Shown here piece after piece: positions 1-64,000 of a stretch of 64,000 nt of DNA. The notes beneath the pieces are model-generated. The model did no database searches. It saw nothing but the letters and a program-made list of their open reading frames with translations, and had not been told where the DNA came from. This stretch comes from Aquilaria yunnanensis (lineage: Eukaryota > Streptophyta > Magnoliopsida > Malvales > Thymelaeaceae), in NCBI GenBank assembly GCA_039654915.1, contig CM077594.1, positions 88,984,893 to 89,048,892 on the forward strand, written 5' to 3'. Positions within the stretch are counted from its first letter, which is position 1; every line of letters starts with the position of its first letter. Made by a program: the position numbers and the translations under genes.

Positions 1-2
1 AC

Positions 3-212
3 TGGGAAGATCAATACAGATTTTCTCAAGATCAATTACAAACATTTTTGGTAGAAGTCAGAAAAGTTACAGAACAAGCCCAACTAATGGGCGAAGAAGC
101 CAAGGAGTTAGAAGAACTGAGCTGTCCTACTCCATCAGTAAATGTTCAAAGAATGATGGAGTTCATATCTAAGGCCAGAAAGCAGTATTGTACTTTGGGT
201 CGTTTCTTTTAA
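3..212 (+). pseudogene. C-terminal tail of the ORF upstream of gag
   Basis: Frame 3 is open from the left edge to TAA at 210-212 (about 69 residues). The peptide is rich in Glu, Gln and Lys and looks helical (heptad-like stretch around residues 8-40). Tat/Ogre elements often have a separate ORF before gag whose product ends in a charged coiled-coil tail, and the position fits. The start and main domain are outside the window, so the identity rests on position and composition. Bases 213-399, between this stop and the gag start, show nothing else recognisable. Confidence 0.45.
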
Positions 213-399
213 ACAAACCTTTGCTGAATGTAATTGAGAAATTCCATTATAGTTCTTCTTTCACCAAGTATTTACAATATTCATGCATGCATCCATCACA
301 TCAATCATACACACATAGAATCTAATAAAATAAATATTCCTTTAAAAGGGTAAAATTGGACCTCAACACCGATATTCAACTCGACTCCAAACAAGATTA

Positions 400-3300
400 A
401 TGGCAGAACAAGCCGAAGGACGTCTCATGGAGATGGAGTCCAAGATTGAAAGTATGTCAGAACAGATCAGACAATTGATGGAATTAATCAAAGGGAAAGC
501 AACTCAAGTCCCCATCAAAGAAGCACAAGATCCCACTTATCCTCCGGGATTCACTCCGCAACGAGTCTCAGTCTAAGAAAACCTGTTTCAAGAACCAGGA
601 CAGTCTGCTAGTGTTCACCTGAAACAAGACACCGTACATGAAGAGAAGAAGATGTTACCAAAAGAAGAAGCAGAATCTCAAAAACTCGAAACGATAAAAA
701 AGAGACTGCGAGCCATTGAAGGAGGTACTATGTTCGGATCTCTCTCAGTAGATGATCTCTGCTTAGTGCCAGACGTCGAAATCCCTTCGGACTTTAAGGT
801 GCCAGATTTCGTAAAATACGATGGAACGAGTGATCCCATCACTCACATCACTTTGTTTCTCAGAAGACTACAACCACTTACCAAAGATGAGAAGGTGTGG
901 ATCGCACTTTTTCAGGAAAGTCTCACAAAATCAGCATTACAGTGGTATCTAAGCCAAGGTCCAAGAAACATAAAAACTTGGAATGACCTTGCTCAGGCCT
1001 TCATCGGCAACTATAAACATGTTATGGACTTAGCTCCGGATCGCCAAACTCTCCAAAACATGGAGAAGAAAAAAACAGAAACTTTTAAGGAATACGCCCA
1101 ACGATGGAGGGACTTAGCTGCACAAGTACAGCCACCCATGACAGAAAGAGAAATGGTCACTTTGTTTGTCTAGACACTGAAATACCCATATTATGACAAA
1201 CTTATTGGCAATGCGGCAACTAACTTCTCCGACGTAGTCATGTCTGGAGAAAGGATCGAGCATGGTATCAGGACCGGGAAGATTACTGAGTCCTTTAGTG
1301 ATCCTATGAAAAGAGGAGGACCATCCAGAAGAAAAGATGAAGAAATACAACAAATCGGACGAGGAAGAGGGATTCCCCTCGTGGGTATCGTGGCTACCGG
1401 ACCTCGCCTATCCTATTCTGCCAACAGGCCCAATTATTATCCTACCAATAGGCCCAATGATTATCCTCCAAATAGGCCCAGTGATTATCTTCCCAATAGA
1501 CCCAACAATTATCCTCTCAACAGGCCTAATCAGTTACGGCCACCTGTTCCGACTCCTCCAATACCTGCACCAAGACCAAGAGAAATTTTCGCACCGATTC
1601 CCATGACTTATACTGAGTTATATCCAAAACTCATCCAGAGCCAACTCATTCGCCCAATTCCCACAAGGCCATTCGAACCCCCATATCCAACATGGTATGA
1701 CCCTAAACTAAATTGCCCATATCATGATGGTGCCGTGGGCCACGGACTCAAAAATTGCATAGCATTGAAGCGTATAGTCCAACAATTAATTGAGTCAAAG
1801 TGGTTGGACTTTTCCGATGAACCAAACGTCACTCATAATCCATTGCCTCCTCATCAAGCCAAACCAGTCAATATGATGGAAGAATACTGGCCGATGAAGA
1901 AAACAGTCAATGATATCATAACCCCTCTTAAGCATGTATATTCATGCCTTGTGAAAGAAGGGATTATCATAGGAAAGTCTTCTGGAAATAAAGAAGTCGA
2001 GCATGAGGAGTGGTGCAACTTTCATAACAGTAAGAGTCATTCTATCCAAGAATGCCCAGAATTCCGTAAAAGTCTACAAAGTCTCATGGACTCCTCCCAA
2101 ATCATCGTTTTTATGTCAGATAAAGAGGATGACGTGAATGTGATAATTAAAGAACAAGAAGTCAATATCATGCCAAGGCCACTAGTCATTCCAATCTCAA
2201 AATCTGCTCTCAAGCCTTTAAGAATTCAAGTTCCAAAGCCATTCCTGTACAAATCAGACAAAACTGTTCCATGGAACTATGGCTATACTTCTAACATCAC
2301 ATCAACTCCGTTAGAAGTTGGGGGCATGACTAGAAGCGGTCGGTGTTATTCTCCCGAGCAAATGAACAAGCTCCAACAAGAGAAGAATGTTACGGATCCA
2401 GCAAATGGACCTATTAACACATCTAAAGAGCAAGAGATGCCTCGAGCAGTAACAGATGAACAAGCTACTGAGTTTCTCAAACTCATAAAGCAAAGTGAAT
2501 ACAGCATCGTGGAGCAGTTGAACCGTCTGCCAGCAAAGATCTCCATACTTTCATTGCTCTTAAGTTCTGATGCCCATCGAGAAGCTCTTCTCAAAGTCCT
2601 GAATAAGGCTTATGTTGAACAAGATATCTCCGTGAACAACTTTGACCACCTTGTCAACAACATCACGGCACAAAATCTCATCACATTCACTGACGATGAG
2701 ATACCAGTAGAAGGAAGGGGTCACTCTAAGGCTCTACATATTTCGATTAAATACAAAGATCGGATTATGGCTAGAGTTCTGATCGACAATGGATCAGCTC
2801 TAAATGTAATGCCATTAGAAACTTTACATAAGATCGGTTTAGACCCATCACACCTCAACAACAGTCATATTGTTGTTCGAGCATTTGACGGAACAAAGAG
2901 AGATGTGGTTGGAGAAATAGAGCTACCAATTGGGATTGGTCCCTGTCTTTTCCATATCACATTCCAAGTCATGGACATTTCTCCATCTTATACTTGTCTA
3001 CTGGGAAGACCATGGATCCATATGGCTGGAGCAATTCCTTCCTCATTACATCAAAAAATGAAATTCATCATTGAAGGAAAGATAATCACAGTCTTTGCTG
3101 AAGAAGACATTCTGCTATCTAGACCTGCGGATGCTCAATATGTTGAGGTCAATGAAAATATACCTGATTGCTCCTTCAGGTCTTTTGAGATTGTCAATGC
3201 TGCTTATGTCAGTGAATATGGAGAAGAACCCGTTCCTAACATCTCTAAAACAAGTCGCATGGTCGCCAAACTCATGATAAAAGGAGGATACTCACCGGGG

Positions 3301-3707
3301 TTAGGTTTGGGACAAGATTTACAAGGAATCCCAGAGCCATTGAAAATATCCGCAAATGAAGGGAAATACGGCCTAGGCTTCACACCGACAAGACATGATA
3401 AAATGAAGGCAATAGCTGAAAATAGAGAAAAGAGGATTGCACGATTAACAGGGCATCCTCTCCAGGAAAGAAATCTGGATATCCCTGAAATCACCGAAAC
3501 GTTCGTGAGTGGTGGTCTCATTCCGCAAAATGACAATGAAGGCAAGCTGACTATCAACATCAACAAGTCTTTTGAAAGTCTTTCTATTCAGGCAATCATC
3601 AGCGATTCACCTGAAGAGGAGGAGCTCGTTCAACCTTGTGGCCCACGGGATGTGCTGAACAATTGGGAGGCGATAGAACTGCCTGTTATAATTGAAAGCT
3701 TTCCAAA
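400..3707 (+). pseudogene. gag-pro: gag-protease ORF of the Tat/Ogre element, two in-frame stops
   Basis: An ATG at 400 opens frame 1. The frame runs to the intron donor at 3708 and is broken by TAA at 574-576 and TAG at 1171-1173. The retrotransposon gag domain lies around 790-1230. A Pro/Asn-rich repeat (NRPN-type units) follows at about 1420-1530, then Cys/His segments. An aspartic protease carries the active-site DNGS motif at about 2784-2795. A Gly-rich G-patch-like segment (GYSPGLGLGQ, about 3286-3315) lies before the donor. It supplies the structural proteins and processing protease. Both stops fit C-to-T changes of CAA and CAG. The reading frame beyond each stop keeps good coding character, so the breaks are recent. 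Confidence 0.88.
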
Positions 3708-3903
3708 GTAATCTAATAGTAAAAACCTCCTAAAGAAAGGTTCAATCAATAGGGTGTAGTCTTTGTTTAAGTGAACCTTTTAGTTATTGCTTTTTATTCC
3801 AATAAAGTTGTGATTTATGCACATTGTAAATAAAGTACCAGTTTGCATCCATCTCATTCGTGCCATTTTTTTTTTCTCTTTCTTTTCTCTCTGGATAATG
3901 CAG
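3708..3903 (+). other. spliceosomal-type intron between gag-pro and RT
   Basis: The donor reads AAA|GTAATC at 3708. The acceptor is a pyrimidine-rich tract ending TGCAG at 3903. Removing these 196 bases joins frame 1 upstream to frame 2 downstream at a split codon, and the downstream frame is open directly from the acceptor. Without splicing, translation stops at TAA 3709-3711, so the unspliced RNA would give gag-pro alone and the spliced RNA the full polyprotein. An intron at this place is known for Ogre elements. No transcript evidence is available here. Confidence 0.8.
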
Positions 3904-6900
3904 ACCCAAAACTCTCTTTGATGACAATGAAAGAATGAACTTTGATAATCCTGTAAACACTACCGACTCGGATGACGAAGATCTTCAAGTATCTCCTGAG
4001 CTATTAAAAATGATTGAGCGAGATGAAAAAGAAAGAGCAACAAGTCAAGAATCAACTGAGGTATTCAACCTGGGAGATAGTCAGGATGTAAAAGAAGTCA
4101 AGATTGGCACTTTATTCCCTCCTGAAGAAAAAGAAGAATTAGTCCATTTATTGAAAGAATATGTGGATGTATTCGCCTGGTCATACCAAGATTTGCCCGG
4201 CTTAAGCTCAGACATAGTACTACACAAAATACCCTTGAAGCCTGGGGCGAAGCCTGTCAGACAGAAGTTACAAAGATTAAAGCCGGAGTTAATCTTAAGA
4301 GTAAAAGACGAGATTCGAAAGCTGTGGGATGCAGGATTCCTTGGGGTCGCTGAATATACAAAATGGGTGGTTAACATTGTCCCAGTCGAAAAGAAAGAAA
4401 GTGGGAAACTAAGAGTTTGTCAGGACTACCGGCCTTTGAACGAAGCCAGTCCTAAAGATAACTTCCCACTTCCTCATATTGATACACTGGTGGATAATAC
4501 CGCAGGAAACTCCTACTTTTCCTTCATGGATGGTTTTTCTGGATACAATCAAATCAAACTTGATCCAGATGACATGATAAAAACTGCTTTTATTACCCTT
4601 TGGGGTACCTTCTACTATAAGGTGATGCCTTTCGGGTTAAAGAATGCTGGTGCTACATATCAAAGAGCCATGGTCACGTTGTTCCATGACATGATGCATA
4701 AAGAAATTGAAGTATATGTGGACGACATGATCGCCAAAACTTTCACTGCTGGGGGGCATCTAAAAGTGCTAAGAAAACTATTCGATAGACTTCGCAAATA
4801 TCAATTGAAGTTGAATCCTGCCAAATGTACTTTTGGAGCCTCTTCAGGAAAGTTATTGGGTTTCATGGTCAGCAAGGACGGGATTCGAGTTGACCCGAGT
4901 AAAGTCAAAGCGATACAAGAAATGCAACCCCCGAAGACTCCAAAACAAGTAAGAAGTTTTCTGGGTAGAATCAACTTCATAGCAAGGTTCATATCACAAT
5001 TGACGTCCAAGTGTGAACCGCTTTTCAAATCACTAAAGAAGAACAATCCGATTGAGTGGAATAACGAATGCCAAGAAGCGTTCGAGAAAATCAAACGATA
5101 TCTATCAAATCCACCAGTCTTGATACCACCTCGATCCGGAGAACCGTTGATTCTATATTTATCCATACAGGATTCTTTATTAGGATCCGTATTGGGTCAA
5201 CGTGATGAGACAAGCAAGAAGGAGCATGCAATTTACTATTTGAGCAAAAAGCTTACCACATATGAAGCTAAATACTCAATAGTAGAAAAGTCCTGTTGTG
5301 CCCTTGCATGGGTAGCACATCGACTATGACACTACATGCTCAACAACACAACATTGCTGATCTCTAAGACTGATCCCATTAAGTACATTTTCGAGAAACC
5401 CGCTTTATCAGGCAGGATTGCAAAATGGCAAATGCTGTTATCTGAATACGACATACAGTATGTCACCCAAAAGGCCGTAAAAGGAAGTGTGATCGCTGAA
5501 TATCTAGCTGATAGAGCATTGGAGGATTATGAGCCCATGAGAATGGACTTTCCTGATGGAGATATAATGACAATAGAACAGGAAGTCGATGAAGAAAATG
5601 AAACATGGAAAATGGCATTCGATGGAGCATCTAATGCTTTGGGACAAGGGATCGGAGCTATACTCATCTCTCCAAGCGGAGAGCAGTTTCCCCTCACAGC
5701 AAAAATTACATTTCCTTGTACCAACAATATAGTAGAGTATGAAGCATGTGCTATGGGACTCCAAATGGCATTGGATTTGAAAGTGCGAGATCTCCGAGTC
5801 TATGGGGATTCCGCATTAGTCATATATCAAATCAATGGAGAATGGGAGACAAGAGATTCAAAATTAATCCCTTACCAAAAGCTTATACTAGACATGACTC
5901 GAAGATTTAACAGTATAAGTTTCCATCATCTTCTAAGGGAAGATAATCAAATCCCAGACGCTTTAGCTACTTTGGCTGCTATGTACAAGATAAGCGACCC
6001 TGAGCATACTCCTGTGTTCGAGATGAAAATAATAGATTCTCCAGCTTATTGCATGAGCATCGAAGAAGAATTGGATGGAAAGCCTTGGTATCATGATATC
6101 AAGAAATACCTCCAAGAACGAACATATCCACTAGAAGCATCAGAAAATGACAAGAAATTTCTACGAAGATTGTCAATGGGTTTTCTTTTAAACCTAGACA
6201 TACTCTACAAGAAAACCCCAGACTCGATGCTACTTCGCTGTGTAGATACTCATGAAGCACGAAAGATCATGGAAGAAGTTCATTCTGGAATATGTGGAGC
6301 ACACACTAGTGGTCATACCATGGCAAGACAAATAATGAGGGCTGGCTACTATTGGCTCACATTGGAAAGTGATTGTATTAATCACGTGAGAAAATGTCAC
6401 AAATGTCAAATATATGCCAACAAGATCCAAGCTCTACCCACCCCTCTTAATGTAACAGCAATACCTTGGCCTTTTGCCATGTGGGGAATTGACGTCATTG
6501 GAGCCATTACCCCTAAAGCTTCCAATGGTCACAAATTCATCCTAGTGGCAATTGACTACTTCACTAAATGGGTAGAAGCTATGTCATATGCAAGTGTGAC
6601 TCAAAAGGTGGTATGCCGGCTCATTAAGAAAGAAATCATTTGTCGCTATGGGCCGCCGGAATGTATCATCTCAGACAATGCCACGAACCTGAACAATGCA
6701 ATGATGCAGACTTTGTGCCGGCAGTTCAAAATCAAACATCTCAATTCGGCACCTTATCGACCAATGATGAATGGTGCAGTAGAAGCGGCCAATAAAAATA
6801 TCAAGAGAATTGTTGAAAAGATGATCGTCACTTACAAGGACTGGCATGAGATGTTACCTTTTGCACTACATGCTTATAGAACTTCTACCCATACTTCTAT

Positions 6901-7333
6901 TGGAGCAACACCTTTTTCTCTGGTATACGGTATGGAGGCTGTATTGCCCATCGAAGTTGAAATTCCTTCATTAAGGGTACTAATGGATACTCAATTAAGA
7001 GAAGCAGAATGGGTCAAAGCTAGATACGAGCAATTAAATCTAATTGATGAAAGAAGAATGATAGCCCTCTGCCATGGGCAACTTTATCAAAGAAGGATGA
7101 TTCGTTCTTACAACAAAAAGGTTCGCCCACGACAATTTCACGAGGGTGACATAGTGCTCAAGAAAATTTTACCCATGCAACATGATTCAAGAGGAAAATG
7201 GACACCAAATTATGACGGGCCATATGTCGTGAAGAAAGCATTTTCAGGAGGGGCACTAATTCTGACAGAAATGGATGGACGAGAATTACCGAAGCCAGTA
7301 AATTCGAATGCAGTAAAGAAATACTTTGCATAA
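3904..7333 (+). pseudogene. pol: pol of the Tat/Ogre element: RT, RNase H, archaeal-type RNase H, integrase
   Basis: Frame 2 runs from the acceptor to TAA 7331-7333 with one internal stop, TGA 5327-5329, in the first RNase H (a likely CGA-to-TGA change). Domains in order: RT with the catalytic YVDDM at 4715-4729; RNase H ending near 5500; an archaeal-type RNase H at about 5600-5990 (FDGAS, EYEAC and GDSAL motifs); an integrase HHCC zinc finger (about 6270-6415); and a DDE core with Asp 6491, Asp 6674 and Glu 6782, which gives 35 residues between the second Asp and the Glu. It would copy RNA into cDNA and insert it. Apart from the stop, all key residues are present, so inactivation looks recent. 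Confidence 0.92.
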
Positions 7334-7943
7334 TGAAGAAATTTTCAAACAGAATGGGAGAAGTGGATACAGGGTTACCAAAGTTGTCAAAGTGAGCTTT
7401 CTTCTCTTACACTTTCATTATCTATCTGTACCCAAGATTTTCATATTACCCATAAATAAAAAGCCAATTTTCTTTAACTTACCTTAGATTCTCACGTTCA
7501 AAATGCTAAAGTCGCTTCTATCCAGTTCTTTTCCTTCAAATCTCACATTCCTACTAGCCTTAAGTGTGCAATAAATTATGACTTTTGAAGGAAGAATAGT
7601 AATAATTAAAACTTAGAAAAAACAAAGACCGTAGATTACTTTGATAAGCTTTATGAATTAAAACAGGTAAGATTGAGGTCCTGCTTTGCGAGCGGCACAG
7701 AACATAGGCTAACAAAGAAGAAGGAGTAACAAATCTTTGGGAGATAGCCTTGGTGGTAGCCTGAATGATCGCTTCAGAAGTCTTAACACGTCCATGTCAG
7801 CAAGAAAGAATCATACTCACGAATATCTCAACAGGGACAATTATCCAGAGAGGCATAAAGTACGAGGCGGACATTAAGGAAATTGAAGCCAAAATTTAAG
7901 AACAAATCAAGGAAAGAAGATTTTTGAAAAGAGTTAGGCTTTT

Positions 7944-8047
7944 GAGACAATGGACAATAGCTGGAAAGCGAGACAATGAACAACAGCTGGAAAGCAAGAC
8001 AATGAACAACAGCTGGAAAGTGAAACAATGGACAACAGTTGGAAAGC
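7944..8047 (+). repeat. 26-bp tandem repeat, 4 copies
   Basis: Four successive 26-bp units of the form GAGACAATGRACAAYAGCTG plus GAAAGC differ at a few positions each. They are non-coding and lie in the 3' region of the retroelement. Confidence 0.85.
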
Positions 8048-8344
8048 ATAAAGAGATTCAACGATAGAAGGCAATTACAAAGAGGATCCAGTAAAGCAAA
8101 GATATAAAAAAATAAATCCATCAGTTACACATGCTCTGCATTCATGCATTTCACATCATGCATGCATGGCATACAGAACAAGGATCAAATGGGAAGCGTA
8201 TCCACCGCACAGTCACAGCAGTATAAGCTGACGTCTCAGTGACATCCGTTTTTACCAATCTACCGCTGGATGCACAGCTGATATAGTGGACCCAGCCCCA
8301 TCAGCAATTCAAGGATAAAGTAGACAATATTGTCAAAATCCTGG

Positions 8345-8570
8345 TAATCAATTCAATAATCGAGGCTACACCGGGATGGACAGAATTGACGCCAGCTTAG
8401 CGGTATCCAAGATAAGAAATAGCTATGGTCAAAAATAAGCGCGGATATCGAGAAATATTGTCGTCGAAAGCAGACAATGGATTCAATAATCAAGGACTGG
8501 ATCAATGTCATGCCTGATGAGATATCAAAGATAAGAAATATCTATGATACTAAAATAAAGTAGGATCCAC
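8345..8570 (+). repeat. degenerate direct duplication, offset about 120-130 bp
   Basis: ATTCAATAATCGAGG at 8351 is matched by ATTCAATAATCAAGG at 8481, and the AAGATAAGAAATA block near 8409 by the one near 8528. The two halves have diverged but keep the same order of blocks. Confidence 0.55.
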
Positions 8571-8681
8571 TTTTCCGGTTAAACGGCGGATACGGTACTC
8601 CGTGACTCTCAAGTCGGTTCTCTCAGTTGCCCATAATAACTGATACCTTCACCCCTTCTTTCTTTTACTTCCTCCTAGAAA

Positions 8682-9230
8682 ATGGATCCTACTTTTTCCG
8701 CCTTGCGAAAGTATTTCCCTTCTCTCCCAATGAACATCCTAAAAAAGATCTACCGAGTTCGCTGTGAACGATTAAGAGCTCTGATGCACAAAGGAATACC
8801 TGAAGATGTACGGTGGTTAATCGAAGCCAAGGTTCGTCTGGCAGGTGAAATCCCAGAGACATTTGCATCTTACATGCCTGGTGTTGGCAAAAGTTCTTAT
8901 GCCAGAAAAAGAAGAGCGAAAAGATTACAAGTCTGCCATAAATGTGGTAGGTGGACTTGTAAAACTAGGTGTCGTTCGTTAGGAATGATCTCCAATAATC
9001 GAGAAGATAAAATACGGTTCATCAAGAATGGCTTGAGTAAGGACTCATTGGATGATATCCAATTGACTCTTGAGACGCATTCTTGTGGATCTGTGCAACG
9101 TGAAATTCTTGATTTATGGAGTATTTTTCATGAAGAACGAGACCGTTACAGTCCCAGGAATCTGACTTTAAACGACCCTGTTTGCCGGTTTGTAAGAAAG
9201 CTGGATAGGAAGCAGATCCTCGACTCATAG
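8682..9230 (+). CDS. Basic Cys-rich protein, accessory ORF copy 1 (182 aa, intact)
   Basis: An uninterrupted intronless ORF begins ATGGATCCT after a C/T-rich leader. An N-terminal helical region (LRKYFP...LKKIY) leads to a strongly basic stretch at residues 70-82 (KSSYARKRRAKRL). A Cys cluster follows directly, C85-x2-C88-x4-C93-x3-C97, then ISNN and an FIKNGL block (residues 103-118). More Cys sit at 28, 135 and 168. Basic stretch plus Cys cluster suggests nuclear import and nucleic-acid binding. The layout recalls the Cys-rich nucleic-acid-binding proteins of carla- and vitiviruses, but with a tighter Cys spacing. That link is recalled motif similarity, not a search result. It lies inside the Tat/Ogre 3' region with two paralogues downstream. 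Function unproven. Confidence 0.72.
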   Translation: MDPTFSALRKYFPSLPMNILKKIYRVRCERLRALMHKGIPEDVRWLIEAKVRLAGEIPETFASYMPGVGKSSYARKRRAKRLQVCHKCGRWTCKTRCRSLGMISNNREDKIRFIKNGLSKDSLDDIQLTLETHSCGSVQREILDLWSIFHEERDRYSPRNLTLNDPVCRFVRKLDRKQILDS

Positions 9231-9519
9231 AAGCCGTTAATGCCGTTACTGGACGTAAAACCAGTGGAAGATGTGAGCCACAGTCACAATTACTGTACAT
9301 ACAGTTTGTTATATTTGGAAAAATTTGCATTTTCTTTTGACAGATGTACATGCTCCCCTAAGTGTAATCGACATGTTATCCCTTTTCATCACTATAAATG
9401 CGTGTTCTTCCTTCTGATTAAACAACAGATAAGATACCCCGTGACTTCTAAAGTCGGTTATTCCAGTTTCCTGCAATAACTGATTCATTTCCCTCTTCTC
9501 TCAAATTCTTCTCTCATCA
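9231..9519 (+). promoter_or_regulatory. inter-ORF spacer with TATA box before copy 2
   Basis: TATAAAT lies at 9393-9399 within the context TTATCCCTTTTCATCAC just upstream. Nearly the same block, again with TATAAAT, precedes copy 3 (10,203-10,225) and the LOG-like ORF (11,368-11,388). A second conserved block, GTGACTTCTAAAGTCGGTT, lies at 9440-9458, about 60-80 bp before the ATG. Repetition of a TATA-bearing block before separate ORFs suggests internal promoters. Confidence 0.5.
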
Positions 9520-10068
9520 ATGGATTCTACTCTTTCTGTACTGCGAAAATACTTTCCTTCCCTCCCACTAAAAGTCCTTAAAAAGATCTACCTTGCTAGA
9601 TGTGAAATAATCAGAGTTTTTACACGCAAAGGCATTCCCGATAATGTGCAGTGGATAATTGAAGCTAAGGTCCGTCTGGCGGGTGAAGTTCCAGATGCAT
9701 TTATGCCCCGCATGCCCGGTTTAGGTAAAAGCCGTTATGCCAAAAGGCGAAGAGCAAAGAGACTAGGCGTGTGTTATAAATGTGGGCGATGGAATTGTAT
9801 TACTAAATGTCGCTCTTTAGGATACATCTCCATAAATCGTGAAGATAAAAGAAAATTCATTAAGAATGGCCTGCGTAAGGAATCTCTGGAAGATATCCAA
9901 GAGACTCTTGAAACGCATTCTTGTGGAAAAGTGCAAGGTGAAATTATCAGTTTATGGAGGACTTACCATAAAGAACGAAACCGTTACAGTCTTGGGAATG
10001 TGACTTTAAACGATCCTGTTTGTCAGTTTGTAAGAAAACTGGATGGGAAGCAAGTCCTCGACTCATAG
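9520..10068 (+). CDS. Basic Cys-rich protein, accessory ORF copy 2 (182 aa, intact)
   Basis: It has the same length as copy 1 (182 codons) and aligns without gaps. The basic block is GKSRYAKRRRAKRL (residues 69-82). The Cys cluster is C85-x2-C88-x4-C93-x3-C97 in the context GVCYKCGRWNCITKC, followed by GYISIN and KFIKNGL. Differences from copy 1 spare the Cys, the basic block and the C-terminal NDPVC..FVRKLD motif, which suggests the product was under constraint after duplication. Of the three copies this one most closely matches the viral Cys-rich protein layout. No signal peptide or membrane segment is visible. Nuclear RNA or DNA binding is an inference from composition. Confidence 0.72.
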   Translation: MDSTLSVLRKYFPSLPLKVLKKIYLARCEIIRVFTRKGIPDNVQWIIEAKVRLAGEVPDAFMPRMPGLGKSRYAKRRRAKRLGVCYKCGRWNCITKCRSLGYISINREDKRKFIKNGLRKESLEDIQETLETHSCGKVQGEIISLWRTYHKERNRYSLGNVTLNDPVCQFVRKLDGKQVLDS

Positions 10069-10284
10069 AAGGCATTGAAGCCATTACTAGATATAAATAA
10101 GTGGAAGATGAGAGCCACAGTCATGATTGCTGTACATATAAGCTGTCATTTTTCTTTTCTTTTAACAATAATGTACTTGCTTCTGTAAGTGTAATTAACA
10201 CATTATCCCTTTCATCACTATAAATATGTGTTAGTTATTTTCGTTTCCTACAATCACTAATTTCTTTCTTTGCCTCCTTCATCA
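10069..10284 (+). promoter_or_regulatory. inter-ORF spacer with TATA box before copy 3
   Basis: TATAAAT is at 10,219-10,225, in the context CATTATCCCTTTCATCAC, 60 bp before the ATG at 10,285. The block matches those at 9,376-9,399 and 11,368-11,388. Upstream, CAGTCATGATTGCTGTACAT (about 10,118) is a single copy of the unit that becomes tandem after copy 3. Confidence 0.5.
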
Positions 10285-10834
10285 ATGGAGTCTTCTCTTT
10301 CCGCCCTACGAAAGTATTTTCCTTCCTTCCCAATAAATGTTCTTAAAAAGATTTATCAAGCTAGATGTGAATGATTCAGAGTATTTATGCACAAAGGCAT
10401 TCCTGATAATGTGCGGTGGCTAATTGAAGCTAAGGTTCTTTCAGCTGGTGAAGTTCCCGAAGCGTTCTTTCCCCGTATGCCCGGCTTTGGTAAAAGCGCT
10501 TATGCCAAAAAAAGAAGAGCAAAGAGGCTAGGCGTTTGTCATAATTGTGGATGGTGGATTTGCGGCAATAAATGTCGTTCTCCAGGAGTGATCACCAGAA
10601 ATCGTAATGATAGAATAAGATTCATTAAGAATGGCTTGCGTAAGAAATCTCTAGAAGATATTCGAGAGGTTCTTGAAGCGCATTCTTGCGGAATAGTGCA
10701 ATTTGAGGTTGTTGGATTATGGATAATTTTCCAAAAAGAAACGAGATCGTTACAGTCTTGGGAATCTGACCCTAAACGACCCTGTTTGCCAGTTTGTGAG
10801 AAAGCTAGATGAGATGCAAATCACCGATTCATAG
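10285..10834 (+). pseudogene. Basic Cys-rich protein, accessory ORF copy 3 (stop plus frameshift)
   Basis: The third tandem paralogue starts ATGGAGTCT. Codon 30 is TGA (10,372-10,374), where copy 1 has CGA, so a C-to-T change is seen directly by comparison. The rest keeps the basic block (KSAYAKKRRAKRL) and all four cluster Cys (CHNCGWWICGNKC). An extra base near 10,740 then shifts the frame, so the usual C-terminus (NDPVC..FVRKLD) is read only in another frame, to TAG at 10,832-10,834. A fragment starting at the internal Met at 10,387 could still be made. Decay here contrasts with the two intact copies. Confidence 0.75.
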
Positions 10835-10884
10835 AAAGCATTGAAGCCATTACTGGACGCAAAGCCAGTGGAAGACGAGGATCA

Positions 10885-11340
10885 AAGTCACGATTACTGT
10901 ACGTGCTAGCTGTCGCTTTTGAAATTTTACTCCCCTTTTGGTAATAATGTATCCACTCCTGACGTGAACCAAAGTCACGATTACTGTACGTGCTAGCTGT
11001 CGCTTTTGAAATTTTCCTCCCCTTTCGGCGATAATGTATCCACTCCTGACATGAGCCATAGTCACGATACTGTACATGCTAGCTGTCGCTTTCGAAATTT
11101 TCCTTCTCCTTTGGCAATAATGTACCCACTCCTGACACGGACTACTGTATATAGCTGCCACTTTTGAAATTTTCCTTCTCTTCCAACAATCACGTACCTA
11201 CTCCTGACGTAAGCTACAGTAGTGACTACTGTACATGCTAGCAGCTATTTTGAAAAATTTCCTCCTCTTTTAACGATAGTGTACCCATACCTGACCAGAG
11301 TCATACTCGTGACTACTGTGAATAGCTGGCAATAATGTAT
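10885..11340 (+). repeat. 87-bp tandem repeat before the LOG-like ORF
   Basis: GTCACGATTACTGTACGTGC at 10,887 recurs at 10,974 and, slightly changed, at 11,061 (87-bp steps). At least three shorter, more degenerate units follow to about 11,340. Single copies of the same unit lie after accessory copies 1 and 2 (about 9,283 and 10,118). The array therefore grew from the 3' flank of the duplicated ORF unit. Confidence 0.75.
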
Positions 11341-11367
11341 CCATTCTTGAAAATAAAATTATTGCCT

Positions 11368-11388
11368 TATCTCTTCATCTCTATAAAT
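11368..11388 (+). promoter_or_regulatory. TATA block before the LOG-like ORF
   Basis: TATCTCTTCATCTCTATAAATA is the third occurrence of the TATA-bearing block. TATAAAT is at 11,382-11,388, only 33 bp before the ATG at 11,422, so any start site would leave a very short leader. Confidence 0.4.
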
Positions 11389-11421
11389 ATATTCTCTTTT
11401 CTCACAAGGATAAGGATAGGA

Positions 11422-12051
11422 ATGGAGAAAACCCCAACTCGTAAATCCTGAAGTATTTGTGTATTTTCTGGGGCTTTTCCTGGAAAAGATGAAGAGTATT
11501 TAAAGGCAGCCAACCATTTGGGTAGAGTATTAGCTGAGCGGAAAATACATTTAGTTTATGGAGGAGGTAGTGTCGGATTAATGGGAGGTGTAGCATCAGC
11601 AGCATCTTTAGGAGGAAGTCAAGTTTTGGGCATCATCCCTGGACCTTTGAAATTTGTTTCTGGGGGCACGATTGGAGAAGAATTAGTGGTTAAAAATTTG
11701 CAAGAGCGTGTGCTACAAATGCTTTTAAATGCTGATGCTTTCATCGCTCTACCCGGCGGTTTTGGCACATTGGGAGAAGTCTTTCAAATTGCTTCCATGG
11801 CCCAACTTAATTTGTATAAGAAACCCATTGGGCTTTTGAATGTTAACAATTTCTTTACAGGTCTGATAGCTTTTATGGATTATGCTATGCAGAAGAATTT
11901 CATATCAAGAGTGGCACGGCGAATCATAATATCCGCAACAACTGCTGAAGAATTGCTAGATAAAATACAAGCTTTTGTTCCTGAACCAGATCCAGCAATG
12001 ATTCAGATAGACTGGACACGACAGTCTTTCCCGACCAGTTCACTCCCATAA
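11422..12051 (+). pseudogene. LOG-like cytokinin riboside 5'-monophosphate phosphoribohydrolase ORF, intronless
   Basis: The frame runs from ATG 11,422 to TAA at 12,049-12,051 (209 codons, near normal LOG length) with one stop, TGA 11,449-11,451 (codon 10). LOG enzymes release active cytokinin bases from their nucleotides. Visible motifs: VYGGGSVGLMG (residues 45-55), GIIP, and the diagnostic PGGFGTLGE (residues 111-119), with an Arg at residue 96. The Lys that normally follows this Arg is Val here, so activity is uncertain. Host LOG genes are split by introns. An intronless copy between the accessory ORFs and the LTR suggests capture through RNA. An N-terminally shortened product could start downstream of the stop. 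The disabled codon fits CGA-to-TGA. Confidence 0.82.
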
Positions 12052-12540
12052 CGGTCCTCTACTCACCCTGTTGAAGTATTGTGGAAGAAAGAAGCGATCT
12101 GATCCATTTTTCTTGTCCTTTAGTTTTATTATCAGCATTTTCTTTCGTGTTTTAGTTTTTCTTTCAGGGAATTTCTTTTTTTATCTTATAAGATAGTCTC
12201 GTCCATGCTGATATTAAAACCATAGGACAATGCCTTTAGGTTGGAATGGCTGAGTAAAGAGTAATTTTTATTGCTCTTGAGACGCATCCTATTAGGTCTA
12301 CTAGGCATAACATTTTGGGATAGTTAAGCTTCAACCTTATTTGGATGACATATCTCTCAAGCGAATCTATATTTACTAAAGAAAATATTAGATGAACCTT
12401 GGATATTGATTCCAAACATCCGTTCCCTTTACATAATTTGTTAGCGATATTGTCATCATCAAGATTCACTCATTTTATCGAAGTCTAAAGTTTCGCACTC
12501 GCCTATTATGCAAATTCACACTTTCGAAGAAAATTATTCC
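12052..12540 (+). other. 3' flank of the LOG-like ORF, no feature seen
   Basis: AT-rich non-coding DNA, including a T-rich stretch near 12,165-12,190. It leads into the hairpin satellite. No ORF or motif can be supported. Confidence 0.5.
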
Positions 12541-12559
12541 AATTCTAATTGCTTTCATA

Positions 12560-14640
12560 TAAATTTCGCTTGAGGTTCAAGGAGAGTTCCTTAACCTCAT
12601 TCAATCAAATTTTCAAACGATAGGAAAGTTCCTATCGTCGAGGTTAAAAGAATTTTCCTTAACCTCAAAATCATCAATTTTCCTTCAAACGATAGGAGAG
12701 TTCCTATCGTCAAGGTTCTAAGGTAGGACCCTTAACCTCAAAACAATCAATTTTACTTCAAACGATAGGAGAGTTCCTATCGTCGAGGTTCTAAGGTAGG
12801 ACCCTTAACCTCAAAATCATCAATTTTCCTTCAAACGATAGGAGAGTTCCTATCGTCGAGGTTCTAAGGTAGGACCCTTAACCTCAAAACAATCAATTTT
12901 ACTTCAAACGATAGGAGAGTTCCTATCGTCGAGGTTCTAAGGTAGGACCCTTAACCTCAAAATCATCAATTTTCCTTCAAACGATAGGAGAGTTCCTATC
13001 GTCGAGGTTCTAAGGTACGACCCTTAACCTCAAAATCATCAATTTTCCTTCAAACGATAGGAGAGTTCCTATCGTCGAGGTTCTAAGGTAGGACCCTTAA
13101 CCTCAAAACAATTAATTTTCCTTCAAACGATAGGAGAGTTCCTATCATCGAGGTTCTAAGGTAGGGCCCTTAACCTCAAAATCATCAATCTTCCTTCAAA
13201 CGATGGGAGAGTTCCTATCGTCGAGGTTCTAAGGTAGGACCCTTAACCTCAAAACAATCAATTTTCCTTCAAACGATAGGAGAGTTCCTATCGTCGAGGT
13301 TCTAAAGTAGGACCCCTAACCTCAAAATCATCAATTTTCCTTCAAACGATAGGAGAGTTCCTATCGTCAAGGTTCTAAGGTAGGACCCTTAACCTCAAAA
13401 CAATCAATTTTACTTCAAACGATAGGAGAGTTCCTATCGTCGAGGTTCTAAGGTAGGACCTTTAACCTCAAAATCATCAATTTTCCTTCAAACGATAGGA
13501 GAGTTCCTATCGTCGAGGTTCTAAGGTAGGACCCTTAACCTCAAAACAATTAATTTTACTTCAAACGATAGGAGAGTTCCTATCGTCGAGGTTCTAAGGT
13601 AGGACCCTTAACCTCAAAATCATCAATCTTCCTTCAAACGATGGGAGAGTTCCTATCGTCGAGGTTCTAAGGTAGGACCCTTAACCTCAAAACAATCAAT
13701 TTTCCTTCAAACGATAGGAGAGTTCCTATCGTCGAGGTTCTAAGGTAGGACCCTTAATCTCAAAACAATTAATTTTCCTTCAAACGATAGGAGAGTTCCT
13801 ATCGTCGAGGTTCTAAGGTAGGACCCTTAACCTCAAAACAATCAATTTTACTTCAAACGATAGGAGAGTTCCTATCGTCGAGGTTCTAAGGTAGGACCTT
13901 TAACCTCAAAATCATCAATTTTCCTTCAAACGATAGGAGAGTTCCTATCGTCGAGGTTCTAAGGTAGGACCCTTAACCTCAAAACAATTAATTTTACTTC
14001 AAACGATAGGAGAGTTCCTATCGTCGAGGTTCTAAGGTAGGACCCTTAACCTCAAAATCATCAATTTTCCTTCAAACGATAGGAGAGTTCCTATCGTCGA
14101 GGTTCTAAGGTAGGACCCTTAACCTCAAAATCATCAATTTTCCTTCAAACGATAGGAGAGTTCCTATCGTCGAGGTTCTAAGGTAGGACCCTTAATCTCA
14201 AAACAATTAATTTTCCTTCAAACGATAGGAGAGTTCCTATCGTCGAGGTTCTAAGGTAGGACCCTTAACCTCAAAACAATCAATTTTACTTCAAACGATA
14301 GGAAAGTTCCTATCGTCGAGGTTCTAAGGTAGGACCCTTAACCTCAAAAACAATTAATTTTCCTTCAAACGATAGGAGAGTTCCTATCGTCGAGGTTCTA
14401 AGGTAGGACCCTTAACCTCATTCAAACAATTTTCCTTCAAACGATAGGAGAGTTCCTATCGTCGAGGTTCTAAGGTAGGACCCTTAACCTCAAAACAATC
14501 AATTTTCCTTCAAACGATAGAAGAGTTCCTATTGTCGAGGTTCTAAGGTAGGACCCTTAACCTCAAAATTATCAAATTTTCCCTTCAACGATAGGAGAGT
14601 TCTTATCGCAGAGGCTCTAAAAAAATTTTCCTTAACGACA
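12560..14640 (+). repeat. 73-bp tandem satellite with two hairpins per unit, 28 units
   Basis: The unit core CGATAGGAGAGTTCCTATCG occurs from 12,618 to 14,589-14,608 in steps of 73 bp (first to last 1,971 bp, i.e. 27 steps). The core is an inverted repeat with 8-bp arms around GAGT. The next 28 bp (GAGGTTCTAAGG...CCTTAACCTC, e.g. 12,785-12,812) form a second stem. Spacers often alternate between a CATCAATTTTCC type and an AATCAATTTTAC type, which gives a partial 146-bp higher-order pattern. Tandem repeats in this part of Tat/Ogre elements are known sources of satellite DNA. Confidence 0.93.
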
Positions 14641-14731
14641 TAGTTTAGGCGGCGAGAAGGTTCTCAATGGCTAGCTAAGACGGACGAAATTTGGTAACTA
14701 CTTTGCATACATCATGTCCCATGAAGCATGC

Positions 14732-14744
14732 AAAGGGGGGCAGC
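14732..14744 (+). other. polypurine tract for plus-strand priming
   Basis: AAAGGGGGG at 14,732-14,740, followed by CAGC, lies directly before the LTR start TGTTGACACCC (14,745). Position and composition are those of the plus-strand primer of an LTR retrotransposon. Confidence 0.8.
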
Positions 14745-15251
14745 TGTTGACACCCAATTTCGTCTGGCTTTTTTTTAAAAAAATTTAAAAAAAAAACTAA
14801 TTAAAAAAATTATTATTATTATTATTATTATTGCTAAAAAATTTTAATTATGCTAATTAGTTTAAAATATATTTTTATTTTGAGAAGATTTGATTTAAAA
14901 TAATATATGTGTGAATATGTATCTGTTTGAAATAAAAATAAAATTTCAGAAAAAAATGACAAAAAATTAAAAGTTTGAGGTAAAAATGACAAAATTGAGA
15001 AGTTTCGGACAAAATTGACAAATTCTGAAAGTTTCAGGAGCTTTGGGTAATTTTTCGCGTTAATTTTGGGCCTAAACGGATGTTTCTGGCCCAAATTGAC
15101 AGAAAACGTTAAAATTGTCAAAATCAGAAGCTTCTGAGCTTATCCAGAGCTGGAGTAACGTAAAGGACTGAAACTGTTATTTTACCAATTTAAAAGATAA
15201 GTTTGAGATTTTTTATTAATTTATCCGTCCACAGTTCACCTAAGCTCCTTC

Positions 15252-15258
15252 TATAAAT
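15252..15258 (+). promoter_or_regulatory. LTR promoter TATA box
   Basis: CTATAAATACCCCC is a clear TATA box inside the LTR, about 150 bp before a C/T- and GC-rich leader. Transcription would start near 15,285. The 5' LTR copy of this promoter would drive the element. Confidence 0.65.
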
Positions 15259-15404
15259 ACCCCCCCAAATTCAGTGCTAAACACAGAAAAAAATAGAGAA
15301 AAAGCTTAGAGCTCTGTTTTAAAAAAAGATAAAATTATAGCCCTTGTCCCTGGCTCTCTTCCCTTTCTCCAGAAAATCTCAAAATTTTTTATTCTAACGC
15401 CTTG

Positions 15405-15725
15405 GCTCCGGTCTTCCTCCTCCCGTTTATCTCCGTTCTCTCTCTCTCTCCGACGTTGCCCGCCACCGCCGTCCGCCGGCCGCCACTCCTCCACCCAGCC
15501 GTCCTGCAGCCGTCGTCCGGCCGTCCCGCCACCGTCAGCCCCTCCGCCCAGCCATTCCGCCGCCGCGCTCCGTCATCCCTTTTTTTTTTTTTTTTTCTTT
15601 TCCGGCCGGCCCGCGCCCTCGCCGCCGTCGTCCCGGCCGCCGTCGCCCTCGCTGCCCGCCGTCGCCGCCTTGCCCTTCCTCTTCCTCCTCTGCGCCAGCA
15701 GCCCCCCCCCCTCCACGCCGCCGCG
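15405..15725 (+). repeat. GC-rich, CCG-biased leader patch inside the LTR
   Basis: About 320 bases of CCG/GCC/CTC-type sequence, with a run of T near 15,580, stand out from the otherwise AT-rich LTR. Open frames on both strands arise from composition only (Pro/Ala/Arg runs). It sits directly downstream of the LTR TATA box, so it would form the 5' leader of the transcript. Confidence 0.7.
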
Positions 15726-18279
15726 TCGCGTCTATTTCCCAGCAAAAATTCAATTTCAAAATTTTAAGGGTAAACCCCTATTTCATACTTCATCTTTTCA
15801 ATTTCTTTCACTTTGGTCACTAACTTTTTATTTTGTTCTTGCAGAATTAATTACTAACCCTTTTTAATTTTGACTTGTTTATTCATTATTATTATCACTA
15901 ACCTTTTGTTTTATTGTTGTTAAAAATTGATTAATCTAACTTTTATATTTATTGTTATTAACAATTAATTGATCTAACATTACTAACTTTTATTTTTATT
16001 GTTACTAACAATTAACTCAACTAACTTACTAACTTTTATTTTTATTGTTACTAACTTTTGCTAATTATTATAATTCATGGAAGGTTATACCTCCTATTTA
16101 TTTAATTCTTTTAATGGATGGCCAAAAAGCCCCATTTTTATCATTTATTTAATAATTGTTTTTAATATTTCTTTATGTGTTTTCTCTTTATTTGTTTATT
16201 TATTTTATGCATCTTTTACTTTTTAAATGGATGTCTAAACCAAAAAAAAAAAAAAAGAAAACCTCCACTTTATTCATTTTCCTTTATTTACTTTATGCAA
16301 AAATTTTATTTGATTTAAAAAAAAGAAATTAATCATGAAAGAAAAAATAATATAAATAAGTAAATGATAACTAATTAAAAGAAAATCCTTTTATGTGAAT
16401 AATTAATTTTATTCTTTAAGACTAACATAAATTTTTTTTTTTTAAAAAAAAGCTAATTATCTTTTTTTATTTCTTTAAAAAGCACAAAAAATTAATTAAC
16501 TTTTTATTCATTTTATTAAAATTAAATAAACATAAGTAATTAATCAAAAAAAAAAATAATAATACAAATCATTTCTTTCTAAATATATCTTTAAAAGTAG
16601 CAATAATTAAAATTTAATAAAAACAACAATAAAAATCCAATAAAATTATGATTTAAATTAGTAACTAATTAAATAATTAATTAATAAAAATTAAACTCTA
16701 TGTCCAAATGATCCGCCAGGATCCATGGCTTGGAAATATTATTTTTAAATAAAGTATATAAATAAATTTTTTTATTAAAAATAAAAAATTTGGACTAATA
16801 TATTAATTATTTATTAAAATAATAAAATATAACTTTTTAGTTTTCTTTATTAATAAAAAGAACAAAAAAAGGTAAAATTTTTGGGCTAATATTTTATTCA
16901 GTAATATTTTGCTTATTTCTTTTAAAATAATGAAAAGATATAACTTTTTGTTTCCTTTATAAAAATCTTAGCAAATGATTTCAAAAATAGAATAAATTCA
17001 AAAGGATTAAATTATCTCTTAAATATCTTAGACTTATTAATTAAAATTATTTATCAAACAAAAAGAACATAAAAATGAAATATAAATATCAAAACTTTCC
17101 TTTATTTTTCTAAAATATACATATAAATTTTATTTTTTAAGATCCTTGTTAAATAATCACTTCTTTTTAGTTAATCTTTTATAAAAATAAAATATATAAA
17201 TATCAAAATTCTTCTTTCATGTTTAAAATATATATAAAAATCTTTGATTTCTTAATCTTTTTTTTGGTTAATTTATCAAATAAACTATTAAGACTTTTCT
17301 TTTATTTTTAAAACATACATATTTTTTTTGGTTTTCTTTATTAAAGATCTTGATTAAATAAAAAGAACAAATATAAATCTTTCTTGATTAATTTATTTTT
17401 AATAAACATAAAATAAATCTCAAGATTAATTAATTAACTTTCTTATAAAAAATTAATTACTTTTTAATTATTTTATAAATTGAGTAATTATTTAAATAAT
17501 AAATATCCTTCATTAAACAAGGAAAGAGAAAAGAAAGGAAAGATAAAATCAAAAGGAAAAGAAAAAATAAGAAAGATAAGAAAAATAAGAAAAAGAAAAG
17601 AAAGATAAAATAAAAAGAATAAAAAGAAAGAAGGAAAAGAATAATAAAATATAAAAAGAAATAAGAAAGATCTTTTAAAAATCATTAACAAAAACCTAAA
17701 ATTTTAAAAGACTTACAAAAATAGTAATTGCTTCCATTAAAATAAAAAATCCATATTTACAATATGGATTAAATTGTTTAAATTTCACCAAATTCCGTGT
17801 CCAAATGACTCGGCAGAGTCCATGGTTCGGAAGTATAAAATTCTATACAAATTAATTACCAAAAATCCACATCCGATTAATTCAGTTAAAAATTCTAGAT
17901 TGAAAATTAACTGAAATTTATTTAAAAGCAAAGCGAAACAAAATTAAAATCAACTAAGGTGCCAATTTTTGGGCGTTTTAACAAAGTTGTTTTAACGTAA
18001 CCGTACTCCCGAACCTCCGAACTCTCGCAGACCAGATTTTAAGGTAACCAATCGACCTGAGCGAAAACCGATTGGTGGCGACTCCCGAAAAAGACCCGCA
18101 CGTTGCCACAGTTATTGCTTAGGATCAACCCAAATTTTTTGTCATCAACCAGAAATTGGTCACAAGGAACACCAAGTTGAGGTTCTATCTGTTGCCACAA
18201 TAACCTTGCCGGTGTTGGAGTGACAACCTTCAAAGAGCTACCTATGGCGACGAAGAAGCAAGCCAACCTTTGTCACCTA

Positions 18280-19350
18280 TAGGGGTGAGCACTATTCAAA
18301 CAAAACAAAAAAAAAACTAAATTATCCAATTGAATTAGGACATTTTGGTTCTTGTTTTTGTGGTTTTCAGTTTGATTCGATCAAAAACCAAATTGTATAA
18401 TCGGTTTTATGGTTCGGCCTCGGGTGTCATGATTGAAACCCAAAAAAACTGAAATGAACAAATTGTAAATATTAGTTTTTTATGGGAATCTATGAGATAT
18501 TTACATACCCTAGGTATATAATGCACTCTTTTGCCTCCTTGCGTAGACAATCTCCCCCCTTCAACCTCGTCTTGACTACTCCCTTCTCCAGTCATCTCTA
18601 ATTTCATTCAAACCTTTAGCCTCATCCAACAATCCTCCTTAATTCTTTCTCTAAGTACATGATTTTTCCACCAAGCCTTGCTTTCATTGATGCGCCTCCA
18701 CAAATCATGGCTACTAGGTTTTCTTTTCACTGCTGGCAAGTCACTGTATGAGGAAGATTGGTCAATGCTGGAGGAGGAATGATCTTCATTGTTTAAAATA
18801 AGGTCTAATCCACCGAGAAGCTTTTGGTTCTTCTATGACTTCTCATGCCGTAACTTTATGGCTCTCCGGCCTTCAGTTAATTTCTTTAGTCATCAGTGAG
18901 ATAGCCAACCTCTTTGTCCATCTCGTGTCTTTAGCAGTTTAGATTCATTTCAGATCTACTCATGGTTGTTCTAGCTATTTCCTATCTCTTTTTCGAACTT
19001 ATATATGAATTAGTTGCCATTTTTTGAATATATCTAGCTTAGTGTTCTTGACCTTATTATGATTTCTGGAAAAAGAGAACATATTTGTTTTGTTTTTCAT
19101 TGTAGTTTTTGATGATTTCAAAGGTGGAATAGATCTACTTTGTTTCGTATTCAATTCTGATTCATCTTTTTTTTTTTTTTATGAAACTGAATAAGAGAAA
19201 CTGAACCAACCAAACTCTATTTCGGTTGGTTTGGTTTCGGTTTGCATGAGTACTTCGATTAATTTGGTTTTAAGAATTGATAACCGAAAATTGATCAATT
19301 TTACCTTATTCGGTCGGTTTGTAACCGAACAGACTAAATACTCACTCCTA
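18280..19350 (+). mobile_element. non-autonomous hAT-type element, 1071 bp
   Basis: The ends TAGGGGTGAGCAC and, inverted, TAGGAGTGAGTAT match at 10 of the first 12 positions. They are flanked by 8-bp target duplications, GTCACCTA (18,272-18,279) and TTCACCTA (19,351-19,358), with one mismatch. Subterminal regions hold AACCGAA/TTCGGTT motifs common in plant hAT elements. There is no transposase ORF. Small open frames inside are not supported as genes. Strand is arbitrary. Confidence 0.82.
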
Positions 19351-19358
19351 TTCACCTA

Positions 19359-21623
19359 GAATAACAATAAACACGTCAATCTAGTAACCGATTCTTTTTC
19401 CCTAATCATTGATTCATTTTTCATGAAAAGGCACTTTGAATTGTCAAAAAGAGATCTTCAATTTGCTAAAAGTAGATTCTTCATCAGTTGTAGCAAACTA
19501 GAAAACCCCTTTAGCTCTATATATTAGGAAATGTTTTCTGATTTTATAGATATTGATTATCCATTAAAGGATCTGATTTGGTGTGATTGGGTCGTAAATT
19601 CTTGTGATGGCTTGATTTGCACCTTGAATAGGCTGCTATTAAAGTTGCCATAGAGGGTAGTGAAGTTTTGGAGTAGAAGAGGAAGGGGTTTGCTCTTGTT
19701 TTTGTCTTTGTTCTGATCTCATTTTTTAATTTTGATTTTGTTTCTCAGATTTTGGTTTCACTTCTATTCATACTTCCCTTTTTTTTTTTTTAAATTTCAT
19801 GTTTCTTGAATCTTTGGTTCCATTTTTTGTTCTTGTTTATCAGTTTTGTTCTGATTTCATTTTTGTTTATGGGTCTTTTTTTTCATTAGATGAAAAAATT
19901 TAGGGGCAAATTATTTATTAAAAAAACTTAGAAGTGCAAAATAAGCATTTTATCTTTTTTGTGGTGATGGTGAATAATAGAGTTAATGTTAAAGGGGGTA
20001 AGTGTAGGTATGTTAATTTTTAAAGGGGGTAAGTGTAGTATTATTTGAAACAATAGTTACAAAAGTGTATGTTCAACTAAACCTCAGTGAGATTTTGGTA
20101 GTTTCCCCCATCTAAAAGCCACATAGTTAGCTTTATTTTTTTTAGCGAAATAAATTGAGATGGAGAGATCTCACAAAACAAAAGGAGAAAAAAAGAGCTT
20201 ATGGTATCAAAGAATCATGAAGCATCAAGTATCATTTTTTTTTTTTGTGATTTTTCACTTGTATATTTATTGATTTTATCTAGTGGATTTTATGGTGTTT
20301 TTTTTTTGTCCAGACATTACAGAATCCCTATTATTAAGCTTGACAAAAAAAGGTTTCACCACTGCCACAACAATTTTTTCAAGTTAAAACTTACAATTAT
20401 AATTTCTCCATTATCCACATTGCCCAACACCAAATTTTCATAAGTTTTTTGTGTTGATTTTAGTGGATTTCATGCTAAAGTTGCTCCGTAACTGTAGAAA
20501 TTGAAATTAGTAAGTTTCAATGCTTTTAGCTATAAGGCTGTAATTATTACTTTAGTATATTTTTTCCTATAGGATGAATAAATTTATTTTTATATATAAA
20601 TTTTATATTAAAAATTTCTAAATTCCGGCTTCATTAACCTAAAATCATACTTCCACTCCTAACTGTAATTTTACCCAAATCTTAATCTTTTTATTTGAAA
20701 TTTACCCGACACAATGTAGAATCTAAAGACCGTGAGCAGATGAGAGGGCAGTTGGTGAGCTTACAAATCTTGGACAAACCCAATAATCTTTCCATATGTA
20801 GTCTAGCAACCTGAATTCAAGTGGAGCTCAAAACTTGGAGCAAGGTGGGAACATGACGAGACTAGCTACTAAGTATGTACGGCCATTTTAAACTATCAAA
20901 TAAAGCATGACAAGCCACAAGGCGTCTCTGCTAATTTGTTTTCCAGATTTGCAAATCAAACGAATTCAATTTGTTTCCTACCGTACGTTGACCTCTCACC
21001 CGTTCATATTAGGCTAAATTATAAAATGATATCAGCTTTAGTCGAAAATACTCTTTACCACTCATACTTTCAAAAAGTCACACTTACCCCTTCTGGATGA
21101 ACCTTTTTTCTAACAATGTCAGTTAATTGTTCGTATGAATTTTTTTCAAATACTAATTTAAACTTTCTGGCACATATTTTCTCATAAGTTTGTCTAGAAA
21201 TAGTTTGAAAGTTATTAGTTATTATTGAAAATTAGGAGAAATTACAAAACCCATTTAGCCTAACCTGCACTTTGCCCCTTTTGTTTTTAAAAACCTACAT
21301 TTTACCATGTACTTCTTTTATACTGTTAAACATCAATTTCTGAAATCCTAATTCAAACTGTCTAGTAATTATGTTCTCATAATTTCAAGATGTCTAATAT
21401 TTTTTACAGTTAACTGATATTTAAAAAAAGATTATTTTACATTTACAGAGAGAAAAATTGATAATTTAAAATATCTATTAACTCTAAAAAAGATATTAAA
21501 GATATGAAATTACTAGAAGATGACTATTATACAGTTCAAATTAAAGTTTTAAAAATTACAATTAGACAATATAAAAGAAGTATGGGTAAAGTGTAGGCTA
21601 ATAAAGGGGGTAAAGTATAAGTG
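19359..21623. other. AT-rich intergenic DNA
   Basis: No gene is supported. Two parts (about 19,900-20,105 and 21,010-21,610) contain GGGGTAAGTGTAG / GGGTAAAGTGTAGGC motifs in both orientations, as seen in degenerate TIR-type MITEs, but no target duplication could be fixed. The open frame at 20,201-20,443 is a low-complexity AT stretch. Confidence 0.4.
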
Positions 21624-23050
21624 TGACAGCCCTCGTAGGCCTGTTCAGGAATTGTATGGGAACATGTCTCATACTAGTCATAATTGGCTAATTGATTAAA
21701 AGTACACTAGTTAAAACCTTTATGCTTCTATTTAATTAACCAACTATGCAATCATTCATGAATAAATGTTTTGACTTAATCAATAAAATAAGGAAATAAT
21801 GTATAAAACATCACCATGGAATTTCATTAGAAACCGAGCATTAAAATTGTCAAAGCATATATAATAGATGTGAATAACTACACATAATCAATTGTGTTTG
21901 AGCATCCATACAAAGAAGACTATACTCACACCCAAGAGCGACTCTAGAGTCTAAATACTTAAACATGCTCATTGGATGCAAACTAGTGTAAAAAATTATA
22001 CACTGAATCTAAATTACTGAGATCCATAACTAGCTCCCACTTTAGGGTCATACCTAAAATGTGCGAGCTTGATAGTCCTCTCTTGAGCCACACTAGCCAC
22101 TTTTGGCCAAACAGAGCTATAGTTCGCATAATAACTTGACCAACAAATAAACCACAATTTTAGAATCATAAAGATTTAAACAACTAAGTACCTACTTATG
22201 AGCTTAGCTCAACAACTCTCAATAGTTGTCGGCTCTACAGAATCAATATCTGCACAACAAACACTAAAGGAATGAGGGTTAACCATTCTTATTAAGGGAT
22301 CCTTCAATCTGCAAAAAAAATCCTGAGGACACACATACATATTTAACTATTGTGACCTCAAAACAATATGAGGCTAAACTCAATGTGCACTAGTTTCAAT
22401 CCTTTGGGACTTGTCCTTTACTTAGTCCTCACACGAATGTCACCTTATGCCTAGCGAGTTCTGGCCTGTATTTTTCTTCTAGCAAGTCTTGGCTTGTCGA
22501 CCTAGTGAGCTTAGCTCACCATTTAACTTTTCCTTAATTGTTGTACATGTGAACATAATGAATGCATCTTGCTTGAATTACAAGAACTCACTAGGTGTAC
22601 TAAGCCTACACATAGTACCTCAAGTCCTTAAATTTGCCTAGGCCACTAGTGTGCTAGGCTTTTACCTCTAATTCCTACCAAAAGTGCACTAGGTTTTCAC
22701 TTGTGCCTCAAGTAAATTTGCTTAGGCTACAAGTGCACTAAATTTTCACTCACGGTGCTCACTTATCCACCATTACTTGGTTCACCCTAGTGGAGTAACG
22801 ATTGCCATGGTTGGACTTATAATCACTAGGTTCCATGGAACCCACCTAGGTACACTAGGGTTCCTATATTATGACCTTGAATCTGAAGGCCTGGCTAGGC
22901 TCTTGATAGTGTTGAACCCTACACACGAATTAATGGTGTGCTATTGTAACCAGTTAAACTAATTTCCTCCATGGTTATATTTGTAATCCAAAAATCTTGA
23001 GGAAACTCCTAGCTTATAGTAGAGTTCTGGAAATTCCAATGCACTACCGG
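21624..23050 (-). mobile_element. antisense Tekay-like LTR, 3' half (split by the next element)
   Basis: Read on the minus strand, this stretch follows the second half of the LTR at 23,051-25,436 block by block, with clear divergence. It shares GGGAGCTAGTTATGGATCTC (compare GGGAGTTAGATAAGAGGATC), a GACTCTAGAGTCGCTCTTGG block and the terminal GGCTGTCA. The other half continues at 38,072 to about 39,290. It is therefore an older related LTR, possibly a solo LTR, into which the chromovirus at 23,051-38,066 inserted. Confidence 0.65.
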
Positions 23051-25436
23051 TGTTACGGCCCTCTTAGTGGAAAACTCAACTGAGGGAGGTAAAATTTATT
23101 AAATTCATGGTTTAATACCATATTTGAAGTTAACTAAGCAAGATTAAACATTTTAGACAAGCTCACTAAGTGTCGAAGAGTTATGGCACCAAAAAGAGGT
23201 TTGGGGCAAAATGGTAATTTTTGTGTCTGAAAGTGTTGGGCCGTGTCTTGAGAGTTAAAAATGAGGTTTTATAACATAAATTTTAACTTTACCCAAACTT
23301 AGTTGAGATAAACAAGATTTTACCAAGGTTGACTTAGGCAACCTAAAAAAACCATAGGGGTTATTTGTAACTTTTTTAATACTTTGGTCGCTTGGTTTTA
23401 AAAAGGGGTATAAAACTTGGTAAAGGTGAAGGATGACTGCCATTCCATCTTTAAACCCGATTTCATCCTTCCCTCTACCATTTTTTTATGAATTCATGCC
23501 TAAAATCAAGTATTCTTGGTGAAATTTGAAGCTACCAAGGATTTATATGCAAAAGGGAGCTTGATTCAAAAGGAATTTTATGTTTTTTAAGCTTGGAATC
23601 ACGTTTCCACCCACCCCTATTTTTGATACGAGGTAACAAGTTTGTTCTTGGTGATTTATTGTTTATTAGTTGTTTAGAAGCTTGGGTTTTGGTTAAAAGT
23701 TAATAATTTGGTGTTATATGTCTTTGATTACTTGGAACTTAGGAAGAACTTGTGGAACTTGGTTTGTGTGGAAGAATAGCTTCAATCTTGCTTGTGGCTT
23801 GAATTTGAGGTAAGGGAGATATATTTTCAAGCTTAATTAATACTATTGGAATGAGTTTGTTTGATGAATGTAAGCAATTCTAGCAATAACATTAGTTTTT
23901 GGGCAAGGTTAGTTAATGGTGGACTATAAGGTTTGTGATGATTGGAATGATGCTTAAATGCATCATAGGATGACTTGTGATAGTTGGTTGTGATCTATGC
24001 AACTTGTTTTATATGTATGTAAAGTTTGGAGGTTAACTAAATATGTTTGATATGTTTGGTAAGTGTCCGAAGTTCATAGCAGCAAAACTTGAAGTTTTAT
24101 TAGTTTTCGCAATATTGGCGACGCGTCGCCAATAAACACTAATTTCCACAACGTGTCATCATTACCATAAAAATTGACAGCTCGTTAGCATGGTAACTGA
24201 AAATTTTAAATTTTGCTAGGAAGGTCGAGGGGAGGCCTAAGGTGTTCTTGGGGTACCTTGATGTCTAATCATCCTGGGGGTACTCTGAGTCTTCCAAAAC
24301 TCCTCCAAGACCTAAAAGTTTTTTTTTGAATTTATGTAGCTTATGGTTACTTCCACCATAAGCAAGGAAATTAGTTTTCAATGGATCATAACTAGGTATC
24401 ACTAGGTTAGGTAAAGAGGTTTAGTACCCTTGGCGACCTAGCCGTGCAATAAGGCATGAGGTTGCAAGGTGAGACCTTAGTGCACCTACTCTACAAGGTC
24501 TTTATGGCCTAGGGTAAAATAGTCCCACCATAGTGCCCCTGTACAACATAAGGGAGAGCTCCAATTGGTGATTTATCACTAGTTACACTAGCAAGCTAAG
24601 CTTGCTAGAGGACAAGGCTATGCCTTGTGGTTCAAGGACTAGGTAGAGGACAAGTCCCAAGGGACTGAAATGTATGCACATAGGTTAAGCCTCACGCTGT
24701 ACGAGCTCAAAACAGATTACATATGATAATATATGTGTTGCCTTTAGCATTTTGCTTGCAAGTGAAGTTCTTACTGAGAATTACAAATATTCTCACTCCC
24801 TTATCTTATGTTGTGCAGTTTCTGACCGTATGGAGCTCGATAACTGCTAAGGGTTGTCGTGATAGTCTTTTGTCGCAGGTATATTGTTATGGGGATCTTG
24901 ATGATTCTAGTTTTCTTTGTTATTTTTTGGTGAAGTAACAGTACTAACTATAGTATTTTCTTGGCCACAAAGAGTAGTAGTACATGGAAAGACTTTTACA
25001 ACTCGCCATTGGGACTCATATTCAAGGTGGGAGTTAGATAAGAGGATCTCAGTAGAAGCTGTCTATGCTTAGTTACCTCCCATATCTATGTTTAGAGCTT
25101 TAGACTCAAGGGTTGCTCTTGGATGAGGGTCATTAGTCTACTTTTATTGAATGCCCTTACATGGTTATTATGTGTAGTAATGATAATACAAATTTTGATT
25201 ATGTGTGCTTTGACTATTTGAACTTGATTTCTATGAAAAGAGCTTTGGCCAAGGAAATGTTTTACGGTTTCTATGTACTCAAGTCAAAGCTGAATGAGCA
25301 TACATCTTGAATTTTCTAGGTTAATCAACTATTTTCATGAAGCTTTAATTTGTGCACATATATAATTAGCCAATTACAACCACCGTGAGATTTGTTCTCA
25401 CAGGCTTCCTAAGCAAAGCCAAGGGCGGCTATGTCA
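23051..25436 (+). repeat. left LTR of the chromovirus, 2386 bp
   Basis: It starts TGTTACGGCC and ends GGCTATGTCA directly before GTT and the primer-binding site. It aligns over its whole length with 30,248-31,926 plus about 37,321-38,066. Confidence 0.92.
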
Positions 25437-25439
25437 GTT

Positions 25440-25452
25440 TGGTATTAGAGCC
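25440..25452 (+). other. primer-binding site (initiator tRNA-Met type)
   Basis: TGGTATTAGAGCC, three bases after the LTR, matches the usual TGGTATCAGAGC complement of initiator tRNA-Met with one C-to-T change. Confidence 0.85.
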
Positions 25453-25566
25453 AGGTTCATAGACATTGGAGGCTAGGATTGAGATCTCATTTAAAGTCCA
25501 AATGCTAGGATAATTAGTACTAACCAACACTTATGGAATGTCGTCTGGCTTTGGTTACAGGTTGCT

Positions 25567-26760
25567 ATGGTTGACACAAGGTCAGGAGCTTCCGGAAGAG
25601 CTAGGGAACCTGGTGAAGGTTCTAGTGATCCAGTTGTGGCAAGGTTAGATGAGATATCCAGAGTGCTTCAAGGGATGACACAGACCTTGGTGCAAGTGGC
25701 ACAAGGCATGACCACTATCATCAATGAATTATTTCAAGACCAAGAGAATAGAGGGGTTGCACAGGAGGATGATGACCAAGGGGATTATCCACCCTAAGGT
25801 CATGATAGGTACACTGATCGTCGGCAAATGCCTAAGGCTCATGAAAGTCAAGACCGTGTTTATGAGCATGGGGAGGAGCAGGAAGTTATTGAAGCTCGAA
25901 GGGGCGGAGAAACCCCACATCAGATGAGATTGCTTGAGAAATTCAAGATGATTGACCCACCAAGTTTTGATGGGTTTGGTGACCTTGTGAAGGCAGAGGA
26001 TTGGTTGAATAGGATGAATCAACTCTTTACTTGCGGAGGTTATGAGTCGGAGCGGAGAATGGCCTTAGTACTTTTTTTTTTAGAAGGAGGGCTAGCTTAT
26101 GGTGGGATGAAGTTCTAGAAATGCTAAAGAAAAGTAATGGAAATCGACCAGAGCATAAGAGAAAGGTACTCAAGTTGTCAGACTTCGAGAAGACGTTTCA
26201 ACAAGAGTATATTAGTGAGGTAGCTCAAGAATAAATGAGGATTCAGTTTGAAAATCTCACCTAATGAGAGATGTCTGTAAGAGACTATGAGCAGCGCTAC
26301 AACTTGCTCATTCGGTATGCTCCATACATGGCTAAAAATGATGAGCTCAAGGCCAAAAAATTCATCCAAGGCCTTAAGCCTGTGCTTCGGAGATGCATGG
26401 AAATGGTGGACATTCGGAGCTATCACCAAATGGTTCAAAAAGCATTAGCTCTGGAGAGGGAGTTTGAAGACTCAAAGATTCAAAGTAAGAAGGTAGAGGT
26501 TGGGCCATCCAACCTAGGAAAGAATGCTGGAAAATGTCCAGTGGAAAGAAAGGTGGTCGAGACTTAATGGTCAGCCAAGAGGAAGAAAAGGGGCTTATAC
26601 CCTAAGTGTAGAATATTTCGTGGCTCTAAGCCATGTACTTTGGGAACTAACATTTGCAACAATTATGGACAAAGTGATCATTGGGCTAGGAAATGCCCAC
26701 AAGCCTGACCCTTGCCGGGTCCGCTTAGGAATCTGCCCCTTACACTCCTTGCCATAGGAA
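25567..26760 (+). pseudogene. gag: chromovirus gag remnant
   Basis: It starts at ATG 25,567 (MVDTRSGAS...) and continues in pieces at 25,828-26,118 and 26,271-26,567, with stops and frame changes between. A gag core is clear (FKMIDPPSFDGFGD..KAEDWLN and the VRDYEQRYNLLIRYAP region). A CCHC knuckle lies near 26,655-26,700, in which the second Cys codon reads TAT (Tyr). Cannot form a functional capsid protein. Confidence 0.82.
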
Positions 26761-26771
26761 ATTGACCTGGT

Positions 26772-26987
26772 GTGGCCACAACAGTAATTGAGCCGAGGGT
26801 TTTCACCTTGGCTAGTCAAGTGATTAAAGAGCAAATAGCCGTTCGAGGTAACTTTACATTCCAAAATGGTACTGTTAGAGTACTATTTGATACTGGTGCT
26901 ACTCTTTTTATGAGATCGTCTACCTTGGTAGATAGATTGAAATTGCAGCGTGATATCTCCAATAAGTTGAAACTCATTAGAATTTAA
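26772..26987 (+). pseudogene. chromovirus aspartic protease remnant
   Basis: The open stretch contains VRVLFDTGATLFM, with the DTGA active-site motif of retroelement proteases at about 26,889-26,900. It is cut by a stop at 26,985-26,987. Related sequence (NLVLGMDWLSKYKA-like) continues to about 27,130 in broken frame. Confidence 0.75.
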
Positions 26988-27185
26988 TGGAGTTTTATTA
27001 TGGCCAACAAGTTAGTTAGTAAGTCTCCTTTGCAGTTAGGCAACCATGACTTCGCTTGTGAATTATGGGTTATAGAATTAAGGTCATATAACCTAGTGTT
27101 GGGAATGGATTGGCTAAGTAAGTATAAGGCATAAATTGATTGTGCTAATCACTTAGTCGATGTTACTAATGCTCAGGGAGCTAGA

Positions 27186-28640
27186 GTGATTTGCGCAAGA
27201 GGCTTAGCAACTAGTTTTAGAAGTTTGCACCTTAGACTTATAGATTCCATCCTCATAGTCGATGAAGAAGTGTTTTCTACCTTGAATGGGGTGGCCATAG
27301 AAGGTGAACTTAAGGAAATTTCTATAGCCAATCAATTTCCTGAGGTGTTCCTAGTGGATTTGCCTGGGTTACCACCCAAATGGGACACCGAGTTTTCCAT
27401 TCACGTACAGCTTGGAGTAGAACCAATTTCAATACATCCTTATCGAATATCAGCTCCTAAAATGGATGAGCTAAAGAAGCAGTTGGAGGAACTGCTAGAG
27501 AAAGGCTTTATAATGCCTAGTGTGTCACCGTGGGGAGCCCTAGTGTTGTTTGTAAAGAAAAATGATGGAACTTTGAGACTGTGCATTGACTACAAAAAGT
27601 TGAATGTAGTAACAGTCAAGAATAAGTATCCGCTTCCTAGGATCGATGATATGTTTGATAGGCTGAGGGGAGTGAAGGTGTTCTCCAGGATTGACCTCCG
27701 GTCTGGATACTTCCAGATCAAAGTTAAGGAGGAAGATATCCCAAAGACCGCCTTCAAGACAAGATACAGGCACTACGAGTATATAGTTATGCCATTTGGT
27801 GTGACCAACGCCCCAACAGTATTCATGGAAGCCATGAATAGGATCTTCAAATCATTTTTGGATCAGTTTGTTAAAGTCTTCATTGGTGATATTTTGGTAT
27901 ATTCACTGTCTACCCAGGAGCATGAGAAGCACCTTAGAACAGTTTTGCAAGTATTAAAGGATAATCAATACTATGCAAAGTTGTCTAAGTGTGAGTTTTG
28001 GTCCAAAAGGATATAGTTTTCAGGGTATATCATTAGTTTCCAAGGGTTGTCAGTTGACCTAGAGAAGGTTCAGACAGTAGTCGAGTGGAAGAGGCCAACT
28101 ACAATTATAGAGATTAGGAGCTTCTTGGGCTTGGTAGGCTACTACAGGAGGTTCATAGAAAAATTTTCTATCATAGCAACACCATTGACAACCTTGACCA
28201 AGAAGGCTCAAAAGTTTGATTGGACACCGAAGTGCGAGGAGGCTTACATGGAGTCGAAGAAGAGGTTGACAAGTGCACCGATACTCATTCTGCTAAACTC
28301 AAACAAGGCTTTTACAGTATACACAAATGCATCAGGATCTGGTTTGGGGTATGTACTAATGTAGGAGAATCAAGTGATTGCCTTTGGCTCAAGGTAGTTG
28401 AGGCCTAACGAGTTGAACTACCCAATTCATGACCTTGAATTAGTGGGAATAGTCTACGCGCTCAAACTATGGAGGCATTACTTGATGGGAAAATCGTTTA
28501 GGATTTTTAGTGACCATAAAAGTTTGAAATACTTGTTCACTCAAAAGGTGTTGAACATGAGGCAACGTTGATAGATTGAGTACATAAAGCATTATGATTA
28601 CTCAATTGAGTATTGTGCGGGGAAAAGAAATGTGGTGGCA
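27186..28640 (+). pseudogene. chromovirus reverse transcriptase and RNase H remnant
   Basis: The RT palm and fingers are well kept ([38 protein letters not shown]), but the catalytic VFIDD reads VFIGD at about 27,877-27,891, so one metal-binding Asp is lost. A stop at 28,014-28,016 and further stops near 28,362, 28,396 and 28,571 break the connection and RNase H regions (28,047-28,364 and on to the VVADALS block at 28,631). Inactive. Confidence 0.88.
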
Positions 28641-29770
28641 GATGCTCTTAGTTGGAAGTACACAGGAGTGGTCATATCCAAGGATCAGGTTACAAGTTCC
28701 TTAGGAAGAATATTGGGGGATTGTTTCTCCACCTCACATGAGTTTTGGCAATACCAAGAAAGGTCCCTAGTCTACAATTGGAGATTTAGTCAGCCTAGTT
28801 GGCTAAGGTCAAGGAGGCTCAACGTAAGGATCCATTATTGAAGAAGATTTCAGGAGATAAGACACTTGGTGTCATGAGGAAGGAGTTTCGATACAAAGAT
28901 GACATATTACACTATGGGGATCAACTCTATGTGCCAAATGTAGATGGACTTAGGCAGCAAGTCTTGCAAGAGGCACATAGTAGTAGAGTAAGTATCCATC
29001 CTGGTGTTAGTAAGATGTACCATGATATGGAGACACACTTTTGGTGGCCGAGACTCAAGAGGGATGTAGTTGAACACGTAGCTAAATGTTTGACATGCCA
29101 AATGGTAAAAGCTGAGCATCAGAAGTCGATAAGTGCTCTCCAAAGTCTACCTCTACGGAGAGGAAGTGGGGATCCATCATGATGGACTTCCTAGTTGGGT
29201 TGCCAAATACCCGGAATCAACACGATGCAATATGGGTAGTGGTCGATAGGTTGACTAAATCGGTGCACTTCATACCCATAAAGATTACCTATAAATTGGA
29301 GAGGTTAGCTTAGTTGTATATTAATGAGATTATAAGGCTACATGGCATACTAAATCAGATCATATCTGATAGGGATCCCTAGTTTATATCAAGGTTTTGG
29401 AATGCTTTCCAAGAGGCATTAGAAAGTAAGGTTAGTCTTAGTACTCCTTTCATTCTCAGACTGACAGGTAGTCTAAGAGAGTTATACAAACCTTAGAAGA
29501 CATATTACGTATGTATGCCATAGACTTGGAAGGTGATTGAGATCAACACTTGCCATTTGTTGAGTTTGCTTACAATAATAGTCACCAAACTGTTATAGGT
29601 ATAGCACCATCCGAAGCTTTGTATGATAGGCTATGCATGATGCCTCATTGTTGGGCTGACCCTATAGATAGGGTAATCATTGGTCCTGAGATCGTAGCTA
29701 ACATCATAGCTAAAGTTAGATTGATCCAGAAATGAATTAGAGCAAGAAATGACCGATAGACTAAGTATAC
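28640..29770 (+). pseudogene. chromovirus integrase remnant
   Basis: The HHCC zinc finger is intact in the frame 28,799-29,182 (HPGVSKMYHDMETHFWWP..CLTCQ). After a frameshift near 29,150 the core continues as MMDFLVGLP and ISDRDP. The third catalytic residue (Glu of the usual QSER block) is AAG (Lys) near 29,480, next to a stop. A later piece, 29,550-29,735, holds FVEFAYNNSHQ. Inactive. Confidence 0.82.
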
Positions 29771-29774
29771 ATAT

Positions 29775-30203
29775 TTGAGGAAACGAGATATAAGTTTTGA
29801 AGTTGGCGATAAAATACTTTTCAAAGTAGCTCCTATGAAGGGAGTAGCTCGGTTTGGGCAGAAGGGTAAGCTGGCCCCTAGGTATATTGGACCCTATCAG
29901 ATCTTGGAAAAAGTAGAGAAAGCTGCATATCGGTTGGCGTTACCACCTCACTTGTTCCAAGTGCACAACGTGTTTCACGTTAGTCTATTGAGGAAGTGCA
30001 TAGTTGATCTGGGACAAGTAATTAACCCATCAGTAGTTCCCATCCAGGAGAAACCTGTTAAAATCCTTGATAGGCAAGTTAGGAAACTCCGAACCAAGTG
30101 GATTCCAATGGTTAAGATCCTTTGGTCAAACCATAGTGAGGAGAAAGCTAATTGGGAGATGGAGCAAGATATGCTGAAAAGGTTTCCTAGTGATTTTCCT
30201 TAG
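29775..30203 (+). pseudogene. chromovirus integrase C-terminus with chromodomain
   Basis: This open stretch follows a broken integrase. It contains the GPY/F-type module (GKLAPRYIGPYQILEKV, residues 34-50 of the piece), then the HNVFHVSLLRK block. The end resembles a chromodomain (ILDRQVRKLR..IPMVKILWSNHSEEKANWEME). A chromodomain here defines chromoviruses and is thought to direct insertion to marked chromatin. The start is only the first in-frame Met. Confidence 0.85.
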
Positions 30204-30231
30204 TTGCAGCGAAATTTGGAGGACCAAATTT

Positions 30232-30247
30232 CAGAAGAAGGGGAGAA
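30232..30247 (+). other. chromovirus polypurine tract
   Basis: AGAAGAAGGGGAGAA lies directly before the right LTR start at 30,248. Confidence 0.85.
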
Positions 30248-31926
30248 TGTTACAGCCCTCCTAGTGGAAAACTCAGCTAAGGGAGGTAAAATTTATTAAA
30301 TTCATGGTTTAATTCTTTATTTCAAGTTAACTAAGCAAAATTAAGCATTTTAGACAAGCTCACTAAGTGCCAAGGAGTTATGACACCAAAAAGAGGTCAG
30401 GAGTATAGTAATTTTTGTGTCAGGAAGTGTCGGGCCATGTCCCGAGATTTAAAAATGAGGTTTTATAACATAAATTTTAACTTTAACCTAAACTTAGTTG
30501 AAATAAATAAGATTTGACAAAGGTTGACTAAGGCAACCTTAAAAATGGGGGGGGTTTATTTGTGACTTTTTCAATACTTTGGTGGCTTGGTTTTAAAAAG
30601 GAATATAAAACTTGGTAAATGTGAGGGATGGTTGCCATTCCATCTTCAAACCCGAGTTCATCCTTCCCTCTACCATTTTTTTATGAATTCATGCCCAAAA
30701 TCAAGTGTTCTTGGTGAAATTTGAAGCTATAAAGGGCTTATATGCTAAAGGGAGCTTGATTCAAGAGAAATTTTATGTTTTTGAAGCTTGGAATCACATT
30801 TCCAGCCACCTCCTATTTTTGATATAAGGTAACAAGTGTGTTCTTGGTGATTTATTGTTTATTAGTTGTTTGGAAGCTTGGGTTTTGGTTAAGAGTTAGT
30901 AATTTAGTGTTATATGTCTTTGATTACTTGGAACTTAGGAAGAACTTTTGGAACTTGGTTTGTGTGGAAGAGTAGCTTCAATCTTGCTTGTGGCTTGAAT
31001 TTAAGGTAAGAGACATATATTTTCAAGCTTAATTGATATTATTGGAATGGGTTTGCTTGATAAATGCAAGTAATTCTAGCAATAGAATTAGTTTTTGGGC
31101 AAGGTTAGTTAATGGTGGACTCTGAGGTTTGTGATGATTGGAATGATGCTTAAATGCATCATAGGATGACTTGTGATAGTTGGTTGTGATCTATACAACT
31201 TGTTTTACATGTATGTGAAGTTTGGATGCTAACCAAGCATGTTTGATATGTTTGGTAAGTGTCCAAAGTTCATACTAGTAAAACCTGAAGTTTTCTTGGT
31301 TTTCACAATATTAGCGATGCGTCGCCAATTGACACCAATTCCCATGACGTATTGTCATTACCACGAAAATTGGCTGCTCGTTACCAACTATGAAGACGTG
31401 TTGCCACAGGCATGGTAACTGAAAATTTCAAATTTTACTAAAAAGTTCAAGGGGAGGCCTAACGGGGTTCTTAGGGTATCATGTTGTCTAATCATGCCGG
31501 GGGTACTCTGAGTCTTCCAAAACTCCTCCAAGACCTAGAAGTTTTCCTGAATTTATGTAGCTTATGGTTACCTCCACCATAATCAAGGAAATTAGTTTTA
31601 AATGGATCACAACTAGGTATCACTAGATTAGGTGAAAAGGGTTCAGTTCCCTTGGCGACCTAGCCGTGCAATAAGCCACGAGGTTGCAAGGTGAGACCTT
31701 AATGTACCTAGTCTTCAAGGTCTTTATGGCCTAGGCTACAATAGTCCCACCATAGTACCCCTGTACAACGTAAGGGAGAGCTTCAACTGGTGATTTATCA
31801 CTAGTTAGACTGGCAAGCTAAGCTTACTAGAGGACAAGGCAATGCCTTGTAGTTCAAGGATTAGGTAGAGGATAAGTCCCAAGGGACTGAAATGTATGCA
31901 CATAGGTTTAGCCTCACGCTGTACAA
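30248..31926 (+). repeat. right LTR of the chromovirus, first part
   Basis: It aligns with 23,051-24,702 and breaks off at GCTGTAC (31,926), exactly where the left LTR continues with GAGCTCAAAACAG. The rest of this LTR resumes near 37,321. Confidence 0.9.
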
Positions 31927-33160
31927 ATTAGATTTGTCTATGGTGAACCCTTAAATATATAGGTTTCTTTTTCATTCGGGCCTTTTTTATCTTCATTTTT
32001 TTTGTATACATTTTAGCAGTGCAACATTCCACAATAAAAGTGTTTTTTTGATATATACTCTTCTCTTCGATCAATAATCTAAAATTTTATAAACAGTGTC
32101 AAAAGATAAAATTTTATACAATTTGTGGTAATGCACAAATTATACTAAAAAAAAGTGTTAACGATTAATTTTTTTGTAATGTTTTATATAATTATCTTAA
32201 TTTAAACATGTTTTTTACTATTTAGACTTCTTTACACTGTAAAAGAGAGTTTTTAAAGGAAAAGGCCTAAGGTGTCTTGAATCGGGTTCGAGGATATGGC
32301 TAGGCAATGCCCCTTTTATTCCACCTGAGGTTATGAGGCTTAATTTAAACATTTTATAATTATTTATTACCAAATTCATATTCTATTGTTACTATGAACT
32401 GTATAAAAATAAAAATAATAAGTAATATTAGTAGAACATTTTGTTTATTTGAACATGATTTCTTATGAAATTAATTGACAAAACATGATTATTAAAGTGT
32501 ATAATCATGCATATCTTTTTATTTGAACTATCATATATATATATATGAAGACATGTAGTATTGTCACTTTACTTGTAAAGTGTTACTTCCTTGAATAACA
32601 TTTTTATCTATTATTTTATGTAAAATTTTTATTATGTTATTTATTATTTCTAACTATTTGCTTCTCATGGCAACGTCAGGCATTTAAATTATTTTTTTAG
32701 TATCCATATACTTCCTATGTTAAATTCAATCATATATTCTTTACAATTTACCCCTAAGATAATGCCGGGTATTAAAACTAGTTATAATTTATGTTGGAGC
32801 GCTAGGATTTGAATTTTCAGTTGTTCCCTAAATTAATATGAAACAGACTATGTTAAAATATAAATAAAACAAACTTTTTGCCTAAAGACAACCGGTCGGC
32901 CATAAATAACAACTATGTAATCTTGGAATTACAACTTTAAATCCAACAATCTTTTAGTTTTTTGGAAAAATTCATAGCTAGGCACGCAATAATATGGCTA
33001 AGTTTTTTTAACTTTGTCTTCCAGATTTTTAATATTGAAATATATAAAAAGAAAAATCTTGAAGTAAGAGTGAAGCAACATTCAAAACATCAGCAAGTAA
33101 CATGTCTATCATAAAAATGTAAAAAAAAAATAATATATTTAGTGCGAATAAGTTTATGTT

Positions 33161-33162
<2 letters not shown>

Positions 33163-33208
<46 letters not shown>
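33163..33208. repeat. (TA)n microsatellite
   Basis: A run of about 23 TA units. Confidence 0.95.
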
Positions 33209-33210
<2 letters not shown>

Positions 33211-33534
33211 CTAGGATTTTTGTAACCTAAAAATATCAAATTTAAATTAATTAGGAGATACATGATAATAAAAATCTAAAAAATTGAGCAAGTAACATTT
33301 GCAATTTACGGACAAGTAAGATGACAAGCAATATGTATAACACATGTATTGGTTTGTTCGTTTCAGATTAAATTTTAATTACATTATTACGTATATTATT
33401 ATTACAGAGATTATTTGTTCAAATTCCTAATAAATGGCAACCTTGTTATTCAGGGTCTAAGTGAAGGATTGTTCAAACATTGTGATAGCGAGCATTGAGA
33501 TATCCGACGCTCATTATGACAAACCAAAATTTAG

Positions 33535-34135
33535 AAAATAGCAACAATATTGTCACAATATGTGTACTTTACATGCAAGTATTTACAAGGAATATATGAG
33601 CCTATTTACATGTATATAATATATTTATATACACTTGGCTCACTTAGGGCTTAGTTGATTACAACAAAATAGCAACAAAAATGTCCCAATATGTGTAATT
33701 TACATGATGGTATTTACAATGAATAGATGGGCCCATTTATACGTACATAATATATTTATGGGTTAACTACAATTTGCCCTCTGAGGTTTAGGTAAATTAC
33801 ATTTTATCCCCAACTATTTCAGAAATATACACTTTTCACCCTTATTTTTTAATACAATCTGATAGTAATTTCTGAAATCTTAATTTAGACATTATGGTAG
33901 CTATCTTCCTATAATTTCAATTTGTATAATATATATTTTTTTTTACAGTTAATTGATATTTTAAAATATCAGTTTTTTCTTTTTGTATTTCTTTTAGTTT
34001 TATAAAATAGTATCGTTTAAATTTCAATTAATTATAAAAAATAGTAAAGTATAATTTCATCTAAACCTATGGAGGTAAATTGTAATTAACCCTATATTTA
34101 TATGTGCTTGGCTTATATAGGGCTTAAACAATTAT
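33535..34135. repeat. about 125-bp tandem duplication, second copy split by a MITE
   Basis: Copy 1 (about 33,535-33,660) reads TAGCAACAATATTGTC...ATGTGTACTTTACATG...CTTAGGGCTTAGTTGATTAC. Copy 2 starts near 33,667 and finishes after the MITE at about 34,135 (ATAGGGCTTAAACAATTA). Copy 1 therefore shows the empty insertion site. Confidence 0.85.
33760..34092. mobile_element. Mutator-like MITE, 333 bp
   Basis: The terminal inverted repeats are about 31 bp (GGGTTAACTACAATTTGCC..., and inverted GGGTTAATTACAATTTACC...). The 9-bp target duplication TATATTTAT is perfect at 33,751-33,759 and 34,093-34,101. There is no coding sequence. The neighbouring tandem copy at about 33,620-33,640 carries the undisturbed target. 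It ends 93 bp before the start codon of the defensin-like gene. Confidence 0.95.
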
Positions 34136-34185
34136 AACTTATCATTATCAAGTTTAGTGAATCGACGATTGCAGAAAGGGGCAAC

Positions 34186-35574
34186 ATGAGCAGTCCTATA
34201 TCAACCAAGAGAATTGCCCGATCAAGGCCTTCAATTGCACTTGTTTTAGTCTTTTCTTTGCTTCTCATCCTTAATGGTGATTCTTTAAACTCTTCCAATA
34301 TTATTTTTGTGGTTTTTTTTTTTCTGGATGTTCTGATCTATGAGGGATTTTGTCTGTTATAAGCTTTGGTGGTTCCAAGTTGATTCTATTTCTGTCTGGC
34401 AATTGATGGTGGTGTAGAAATCTGCCTCGAGTGCGTGGGCCTTGGAAACCATGAGCTGAGTTTTCTTTATTGTTGAATTTGCTGGCAAGCTTACATGCAC
34501 CACTAGAAAATAGGCTATTATCCGATGGCCATTTCCAATGGCTGTTGTGGAAAAATGCCTTCTGACAACCAGCTATTAGGAAGTTGTCCATCGACTAATT
34601 CTGCACTTGGAAATTTTGATGGTTATAATTGATAGAAAGTCTTTGATGATTGCAGTCAAAAAAGTTTTCAATGGCTGGCTGCCGGAAAAGTCACTGGAAA
34701 ATTTCTAACCATCATTGCTGAATTTTCGATGGACGGCTGTTGGAGAATGTCACTGTTGAATTTCTGACATCCAGGTATCAGAAGATGTCACGAATGATGT
34801 TCTTTTTTGGGTGGTAGATGAAAAAAAAAATTTTGTAAAAAAAATTGAAAAGAGAGGAAGAAGAAGAAGAGAAAGAACAAGGATGAAGAATATGGCGGGA
34901 AAGAGATGGAAGGGTAGGAAAACAAACCGAAAAAAGAAGAAGAAAAAGATGGCATGGGGAGAGAGAAAGAGAGAAGGAGGGTGGAATAAGAAGATGGCAA
35001 TAAAGAGGATGAGGAAGAAAGAAGAAGAAAGAGATGGCAAGGAAAAGGGGAGGGTAGAAGAAGAGGAAAACAAAAAAAATAAAAGAAATACATTAGAGAG
35101 GAAAGAGGAGAATTTTGTACAAAAAAGTTGATTTTAAAATTTTATCTCCAACATTATAAAACCATCATTTCTCCATCAAACCTCATCTTCCACTTCCATC
35201 ATTTCCTTTTTTTTTTCTCACAAAATTCCCTCCCTTCCCCTCTTAATATATTTTGTAGAAAAATTCCGGACAAATTTGGATATTAATTTTTTTTCTTTAC
35301 ATATTCAATAGTATGTTTGTTTTTATGCTTTTGCCTTATAATGTGTACAGGGATAAAAGTAGATGCAGACTGTGCTCAAGAAATACCAATGCAACCATGT
35401 ACTTTCGATCTATGTTATGAGCAGTGCAATTCACTCGATATCGCCAGTGGAGAGGAAAGATGCATTGGGACCAGAAGAAAGAGAATATGTTGTTGTTTCC
35501 CAACAATTAATGGTTATGAAGCTGATGATGAAAGAGCTGAGGATGATGGTGATGATGAGGCGCCAAATCCGTAG
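34186..35574 (+). CDS. Defensin-like Cys-rich secreted peptide gene, 2 exons
   Basis: Exon 1 (34,186-34,276) encodes a basic start and a hydrophobic segment typical of a signal peptide (SIALVLVFSLLLILNG). The donor is G|GTGATT. The intron (34,277-35,350) ends TGTACAG, and exon 2 (35,351-35,574) continues in phase. The mature part has eight Cys: DADC, QPC, DLC, EQC, ERC and a CCC triplet, then an acidic tail (DDERAEDDGDDE). A signal-peptide exon followed by one mature-peptide exon is the usual defensin-like gene structure. Such peptides act outside the cell in defence or signalling. The 1,074-bp intron holds a long purine-rich tract (34,840-35,110). The gene lies on the 5.4-kb insertion. Expression is unknown and the acidic tail is unusual. 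Confidence 0.62.
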
Positions 35575-36268
35575 TACTACATCACCCATCCTACTATAGG
35601 TAGTCCAAGGAATATATACGTGCTTATATATGTGCATTTGTATTTATGACGGTGATAGGATAATAGACTACAGACGTGACAAGTGGATCTAGGCTGTCCG
35701 TAGCTATAGGTTCCACGCGGTCTATGTTATGTTACTTTTTAGGTTTTTTGTTTTTGTGAGGGGCTAGATGAGTATACATATGCTTGTGGTTAATCAAGGT
35801 GTAGGTTGCATCTTGAATGTTTGGCTTGACAATAAATCTTTATAAGTTCTTCTTTTTTGTTTTTTCTTAAGTCACGGCTAATTAATGAGTGTGATTACAT
35901 CTACATTTTAGCCCTCGAATGTTAAGACACTGTGCCAAAAATGAAAAGTTTGGGTTCGTTAGTTTAGGTGAGAATGGGGTATTTAGTCTTAGAACTTTTA
36001 AGACTGAAAGTGATATTTCGCTTGTAAGCGGAGTACTTGGCTTAGTGCAAAGGTGTGTAGCATCCAAGTAAATCAAACAAGAAAGGTACAAAAAATGAAA
36101 AATCTTTTCACAAGAGAAGTGATATGGTTTACACAGTTGAGCTCGCAGGATTCAAAAAGGAAGAGTTGGACACTAGTCTCAAAATGCAAAGTCATGCAGA
36201 TAGATGTACAACTTAAGAAACTTATCAACTTAACCACTTTCATAACTAACATTTGTCCGGTTGCTATG

Positions 36269-37320
36269 TCAAGTTGTTGTTTTGGTAAGTGAAAGTATGG
36301 TAGAGACCATCAGCTTGTAGTAAATAGGTTTTGTTAAGTAAGCATCCATCCCTACCTTCAAGCATTTGGCTTCTTCCGAGGACATTGCATGCGCTATAAG
36401 TGCAACTATCGGGATATGCCAACCGATTCCTTCTTCCGATCTCTTTAGAGCTTTTGTTGCTTCAAAACCATCCATCTTAGGCATCTGTGTTAGTTTTTCC
36501 AACAAAACAAGAAGATGATGAGTCAGGCTACACTAGTGTGCTACACAAGTAATGCTAGCTATCAAATGTGTAAGCATTATTATGTTTTGGTTCTTACTTG
36601 ACAGTCCATTAGGATCAAGTCATATGGAGGCAGTGTGTGAGGTTCTGTTTCTGGTCTTTTGCCATCATCATTTTCACCAACGAGTGCACAGTTAAGGGCT
36701 TCTACTGCTTGCAGCCCATCCCCAACAGCAAGCACCATGGCTCTCATCTTTTTAAGCATTATGGTGGCGACTCTTTGAAGCATGGGTGTGTCTTCTCCCA
36801 GTAATTTCCTTAGGCCTTCCAGAGATTTCTGTCCGTTTGCACTTTTACTCAAATATGCTTGTTTCTTTGAACTGCTGCTGGTTGAACATTGGCCTGAGCT
36901 TAGAGAGTTTCTGGTATTAGTTCCTTCTATGTCAGGTAACTGAGGTTTGGCATAGCAGAAACCTTTCCCTAAATTGTTGTCCTCTAGATCAGAGAGGTCA
37001 GCTAAAGAGTTCTTAAGACCATTGAAGTTTAATGGACTAGAATTCAACTATGTTTCTTTTTCTTGCTCGCCGATATGCAAAAAAGTTAATGAATAGGCAC
37101 CACATGCCTCTGATGCATCAGAATTATCAGAGCTACAACTGTCAAAGTTGGTTGAGTTGAGGTTTAAGCATTCATGTGCATTTCCCTCTTTGCTCATGCT
37201 TCAAGTAGTATTTGAACTTCTATTTTTAAGTGCAAAATTCCTATCATTTATGACAGTTTCCAGTATCTGAACCATTTTTTTCTTGTACAAAGGTTTATTC
37301 TCGCGAGTATATGACCTTTC
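36269..37320 (-). pseudogene. receiver-domain fragment of an AHK1-type histidine kinase
   Basis: Read on the minus strand, this is the C-terminal end of a hybrid histidine kinase. A Ser/Asn-rich linker leads to the receiver domain (LEGLRKLLGEDTP, YDLILMDCQ with the phospho-acceptor Asp, LTKPI with the conserved Lys). The order and wording match the osmosensor-like histidine kinase 1 group. A GT-AG intron (36,485-36,597) still splits the domain between DCQ and MPKMDG, so the copy came from DNA, not RNA. TAG at 37,048-37,050 and TGA at 37,201-37,203 interrupt the frame, and the conserved Thr of the receiver is Ile (VALIAHAMS). The fragment stops at the LTR junction. Kinase and sensor domains are absent. 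Confidence 0.85.
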
Positions 37321-38066
37321 CTTTGAAGTTCACAGCAAATTACATATCATAATATATGTGTTGTCCTTAGCATTTTTCTTGCAGGTGAAGATCTCTTACT
37401 GAAAATTACAAATTCCCACTCCCTTATCTTATGTTGTGCAGTTTCTGACCGTATAGAGCCCGATAACCGCTGAGGGTTGTCATGGTAGTCTTTTGTCGAA
37501 GGTATATCGTTATGGGGATCTTTATGATTATAGTTTTCTTTGTTACTTGTCGATGAAGTAATAGTACTAACTATAGTATTTTCTTGGCCGCAAAGGCTAG
37601 CAATACGTGGATAGACTTCTGCAACTCGCTACTAGGACTCATCTCCAATATGGGAGTTAGATTGGAGGATCTCAGTAGAGGGTTGTACATGTTTATGCCT
37701 AGTTGCCTCCCGTGCTTATGTTTAGAGCTTTAGACTCTAGGGTTGCTCTTGGGTGAGGGTCATTAGTCTACTTTTGTTGAATGGCCTCACATGGTTATTA
37801 TGTGTAGTAATGATAGTACAAATGTTGATTATTTGTGCTTTGACTATTTGAACTTGATTTTTATGAAAAGGGCCTTAGCCAAAGGAATGTTTTACGGTTT
37901 CTATGCACTCAAGTCAAAGCTAAATGAGAATACATCTTGCATTTTCTATGTTACTCAACTAGTTTTATGAAGTTTTAATTCACGCACATATATAACTAGC
38001 TAATTGCAACCACCGTGAGATTTGTTCTCACAGGTTTCCTGGGTAGGGCCAAGGGTGGCCATGTCA
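37321..38066 (+). repeat. right LTR of the chromovirus, second part
   Basis: It aligns with 24,703-25,436 and ends GGCCATGTCA directly before the ACCGG target duplication (38,067-38,071). The left edge is uncertain by about 12 bases. Confidence 0.9.
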
Positions 38067-38071
38067 ACCGG

Positions 38072-39290
38072 GCTTCATCCACCCTTAGATACCGTAGGCA
38101 CCGTTCCCTTAACCCTCCCCCAAAGCCTCTATTCAAGAGAAAGCCTCTTTTTCTAGCCCTTGTGCCTATGGCCGTGGCTTCCACTTTCTAAGGTTGCAAC
38201 CCTGGCATCTCAAGAGCTATATGCTCCTTTAGCACTGCAGCTCCCACTTCTTAGGGTTGTGGCTTTGGCACCCAAAGCCTTGCACCCGAAAGTGACACCC
38301 TAAGCATTTTTTGAGGCCTCCAAACCCCTCCAAATATGCTTGGAATGCCTCCCCACATCACATACCTACAAAACAACATTTCTAGACGACAATGCACCAT
38401 TCCTTTCAAGCTTGTGATGCCTTATAAGACCACACTAAGCTTGAATTTAACACCTATCCATCATGAACAATATTATCCACCAATCAATGTCTTTCACCAA
38501 ATTACTTGAATCCAACAAGCAAACATATTGTGAATAGCATCAATTACATGAATATAATAAATCCCTTACCACAATCCATAAAACTCAAGTCTTAAGGGAT
38601 TCCACTAGGTTTCCTAGGTTCTAAGGCATAAACAAGGAATATGGAACTAAATTAAAGCAATCCAAGCAAAACCTAAGCACCACAAAGCTTAAAAAACAAG
38701 AAAACAATATAGGCAAGAGGTTACCTCAGAAATCAACCCATGCCCAAGCATAAAAACACCCCAAATGCTTTAAAACCATGCAAAACAAGCCTCTTCTTGC
38801 GTGGGCATCATGTAAACATTCAATTTTACTAAGAAACCATGATTTCGTGAAGATTTGAGAAAGAGATGGAGGCGGAGAGAGTGAGCTACAAAAATGAGAT
38901 GGAAAGACTGAGTGAATAGTAGCAAAAACCCTATCCCCAACAAGTTTTTATACATAAATGCTCTTCCTCCCCAAACTTTTCCAAGTTTTGTAAAAGAACC
39001 CCTTCTCCAAATAGTAATTAAGCTTTTCCAACATTTAGAAAAATTTTCACTAACTTGGGACTTGGGTTTTAAAACACATTTTGACTTTTAGGACTCATCC
39101 CGACCCTCTGAGGTGTAAAATTACTACTTTACCCTCAGGTGAACCTAGTTCCATAAACCACTCAAAACCAATTATCCCTTGAATAACTTACTTGATTTTG
39201 CTAATTAACTTCTAATTAAGATATTTAAGTTAGAGATTTATAGAATTACCTTACTTAGCGAGTTTTTTGTCAAAAGGACTATAACTATAA
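38072..39290 (-). mobile_element. antisense Tekay-like LTR, 5' half
   Basis: On the minus strand this begins with AACTCGCTAAGTAAGGTAAT (near 39,265), comparable to AACTCAACTGAGGGAGGTAA at the start of the chromovirus LTR, and follows the same order of blocks. It joins 21,624-23,050 if the chromovirus and one ACCGG copy are removed. The 5' end and target duplication are not resolved. Confidence 0.6.
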
Positions 39291-42200
39291 GTTGTACCAA
39301 ATGACAAGGGGTTTTATAGTTTTTCCTTTAAATTATTAATTTTTTATATATATTTAGATGTAGAGATTGTCTCTCTTTTTCTTTCTTTATTAGTGTCAAA
39401 GATAGTACAAGTTCAAAAGTAATGTATAAGTTTCTAAAAAATAGAATGAGACAAATTGGGCAGAAGGGGCATATTTGTACTAATGTTTTCATTTTAATAG
39501 CATTCAACCACTATAATTTTTGTATAGTTAAATCTACCATTAATGTTTTTGCTTGAGTAAAATTTGTCATTAAGATATTTGATGCAAGACCAATTGCCCG
39601 GTTACATGACTAATGTAGATAATATACCATTTTCTTGTGGAATATTATGTGGTTTGTGGTAATGACATGGTTGATTCAGAAAGGGAAAAAAGGTCATGCC
39701 AAAAAATAAAACTTCTCTCCTCATTGCATTGTACATTTTATCTCTAAACTATAATCTATAATGCACATCAATTCCTATACTAAAAAAAATAGCATGAAAA
39801 GCATCTTTTTCCCCAATTCTCTAGCATGCAATCTAGTTCTTGGTTTGAAGTTCAATTCCTGACCTAATTGATGATAGATTTTTACCTAAAACATTAAGTT
39901 TTCTCTAGCCATCAACCACTGCCTATGAGCTTGTAGAAGATTTGGTTATTTGATCCAAACATCATACCATCATTGGTCGAGGATTTCTAAAGCTCAAAAT
40001 GGAGATTCATCAACTGCTTGCAATTACCCTTAGCAGATTTCATCCTAAGGTTATGCTCCAATCAACAAGTGTAATTGGTTTGTTGGCTGCTATGGTGATT
40101 TGTTCCATGGCAAGTCAGAATGAGACTTAGGTGAGTTCTTTATTGTTAGCCAAGTTTCCAATATCTTTTTAAGGCTATCGTCTTACATATCTTTTAGTAA
40201 TCTGCAGGTTGGCAAAAACCTCTCATGGCTTTTATGGCTTTTGTATTGCTACCCACCTCGCTCTTGGCTCTGTTACTGGCATTGCCATCTGCATCACCAA
40301 CGGCCACCACCATAGCCACCATTCACCTATACTATACTATAATATAATGATAAAAAATACTTTTTAGAAAAAAAAATCTTAAGATCGCTTTAATTTTAAT
40401 TTTTTTTTGTGTAATTGGTTGAATATCTAGAAAAATATATGAAATATGGAGAACATGGACCAGATAATCGGGTTGTATAGAATGAAAGAGACAAAAAATT
40501 CTAGTTTAACCTTTAAACTTATACATTTCTTCCAACTTTGCTCATTAATTTTATCTTGTGCCCAATTAGCTCCACAATTTTTTTCATATATTTGAATTAG
40601 AAAAAAAAAAGATCTTGGCAAAAAAAGTTTTAGGCTAGATAGGAAAATGTATGAAAGTTAAAGTGCTAGTATAAAACTTTTTCCATTATTCTAATTGTCA
40701 GTGAAGAGAAGAGACTAACCAATTTTATATATTTCTTAAGGTAAAATAGGACATATTTTTTTATTCTAATAAATATGAAAATTATGAGGATTCATTAAAA
40801 AATGAAAAGGAGTATAATTATTTAATTACATATTTTGATTAACAATTTTTTTTAAGAAAAAGAGGATCCATGGACTTTCATATATTATACATCATCTGCC
40901 ACTATTTGAGGAAGATAAAATCATGGAAAATTGACGATTATTATTGAAGGGAAGTGGGAGAGATGGCAAAGGTGTACCATGACTTCATTATGGCCCAGTT
41001 TGGTATTAGTATTAATGATTAACACTAGAGTTTTGAAAACAATTATTTAAGAGTAGTTTTTAACTTTTAGGTTCAACAGTTTGATCTCCATCATTAATAA
41101 ATTGTTCAAACACTAATTACAAAAAATTTTCCCAAATGAGGCCTACATGATTTATTTCAAACTTTACTCATAGTCCCTTGAATTTGTTTTTCTTAATCCT
41201 ATAATAACAATATTTTCATGTATTATGTGTTTATGACACTTTTATTCTAATATTGATGTACACATTGCTCTTCCTTTCACATAAGCTTGCCATCTGTAGT
41301 TGCCATATCATTATTTTAACCGTAATACTTTAATAACAATGGTAGATGTCTACTCAAATAAAAAAGTTACTGGTAGATTTCATTGCAAACAAACTATAAT
41401 GGCAAAGTTATGTTGTAGCCAATATATTTATGGTAAATTCACCCCTTTTATTGAGATAAATTGCATTTCATCCAACCTTTAGTTGCATCTTTTTTTTTGT
41501 AAACCCTTCATGTCATTAGTAAGCTTAAGTTATTCATACATTCTAGTATTCTAAAAACATCCCAACTTTTAGAGTTTGGTATAACTGGTTAATTGTGTGT
41601 GTACAATATGCTTTAAAACCACACTCTACCTACAAGTGCACGGATTGTTTTGGAGTGTAGGAGTGTGAGTATCAATCCCATGAAAATTGTTGACTAAATT
41701 GAATAATTACCATCACTTTCACAACTAGCTTTAGCTAAACTACCAATAAATGGGGAATTCTATTCTACTTAATTAATCTACTTCTAATGAAGAACCTAAA
41801 TTCCTAAGACTATGTAAGTACTCAACGACTAAACAAAGACAAGCAACACTTTCTAACTAAAGGTTTTCTTAACACTAAGATAAGCACACTTCTTATGGTT
41901 TTTGTTACTTGACTAGGTTAGTTAGGTGAGTTACCCATTGGGTTTAGAATCTCCTACTTGTTGGTGATGATTCTAAATGGGCTTTCACTTTCCCAATTCA
42001 AGGATCATTCTCTCAAGCTTAAATTAGCAAGGATTTTTATCACAATTGTTAATCCAAAAGGGTGCATTATAGAGAACACTCTTCTATCATCCTAGCAACC
42101 TAGACAAGTCTCCCAACATACCCAAGATTACCATCTTTTTCTCCTAGGTCCAATTCCTCTCACTATCCTAAGCATAAAGGAGAATTTATAAAGCCAATTG

Positions 42201-43130
42201 ATTATAGCTACAAATCAATCAAACAACAATAACATAAGGAGAATAAATAACAAGTATTGAGAGGAAAAACTAAACTCTCATTCATAAATTCATCCAAACA
42301 AAACCATTGTCAAGTAACTAAAATTATAGAAAGTATAAAACAAACTATTCCATGGCTAGAAGTAGAAGAAACACCTTCCTTGGATTCAACCCTACATTCA
42401 CTGAATCAAAGAAAGAAAGAGATGAAAGAAATAACCAAGAAATTCCTTTGTAAAAGCAATGGCTTGATCTCCAAGGTACTCCTAGCTCATTCTCTAAAAT
42501 AAGAATTCCAAGATGATAAACAAGAGAGAAAACTCACGAACACTAGGTTATTCTCTAAAATAAAGGCTAGCAAAATGAAGGGCTTTATATTTTGAATCTC
42601 TAAAACCTTAGCTAAAAATCATACAAAATGTGTCTTTTTTATTATCATTTTCCAACTTCCTCTAATTCTCCAATAGCATGGTTCGTAAGAGTGGGCCCTC
42701 AAGCTCCAAGAATGCTTATTTGAAAATGTGATCCTTTATTTGTCCGGATAAAAAGTGCGATCACATTTTTTGAAGTGTGGTCGCATTTTTCCCTCAACTG
42801 ATTAAGTGCAGTTGCAATTTTTAAAGTACGATTGCACTCTAACTCCTTGGGTTCTTTTTGCTCTTCCAAAAGTGTGATCGTATTTTTCAAAGTGCGGTTG
42901 CACTTTTTGACTCTTCAGGTCCTCTTTACTCCCAGCTCCTCCAATTTTTCATTTTGTCCAATTTTTCCCCAGTTCTATTCTTTACTCATTTAGGCCCTCC
43001 AAGATTAAAATGCAACCTACAAAGCTCAAGAGACTTAATTTTTTTTTTCTATTTTTTGATAGCTTGCATTACTGAGCTTAGTATAATCAACATCTTCTGT
43101 GAACTTTATATATGATAAATTTCATACTTT
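39291..43130. other. intergenic DNA with minor repeats
   Basis: No confident gene is seen. 39,999-40,310 may hold a two-exon fragment of an unrecognised membrane protein: an exon starting MEIHQLLAITL, then after a GT-AG gap a segment reading HGFYGFCIATHLALGSVTG followed by a His-rich end. It carries a stop at the junction. 41,600-41,760 resembles common dispersed plant repeat sequence (GTGCACGGATTG...). 42,735-42,915 holds a palindrome cluster listed separately. Confidence 0.35.
42735..42915. repeat. cluster of degenerate AAGTGCGRTCGCACTT palindromes
   Basis: Six related near-palindromes lie within 180 bp: GTGCGATCACATTTTTT, AAGTGTGGTCGCATTTTT, AAGTGCAGTTGCAATTTTT, AAAGTACGATTGCACT, AAGTGTGATCGTATTTTT and AAAGTGCGGTTGCACTTTTT. 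Confidence 0.7.
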
Positions 43131-46100
43131 TCTAGAGTTATATTATGGTTTTGTTGATCAGTGGTTTCATTTGATCAAACCGTAGAATGTCAATGACATT
43201 GATGATAAAAGGGTTTTATGGATCAAGGTAGAGAGTTTGATACTTCACGTTTTTAGCATTGGTTACTTTAGGGAATTTGGAAACATATAAGGCAATTTTT
43301 TCACAGTTGGTGATGAAATTTTATACATGAGGAGATTGGATGTGATGAGAATTTTGGTTATTTTATCTAAAAGAAGTTTTCCAAAGTCCTATATTATGAA
43401 TATTAAGGGGGTAGCTATTTCAATAACTTATTAAAGAAATAACCAATATGCAACTTATTGCTTGTTCCATTCGTGAATGGTCAGCTAGGGATGAATTCCC
43501 CATCATCATCATCCTATTACAATAAGGGGTATCATGCTCTTTTTATTCGTCAAGGGATTGATGCGTTAATCTTTTCCTTGAGAAGTTCAACAGATGATCT
43601 TCTAGATCGATGACTTAGATAAATAATAATTTTCTCTATGTTTTTATGGGTGGCTAGTTTATGTGTGTAGTTGCTCCATGAAGGTCCTTTCCATTAATAT
43701 TCATAGATTGTGTGGGGTGAGTAAGTAGTGGAATTTGGCATAATTCTTGGTTTATGAAGATCCTGAGATGACATTAGTTCAAAAGATAAAACTTCGTCCT
43801 TTTGATAATACATGGGTTCGGCAGCTTTGGAATAGGAATGGGCTTGACATTATTTGTAGCAAGTCAAAAGTTGCTTCAGGTCACTTATTGATCATATGAA
43901 AGCACACTTCTTTCAAGGTTGATGAATCTAAACTATCTCACTATTATATGCTTTTGAAAGGTTACTAAAACAATTAAATTTTTCAGGTTAGGTTGGTTGT
44001 GTGCATGCTCCTAATGTTCCCCTTTTGAGAAAGTCTTTGTGAGAGGATTTATATACTTTGAACAATGTTTTAGTTGGCCTCTAGTTGGTTAAAGGTGATT
44101 GGAATAAAGTTCTTTTTACTGAAAAAAAGCTTAGAGAAACTATTATTTCTTCCAATTGTGGTTGTTTTAGGACTTTGTTTCAGAGGTGGAATTGGTTGAC
44201 ATTCCAATGACTAGTTCCAAGTTTACTTGGTTTAATCTTCAAGCTAATCTCTTTATGAGTCGTATTGGTAGGTTTTTATTGTCCCCAAACTGGCTTTGAA
44301 ATTTTCCTCATACCCCTCAACGGTGCATTAACATGTTGTTATTATACGATTGTTGTTATATAGATGAAGTTAATTGGGGCTTAAAAGCTTCAAATTTTTC
44401 AATTGGTGGCTAGAGAATCTGGATTGTAAGAAGTATTTTCAGGAAACTTGATCGAAGTCTTCTCATTGTTGGTCAACAGGTTTTACATTAGTAGAGAAAG
44501 TTAATCGAGTTAGAAGTGTTTTTAAATATAAGTTCAGTAACACAATTAGTTCATTAAAGTCTGAGATCAGTGCTAAAAGGCAAGAGCAAAACCCATATGA
44601 CAAGTAGTTATGGAGTAAGGGTATTCAGCTAAAAGATAAGATTAGGGCTCTAAGAATGAAAGAGGTGGCAAACATTTATAAAAAACTGAGATCCATATAC
44701 ATGCATTTAAGGGGTTGTAATTCAAGGTGTTTCCATATTTTGATCAATAATCAAATTAATGCTAACTCTTTGTTAGCTACTAGTGTTAATGATGTAGTGT
44801 TCTCCAATCCAATAGATTCTAAAATAACAATTCAGGTATTTTTTAATAAAAAATTTTCCATGTTTGATGGGCCATTCTTATGATTTTTGAAAGGTGCCTT
44901 AAAGTGTCAATTTGATAGGGAAGGCCAAGCACTTGAGGTACCATTTTGAGACAATTCAAAAGCTCCTGGCCTAAATGGGTTAAGCTTCAAAGTCTTAAAA
45001 AAATTTTGGTCTGATATTAAGGATGATGTTGTGAGCCTTTTTTTTTTCTTATGTTAAATTTCATCAACCTGATAAGTTTTTGGTAATTTTGAACAATTCT
45101 TTTATCTCATTGATCCCCAAGAAGGTTTTCTTGGAGAACTTGAATGATTTTAGGCCAATTTTTCTTATTGGTTATATGTACAAGATTTTGGCTGAGGTAT
45201 TGGTTGAGAGACTTAAGCTTATGATGGGGCTAGCTTTGGGGATCATTAGTTTTGTTTTTTGAAGGGGAGCTAGATCCTGGACTATGTTCTGATAGAAAAT
45301 GACGTGTGATTCACAGTCTTTTAAAGTCATTAGAAGGTGGATTTATTTTGAGGGTTGATGTTGAAAAGGCTTACAATTCTGTATGGTAATACTTCCTTAA
45401 TAGATGAAGGATTAGATACATTTTGGCTTAAAATGGAAGGGATTGATTTTGTAGTGTTTGGGCACATCAATGTATCTATTTTTATCAATGGTTCTTCAAC
45501 AGGTCATTTTCCAATAAGGAGACGTTTACACCAAGGTGACCCACTGTCGCATTTTCTTTTTAATATTGTTGATGAAGGCCTTAGTGTGTTGATTTCCAAA
45601 GAATTAAAGGTCGGCCTATTTAGTGACATCAACGTTGGGAGAGTGCAATCTTTGAGGATTTATCATTTACAATTCATAGATGATAAATTGATTTTGTGTA
45701 AATTAGATAATGAGAGTTTGAAATAGGTAAAATGGGTGTTACGGTGTTTCCAGTTGTCAGTTAAGTTAAAAACTAATTTCTCCAAGAGTACTATGATTAA
45801 CGTAGGTCTGCATGAGAATGTGTAGAGGTGTAGGGTAAGGAAATCAGTCGCTCACTAGGGCATCTCCTTTTCCGATATCTTGGTTTGCCTATCAGAGCTA
45901 CTTCTCTCTTAAAATCTTTTCCTGCTCCGATCAGTGAGAGGTTTAGGGAGTGTCTTGCAAAATGGGACCAAATGAGAACCATCTTTCTTAACGAAAGTGG
46001 GATGGGTTTGTTCTTATTAAATTTATGCTGAACTCTTTCATACTTTATTTTCTTTCTTTATTTCAAATTCTTTTTAAAGTGGTGAATGAATTGGAAAGGC

Positions 46101-47690
46101 TCCAAGCAATTTCTTCTAGTTGTTAACCTGGTCACAAGAAATTAATTCTGGTAGATTAGGCCTCCATTGCTTGAAGTAAAAGAAATGAAAGAGTTGGCAT
46201 TGATTTGTCGCCTATGAAGAATTCTGGTCTTCTCTATAAATGGATTCAGCATTATAACAATGAGTAGAATGCAATGTGAAGGCATGAGATTAATGTTAGA
46301 TATGGTTATGTGGAACATAGTTTATGCCTCATATGTCAAGGAGCTTTTTATCTTACTCATTTAGAGGAAATTTTTGTAGTTCCAGTGACTGTGGCAAGGT
46401 TGCAGGGAAGGTTTATTTTTTTCTGGTCAAGAATAGATGAAAAATACAAGGTTTTGGGAGGACCACTAGATTAAAACCATTGTTTTGAAGGACTTTTTTC
46501 CAAAAATATTTGCATTATCAATCAAGAAATCTGATCTAATTCTAGCTTTGCACTTTGGCTTTTAGGAAGATGGTTTTTGGAGATGGAATGTGCAAATCAG
46601 GAGGCCTTTGTTCAACTTGGAGATTGAGGTCTTCAATGTTTTCCTTGCAACCTTGCAGTCAAAGGTATTGGCAATTAATATGTGTGATAAAGTAATTTGG
46701 AGATTTGATAACAGGGACAAGTTTTCTGTAAAAGGTTTCTATCATGAGGTTGAAAATGTTTCTAACTCTAAAAATCTTTTGTGATGCTTAATTCAGAGGT
46801 TTAAGGCTTCTCAAAATATCTTGTTGTTTTGTTGACGGTTGCTATAGCAAAAGATCCTTATTAAGGATGTTATACGACATCATCAATTGATTACAAAAAA
46901 AAGTTCGCTATATGACCATTATGTTCCTTGGATTTAGATATCCTCGATCATCTATTTCTACATTATCCATTTTCCTGGAGTACCTAATGCAATTTAATTA
47001 GTTGTTGGAGTTTTTCTTAGGTTATTCCAATGAACATGTTTTGTTTGTTGGTGGAAAGATGTTGCTAATGATGTTTTAGCATAACGAAGTCTTACTTGTT
47101 TTTTTTTCTAGAATTTGGGTATTATGGAATTGTAATAAAGTGGTGTTTGAGAATAAGTTGCCTCGTTCACATTAGTTGTTGGACTTGGTGAAATTGAGGA
47201 GAAGTCATTGGTGTAAAGTATGTTGGCCATTATGTTCATTCCCAATTATAGATTTCTGATGAACATTATGGCTGTTAATGTCTATTGAGTTCGAAATATA
47301 CATAAAAATTGTGTTCTCATCCGGATATAGGTGAGCTAGTTTCCAATGTTAATGGCTTGGCTGTTAGCAAACTGGAACCATTAGGGATTGAAGGTATTTT
47401 AAAGGATCATCTTCACTTAGTTTTAGCTATTTTTTTTCTATTCTAATGTACATAGTAGACTCTAATGTGGCGAGGTGCTTGTCATTCATGATTCTTTGAG
47501 AATGATTAGGGTTCATGAGTTTAGTCAAGATCTCATTTTCTAGATTGAGAGCAATTCATTCAATGCAATTTCTTAGGCTAATAATTTAGATAAAAGACCA
47601 TGGAGACTAATTCATGTCTTTGGAGATATTGATTCCTTTTTTTGTTTTAGGGTTCTAGTTTGTCTTATGTAAGGTTTTTTTTTTTGTCTG
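43130..47690 (+). mobile_element. decayed L1-type LINE retrotransposon
   Basis: Plus-strand fragments in order: an ORF1-like piece (about 43,230-43,430: RRLDVMRILVIL); an endonuclease starting MKVLSINIHRLCG near 43,679 and continuing through GDWNKVLF to the FTWFN-like region at about 44,230; RT with NSFISLIPKK...LNDFRPIFLIGYMYKILAEVL (45,095-45,215) and a second piece 45,355-45,726 (RRRLHQGDPLSHFLFN and FIDD in place of YADD/FADD); a zf-RVT-like block (46,590-46,784); and an RNase H-like end (47,330-47,670). Many stops and frameshifts make it inactive. Ends and target duplication are not defined. Confidence 0.85.
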
Positions 47691-49600
47691 TTTGGTTGCC
47701 TGTGTTTTATTTTACAGGCTACTTTTCTTATTATTGGATTTATTTTCCAACATTATTTGTTAACAATAATATTATTTTTCAGAATAAAATAAAATATAAA
47801 ATCATAATTTTCATACCTAAGGTTAAAGAAGCAATTCATAACACGTAAGCCAAACTTAGAGAAAAATAATAATTATTATATTAGACACATATGCCTAATT
47901 AGACATACTAATCTAACCCTTAATTCTCCATATATAAGCCACTCCCAGCCCATATTTTGACCAAATTATCCCTCTTTCTCAAAAAAGAAAAAACCCTATC
48001 TCGCCGCTGCCCCTCCTACCGTTGTTTCTTTAGCTCCGCTGGTTCATGCTCCATATTGGAACTTCTCCAGTTGTTGTTCCTCTCATTCCACCGGTTGATG
48101 CTCCATTTCTGACCTTATCCGATCAATTGTTGCCTTCCGATTGTGATGTTATTGCCTATCTGCTGATCGCACTATCGTACTCTCCTCCCAATTGCACATC
48201 CAAATAATGACACACATTCGGATCTCGCAGTGTCATTGACCTCCAGATCTCGGTGTTATCGCTTGTTGGATCTCATTGCTTGTTGCCTTCGAATCACATC
48301 ACTCGTTGCATCCATATTGCCATAGTCACCACTTCCCTAATGCCTCTACTAGGCCACTCCTCCCTTGTCTCCTCCATCAAACTGTTCGTAGAAATAACCT
48401 GCAGAACTGTCTAAGATAAATATGAAAAAATATTTGATATAGTGTGTAAAAGTGTCTGCAATAATATGTAAAAGTGTCTAGTATAGTATGTAGAAGTATC
48501 TAAAGTAATATAAATATAATTTATTAACATCAGAAAATTTAAAGTGTCTGTACCAATAAGAATAAGTGTCGGAGTGAATATCATAAAGTGTCTAAAGAAA
48601 TATGAAATATGTCTGAACCAACTTATAAATAATTTGCTATCTTCAAAAACTAATTGTCTGAAATAATTGAAAATTGTCTAAACGAATATTTAAAAGTGTC
48701 TAAAAAAATATGCAAATGTGTCTAACCAAACTTATAAACAATTTGTTATCTTTAAAAAATATTTGAAACAATAAAAGAAGTGTCTGAATGAATATGCAAA
48801 CGTGTCTCAACAAAAATATAAAAATGTTTGAAGTAATATGTAGATAATTTATTTTAATCAGAAATAGAGGTGTGTAAATAAGAAATGTCTAAATAAATAT
48901 TTAAAAATGTGAAAACTAAAATACAAAAGTGTATAAAACAATAACTAATAAATAAAATCTATTTTTTGGGACACCAAATAACAGCCAACTTTCCCTTTCT
49001 CTTTGACCTCTCTTTTTCTTACCCAAGAGCCTTCCAATGGCCAAGATTACCATCAGCCAACCACATCTTATCGCCACTAGCCAAGCCAAGACTTGATTAA
49101 AGATCTAAAACTCTCTTTATCACTGCCTTGGCCTCACAAGGTCTCTCCGTCATCATCACCACATCTCTCTACTATTGTCGGATCTTAGTCGCTGTTATCT
49201 TGCAAAGCCTGGTATGCTGCCTTATCCTCTCAAGCCAAGCCAAGGTGTAGAGATCTAAAGCAAAGACTCGATCGGAGATCTGAAGCTCTTTGTTGCAGCT
49301 TTATTCTCACAGGCTATCTCTGTCATCATTATCCTCTTCATGTCTTGCCATCATCATTGGATCTTGGTCATCGCTGTCTCGTAAAGTTTGATGCCCTAAG
49401 AAGCAATGGCAACAAAGTTTGGTATGCCAAGCAAGTGGCGCTCCAAAATCTCAATTAAGGATGACGAATCAATGCTTTAGAAGGATCATTGAAAACCTGA
49501 TTTAGAATAAAGGTGTGGCTGAAATTACCTAGAATAGGGAGAGATATATTTGAAAATAGACTACTATATCTAATTTGATATATATCCACCATATTTATAG
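47691..49600. other. intergenic DNA between LINE and chalcone synthase
   Basis: No gene is supported. 47,990-48,390 and 49,010-49,440 are C/T-richer, with short CATCATC and GATCTC-type motifs. Between them lies the AAAGTGTCT motif cluster (48,440-48,950). This may be an unrecognised non-autonomous element. Confidence 0.4.
48440..48950. repeat. irregular array of AAAGTGTCTRAA motifs
   Basis: AAGTGTCT, or one-base variants, recurs more than ten times in about 500 bp with variable AT-rich spacers (20-45 bp). It is not a simple tandem repeat. Confidence 0.6.
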
Positions 49601-49633
49601 TATAAAAATAATCTCCCTGGAGATAATGGTGAC

Positions 49634-49715
49634 ATGCATAATATTCACTTTGTTAGATTTCAAGTTAAAAACCAATGCATAATATTCAAATTGTTAGATT
49701 TCAAGTTAAAAACCA
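49634..49715 (+). repeat. 41-bp direct tandem duplication in the CHS upstream region
   Basis: ATGCATAATATTCACTTTG... (49,634-49,674) is followed at once by ATGCATAATATTCAAATTG... (49,675-49,715). The two copies differ at two positions. Confidence 0.9.
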
Positions 49716-49897
49716 ATAATCGAAAACGAAAATAAGTTTTGAAACCGAAACGAACTAAATACCCAAATTATCTTGCTCAATCCAATCAACTTGTTTATTT
49801 TTTTTCAGTTTTGTCCCAACAATGAACACGTTAACACTAGCTTTCGTTTTGCATGAGTATTGGCTACAAGAAAAGAAAATACGAGCAAGGTCCCATT

Positions 49898-50007
49898 ACC
49901 AAACTCATGTCGCACGTGCCTCAGCCAGTGAAAGTTGTTGGCGTCTTTGACCCACCCTCGCACGTGACTCCTTCCCTGAGCCGCTTCCATAATTCGTCCT
50001 ATTTATA
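49898..50007 (+). promoter_or_regulatory. chalcone synthase core promoter: two G-boxes and TATA
   Basis: Perfect CACGTG G-boxes lie at 49,913-49,918 and 49,961-49,966. An ACCAAAC MYB-type element is just upstream of the first (about 49,899). TATTTATA is at 50,000-50,007, 131 bp before the ATG. G-box plus MYB element is the known light-response and flavonoid-regulation unit of CHS promoters (bZIP/bHLH and MYB binding). The sites are seen; their use is inferred. Confidence 0.75.
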
Positions 50008-50137
50008 CTGCTAGCCAACTTCCTCCTCCCCAGTCCCCGCCCCAACTCACGGTCACGTACTGCTATTAAGTATTAACCCGTCCTGGTCCATCACCACCGA
50101 GCCACCGGCCGCTTAATCGTTTCTATCATTAGAGAAA

Positions 50138-51479
50138 ATGGTGACCATCCATGAAGTTCGCAAGGCCCAACGTGCGGAGGGCTCCGCCACCATCTTGGCC
50201 ATCGGCACGGCGGTCCCGCCCAATTGTATTGGGCAGAGCTCCTACCCCGACTATTACTTCCGTGTCACCAACAGCGAGCACAAGACTGACCTCAAAGAGA
50301 AATTCAAGCGCATGTGTAAGACATACTCAAAATTTTAACAGTTACTTATATATTTTCTGCCTCTTGAATAAATTAAAGCAGCGTTACAATTATAACAATT
50401 CTACGAAACTGAATTCGGAGAAGTCTATATGTTCATGGGCTGTTTTAATTTAGCTTGATTAAGAATTTGTGAGTTAAATATTTTCAGGTGAAAAATCGAT
50501 GATCAACAAGCGTTACATGCACTTGACGGAGGAGTTGTTGAAGGAGAGCCCTAACATCGGCGCATACATGGAACCTTCTCTAGACGCTAGGCAGGACATG
50601 GTGGTAGTGGAGGTGCCGAAGCTAGGGAAAGAGGCAGCGGCGAGAGCCTTGAAGGAATGGGGCCAACCTAAGTCCAAAATCACCCACTTGATCTTTTGCA
50701 CCACCAGCGGCGTCGACATGCCCGGCGCCGACTACCAGCTCACGAAGCTCCTCGGCCTCCGTCCCTCCGTCAAGCGCCTCATGATGTACCAGCAGGGCTG
50801 CTTCGCCGGCGGCACAGTGCTACGCATCGCCAAGGACCTCGCGGAGAACAACAAGGGCGCCCGCGTCCTCGCCGTTTGCTCGGAGATCACGGCAATCACG
50901 TTTCGTGGGCCTAATGAGACCCACTTGGACAGCCTTGTGGGTCAAGCCCTATTTGGCGATGGTGCATCTTCAGTTATAGTGGGCTCGGACCCAATCCCGG
51001 GGGTTGAGAACCCATTGTTCAAATTGGTCTCAACATCTCAGACCATCGTGCCCGATAGTGATGGCGCCATCGATGGACACCTACGTGAAGCTGGGCTCAC
51101 GTTCCACCTCCTCAAGGATGTTCCCGGCCTCATATCCAAAAACATCGAGACTAACTTGGTTGAGGCATTCGGGCCTTTGGGCATCTCGGATTGGAACTCT
51201 CTTTTTTGGATCGCACATCCAGGAGGTCCTGCAATCCTCGATCAAGTGGAGGCTAAATTGGGCTTGAAAGCTGAAAAGTTACGAGCCACAAGACATGTGC
51301 TCGCGGAGTTTGGGAACATGTCAAGTGCTTGTGTGTTTTTCATTTTGGATGAGATGAGGAAGAAGTCCATGGCAGATGGGTTGAAGAGCCCCGGAGAGGG
51401 GCTCGAATGGGGTGTGTTATTTGGGTTTGGGCCGGGTCTCACAATAGAGACCGTTGTCCTACACACCAGGGTTGTTTAA
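50138..51479 (+). CDS. CHS: Chalcone synthase (type III polyketide synthase), 2 exons
   Basis: It condenses p-coumaroyl-CoA with three malonyl-CoA to naringenin chalcone, the entry step of flavonoid synthesis (cytosol/ER surface). Exon 1 is 50,138-50,315, the intron 50,316-50,487 (GTAAG...TTTCAG), exon 2 50,488-51,479. The intron splits the codon of Cys60, the conserved CHS intron site. The product is 389 residues, the standard length. Catalytic Cys164, His303 and Asn336 and gatekeepers Phe215 and Phe265 are all present. Thr132, Ser133, Met137, Thr194, Thr197, Gly256 and Ser338 also fit CHS rather than stilbene or acridone synthases. The signature [11 protein letters not shown] is intact. The C-terminus (LHTRVV) and GASSVIVG are slight variants. 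Nothing suggests a pseudogene. Confidence 0.96.
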
Positions 51480-52023
51480 TGAAACTCCATGCATGCATGG
51501 TTATTAACATGATATCTGCTGTTATATGTGTTTCTAGTAGTGGTACGGTTTGATATAATGCTCTAAATTTGGTTTCTAATATGTAAGTGGAGTTTTCCTC
51601 CCTTAAGATTTATGGGGTGGGAAGTGTGAGTGTAACACATCTTATTATATTATGTACCATGGGAATAGCAATTCCATATGTCTAAAAGCAAAAGGAAAAA
51701 TGTTGGTGTAAAATTTCTTTGGAATCATATTGTAGAGCATCTAGTAATGTGCATGCCGACTTATTTGCATTTAGCTAACACGGCTGTCCATAGCTTGATG
51801 GATAGGAAGAAACATTTAAACTTAGTTTTTTTTAGTTGTCTTGACACTTATAAGTCATTGAAACTAAAATTAGAAAAAATTCTTTTTAAGTTTTATATAA
51901 TGAGAATTTCAATGAACGTAGTAAAATAAATTTGATGTTAAAATTTTTTTAAAAAGAAAACAATTTAATCTCTTTGAAACAACCTCTGAAAGAAATATGG
52001 TTCATCTTTTTCTAAGACAGAAA

Positions 52024-52077
<54 letters not shown>

Positions 52078-52516
52078 TACTACTTGTCATGTGTCACCTA
52101 CTTCATGCACATCTAAAACAAACTCAAAGGTGAGCATGTTTGGTTATTGTTCAAGGCAAATGCAACTATTACAAATTTGACCTTTAAAATCGGTCCCAAG
52201 TAGCCCTTGAACTTTCAAAATTGTGCTCAACTAATCCCTAGCCACAAACGGTGGCTCCTTGAAAGTTGTTTTGACTATAAGCTTTGCTAAATCTTGACCT
52301 TGTCATATTTGGTCATAATTTTGTTCAACAACCTCAATTAGATCTATTAGATCAATGTATGAGAGTTATGGTCAAGGGTTAAAATGATATATTTGTCATA
52401 GTTCAATGGCTAATTGGAGACCTAAGGCTCTGCAAAATTAGAGGTTTTATTTTTTAGAATGAATCCAACAATTTGGACTGACACCAATCAAGTCACACAG
52501 AAGAAAAAACAGTTAC
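51480..52516. other. CHS 3' flank and intergenic DNA
   Basis: The first 200 bases are the likely CHS 3' UTR. A (TA)n microsatellite lies at 52,026-52,075. About 52,150-52,450 has weakly inverted ends (GCCCTTGAACTTTCAAAATT and, inverted, GCCATTGAACTATGACAAAT), as in an old MITE, but no target duplication was fixed. Confidence 0.45.
52026..52075. repeat. (TA)n microsatellite
   Basis: About 25 uninterrupted TA units. Confidence 0.95.
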
Positions 52517-52751
52517 TTCCTCCATTTCACAAAAATTATCTTTTTACTATTCATAGCAATTAATTTATTATTTTTATTTTTTAAAATTTATTATAAAAAT
52601 ATAAATATTTTTTATGAAAATGAAACTCTAAAGATCATAGTTTCTAAATATCATTTTTAAGAATATTTTCAATACATATTAATATAAATATGTTCAGGTC
52701 AAACTGCAGTAAAAAAATGTAAAAAAGTTAATTAATATGAAATAGAGGAAG
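52517..52751. mobile_element. Stowaway-type MITE, 235 bp
   Basis: Flanked by TA dinucleotides (52,515-52,516 and 52,752-52,753). The ends CTTCCTCCATTTCAC and, inverted, CTTCCTCTATTTCAT are of the mariner/Stowaway type. The interior is AT-rich and non-coding. Confidence 0.88.
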
Positions 52752-53143
52752 TATATGTTTGAGAAGATATCGCAAAATATCAAAATAAGAGGACTTTGGA
52801 ATTGGGAAGAGGAAATTTAAAAAAACACCCTGAGGTTTGGAGGAAACTTCAATTGCCCCTCTTTCTGTTTGGAAAATCTTCAATATGCCCTCCCAAAACA
52901 TCATTGCCGTCTATGTTATGGTTACTCTAAGAAGAATTGACCATAAAGTCGCAAAAGAATAGCGAACTTTTCCCTCCAGAAAGCAGCAACCCATTGACAA
53001 AAAAGCGATAGGTTGGACAATTGAGGTTTAAGAAGAAAACAAGTTTTAGGTAGTGATCACTGAAGGTTTTTAATCTCATCTCATCAAGAGAACAAGTTTT
53101 GTGGGGTAAGACTACTGTGATGTTTTTCTAAGATTTTGTTGAA

Positions 53144-56100
53144 ATGTTTTTCTACAAATTATTTCAAAGGAACTCTGTTTCGGTTTTTTTCATGTGCATT
53201 TGCCTCTTCATTTTTGTGATGTTGCATAATATTGTGTTCTATGATGACCGGGATATCCTACGGCACTCATTGATTCATGTTTCGGAAAAAATTGATCCTG
53301 ATTGTTATGATTACCTAGATATGTTGGAAGTGATTTTCAATAAGATGAATGTAACTTTTATGGAAATTGAAATTCGTGTTGATAATGGCCTACATAGTAA
53401 TGATGATGATGATGTAACAAATATGTTCAATATGTATAAAGGCGTAAAGAAAATTCCTGTGTTTGTAAAATGTGGGGGTGCTCATTTTTCTTACTTGTGC
53501 GGTGCTGAAAACCCAAGAAAAATTGATTTGTAAGTTGTACTGAATCATGGTATGAAGGATCATAATAGGAGTAAGATGATCGATGTTAAGACAAAAAAAA
53601 GTAGCTCTTAAAGTTTCAGCAGGCAATGTAAAGGAATTTCGACCAAAAAATGCTGATTGAGTCACAAGAAATAATGTAAGAAATGGCAGAGGGTACAAGA
53701 ATGGCAAGGGCATGATTCATAGGATAAGTCACAGCAAGTGACGAAAGAAAGATGAAGATTTTGGGCTTGGTGGTGACTATGAAGATGAAGTTGAGATTGT
53801 CTTAAATGAAGATGATGATGAGTATAAATTAAGTGATTATGGGAAAGATTCTTCCCATGATGGACATAAGACAGATGAGAATACTGGAAGATACTAAAAA
53901 AGGACAACCAAGAAATTTGACAGCAACTTGAGAACTTTTGCCAAAGAGTTCAAAAGAACCGAACAAGGGAAAATAATGTTTGAGACAGTTTCGTATCTTT
54001 AGAGATGTGTACCATTTCAAAAAAGTGCTGAAAGACTACTTAATCGAGGAAGGTTACGAACTTAAAAGGATAAAGAATAAGTCCTATAGAGTGAGCACAA
54101 AATGTATAAATGAAGACTGTTCTTGGGTTATTCATGCTTCGAGGCTGCCTAACAATAAGACTTTCATGATCAAAATTTTAGCCGGTGAGCATAACTGCAT
54201 TATACCAGTAAAAAATTGAATGCTAATGCTAAATGGATAGCAAATATGTTAGACTCATGTATAAAAGCCGATCCCGACATGAGCTTTAATTTGATGCCTA
54301 CGCATTTGGCAAATCAGTATGGTCTTGAACCAGATAAACAGCATCTGTATTGAGTAAAGAGGAAGGCAAGGGACCAAAATGAAGGCAACCATGCCGAGTC
54401 TTATGGGAAACTAAAAAATTATGCATTGTTGTTAATGGAAATAAACCCTGGAACTGTAGTTAGGATGAAATTTTCTCCTGGGCTAGACTTGAAGGTAGTG
54501 TAGCCAAGTTTTAAGCACATGTTTGTGTGCTTTGATGCGTGTATTAAAGGATTTCAGAGAGGTTGCAGACAGTTTATTGGGCTAGATGAATGTTTTTCTC
54601 AAAGGTCCATTTAGAGGGATATGCTTGGTGGTAGTTGCAATTAATGGCAACAATGGGATTTTACCATTGGCAGTGGCTATAGTAGAGGCGAAATATAAAG
54701 ATAGTTATATGTTCTTTATAGAATGCTTGCAACATGCTATTGGTCATGGATGATTCACCTTTATGAGCGACAAGCGAAAGGTATAGTAGACTGGCCAATT
54801 CTATTGTTATTTTCTTATTTGTTTTGGTTTGACTCTGAGTTTGACTTTAAGAATTAGCCATGGTTTCAACTTGCTACTTGTTGTGTAACTCAACATATGT
54901 ATTTAAATTATGCTTGTAATCTAAAACCTAAATTTCAGCTGCATTATAAGAGTTTTGCAACAAATTGGCAAATCTAAAGGTTTTATGTTTTAGTACTCGG
55001 TTTAGGGAGCAAGGCTTCATTTTGTGAGGTTTAAGTCTATATATTTCCTGCAATATGTTTTCATACTAAAGTCTTGAATGTAGGAATAACATTGCACATG
55101 ATTTTTTGCTTAAATCCTGAGACTACTGTAGTTTTTCTATATATAGAACCAACGTTGACTTAAGATTGACTTCCTAATAATCATTGTTGTTTTCTGTTGA
55201 AAATTTAAATTTAGGTAGTCCAATTGTTTTGTGACTTGTGGGAATGACTTGTTTCAGAACTCAAATTTGACATGGGCATTAAAACCAATTGTCTCATAAA
55301 ATATGTGCATTAACTTTTCTTGCTTCATAAATATTGTACACATAATTTATTTAAATTTGGTTTATTCTCAAAAGTTTGTAATCAATATTAATAACTTGAG
55401 GCAAACTCTTAAGATTAAATGATTTTGTTTACCAATAAGTCAACTTGCAGTCAAACTTGCTGCATATGTAACACGTGAAGAATTGTTAGTTAACTTTGTT
55501 TCTTTTATTTTCCTGTTAACTTTGTTTCTTTTATTTTCCTGTTAAACAAGTTTGGATCATTAGCACGTGATTTCCAAATTAACATATGCTTTTATCTAAT
55601 TCACATAGCTTAATCGAGGCAGTTGACCATACATACCCACAAGCAAGACATTGATTTTATGCAAGATACTTGCATTTTAATTTTAGAGCCAAATTTGGTG
55701 GATTGGCTTTAAGGCATGATTTCTGGAAAGCTGCAAAGGCATATAATAGGATGTAATTCAATGCTACAATGCAATCCATTCGTGATTATGACAAGAATGG
55801 GCATGCATTTAAATGGTTAAATGAGAAGCCAACAACAACATGGTTTAGAATAGGATATGACTACTGGTACAAGGTAGAAAATGTTACAAACAATATGATG
55901 GAAAGCTTTAACAGTTGGATTGGAAAAATTAGAGATAAGCCAGTGTTAACTTTACTTGAAAAGATACGGTTAAAAGTCATGACTAGGTTTGCTAAAAGGT
56001 ATGGAATAAGTTGCACGTGGACATCCAAACAGACTTCATTTACAATGAAAGAGTTTGATGATCGAATTAAGGAGTCAAGAGTATGCAATGCTATACCTGT

Positions 56101-56520
56101 TGGAAATTACGAGTTTTAAGTATTCATAAGGCTGGAAATGGAAGCTGTGAATTTAGGTACAAAAAACTGCACATGTAATTAGTAAGCATTAAGTGGTATT
56201 CCTTGCAAACATATTGTTGCTTGCTTGAAATACAAAAGAATGAATGTAGGGGACTACTGTGATGATGCATACTCAGTGGAGACTTATCTGAAGGCTTATG
56301 TCGAGATTATCTATCTTTTACCTGAGGTTGATTTATCATCAACCAATCCAAGTGAAGCCATACTACCTCCACCACTCAAAAGATTACCAGGCAGGCCACG
56401 AAAGGTTAGGAGAATAGAGTTTGGAGAAGAATCTTCATGAGCAAGGTCAAACATAGTTAGATGTGGTGTTTGCAATAAGATTGGGCACAATTAGAGGAGT
56501 TGTGAGAACAACCCATCATG
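53144..56520 (+). pseudogene. MULE (MuDR-type) transposase pseudogene
   Basis: Pieces of a Mutator-like transposase lie in order. An N-terminal part with an acidic run is at 53,144-53,533. A MuDR DNA-binding domain follows (53,980-54,219: RVSTKCINEDCSWVIHASR). The catalytic region (GCRQFIGLDECF, about 54,560) is broken by stops. A gap of about 830 bp (54,780-55,607) starts GTATAG and ends CACATAG and may be an intron. The MULE domain end is at 55,610-56,119 (NNMMESFNSWIGKIR). A SWIM-type zinc finger lies at about 56,160-56,225 (CTC..CKH), then GRPRKVRRIEF, then a CCHC knuckle to 56,520. Several stops make it non-functional. Long terminal inverted repeats were not found. Confidence 0.87.
55489..55540. 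repeat. 26-bp perfect direct duplication
   Basis: GTTAACTTTGTTTCTTTTAT plus TTTCCT occurs twice in immediate succession (55,489-55,514 and 55,515-55,540), inside the possible MULE intron. Confidence 0.9.
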
Positions 56521-57540
56521 ACTGACCACAATTAATTTATCACCACTGTTAATTTGGTTAAACACAGGTTTTTGTGTGTGAGGGTTGTAACAAACTTGCT
56601 ATTTTTTGGGTTTTGTAAGGAAGATACAGAGTTAAACGCATGGCAAGAACAAGAGTGCATATTAAACACATGAGACACTAAAGCCAAAGTTTTTGTAAAT
56701 TGTAAATAATGTGTATTTTCCCAATGTGAGCCATACTTCTAAGCTATATACTCACTTATACCATTTGTTGCAACCGTTGAGATTTATTTAGGGTGAATTA
56801 CATTTTGCCGCCTGATATTTATTCTGAATTACACTTTGTCCTTCTATTTCAGAAGTCTCTTAAAAGCCTTATGTGATTTTAAGAAACCTACATTCATCCC
56901 TCTGTTGCTTCTTTTGGAATTTAAAATCAATGGATTAATCACACTTTAAGACCTCAACTTTTAATTCTCTTTTATGTTTTCTCATTAACATATAAATTGC
57001 TTTATTACTTGTTTTTTTTATCAAATGATAAAATATATTTATATGTATTGGTTTTTTACTTATCCTTTCATTTTTTTTAGATTCAATTTTTATTTACTTT
57101 TTATTATTTATATGTACTTTCTTCTATATTTTCAAATTTTAATCACCTATAATTAATAATGTCATAAGGAGTAACATATTACATTGACATGATGCATACT
57201 TGACACAAACACATATATACAAGAAAAGTGTCAACCATTTTAAGGTGAAGGGATTAATATATATGATTCAACTCCGTGCTTTTATGCTGCACTTGTACTG
57301 TAAGGAACAATTTGAATATGAAAACTTTATTGCCATGAAAATATGATAGTTAATCTAAATCGGATAGTGTTGATTTCCAAATTCTAATTGGTTACAAAAT
57401 TATTTTGCTTTCATTTTCTCTGGTCTGGTACACAGTGGAACCTAGTTGAGTTGGATACTAAATTTTGGTCCACCAACAATTGGTGAATTTGGTCAACAAA
57501 ATTAGGGCACTGGTACTAAAGTCCAAGACAAGAAGGAAGA
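56521..57540. other. AT-rich intergenic DNA
   Basis: No gene is seen. 56,787-56,960 starts GGGTGAATTACATTTTGCC and resembles one end of the Mutator-like MITE family at 33,760, but no inverted partner was found. Confidence 0.4.
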
Positions 57541-57542
57541 TT

Positions 57543-57613
57543 TGGCGTCGCTCGAACTCGAATTGAAGACCTTCAGTGTGTTAGACTAACGTAATAAACA
57601 ACTACACCACGGC
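57543..57613 (-). tRNA. tRNA-Val(AAC)-like sequence, probably a pseudogene or SINE head
   Basis: Read on the minus strand it has an A-box-like TGGTGTAGTTG, an anticodon arm TTAGT-CTAACAC-ACTGA with anticodon AAC, and a T arm containing TTCGAGT. The acceptor and T stems contain mismatches. A second partial 3' half (AAGGTCTCCTGTTCGAGTG, minus strand, about 57,690-57,712) lies 90-150 bp away, which points to tRNA-derived repeats rather than a working gene. Confidence 0.5.
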
Positions 57614-57737
57614 ACCGCTTTGAGTGCTAAGCCTCCAATTTTCATAGAAATTTTAATAAAAAGAAATTGCAAAACGAAATGGACTCGCTTGCACTCGAAC
57701 AGGAGACCTTGGTGATTTGCGAATTCCTAAAATATTA

Positions 57738-57975
57738 CTCTCTTCGTCTCATATTCTTTGCACCATTCATTTTTAAGCAGTTAATCTATAATTTTTTATT
57801 TTCAACATTTTAGTATATAAATGAAGAACTTTTATATAATAACGATAAATCAAGACATATAATTTTTAAATATATATATTTTTTAATTTTTTTTCTAACA
57901 AATACTAATATGAATAAATTTAAGTTAAACTATTTGAAAAAGTCAAATAGTGCAAAAAATATAAGACGGAGGTAG
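57738..57975. mobile_element. Stowaway-type MITE, 238 bp
   Basis: TA target duplications at 57,736-57,737 and 57,976-57,977. The terminal inverted repeats are about 26 bp (CTCTCTTCGTCTCATATTC..., and inverted CTACCTCCGTCTTATATTT...). Size and ends resemble the element at 52,517. Confidence 0.9.
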
Positions 57976-58085
57976 TATATTTTTAACTTTAGATTCAGCA
58001 GCATCCTCCCCTACACATACCTAAACCCACCAAAACTCTAAACCAAAATCCCAAATCCCTATGCCCATTGCTTCTCATGGTGAAC

Positions 58086-58769
58086 CAATGTTTTAAAAAC
58101 TGGACCGGACTGGACGGTTCAACCGGTCTAAATGGCAACTATCATCCTCAACAGTCTAGGATTCAGACTAAACACATCAAGGTTAAAACCGGTAAAACCG
58201 TGAACCAATAAACCATTTTAGACCCAAAAAAATCAAAGAGAAGGCAGAGAAAAAAATTGAGGCAAAAGAAATCATGCCAAGAAGAGATTGCGTACGATTG
58301 AAAAATCCCAGCATACCCCTTCTTTCAGTGTTCCTCTTATTTTTTGCATAACATGACACCAGCTTTTGTTGTTTGTGCTTGCAAAATAACCTCTAAAATC
58401 AAGAAATGTAGTAGTTATCCGATAACAATAATGTTAGGAGAAAGATTAAAAAAAAGCAAGGGGAAGAGGATGAAAGTTGAGGCAAAAGGGGAGGAAGAAG
58501 TGGATGAAACTGGGGGGGAGAGAGATGAAGGGGATGAAAGTTTGATGCATATAGGATTAGGTATTTGCAGTGGATAATTTACAATGTTAGTCCATGAAAA
58601 TTTTTTCTTATAAACCATAATATTTTTCAAGGAACAATAAAGACACTCATAAGTCATGAAACAAAAATATAGAAGTAGCTTTCACCTGACGGTCTAATCG
58701 GTTAAACCAGTTAAACCGTGAACCTCAAGCCCTCACAGTTTGGTGGACGGTCCGAGTTTAAAAATACTG
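58086..58769. mobile_element. non-autonomous hAT element, 684 bp
   Basis: The perfect 8-bp target duplication TGGTGAAC lies at 58,078-58,085 and 58,770-58,777. The inverted ends read CAATGTTTTAAAAACTGGACC and CAGTATTTTTAAACTCGGACC. Subterminal CCGGT/ACCGG-like motifs are present. The short open frame at 58,344-58,577 is purine-rich and not a transposase. It lies about 200 bp upstream of the RNase H gene start, so it may alter its promoter. Confidence 0.9.
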
Positions 58770-58970
58770 TGGTGAACAGCTGAGCAGCCCGCAGCGGGCT
58801 TTGTCTTCGAAATCTTGGTCGTTCGTTCGAGTCGTATAACTGGTAAGCTATATGTTCGTGCAATTCTTTCTATTTTCTGTGTCGGTCCTTTTGGAGGGAC
58901 TTGATCAATTCCTGTCAATCTATTTGCGTTTGCCTAGAGATTTTGTCATTCTAGAGGCATCTTCTATGTG

Positions 58971-61564
58971 ATGAACTGCTTGTTGCACGTATCTTCTTTC
59001 GGTGCGGCTATTCTTAAGAAGACCACTCATTTGGTCGCCAGGAGGACATTGTATCGTTGCTGTGCTCCGTCATGGAGGACAAATTTTGAGAGTTTGGCCA
59101 TCAGGAGCGTTAATTTGGACCTGGTGCTGAGTCGATTCGGAGTTCACTGTTATTCTTCGCAAGGGAGTTCGGCAGGAAAAAAATCTCGTTCGAGGAAACG
59201 GGTGCCCGAACAGCCACCAATGGTACAGGACGATGATAGTTTCTTTGTTGTGCGGAAGGGCGATCTTATCTGTGTTTACAGGAGCTTGGCTGATTGCCAG
59301 GCCCAAGTTGGTTCCTCGGTGATTCTTTTTCTCTACTGCATGTTTATTATGTTGAAATGTTTATTCTTGTGGCCAAAAAGAAAACAATCCTTAGTCTTTT
59401 CTAGCTTCATCCTGTCACTTCGTTTCATGTGTGGGTGAAAAATATGTTTGGTATTGTCAGTGTCAAGTTGTGTTGAATCTGGGCTAGTTTTTGTTTATAC
59501 TTGGTCGAGCTTTATCTTTTTTCTGGTTGTCCTCCAAGTGAGAAGTTGATATCGACTTTAACATTCTGGACACCCGGAGAATATATTGATGCTTGTTTTT
59601 ATAGATAACTACGAATGTCATTTGAAACAAAGAGAATTTTGAATGTGCAAGTGGAGACTGGTGGTGTAAATCTTCTGCTTTTGCAATGCTGATCATTTAG
59701 AGAGTCTTTCAACAAATAGAATTGCATTTCTTTACTTCCTTTTGCAGATACTCTTGATTATTGTGAGAGTATGTTTTTCATATGCCGCCATCGAAATCAG
59801 GAAATCGACGACTGGAGCAGAATTTTGTGTGCAGGTTGCTTGGACATAAAACTGATAACAGTCTAATGTTTTCATTTGTCTATGAGATTTGCATGTTCTA
59901 CTCTTTAGTTCTGCTTATTCTATTTCTGCATTTTCATGGTAATGATGAGATGTTTGGTGGCTTTTCCTTCTGTTCAATCTCCATACCTATTTCTGTCATA
60001 ACTTATTTATTTATTTATTGTTAGATACGTGACCCACCAGTCAGTGTTTACAAAGGTAACTCTTTTTCTGAGGAGACTGAAGAATACCTTGTCTCCCATG
60101 GGCTTAAAAATGCACTGTATGCTATCAGAGGATTTGACAGACGGCCTTTTTGGCTCTCTCACCCCGTGTCCATTGCAAGTAAGAGGTACAGTTAAAATTT
60201 GTGCTTTTCAGAAATATTTGATCATTTCTGATGTGTCTATTTTTCTAGAGACTATAAGCTCCGTGTGTAATTTCTCAAAACCTGCAAAAAGTTTTCAACC
60301 TTTCCATGATTAAAAGGTGTTTATATCTGTTCCTCATCTTGGCTGTTCAAAATTATTACCTTGTAATTATGGTGGAACGGACTTCCCGATATTCCTATTG
60401 TTTTCTCTTTTCGGGACCCTACTTCATCTAAGGGTGAACCATCAGCTAAAAGTTTGCCAAGCAAGAGATCACAGGACATGCTTTGGACCCAAGGCTGTAT
60501 GTTAGCAGTCACAATACTTATTAAGTTTATTAAGACAGCATCCTTGAGAAAGAAAACCAGTATAAGATTGGATCCATTAGATTTATTTAGATTAGTTTCA
60601 GTAATGACTGAGTCTCAGCATGATGGTATTTATCCTCTTTCCTGTTCCCTTCAGATCGAGCATGCATGTGCTAGCTCCTATAATCGTTCACAAAAGAGTT
60701 GTCAGTTAGAGATCATATATTGCTGTCATTGCATCTGAATGTCACAGAAATATGGCATCAACTGTATGACTTTTCATCATCAAAAGAGCAATAAATTTCT
60801 CATCCACTTTCTCTCTGGCTTTGCAATTATATTTGTGTTTAGGCATATCATGCACCATCATAAAGTCACAATATTATGTGTTATGTATTCCTCATCTTTC
60901 TCAGGGGGCACTTCATCCTGCTGTTTCTAGTGTCCTTCTGGGGAAACATGTCAAGTTAAATCATAATGCTGAGGTTCAAGTGGCATCCTCTGTTAATGTA
61001 AGTAGCTTGATGATAAAACTCCCTGCATGCCCTTCCTGTTTTTCTTGCCCCTGTGATGTCACACAATTATGTGGCATGAAATTAGTTAATGTGGTGACAG
61101 GCCTATTTTTATGTGCTTTTTCCTTCTCTGGATAAAATATCTCGTATTTCATTATTTAGCAATTGAAGAACTTCCATTTATGTTTCAGTGTTGAACATAG
61201 GGGCTACATTTTGATATGCAGTAAGGATCTCTGGTATGTCATATTTGTGCAGCAGTCTTGCATTCTTGAGTTTGATGGTGCATCCAAAGGCAATCCTGGA
61301 CGAGCTGGTGCAGGAGCTGTGCTGCGGACCAAGGATGGAAATTTGGTATAGATTTTCATGGTAGAGAGGTTCTATCTCGTAAATAGCAGTTTGGATTCTC
61401 TTTGACATGCTATTTGGCAGATCTGTAAGTTGCGTGAAGGTTTGGGTACAGCAACAAATAATGTAGCTGAATACCGTGCTATACTCTTGGGATTGAAATA
61501 TGCTTTTCAAATGGGTTATACCGGGATCATTGTTCGAGGTGACTCAAAGCTTGTGTGGATGCAG
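58971..61564 (+). pseudogene. RNase H-family gene with hybrid-binding domain; frameshift, 3' exons missing
   Basis: Exon 1 (58,971-59,318) encodes a Ser/Arg-rich start of transit-peptide type and the hybrid-binding (viroplasmin-like) motif FFVVRKGDLICVYRSLADCQ. Exon 2 (60,025-60,178) continues it (DPPVSVYKG, EEYLVSHGLKNALYAI). Near 60,130 the frame shifts: the expected DLTDGLFGSLTPCPLQ is read one frame over, as if about 5 bases were lost. Further exons: about 60,410-60,500; 60,905-60,997; 61,253-61,345 (LEFDGASKGNPG, first catalytic Asp); 61,421-61,564 (NNVAEYRA and RGDSKLVWMQ, second Glu and third Asp). The exons for the last helix and fourth acidic residue were not found before the convergent UGT gene. 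The homologous plant family degrades RNA in RNA-DNA hybrids, often in organelles. Confidence 0.72.
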
Positions 61565-62549
61565 GTTTTTGGCCACCCTTCCTCCTGTTTCCTTGTTTTT
61601 TTTGGGAGGGGGGGACACCAAGGTGGGGGTGCATTTTCATTGATCATAAATAAACCAAGCAGCAAAGCCTGTTTCTACTCTCCTTTCAATGTAATACGTG
61701 AGGTTCTAATAGGCATTTCTTTAGTTGATCTCAGTTATATTGTTAGTCCATCTTGCTTGGTGAATGAGATGTTTATATTGAAATATTTTCCCGAAGCGGA
61801 AGGAACCAAATCTTGAAGATGGCTAATATTCTGAGTAGAAAGATTTGATAAGAGGATAGAACAACCTGATGTTTGTTATTCTTCATGAGATTGTTAGTTG
61901 AATAATGACTAGGATAGAATATTTTTCTATGTTTTAATTCAGGACAAACAATGAAGTCTAACAATTGCAGTTCCTTAAGCCTATATCAATATACAGCTGC
62001 TAATTTGTCTAATTATGTTTGTCATGGCAAGTTTGCGTGAGTTTTGTTTTTTAACTGTAGATAGGATTTGTATTTGAGTTGTCTGCCTCAAAGCTTGCAA
62101 CTTTCTTTTCCTTCGTTCTACAGCATTCACTCATTATTAATGCTTTGCATTGGAAGCTATCTACTTCCTTCCACTCAAATCGATTCTGACGTCTTCTGTC
62201 ACAAGAAATTCTAAGTAAGAGGTAAAGCTGGAGTTCACATGGCAACCTGGGCTGGGATTCCCTATTTTGTTTATAAACAGATGGCGTGAGCAGTTATCTA
62301 GGGTAGCACATAGGCTTTGGTTTTGCCTCATATTCTTTTGATTCATTGGTCTCATACTTGAATTTGATGAGTAAATTCTTACCATAATGAATCTCTCCAA
62401 GGGATTGTTGTCATCTTCAATTGCAGTTACCTTGAGATGACAATTTTCATTTGACCGAATCTCGGTCGGTACACAATCTATTACTCTTGTATGAATCATG
62501 TTGTTCGACATCTATGATCTAATTTTATTCAATCTGATGGCATACTCGG

Positions 62550-64000
62550 CTAATACCCTTCTTCTTTTGTACTCACCAGATGCTCCACGAATTCATTAAT
62601 ACAATTATCGGAGCTACCTCCTTCGCTTATAGCTTTCTTTGCGGCCTCTCTCCATTTCTCTGCATTCCTCCTGATCTCCACACACCTCTCTCCCTCCATA
62701 ACTTCCTTCAAGCACCTCACAACCTCTCCTCTCCTCACAATCCCGTCCTCATCCTCTGCTGCCCGAACACCAACCCCCCATATCTCTGACAGATACTTGG
62801 CATCTGTCAGCTGGTCTGCCCACTTTGGCACACCTACCATAGGCACCCCCAGGCTTAGCCCCTCCAGGGTTGAGTTCCACCCACAGTGAGTCATAAAACA
62901 CCCTGTCGCACTGTGAGCCAGCACCTCCAGCTGGTTGCACCAGCTCACCACCTTACCCTTTTGTTCCGCCCACTGTTTGAACCACTCTGGTAGGTTCTTG
63001 GCTTCGGATTCCCGAACCACCCAGAGGAAGCTCATATTGCTTTCCTTCAAGCCCCAAGCTATCTCCTCTGTTTCTTCCTGTGTGAAAGTGACCATGCTTC
63101 CGAAGGCAATGTAGGTGACTGATCTTGGAGGCCTGGTTTCAAGCCATTCGAGGCACTCTTCACTTAGAGGCTTCCACAGACTGGAGCCATAGCTTCTGTC
63201 TCCCTTGATGTGGTCGTCCAAGTAGGCTGATGGAACCATTGGTCCTATAAGCTTCGCTGGCCATAGCTCCCTAACCCCCTTTGCTTCCTGTGACACATCC
63301 ACCAATTTTTTAATGAAAGTATTAAAGAACCACCTTTAAAATCTATTGTTAATGCACGAAGTAATTTTCCTTGTTTTTTGTTTTTTACGTTGAACATAGT
63401 AAGGTTAATAGGTTTGGGTTGGGCCGGGCCATATTTTTTATCCCAACCCATTCGGGCACGGCAGCACCTTTTCCAACCACAATGAAATTGTCGTAATCAT
63501 GTGAAGGGGCTCGTTTTGTCCCAATTAGTACTTCTTTGTTCTTTACGTGGTTTTTAAAAACCAATACTTTACAGGGTCTAAAATCAATGAGGTTTAAGTT
63601 TAATTTAAAATAATAGAGTTTCAACAAAATACAAATATTTTGGAAGCAGAAAAACTTTGACCTTTAGATCCAATAAAATATTGGCAAAACACTTTTTTAT
63701 GAAAGAGAAATACTAGCTTTTAGGGAAAAGGGGCGCCGAAGTCCGAAGACGCCGAACAACCCACTAGATAATCTACAAAACATTCAGTTGGAGAATGAGA
63801 AATGAAGAAGCCTACCGAGCCTTCTAATCCTTGAAAGGAGTTGCTGAAAATCCAGTCGGCGTCGTCCACATTAGGAAATTGGCTCAGTTTCATGGCCAAA
63901 TAAGCCGGATAGCTATCTGGGAACCTCAAGAAACTGGGCAAGTCTCTGAAATTCAAAGGAGGAAGATAGGGCACAACTAACGGCGTCTCCTCTGCGTCTA
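62550..64000 (-). CDS. UGT74-like UDP-glycosyltransferase, 2 exons, 5' part outside window
   Basis: The minus-strand family 1 glycosyltransferase moves sugar from UDP-glucose to small molecules in the cytosol. Exon 1 (63,816 to beyond 64,000) encodes the acceptor-side half (LPPLNFRDLPSFL, WIFSNSFQGLEG). Donor and acceptor (CG|GTAGG, CACAG|GAAGC) bound a 528-bp intron (63,288-63,815) and keep phase 0. Exon 2 (62,550-63,287) opens with the conserved RELWPAKLIGPMVPSAYLD linker. It contains the PSPG box from WCNQLEVLAH to PKWADQ, including HCGWNSTLEG. The closing Gln favours UDP-glucose. Wording and intron site match the UGT74 family, whose members act on salicylate, auxin-type acids or glucosinolate precursors. 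The acceptor here is unknown. Confidence 0.9.

What the first reader, a model, noticed from the sequence alone, without database searches (positions are those of the whole stretch)
8682..12051. Retrotransposon cargo: Cys-rich RNA-virus-like proteins plus a cytokinin-activating enzyme
Seen: three tandem 182-codon ORFs with a basic stretch and Cys cluster, followed by an intronless LOG-like ORF, all between pol and the 3' LTR of one Tat/Ogre element. Known: some carlavirus Cys-rich proteins act as nuclear regulators that promote host cell proliferation, and LOG enzymes release active cytokinin. Inference: the element may have carried a module that pushes host cells to divide or blocks silencing, which would help a retroelement multiply. 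I know of no described plant retroelement with this combination.
Basis: partly seen in the sequence, partly recalled or inferred. Interest (0 to 1): 0.92.

Follow-up and report, generated by a model that had tools for sequence, protein, structure and literature searches.

The report
Virus-like gene cassette in plant retrotransposon
Behind the replication genes of a decayed plant jumping gene lie three tandem copies (two intact) of a small protein related to proteins of plant RNA viruses, then a damaged hormone-enzyme-like gene; relatives of the two occur together in single annotated gene models of other plants, and the set would likely help the element evade host silencing.

Summary
Behind pol of a decayed Tat-type Ty3/gypsy element lie three tandem copies of a 182-codon ORF (copies 1-2 intact, copy 3 broken), then a LONELY GUY (LOG) frame with a stop at codon 10. 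All three copies pass Pfam cut-offs for Viral_NABP and Carla_C4.

It is not a one-off. 225 database proteins match copy 1. Gene models joining NABP and LOG occur in Rhamnella, two Orobanche species and Citrus, by alignment also Acer. A second DNA copy, L001, has NABP behind an integrase of another element type, without the extra RNase H: NABPs 70% identical, integrase regions 31%, suggesting exchange between element lineages. dN/dS is 0.15.

LOG-type domains in Gypsy elements were known (PMC9289625). I saw no report of NABP or the pair among papers listed by ten searches.

Mechanism, inferred: NABP counters silencing or acts in the nucleus, like carlavirus CRPs. The cytokinin step is weaker: a motif lysine is replaced in 118 of 121 LOG rows, and the catalytic motif is altered in some Citrus and Orobanche models. 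New variant of a known kind.

The parts
652..3711 (+). gag and protease frame of the Tat-type element, with a G-patch domain; in-frame stop at 1171-1173
   Evidence: (PF03732, PF01585)
3712..3903 (+). intron-like gap between protease and RT frames, pyrimidine tract then CAG (Ogre-like, inferred)
   Evidence: sequence shown
3935..5329 (+). reverse transcriptase and first RNase H
   Evidence: PF00078, PF17919
5336..7333 (+). end of the first RNase H, second RNase H (aRH), integrase
   Evidence: PF17917 E 0.041, PF13456, PF17921, PF00665
8571..8681 (+). leader of NABP copy 1, 81 of 111 bases identical to L001 (stretch set by the BLAST match)
8682..9230 (+). NABP-like ORF, copy 1, intact, 182 codons
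9231..9296 (+). conserved stretch right behind the stop codon, 56 of 66 bases identical to L001
9393..9398 (+). TATA-like box ahead of NABP copy 2
9520..10068 (+). NABP-like ORF, copy 2, intact, 182 codons
10219..10224 (+). TATA-like box ahead of NABP copy 3
10285..10834 (+). NABP-like copy 3, broken by a stop and a frameshift
10874..11307 (+). four to five copies of a ~69-87 bp repeat ahead of LOG
   Evidence: D9, D10
11382..11387 (+). TATA-like box ahead of LOG, in a block resembling that of copy 3
11422..12051 (+). LOG-type frame, stop at codon 10, then open (listed ORF 11518-12051)
12572..14620 (+). 73-bp tandem array between LOG and the putative 3' LTR
   Evidence: (D1)
14732..14740 (+). 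purine tract, putative PPT
14745..14754 (+). putative first bases of the 3' LTR (TGTTGACACC); the end of the LTR was not found
   Evidence: inferred

Best explanation
This cassette lies behind pol of a decayed Tat-type plant LTR retrotransposon and is likely part of it: it holds three tandem copies (two intact) of a protein that matches the nucleic-acid-binding proteins (NABPs) of carlaviruses, then a LOG-type frame with an early stop, and it likely helps the element multiply by weakening host RNA silencing. Shown: the order, the Pfam matches, dN/dS well below 1 for NABP, gene models joining NABP and LOG in other plants, and NABP behind a different type of integrase in L001. Inferred: NABP folds around zinc with its Cys cluster, enters the nucleus by its basic stretch, binds nucleic acid, and acts as a silencing suppressor or transcription regulator, as viral CRPs do. 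Inferred: copies 2 and 3 and LOG are transcribed from their own TATA-type promoters, so the cargo can be made apart from Gag-Pol. Inferred: NABP moved between Tat-type and Athila-type elements, because NABP is 70% identical between carriers whose integrase regions are 31% identical. The LOG is predicted to be a nucleotide phosphoribohydrolase in carriers that keep its catalytic motif; whether it still releases cytokinin is open.
For: Pfam: PF05515 and PF01623 above cut-off in 3 of 3 copies. 225 homologs at E<=1e-3 among 286 candidates; 49 of the 120 listed are exactly 182 aa. Purifying selection (Nei-Gojobori): copy 1/2 0.26, 1/3 0.20, 2/3 0.36; copy 1 against L001 0.151, bootstrap 95% 0.088-0.239. 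In a tree of 57 chosen rows P0001 pairs with copy 1 (99/93) and P0004 with copy 3 (100/99), so the duplications predate the split of this copy from those that encode P0001 and P0004. Joined gene models: 9 of 120 listed proteins carry a NABP and a LOG-type Pfam label, from Rhamnella, Orobanche gracilis, O. hederae and Citrus x changshan-huyou; P0257 and P0281 (Acer) show the pair by alignment. By hmmscan, 5 of 10 proteins given pass a NABP-type and a LOG-type cut-off. L001 has integrase then NABP, no aRH between RNase H and integrase; two Rhamnella models (P0074, P0245) begin with an integrase end 70-72% identical to that of L001 and 24-26% to the window's. Close LOG relatives look multi-copy and dispersed, e.g. 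many Reevesia pubescens loci and Orobanche clusters of 244 and 328 member sequences; that these are retroelement copies is inferred. Two of 9 LOG-bearing contigs of 4-100 kb have exactly the length of one of 20 NABP-bearing contigs (0.013 expected, 11 of 100,000 jittered sets reach 2). CRP functions: PMC12172455 passages.
Against: No expression or activity data. The AlphaFold2 model of NABP is poor (mean pLDDT 54), so the zinc fold is unconfirmed; 17 of 120 listed relatives lack the Cys pattern. The viral match is distant (E about 1e-5 to 1e-7) and covers residues ~34-120 of 182 only. L001 is one 3.3-kb contig from a metagenome bin named for a bacterium, evidently misbinned plant DNA, host unknown; its NABP falls just short of the Carla_C4 cut-off (20.4 against 20.9) though above that of Viral_NABP. 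That it is Athila-type rests on the missing aRH and on a recalled integrase motif. L001 shows no LOG in the 983 bases behind NABP. Vertical inheritance with a very slowly changing NABP is not excluded. LOG: lysine of MHxRK kept in 3 of 121 rows; PGGxGTxxE missing in 12 of 120 listed relatives and altered in P0246, P0256, P0275, P0280, P0282. Copy 1 has no TATAWA box between 8104 and its ATG, and its upstream does not resemble that of LOG. Broken copy 3 and the stop in LOG fit a decaying passenger in this copy.
Confidence: 0.5

Rival explanations
1. NABP is a nucleocapsid- or Rev-like helper that binds the element's own RNA (export, packaging or translation) rather than a suppressor of host silencing; the conserved leader and post-stop stretch would be its binding sites.
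For: Post-stop stretch 56/66 identical between window copy 1 and L001, more than CDS third positions (108/182; Fisher p 1.3e-4), leader 81/111 (p 0.023); a 7-bp hairpin with one both-sided change is predicted behind the stop and a 10-bp one in the leader; the domain matched is nucleic-acid binding.
Against: Stretches were chosen after seeing the alignment; four DNA sequences only; some pairs are broken in one or another sequence; no Rfam match. Viral CRPs are reported mainly as silencing suppressors and pathogenicity factors in the passages seen.
Confidence: 0.25
2. Passenger cargo: captured genes carried along without benefit to the element.
For: This copy has stops in gag, pol, NABP copy 3 and LOG; LOG motif altered in some relatives.
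Against: NABP dN/dS 0.15-0.36; 182-aa length in 49 of 120 listed relatives; paired relatives of copies 1 and 3.
Confidence: 0.12
3. Pro-proliferation module: NABP and LOG together push host cells to divide.
For: CVB p12 is reported to induce hyperplasia (introduction of PMC12172455, passage); the LOG family regulates cytokinin activity (PMC9289625, section 12); PGGxGTxxE kept in 108 of 120 listed LOG relatives and in the window.
Against: MHxRK lysine replaced in 118 of 121 rows; catalytic motif altered in some Citrus and Orobanche pairs; in L001 no LOG lies in the 983 bases behind NABP.
Confidence: 0.13

Closest known systems
LOG (YgdH)-bearing Gypsy elements of Citrus and Populus trichocarpa (PMC9289625, section 12 and passages; it cites Steinbauerova 2011, which I have not seen)
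   Same: LOG-type domain in Gypsy LTR retrotransposons of eudicots; Citrus and Populus also hold NABP relatives here
   Different: No NABP, no NABP-LOG pair and no exchange between lineages in the text seen; the 2011 abstract, as I recall it, names two Athila-like elements with LOGL4 similarity
Carlavirus CRP/NABP (Pfam PF01623, PF05515)
   Same: Basic stretch and Cys cluster; above Pfam cut-offs
   Different: Behind pol of an LTR retrotransposon, tandem copies, extra N- and C-terminal parts; residues ~34-120 align
Orchid Tat/Ogre-type elements with an AlkB m6A demethylase ORF (PMC9289625, passages and section 12)
   Same: Tat element with a separate accessory ORF; AlkB, like NABP, is also found in Alpha- and Betaflexiviridae
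   Different: Different protein; found in Phalaenopsis only there; activity shown in vitro there
Insect retrotransposons with RNA-virus-related SF1 helicase (PMC6338049, passages)
   Same: RNA-virus-related accessory domain with suggested anti-silencing role
   Different: Different domain and hosts; part of the polyprotein (title)
Retand elements with antisense TRP28 ORFs (PMC11963269, abstract and passages)
   Same: Long pol-3'LTR region, tandem repeats, putative nucleic-acid-binding accessory ORF
   Different: Here the ORFs are sense; three antisense ORFs tested gave no TRP28 match

Membership tests
Tat clade of Ty3/gypsy | additional RNase H (aRH) in pol | tested here: met
   PF13456 E 1e-19 between RT/RNase H and integrase; criterion from PMC6317226 passages
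Ogre lineage | gag-pro and pol separated by a putative intron; aRH between RH and INT | tested here: inconclusive
   192-nt gap with frame change and acceptor-like CAG; aRH position fits Ogre or Retand; no splice data
Ogre lineage | plant mobile domain in an extra ORF (57% of Ogre elements) | tested here: inconclusive
   69-codon ORF end at 3-212 has no PMD match; what lies ahead of it is outside the window
Retand lineage | antisense TRP28 ORF between pol and 3' LTR | tested here: not met
   three antisense ORFs of 97-109 codons, none matches PF04195; the copy is decayed
LTR retrotransposon with both LTRs | two LTRs and target duplication | not testable with these tools
   5' LTR outside the window; own genome not reached
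Viral NABP / Carla_C4 | Pfam curated score | tested here: met
   3 of 3 window copies above both cut-offs; L001 above one of the two
Viral NABP / Carla_C4 | zinc-finger fold | tested here: inconclusive
   AlphaFold2 mean pLDDT 54; no fold search run on it
Viral NABP / Carla_C4 | silencing suppression, nuclear action | not testable with these tools
   needs bench work
LOG phosphoribohydrolase | PGGxGTxxE motif | tested here: met
   PGGFGTLGE in the window; 108 of 120 listed relatives
LOG phosphoribohydrolase | MHxRK motif (name recalled; RK in 5 of 5 solved chains shown, two of them near-identical; 14 matched) | tested here: not met
   window LQERV; lysine in 3 of 121 rows
Athila clade (for L001) | no aRH; Athila-type integrase end | tested here: inconclusive
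   no aRH seen in L001; the Athila motif is recalled, no reference was compared

The most novel reading that the evidence does not exclude
Plant LTR retrotransposons of at least two clades share a mobile virulence-like cassette: a NABP gene of the kind used by carlaviruses, with its own conserved leader and 3' element, often paired with a remodelled LOG, swapped between Tat-type and Athila-type carriers across eudicots to subdue silencing and reprogramme host cells.
Probability: 0.3. Interest if true: 0.9.

Novelty: new variant of a known kind. Interest (0 to 1): 0.72.

Why it matters
If true, plant retrotransposons carry the same kind of counter-defence gene as plant RNA viruses, and pass it between clades that split long ago. 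That gives a concrete, testable answer to what extra ORFs of Tat and Athila elements are for. It may also explain why such ORFs were missed: one large survey took only ORFs of at least 250 codons (PMC6317226, passage), and these have about 182 and 215. It raises the question whether viruses took NABP from retroelements or the reverse.

Tried and rejected
Nested insertion of the cargo: no LTR-like repeat pair found inside the element. Viral contigs: two scans, no relative. Plasmids: no match. Rfam: no match up to E 1 in 7330-12500 or L001. Solved structures for NABP: none at E<=10. AlphaFold2 of NABP: too poor for a fold search, none run. Stop-codon readthrough of NABP: left open rather than rejected. 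An in-frame extension recurs in P0060, P0261 and P0281; differences by codon position are 1, 6, 5 (copy 1/L001, dN/dS 0.69), which is not coding-like, but 2, 8, 12 for copy 3/L001 (0.13), and dN/dS is 0.16 for copy 1/3, which is; copy 2 is out of frame there. A shared promoter with the LTR: no resemblance. Host name: not found; no plant genome collection was on hand.
Full report
Anatomy. The first 14.7 kb of the window hold most of one Ty3/gypsy element: gag (652 on), a protease frame with a G-patch domain to 3711, an intron-like gap, RT and RNase H (3935-5329), a second RNase H and integrase (5336-7333). The second RNase H between RNase H and integrase marks it as Tat, of the Ogre or Retand type by the criteria of PMC6317226 (passages). 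The antisense TRP28 ORF of Retand was not found in three antisense ORFs tested, and the intron-like gap recalls the putative intron of Ogre (PMC9289625 passage). A purine tract and TGTTGACACC at 14745 mark the likely start of the 3' LTR. The 5' LTR is outside the window and the own genome could not be reached (ten unanswered requests).

Cargo. Between pol and that point lie three tandem copies of a NABP-like ORF (spacing 838 and 765 bp). Copies 1 and 2 are intact with 182 codons; copy 3 (10285-10834) is broken by a stop at codon 30 and a frameshift near 10740. All three pass the Pfam cut-offs for Viral_NABP (E 2.1e-6, 1.5e-7, 5.1e-6) and Carla_C4 (E 2.3e-6, 1.8e-5, 4.8e-5). A LOG-type frame follows, with a stop at codon 10 and otherwise open to 12051. 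Its closest protein relative, P0121 (92% identity over 87% of the query), is open in the corresponding N-terminal part, so copies open there exist.

Not a one-off. Copy 1 finds 225 proteins at E<=1e-3 among 286 candidates (120 listed), 49 of the 120 exactly 182 aa, 103 of 120 with C-x2-C-x4-C-x3-C. Named hosts among those listed include Rhamnella, Populus and Xanthoceras. A search with the joined Rhamnella model P0095 (251 of 1616 candidates, 120 listed) shows 9 models labelled with both a NABP and a LOG-type family, from Rhamnella, Orobanche gracilis, O. hederae and Citrus; P0257 (Citrus) and P0281 (Acer) add two by alignment. Own hmmscan of ten such or related proteins: five pass a NABP-type and a LOG-type cut-off (P0242, P0244, P0246, P0275, P0280); P0256 falls just short on Carla_C4; P0257 and P0269 pass neither; P0074 passes only Carla_C4; P0245 gave no family. 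These are automatic gene models that probably splice two neighbouring ORFs together; what they show is order and closeness. LOG relatives closest to the window look multi-copy and dispersed (3609 hits, 120 listed).

Second DNA copy. L001 is a 3,330-base contig binned with a bacterial genome and evidently plant DNA. It holds RNase H, integrase without an aRH, then a 186-codon NABP ORF 192 bases behind the integrase stop, on the same strand. NABP is 70% identical to copy 1 over 181 residues; the integrase region is 31% identical over 451 aligned columns. Two Rhamnella gene models carry an integrase end like that of L001 (70-72%) and unlike the window's (24-26%) in front of NABP. I read this as exchange of NABP between element clades. 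Slow evolution of NABP with vertical inheritance is not excluded, but would need NABP to be far more conserved than integrase.

Selection. Nei-Gojobori dN/dS: copies 1/2 0.26, 1/3 0.20, 2/3 0.36; copy 1/L001 0.151 (0.088-0.239), copy 2/L001 0.202 (0.112-0.328), copy 3/L001 0.260 (0.125-0.433). dS exceeds 1 for copy 1/3 and for copies 1 and 2 with L001, so these are rough. In a 57-row tree copy 1 pairs with P0001 and copy 3 with P0004, all five in one clade at 100/99: the duplications are older than the split from the copies that encode those proteins. LOG selection was not measured, since no second LOG DNA was on hand.

Regulation. TATAAA boxes lie 127, 66 and 40 bases ahead of copies 2 and 3 and LOG. 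The block ahead of LOG resembles that ahead of copy 3 (score 58; best of 1000 shuffles 46) and weakly that of copy 2 (36; 17 of 1000 shuffles reach it), not that of copy 1 (18; 984 of 1000). The 66 bases behind the NABP stop are 56/66 identical to L001, against 108/182 at CDS third positions (Fisher p 1.3e-4), and the leader is 81/111 (p 0.023); both stretches were chosen after seeing the alignment. This suggests a cis-acting element; small hairpins with one both-sided change each in the part concerned are predicted from four sequences. Whether the post-stop stretch is also translated is open.

LOG. The catalytic PGGxGTxxE is present in the window and in 108 of 120 listed relatives. The lysine following the arginine, present in 5 of 5 solved chains shown, is M in 55, I in 47, L in 14, V in 2 and K in 3 of 121 rows. 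In NABP-LOG gene models of Citrus (P0246, P0256) and one Orobanche group (P0275, P0280, P0282) the catalytic motif is altered; in P0242, P0244 and P0281 it is kept. So the LOG of this set looks like a remodelled branch, and cytokinin release should not be assumed.

Prior knowledge. LOG (YgdH) in Citrus and Populus LTR-element consensuses is in PMC9289625 (section 12). Retand accessory ORFs: PMC11963269 (abstract, passages). RNA-virus-like helicases in insect retrotransposons: PMC6338049 (passages). CRP functions: PMC12172455 (passages). Ten searches showed no report of NABP or the pair in retroelements among the papers listed; lists were capped at 20 of up to 934 papers, judged by title and abstract start, and supplements and most subscription papers were not searched. 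PMC7264820 on additional ORFs had no occurrence of LOG, cytokinin or carla in its main text. Verdict: a recurring accessory cassette with NABP under purifying selection; anti-silencing is the likeliest role, by analogy; the proliferation idea stays open.

Noticed in passing
window 9231-9296; L001 2348-2413: Stretch right behind the NABP stop codon is more conserved than CDS third positions; three relatives (P0060, P0261, P0281) read on in frame with Q, W or Y in place of the stop.
   Followed up: partly
L001 1591-1690: By eye, a pyrimidine tract ending in CTGCAG lies just ahead of the conserved NABP leader, as for a spliced env-like mRNA; no TATA box seen there.
   Followed up: no
window 12572-14620: 73-bp tandem array of some 27 units or more between LOG and the putative 3' LTR.
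   Followed up: no
window 23051-31924: Second, separate LTR element (RT at 27186-28016) with a repeat pair 23051-24702 / 30248-31924 of 88% identity.
   Followed up: no
window 50499-51479: Long ORF of a chalcone/stilbene synthase (PF00195, PF02797).
   Followed up: no
window 62550-63305, minus strand: ORF that looks like a plant UDP-glycosyltransferase end (by eye).
   Followed up: no
P0275, P0280, P0282; P0246, P0256: LOG part kept as a long open frame next to NABP although its catalytic motif is altered: possible pseudoenzyme.
   Followed up: partly
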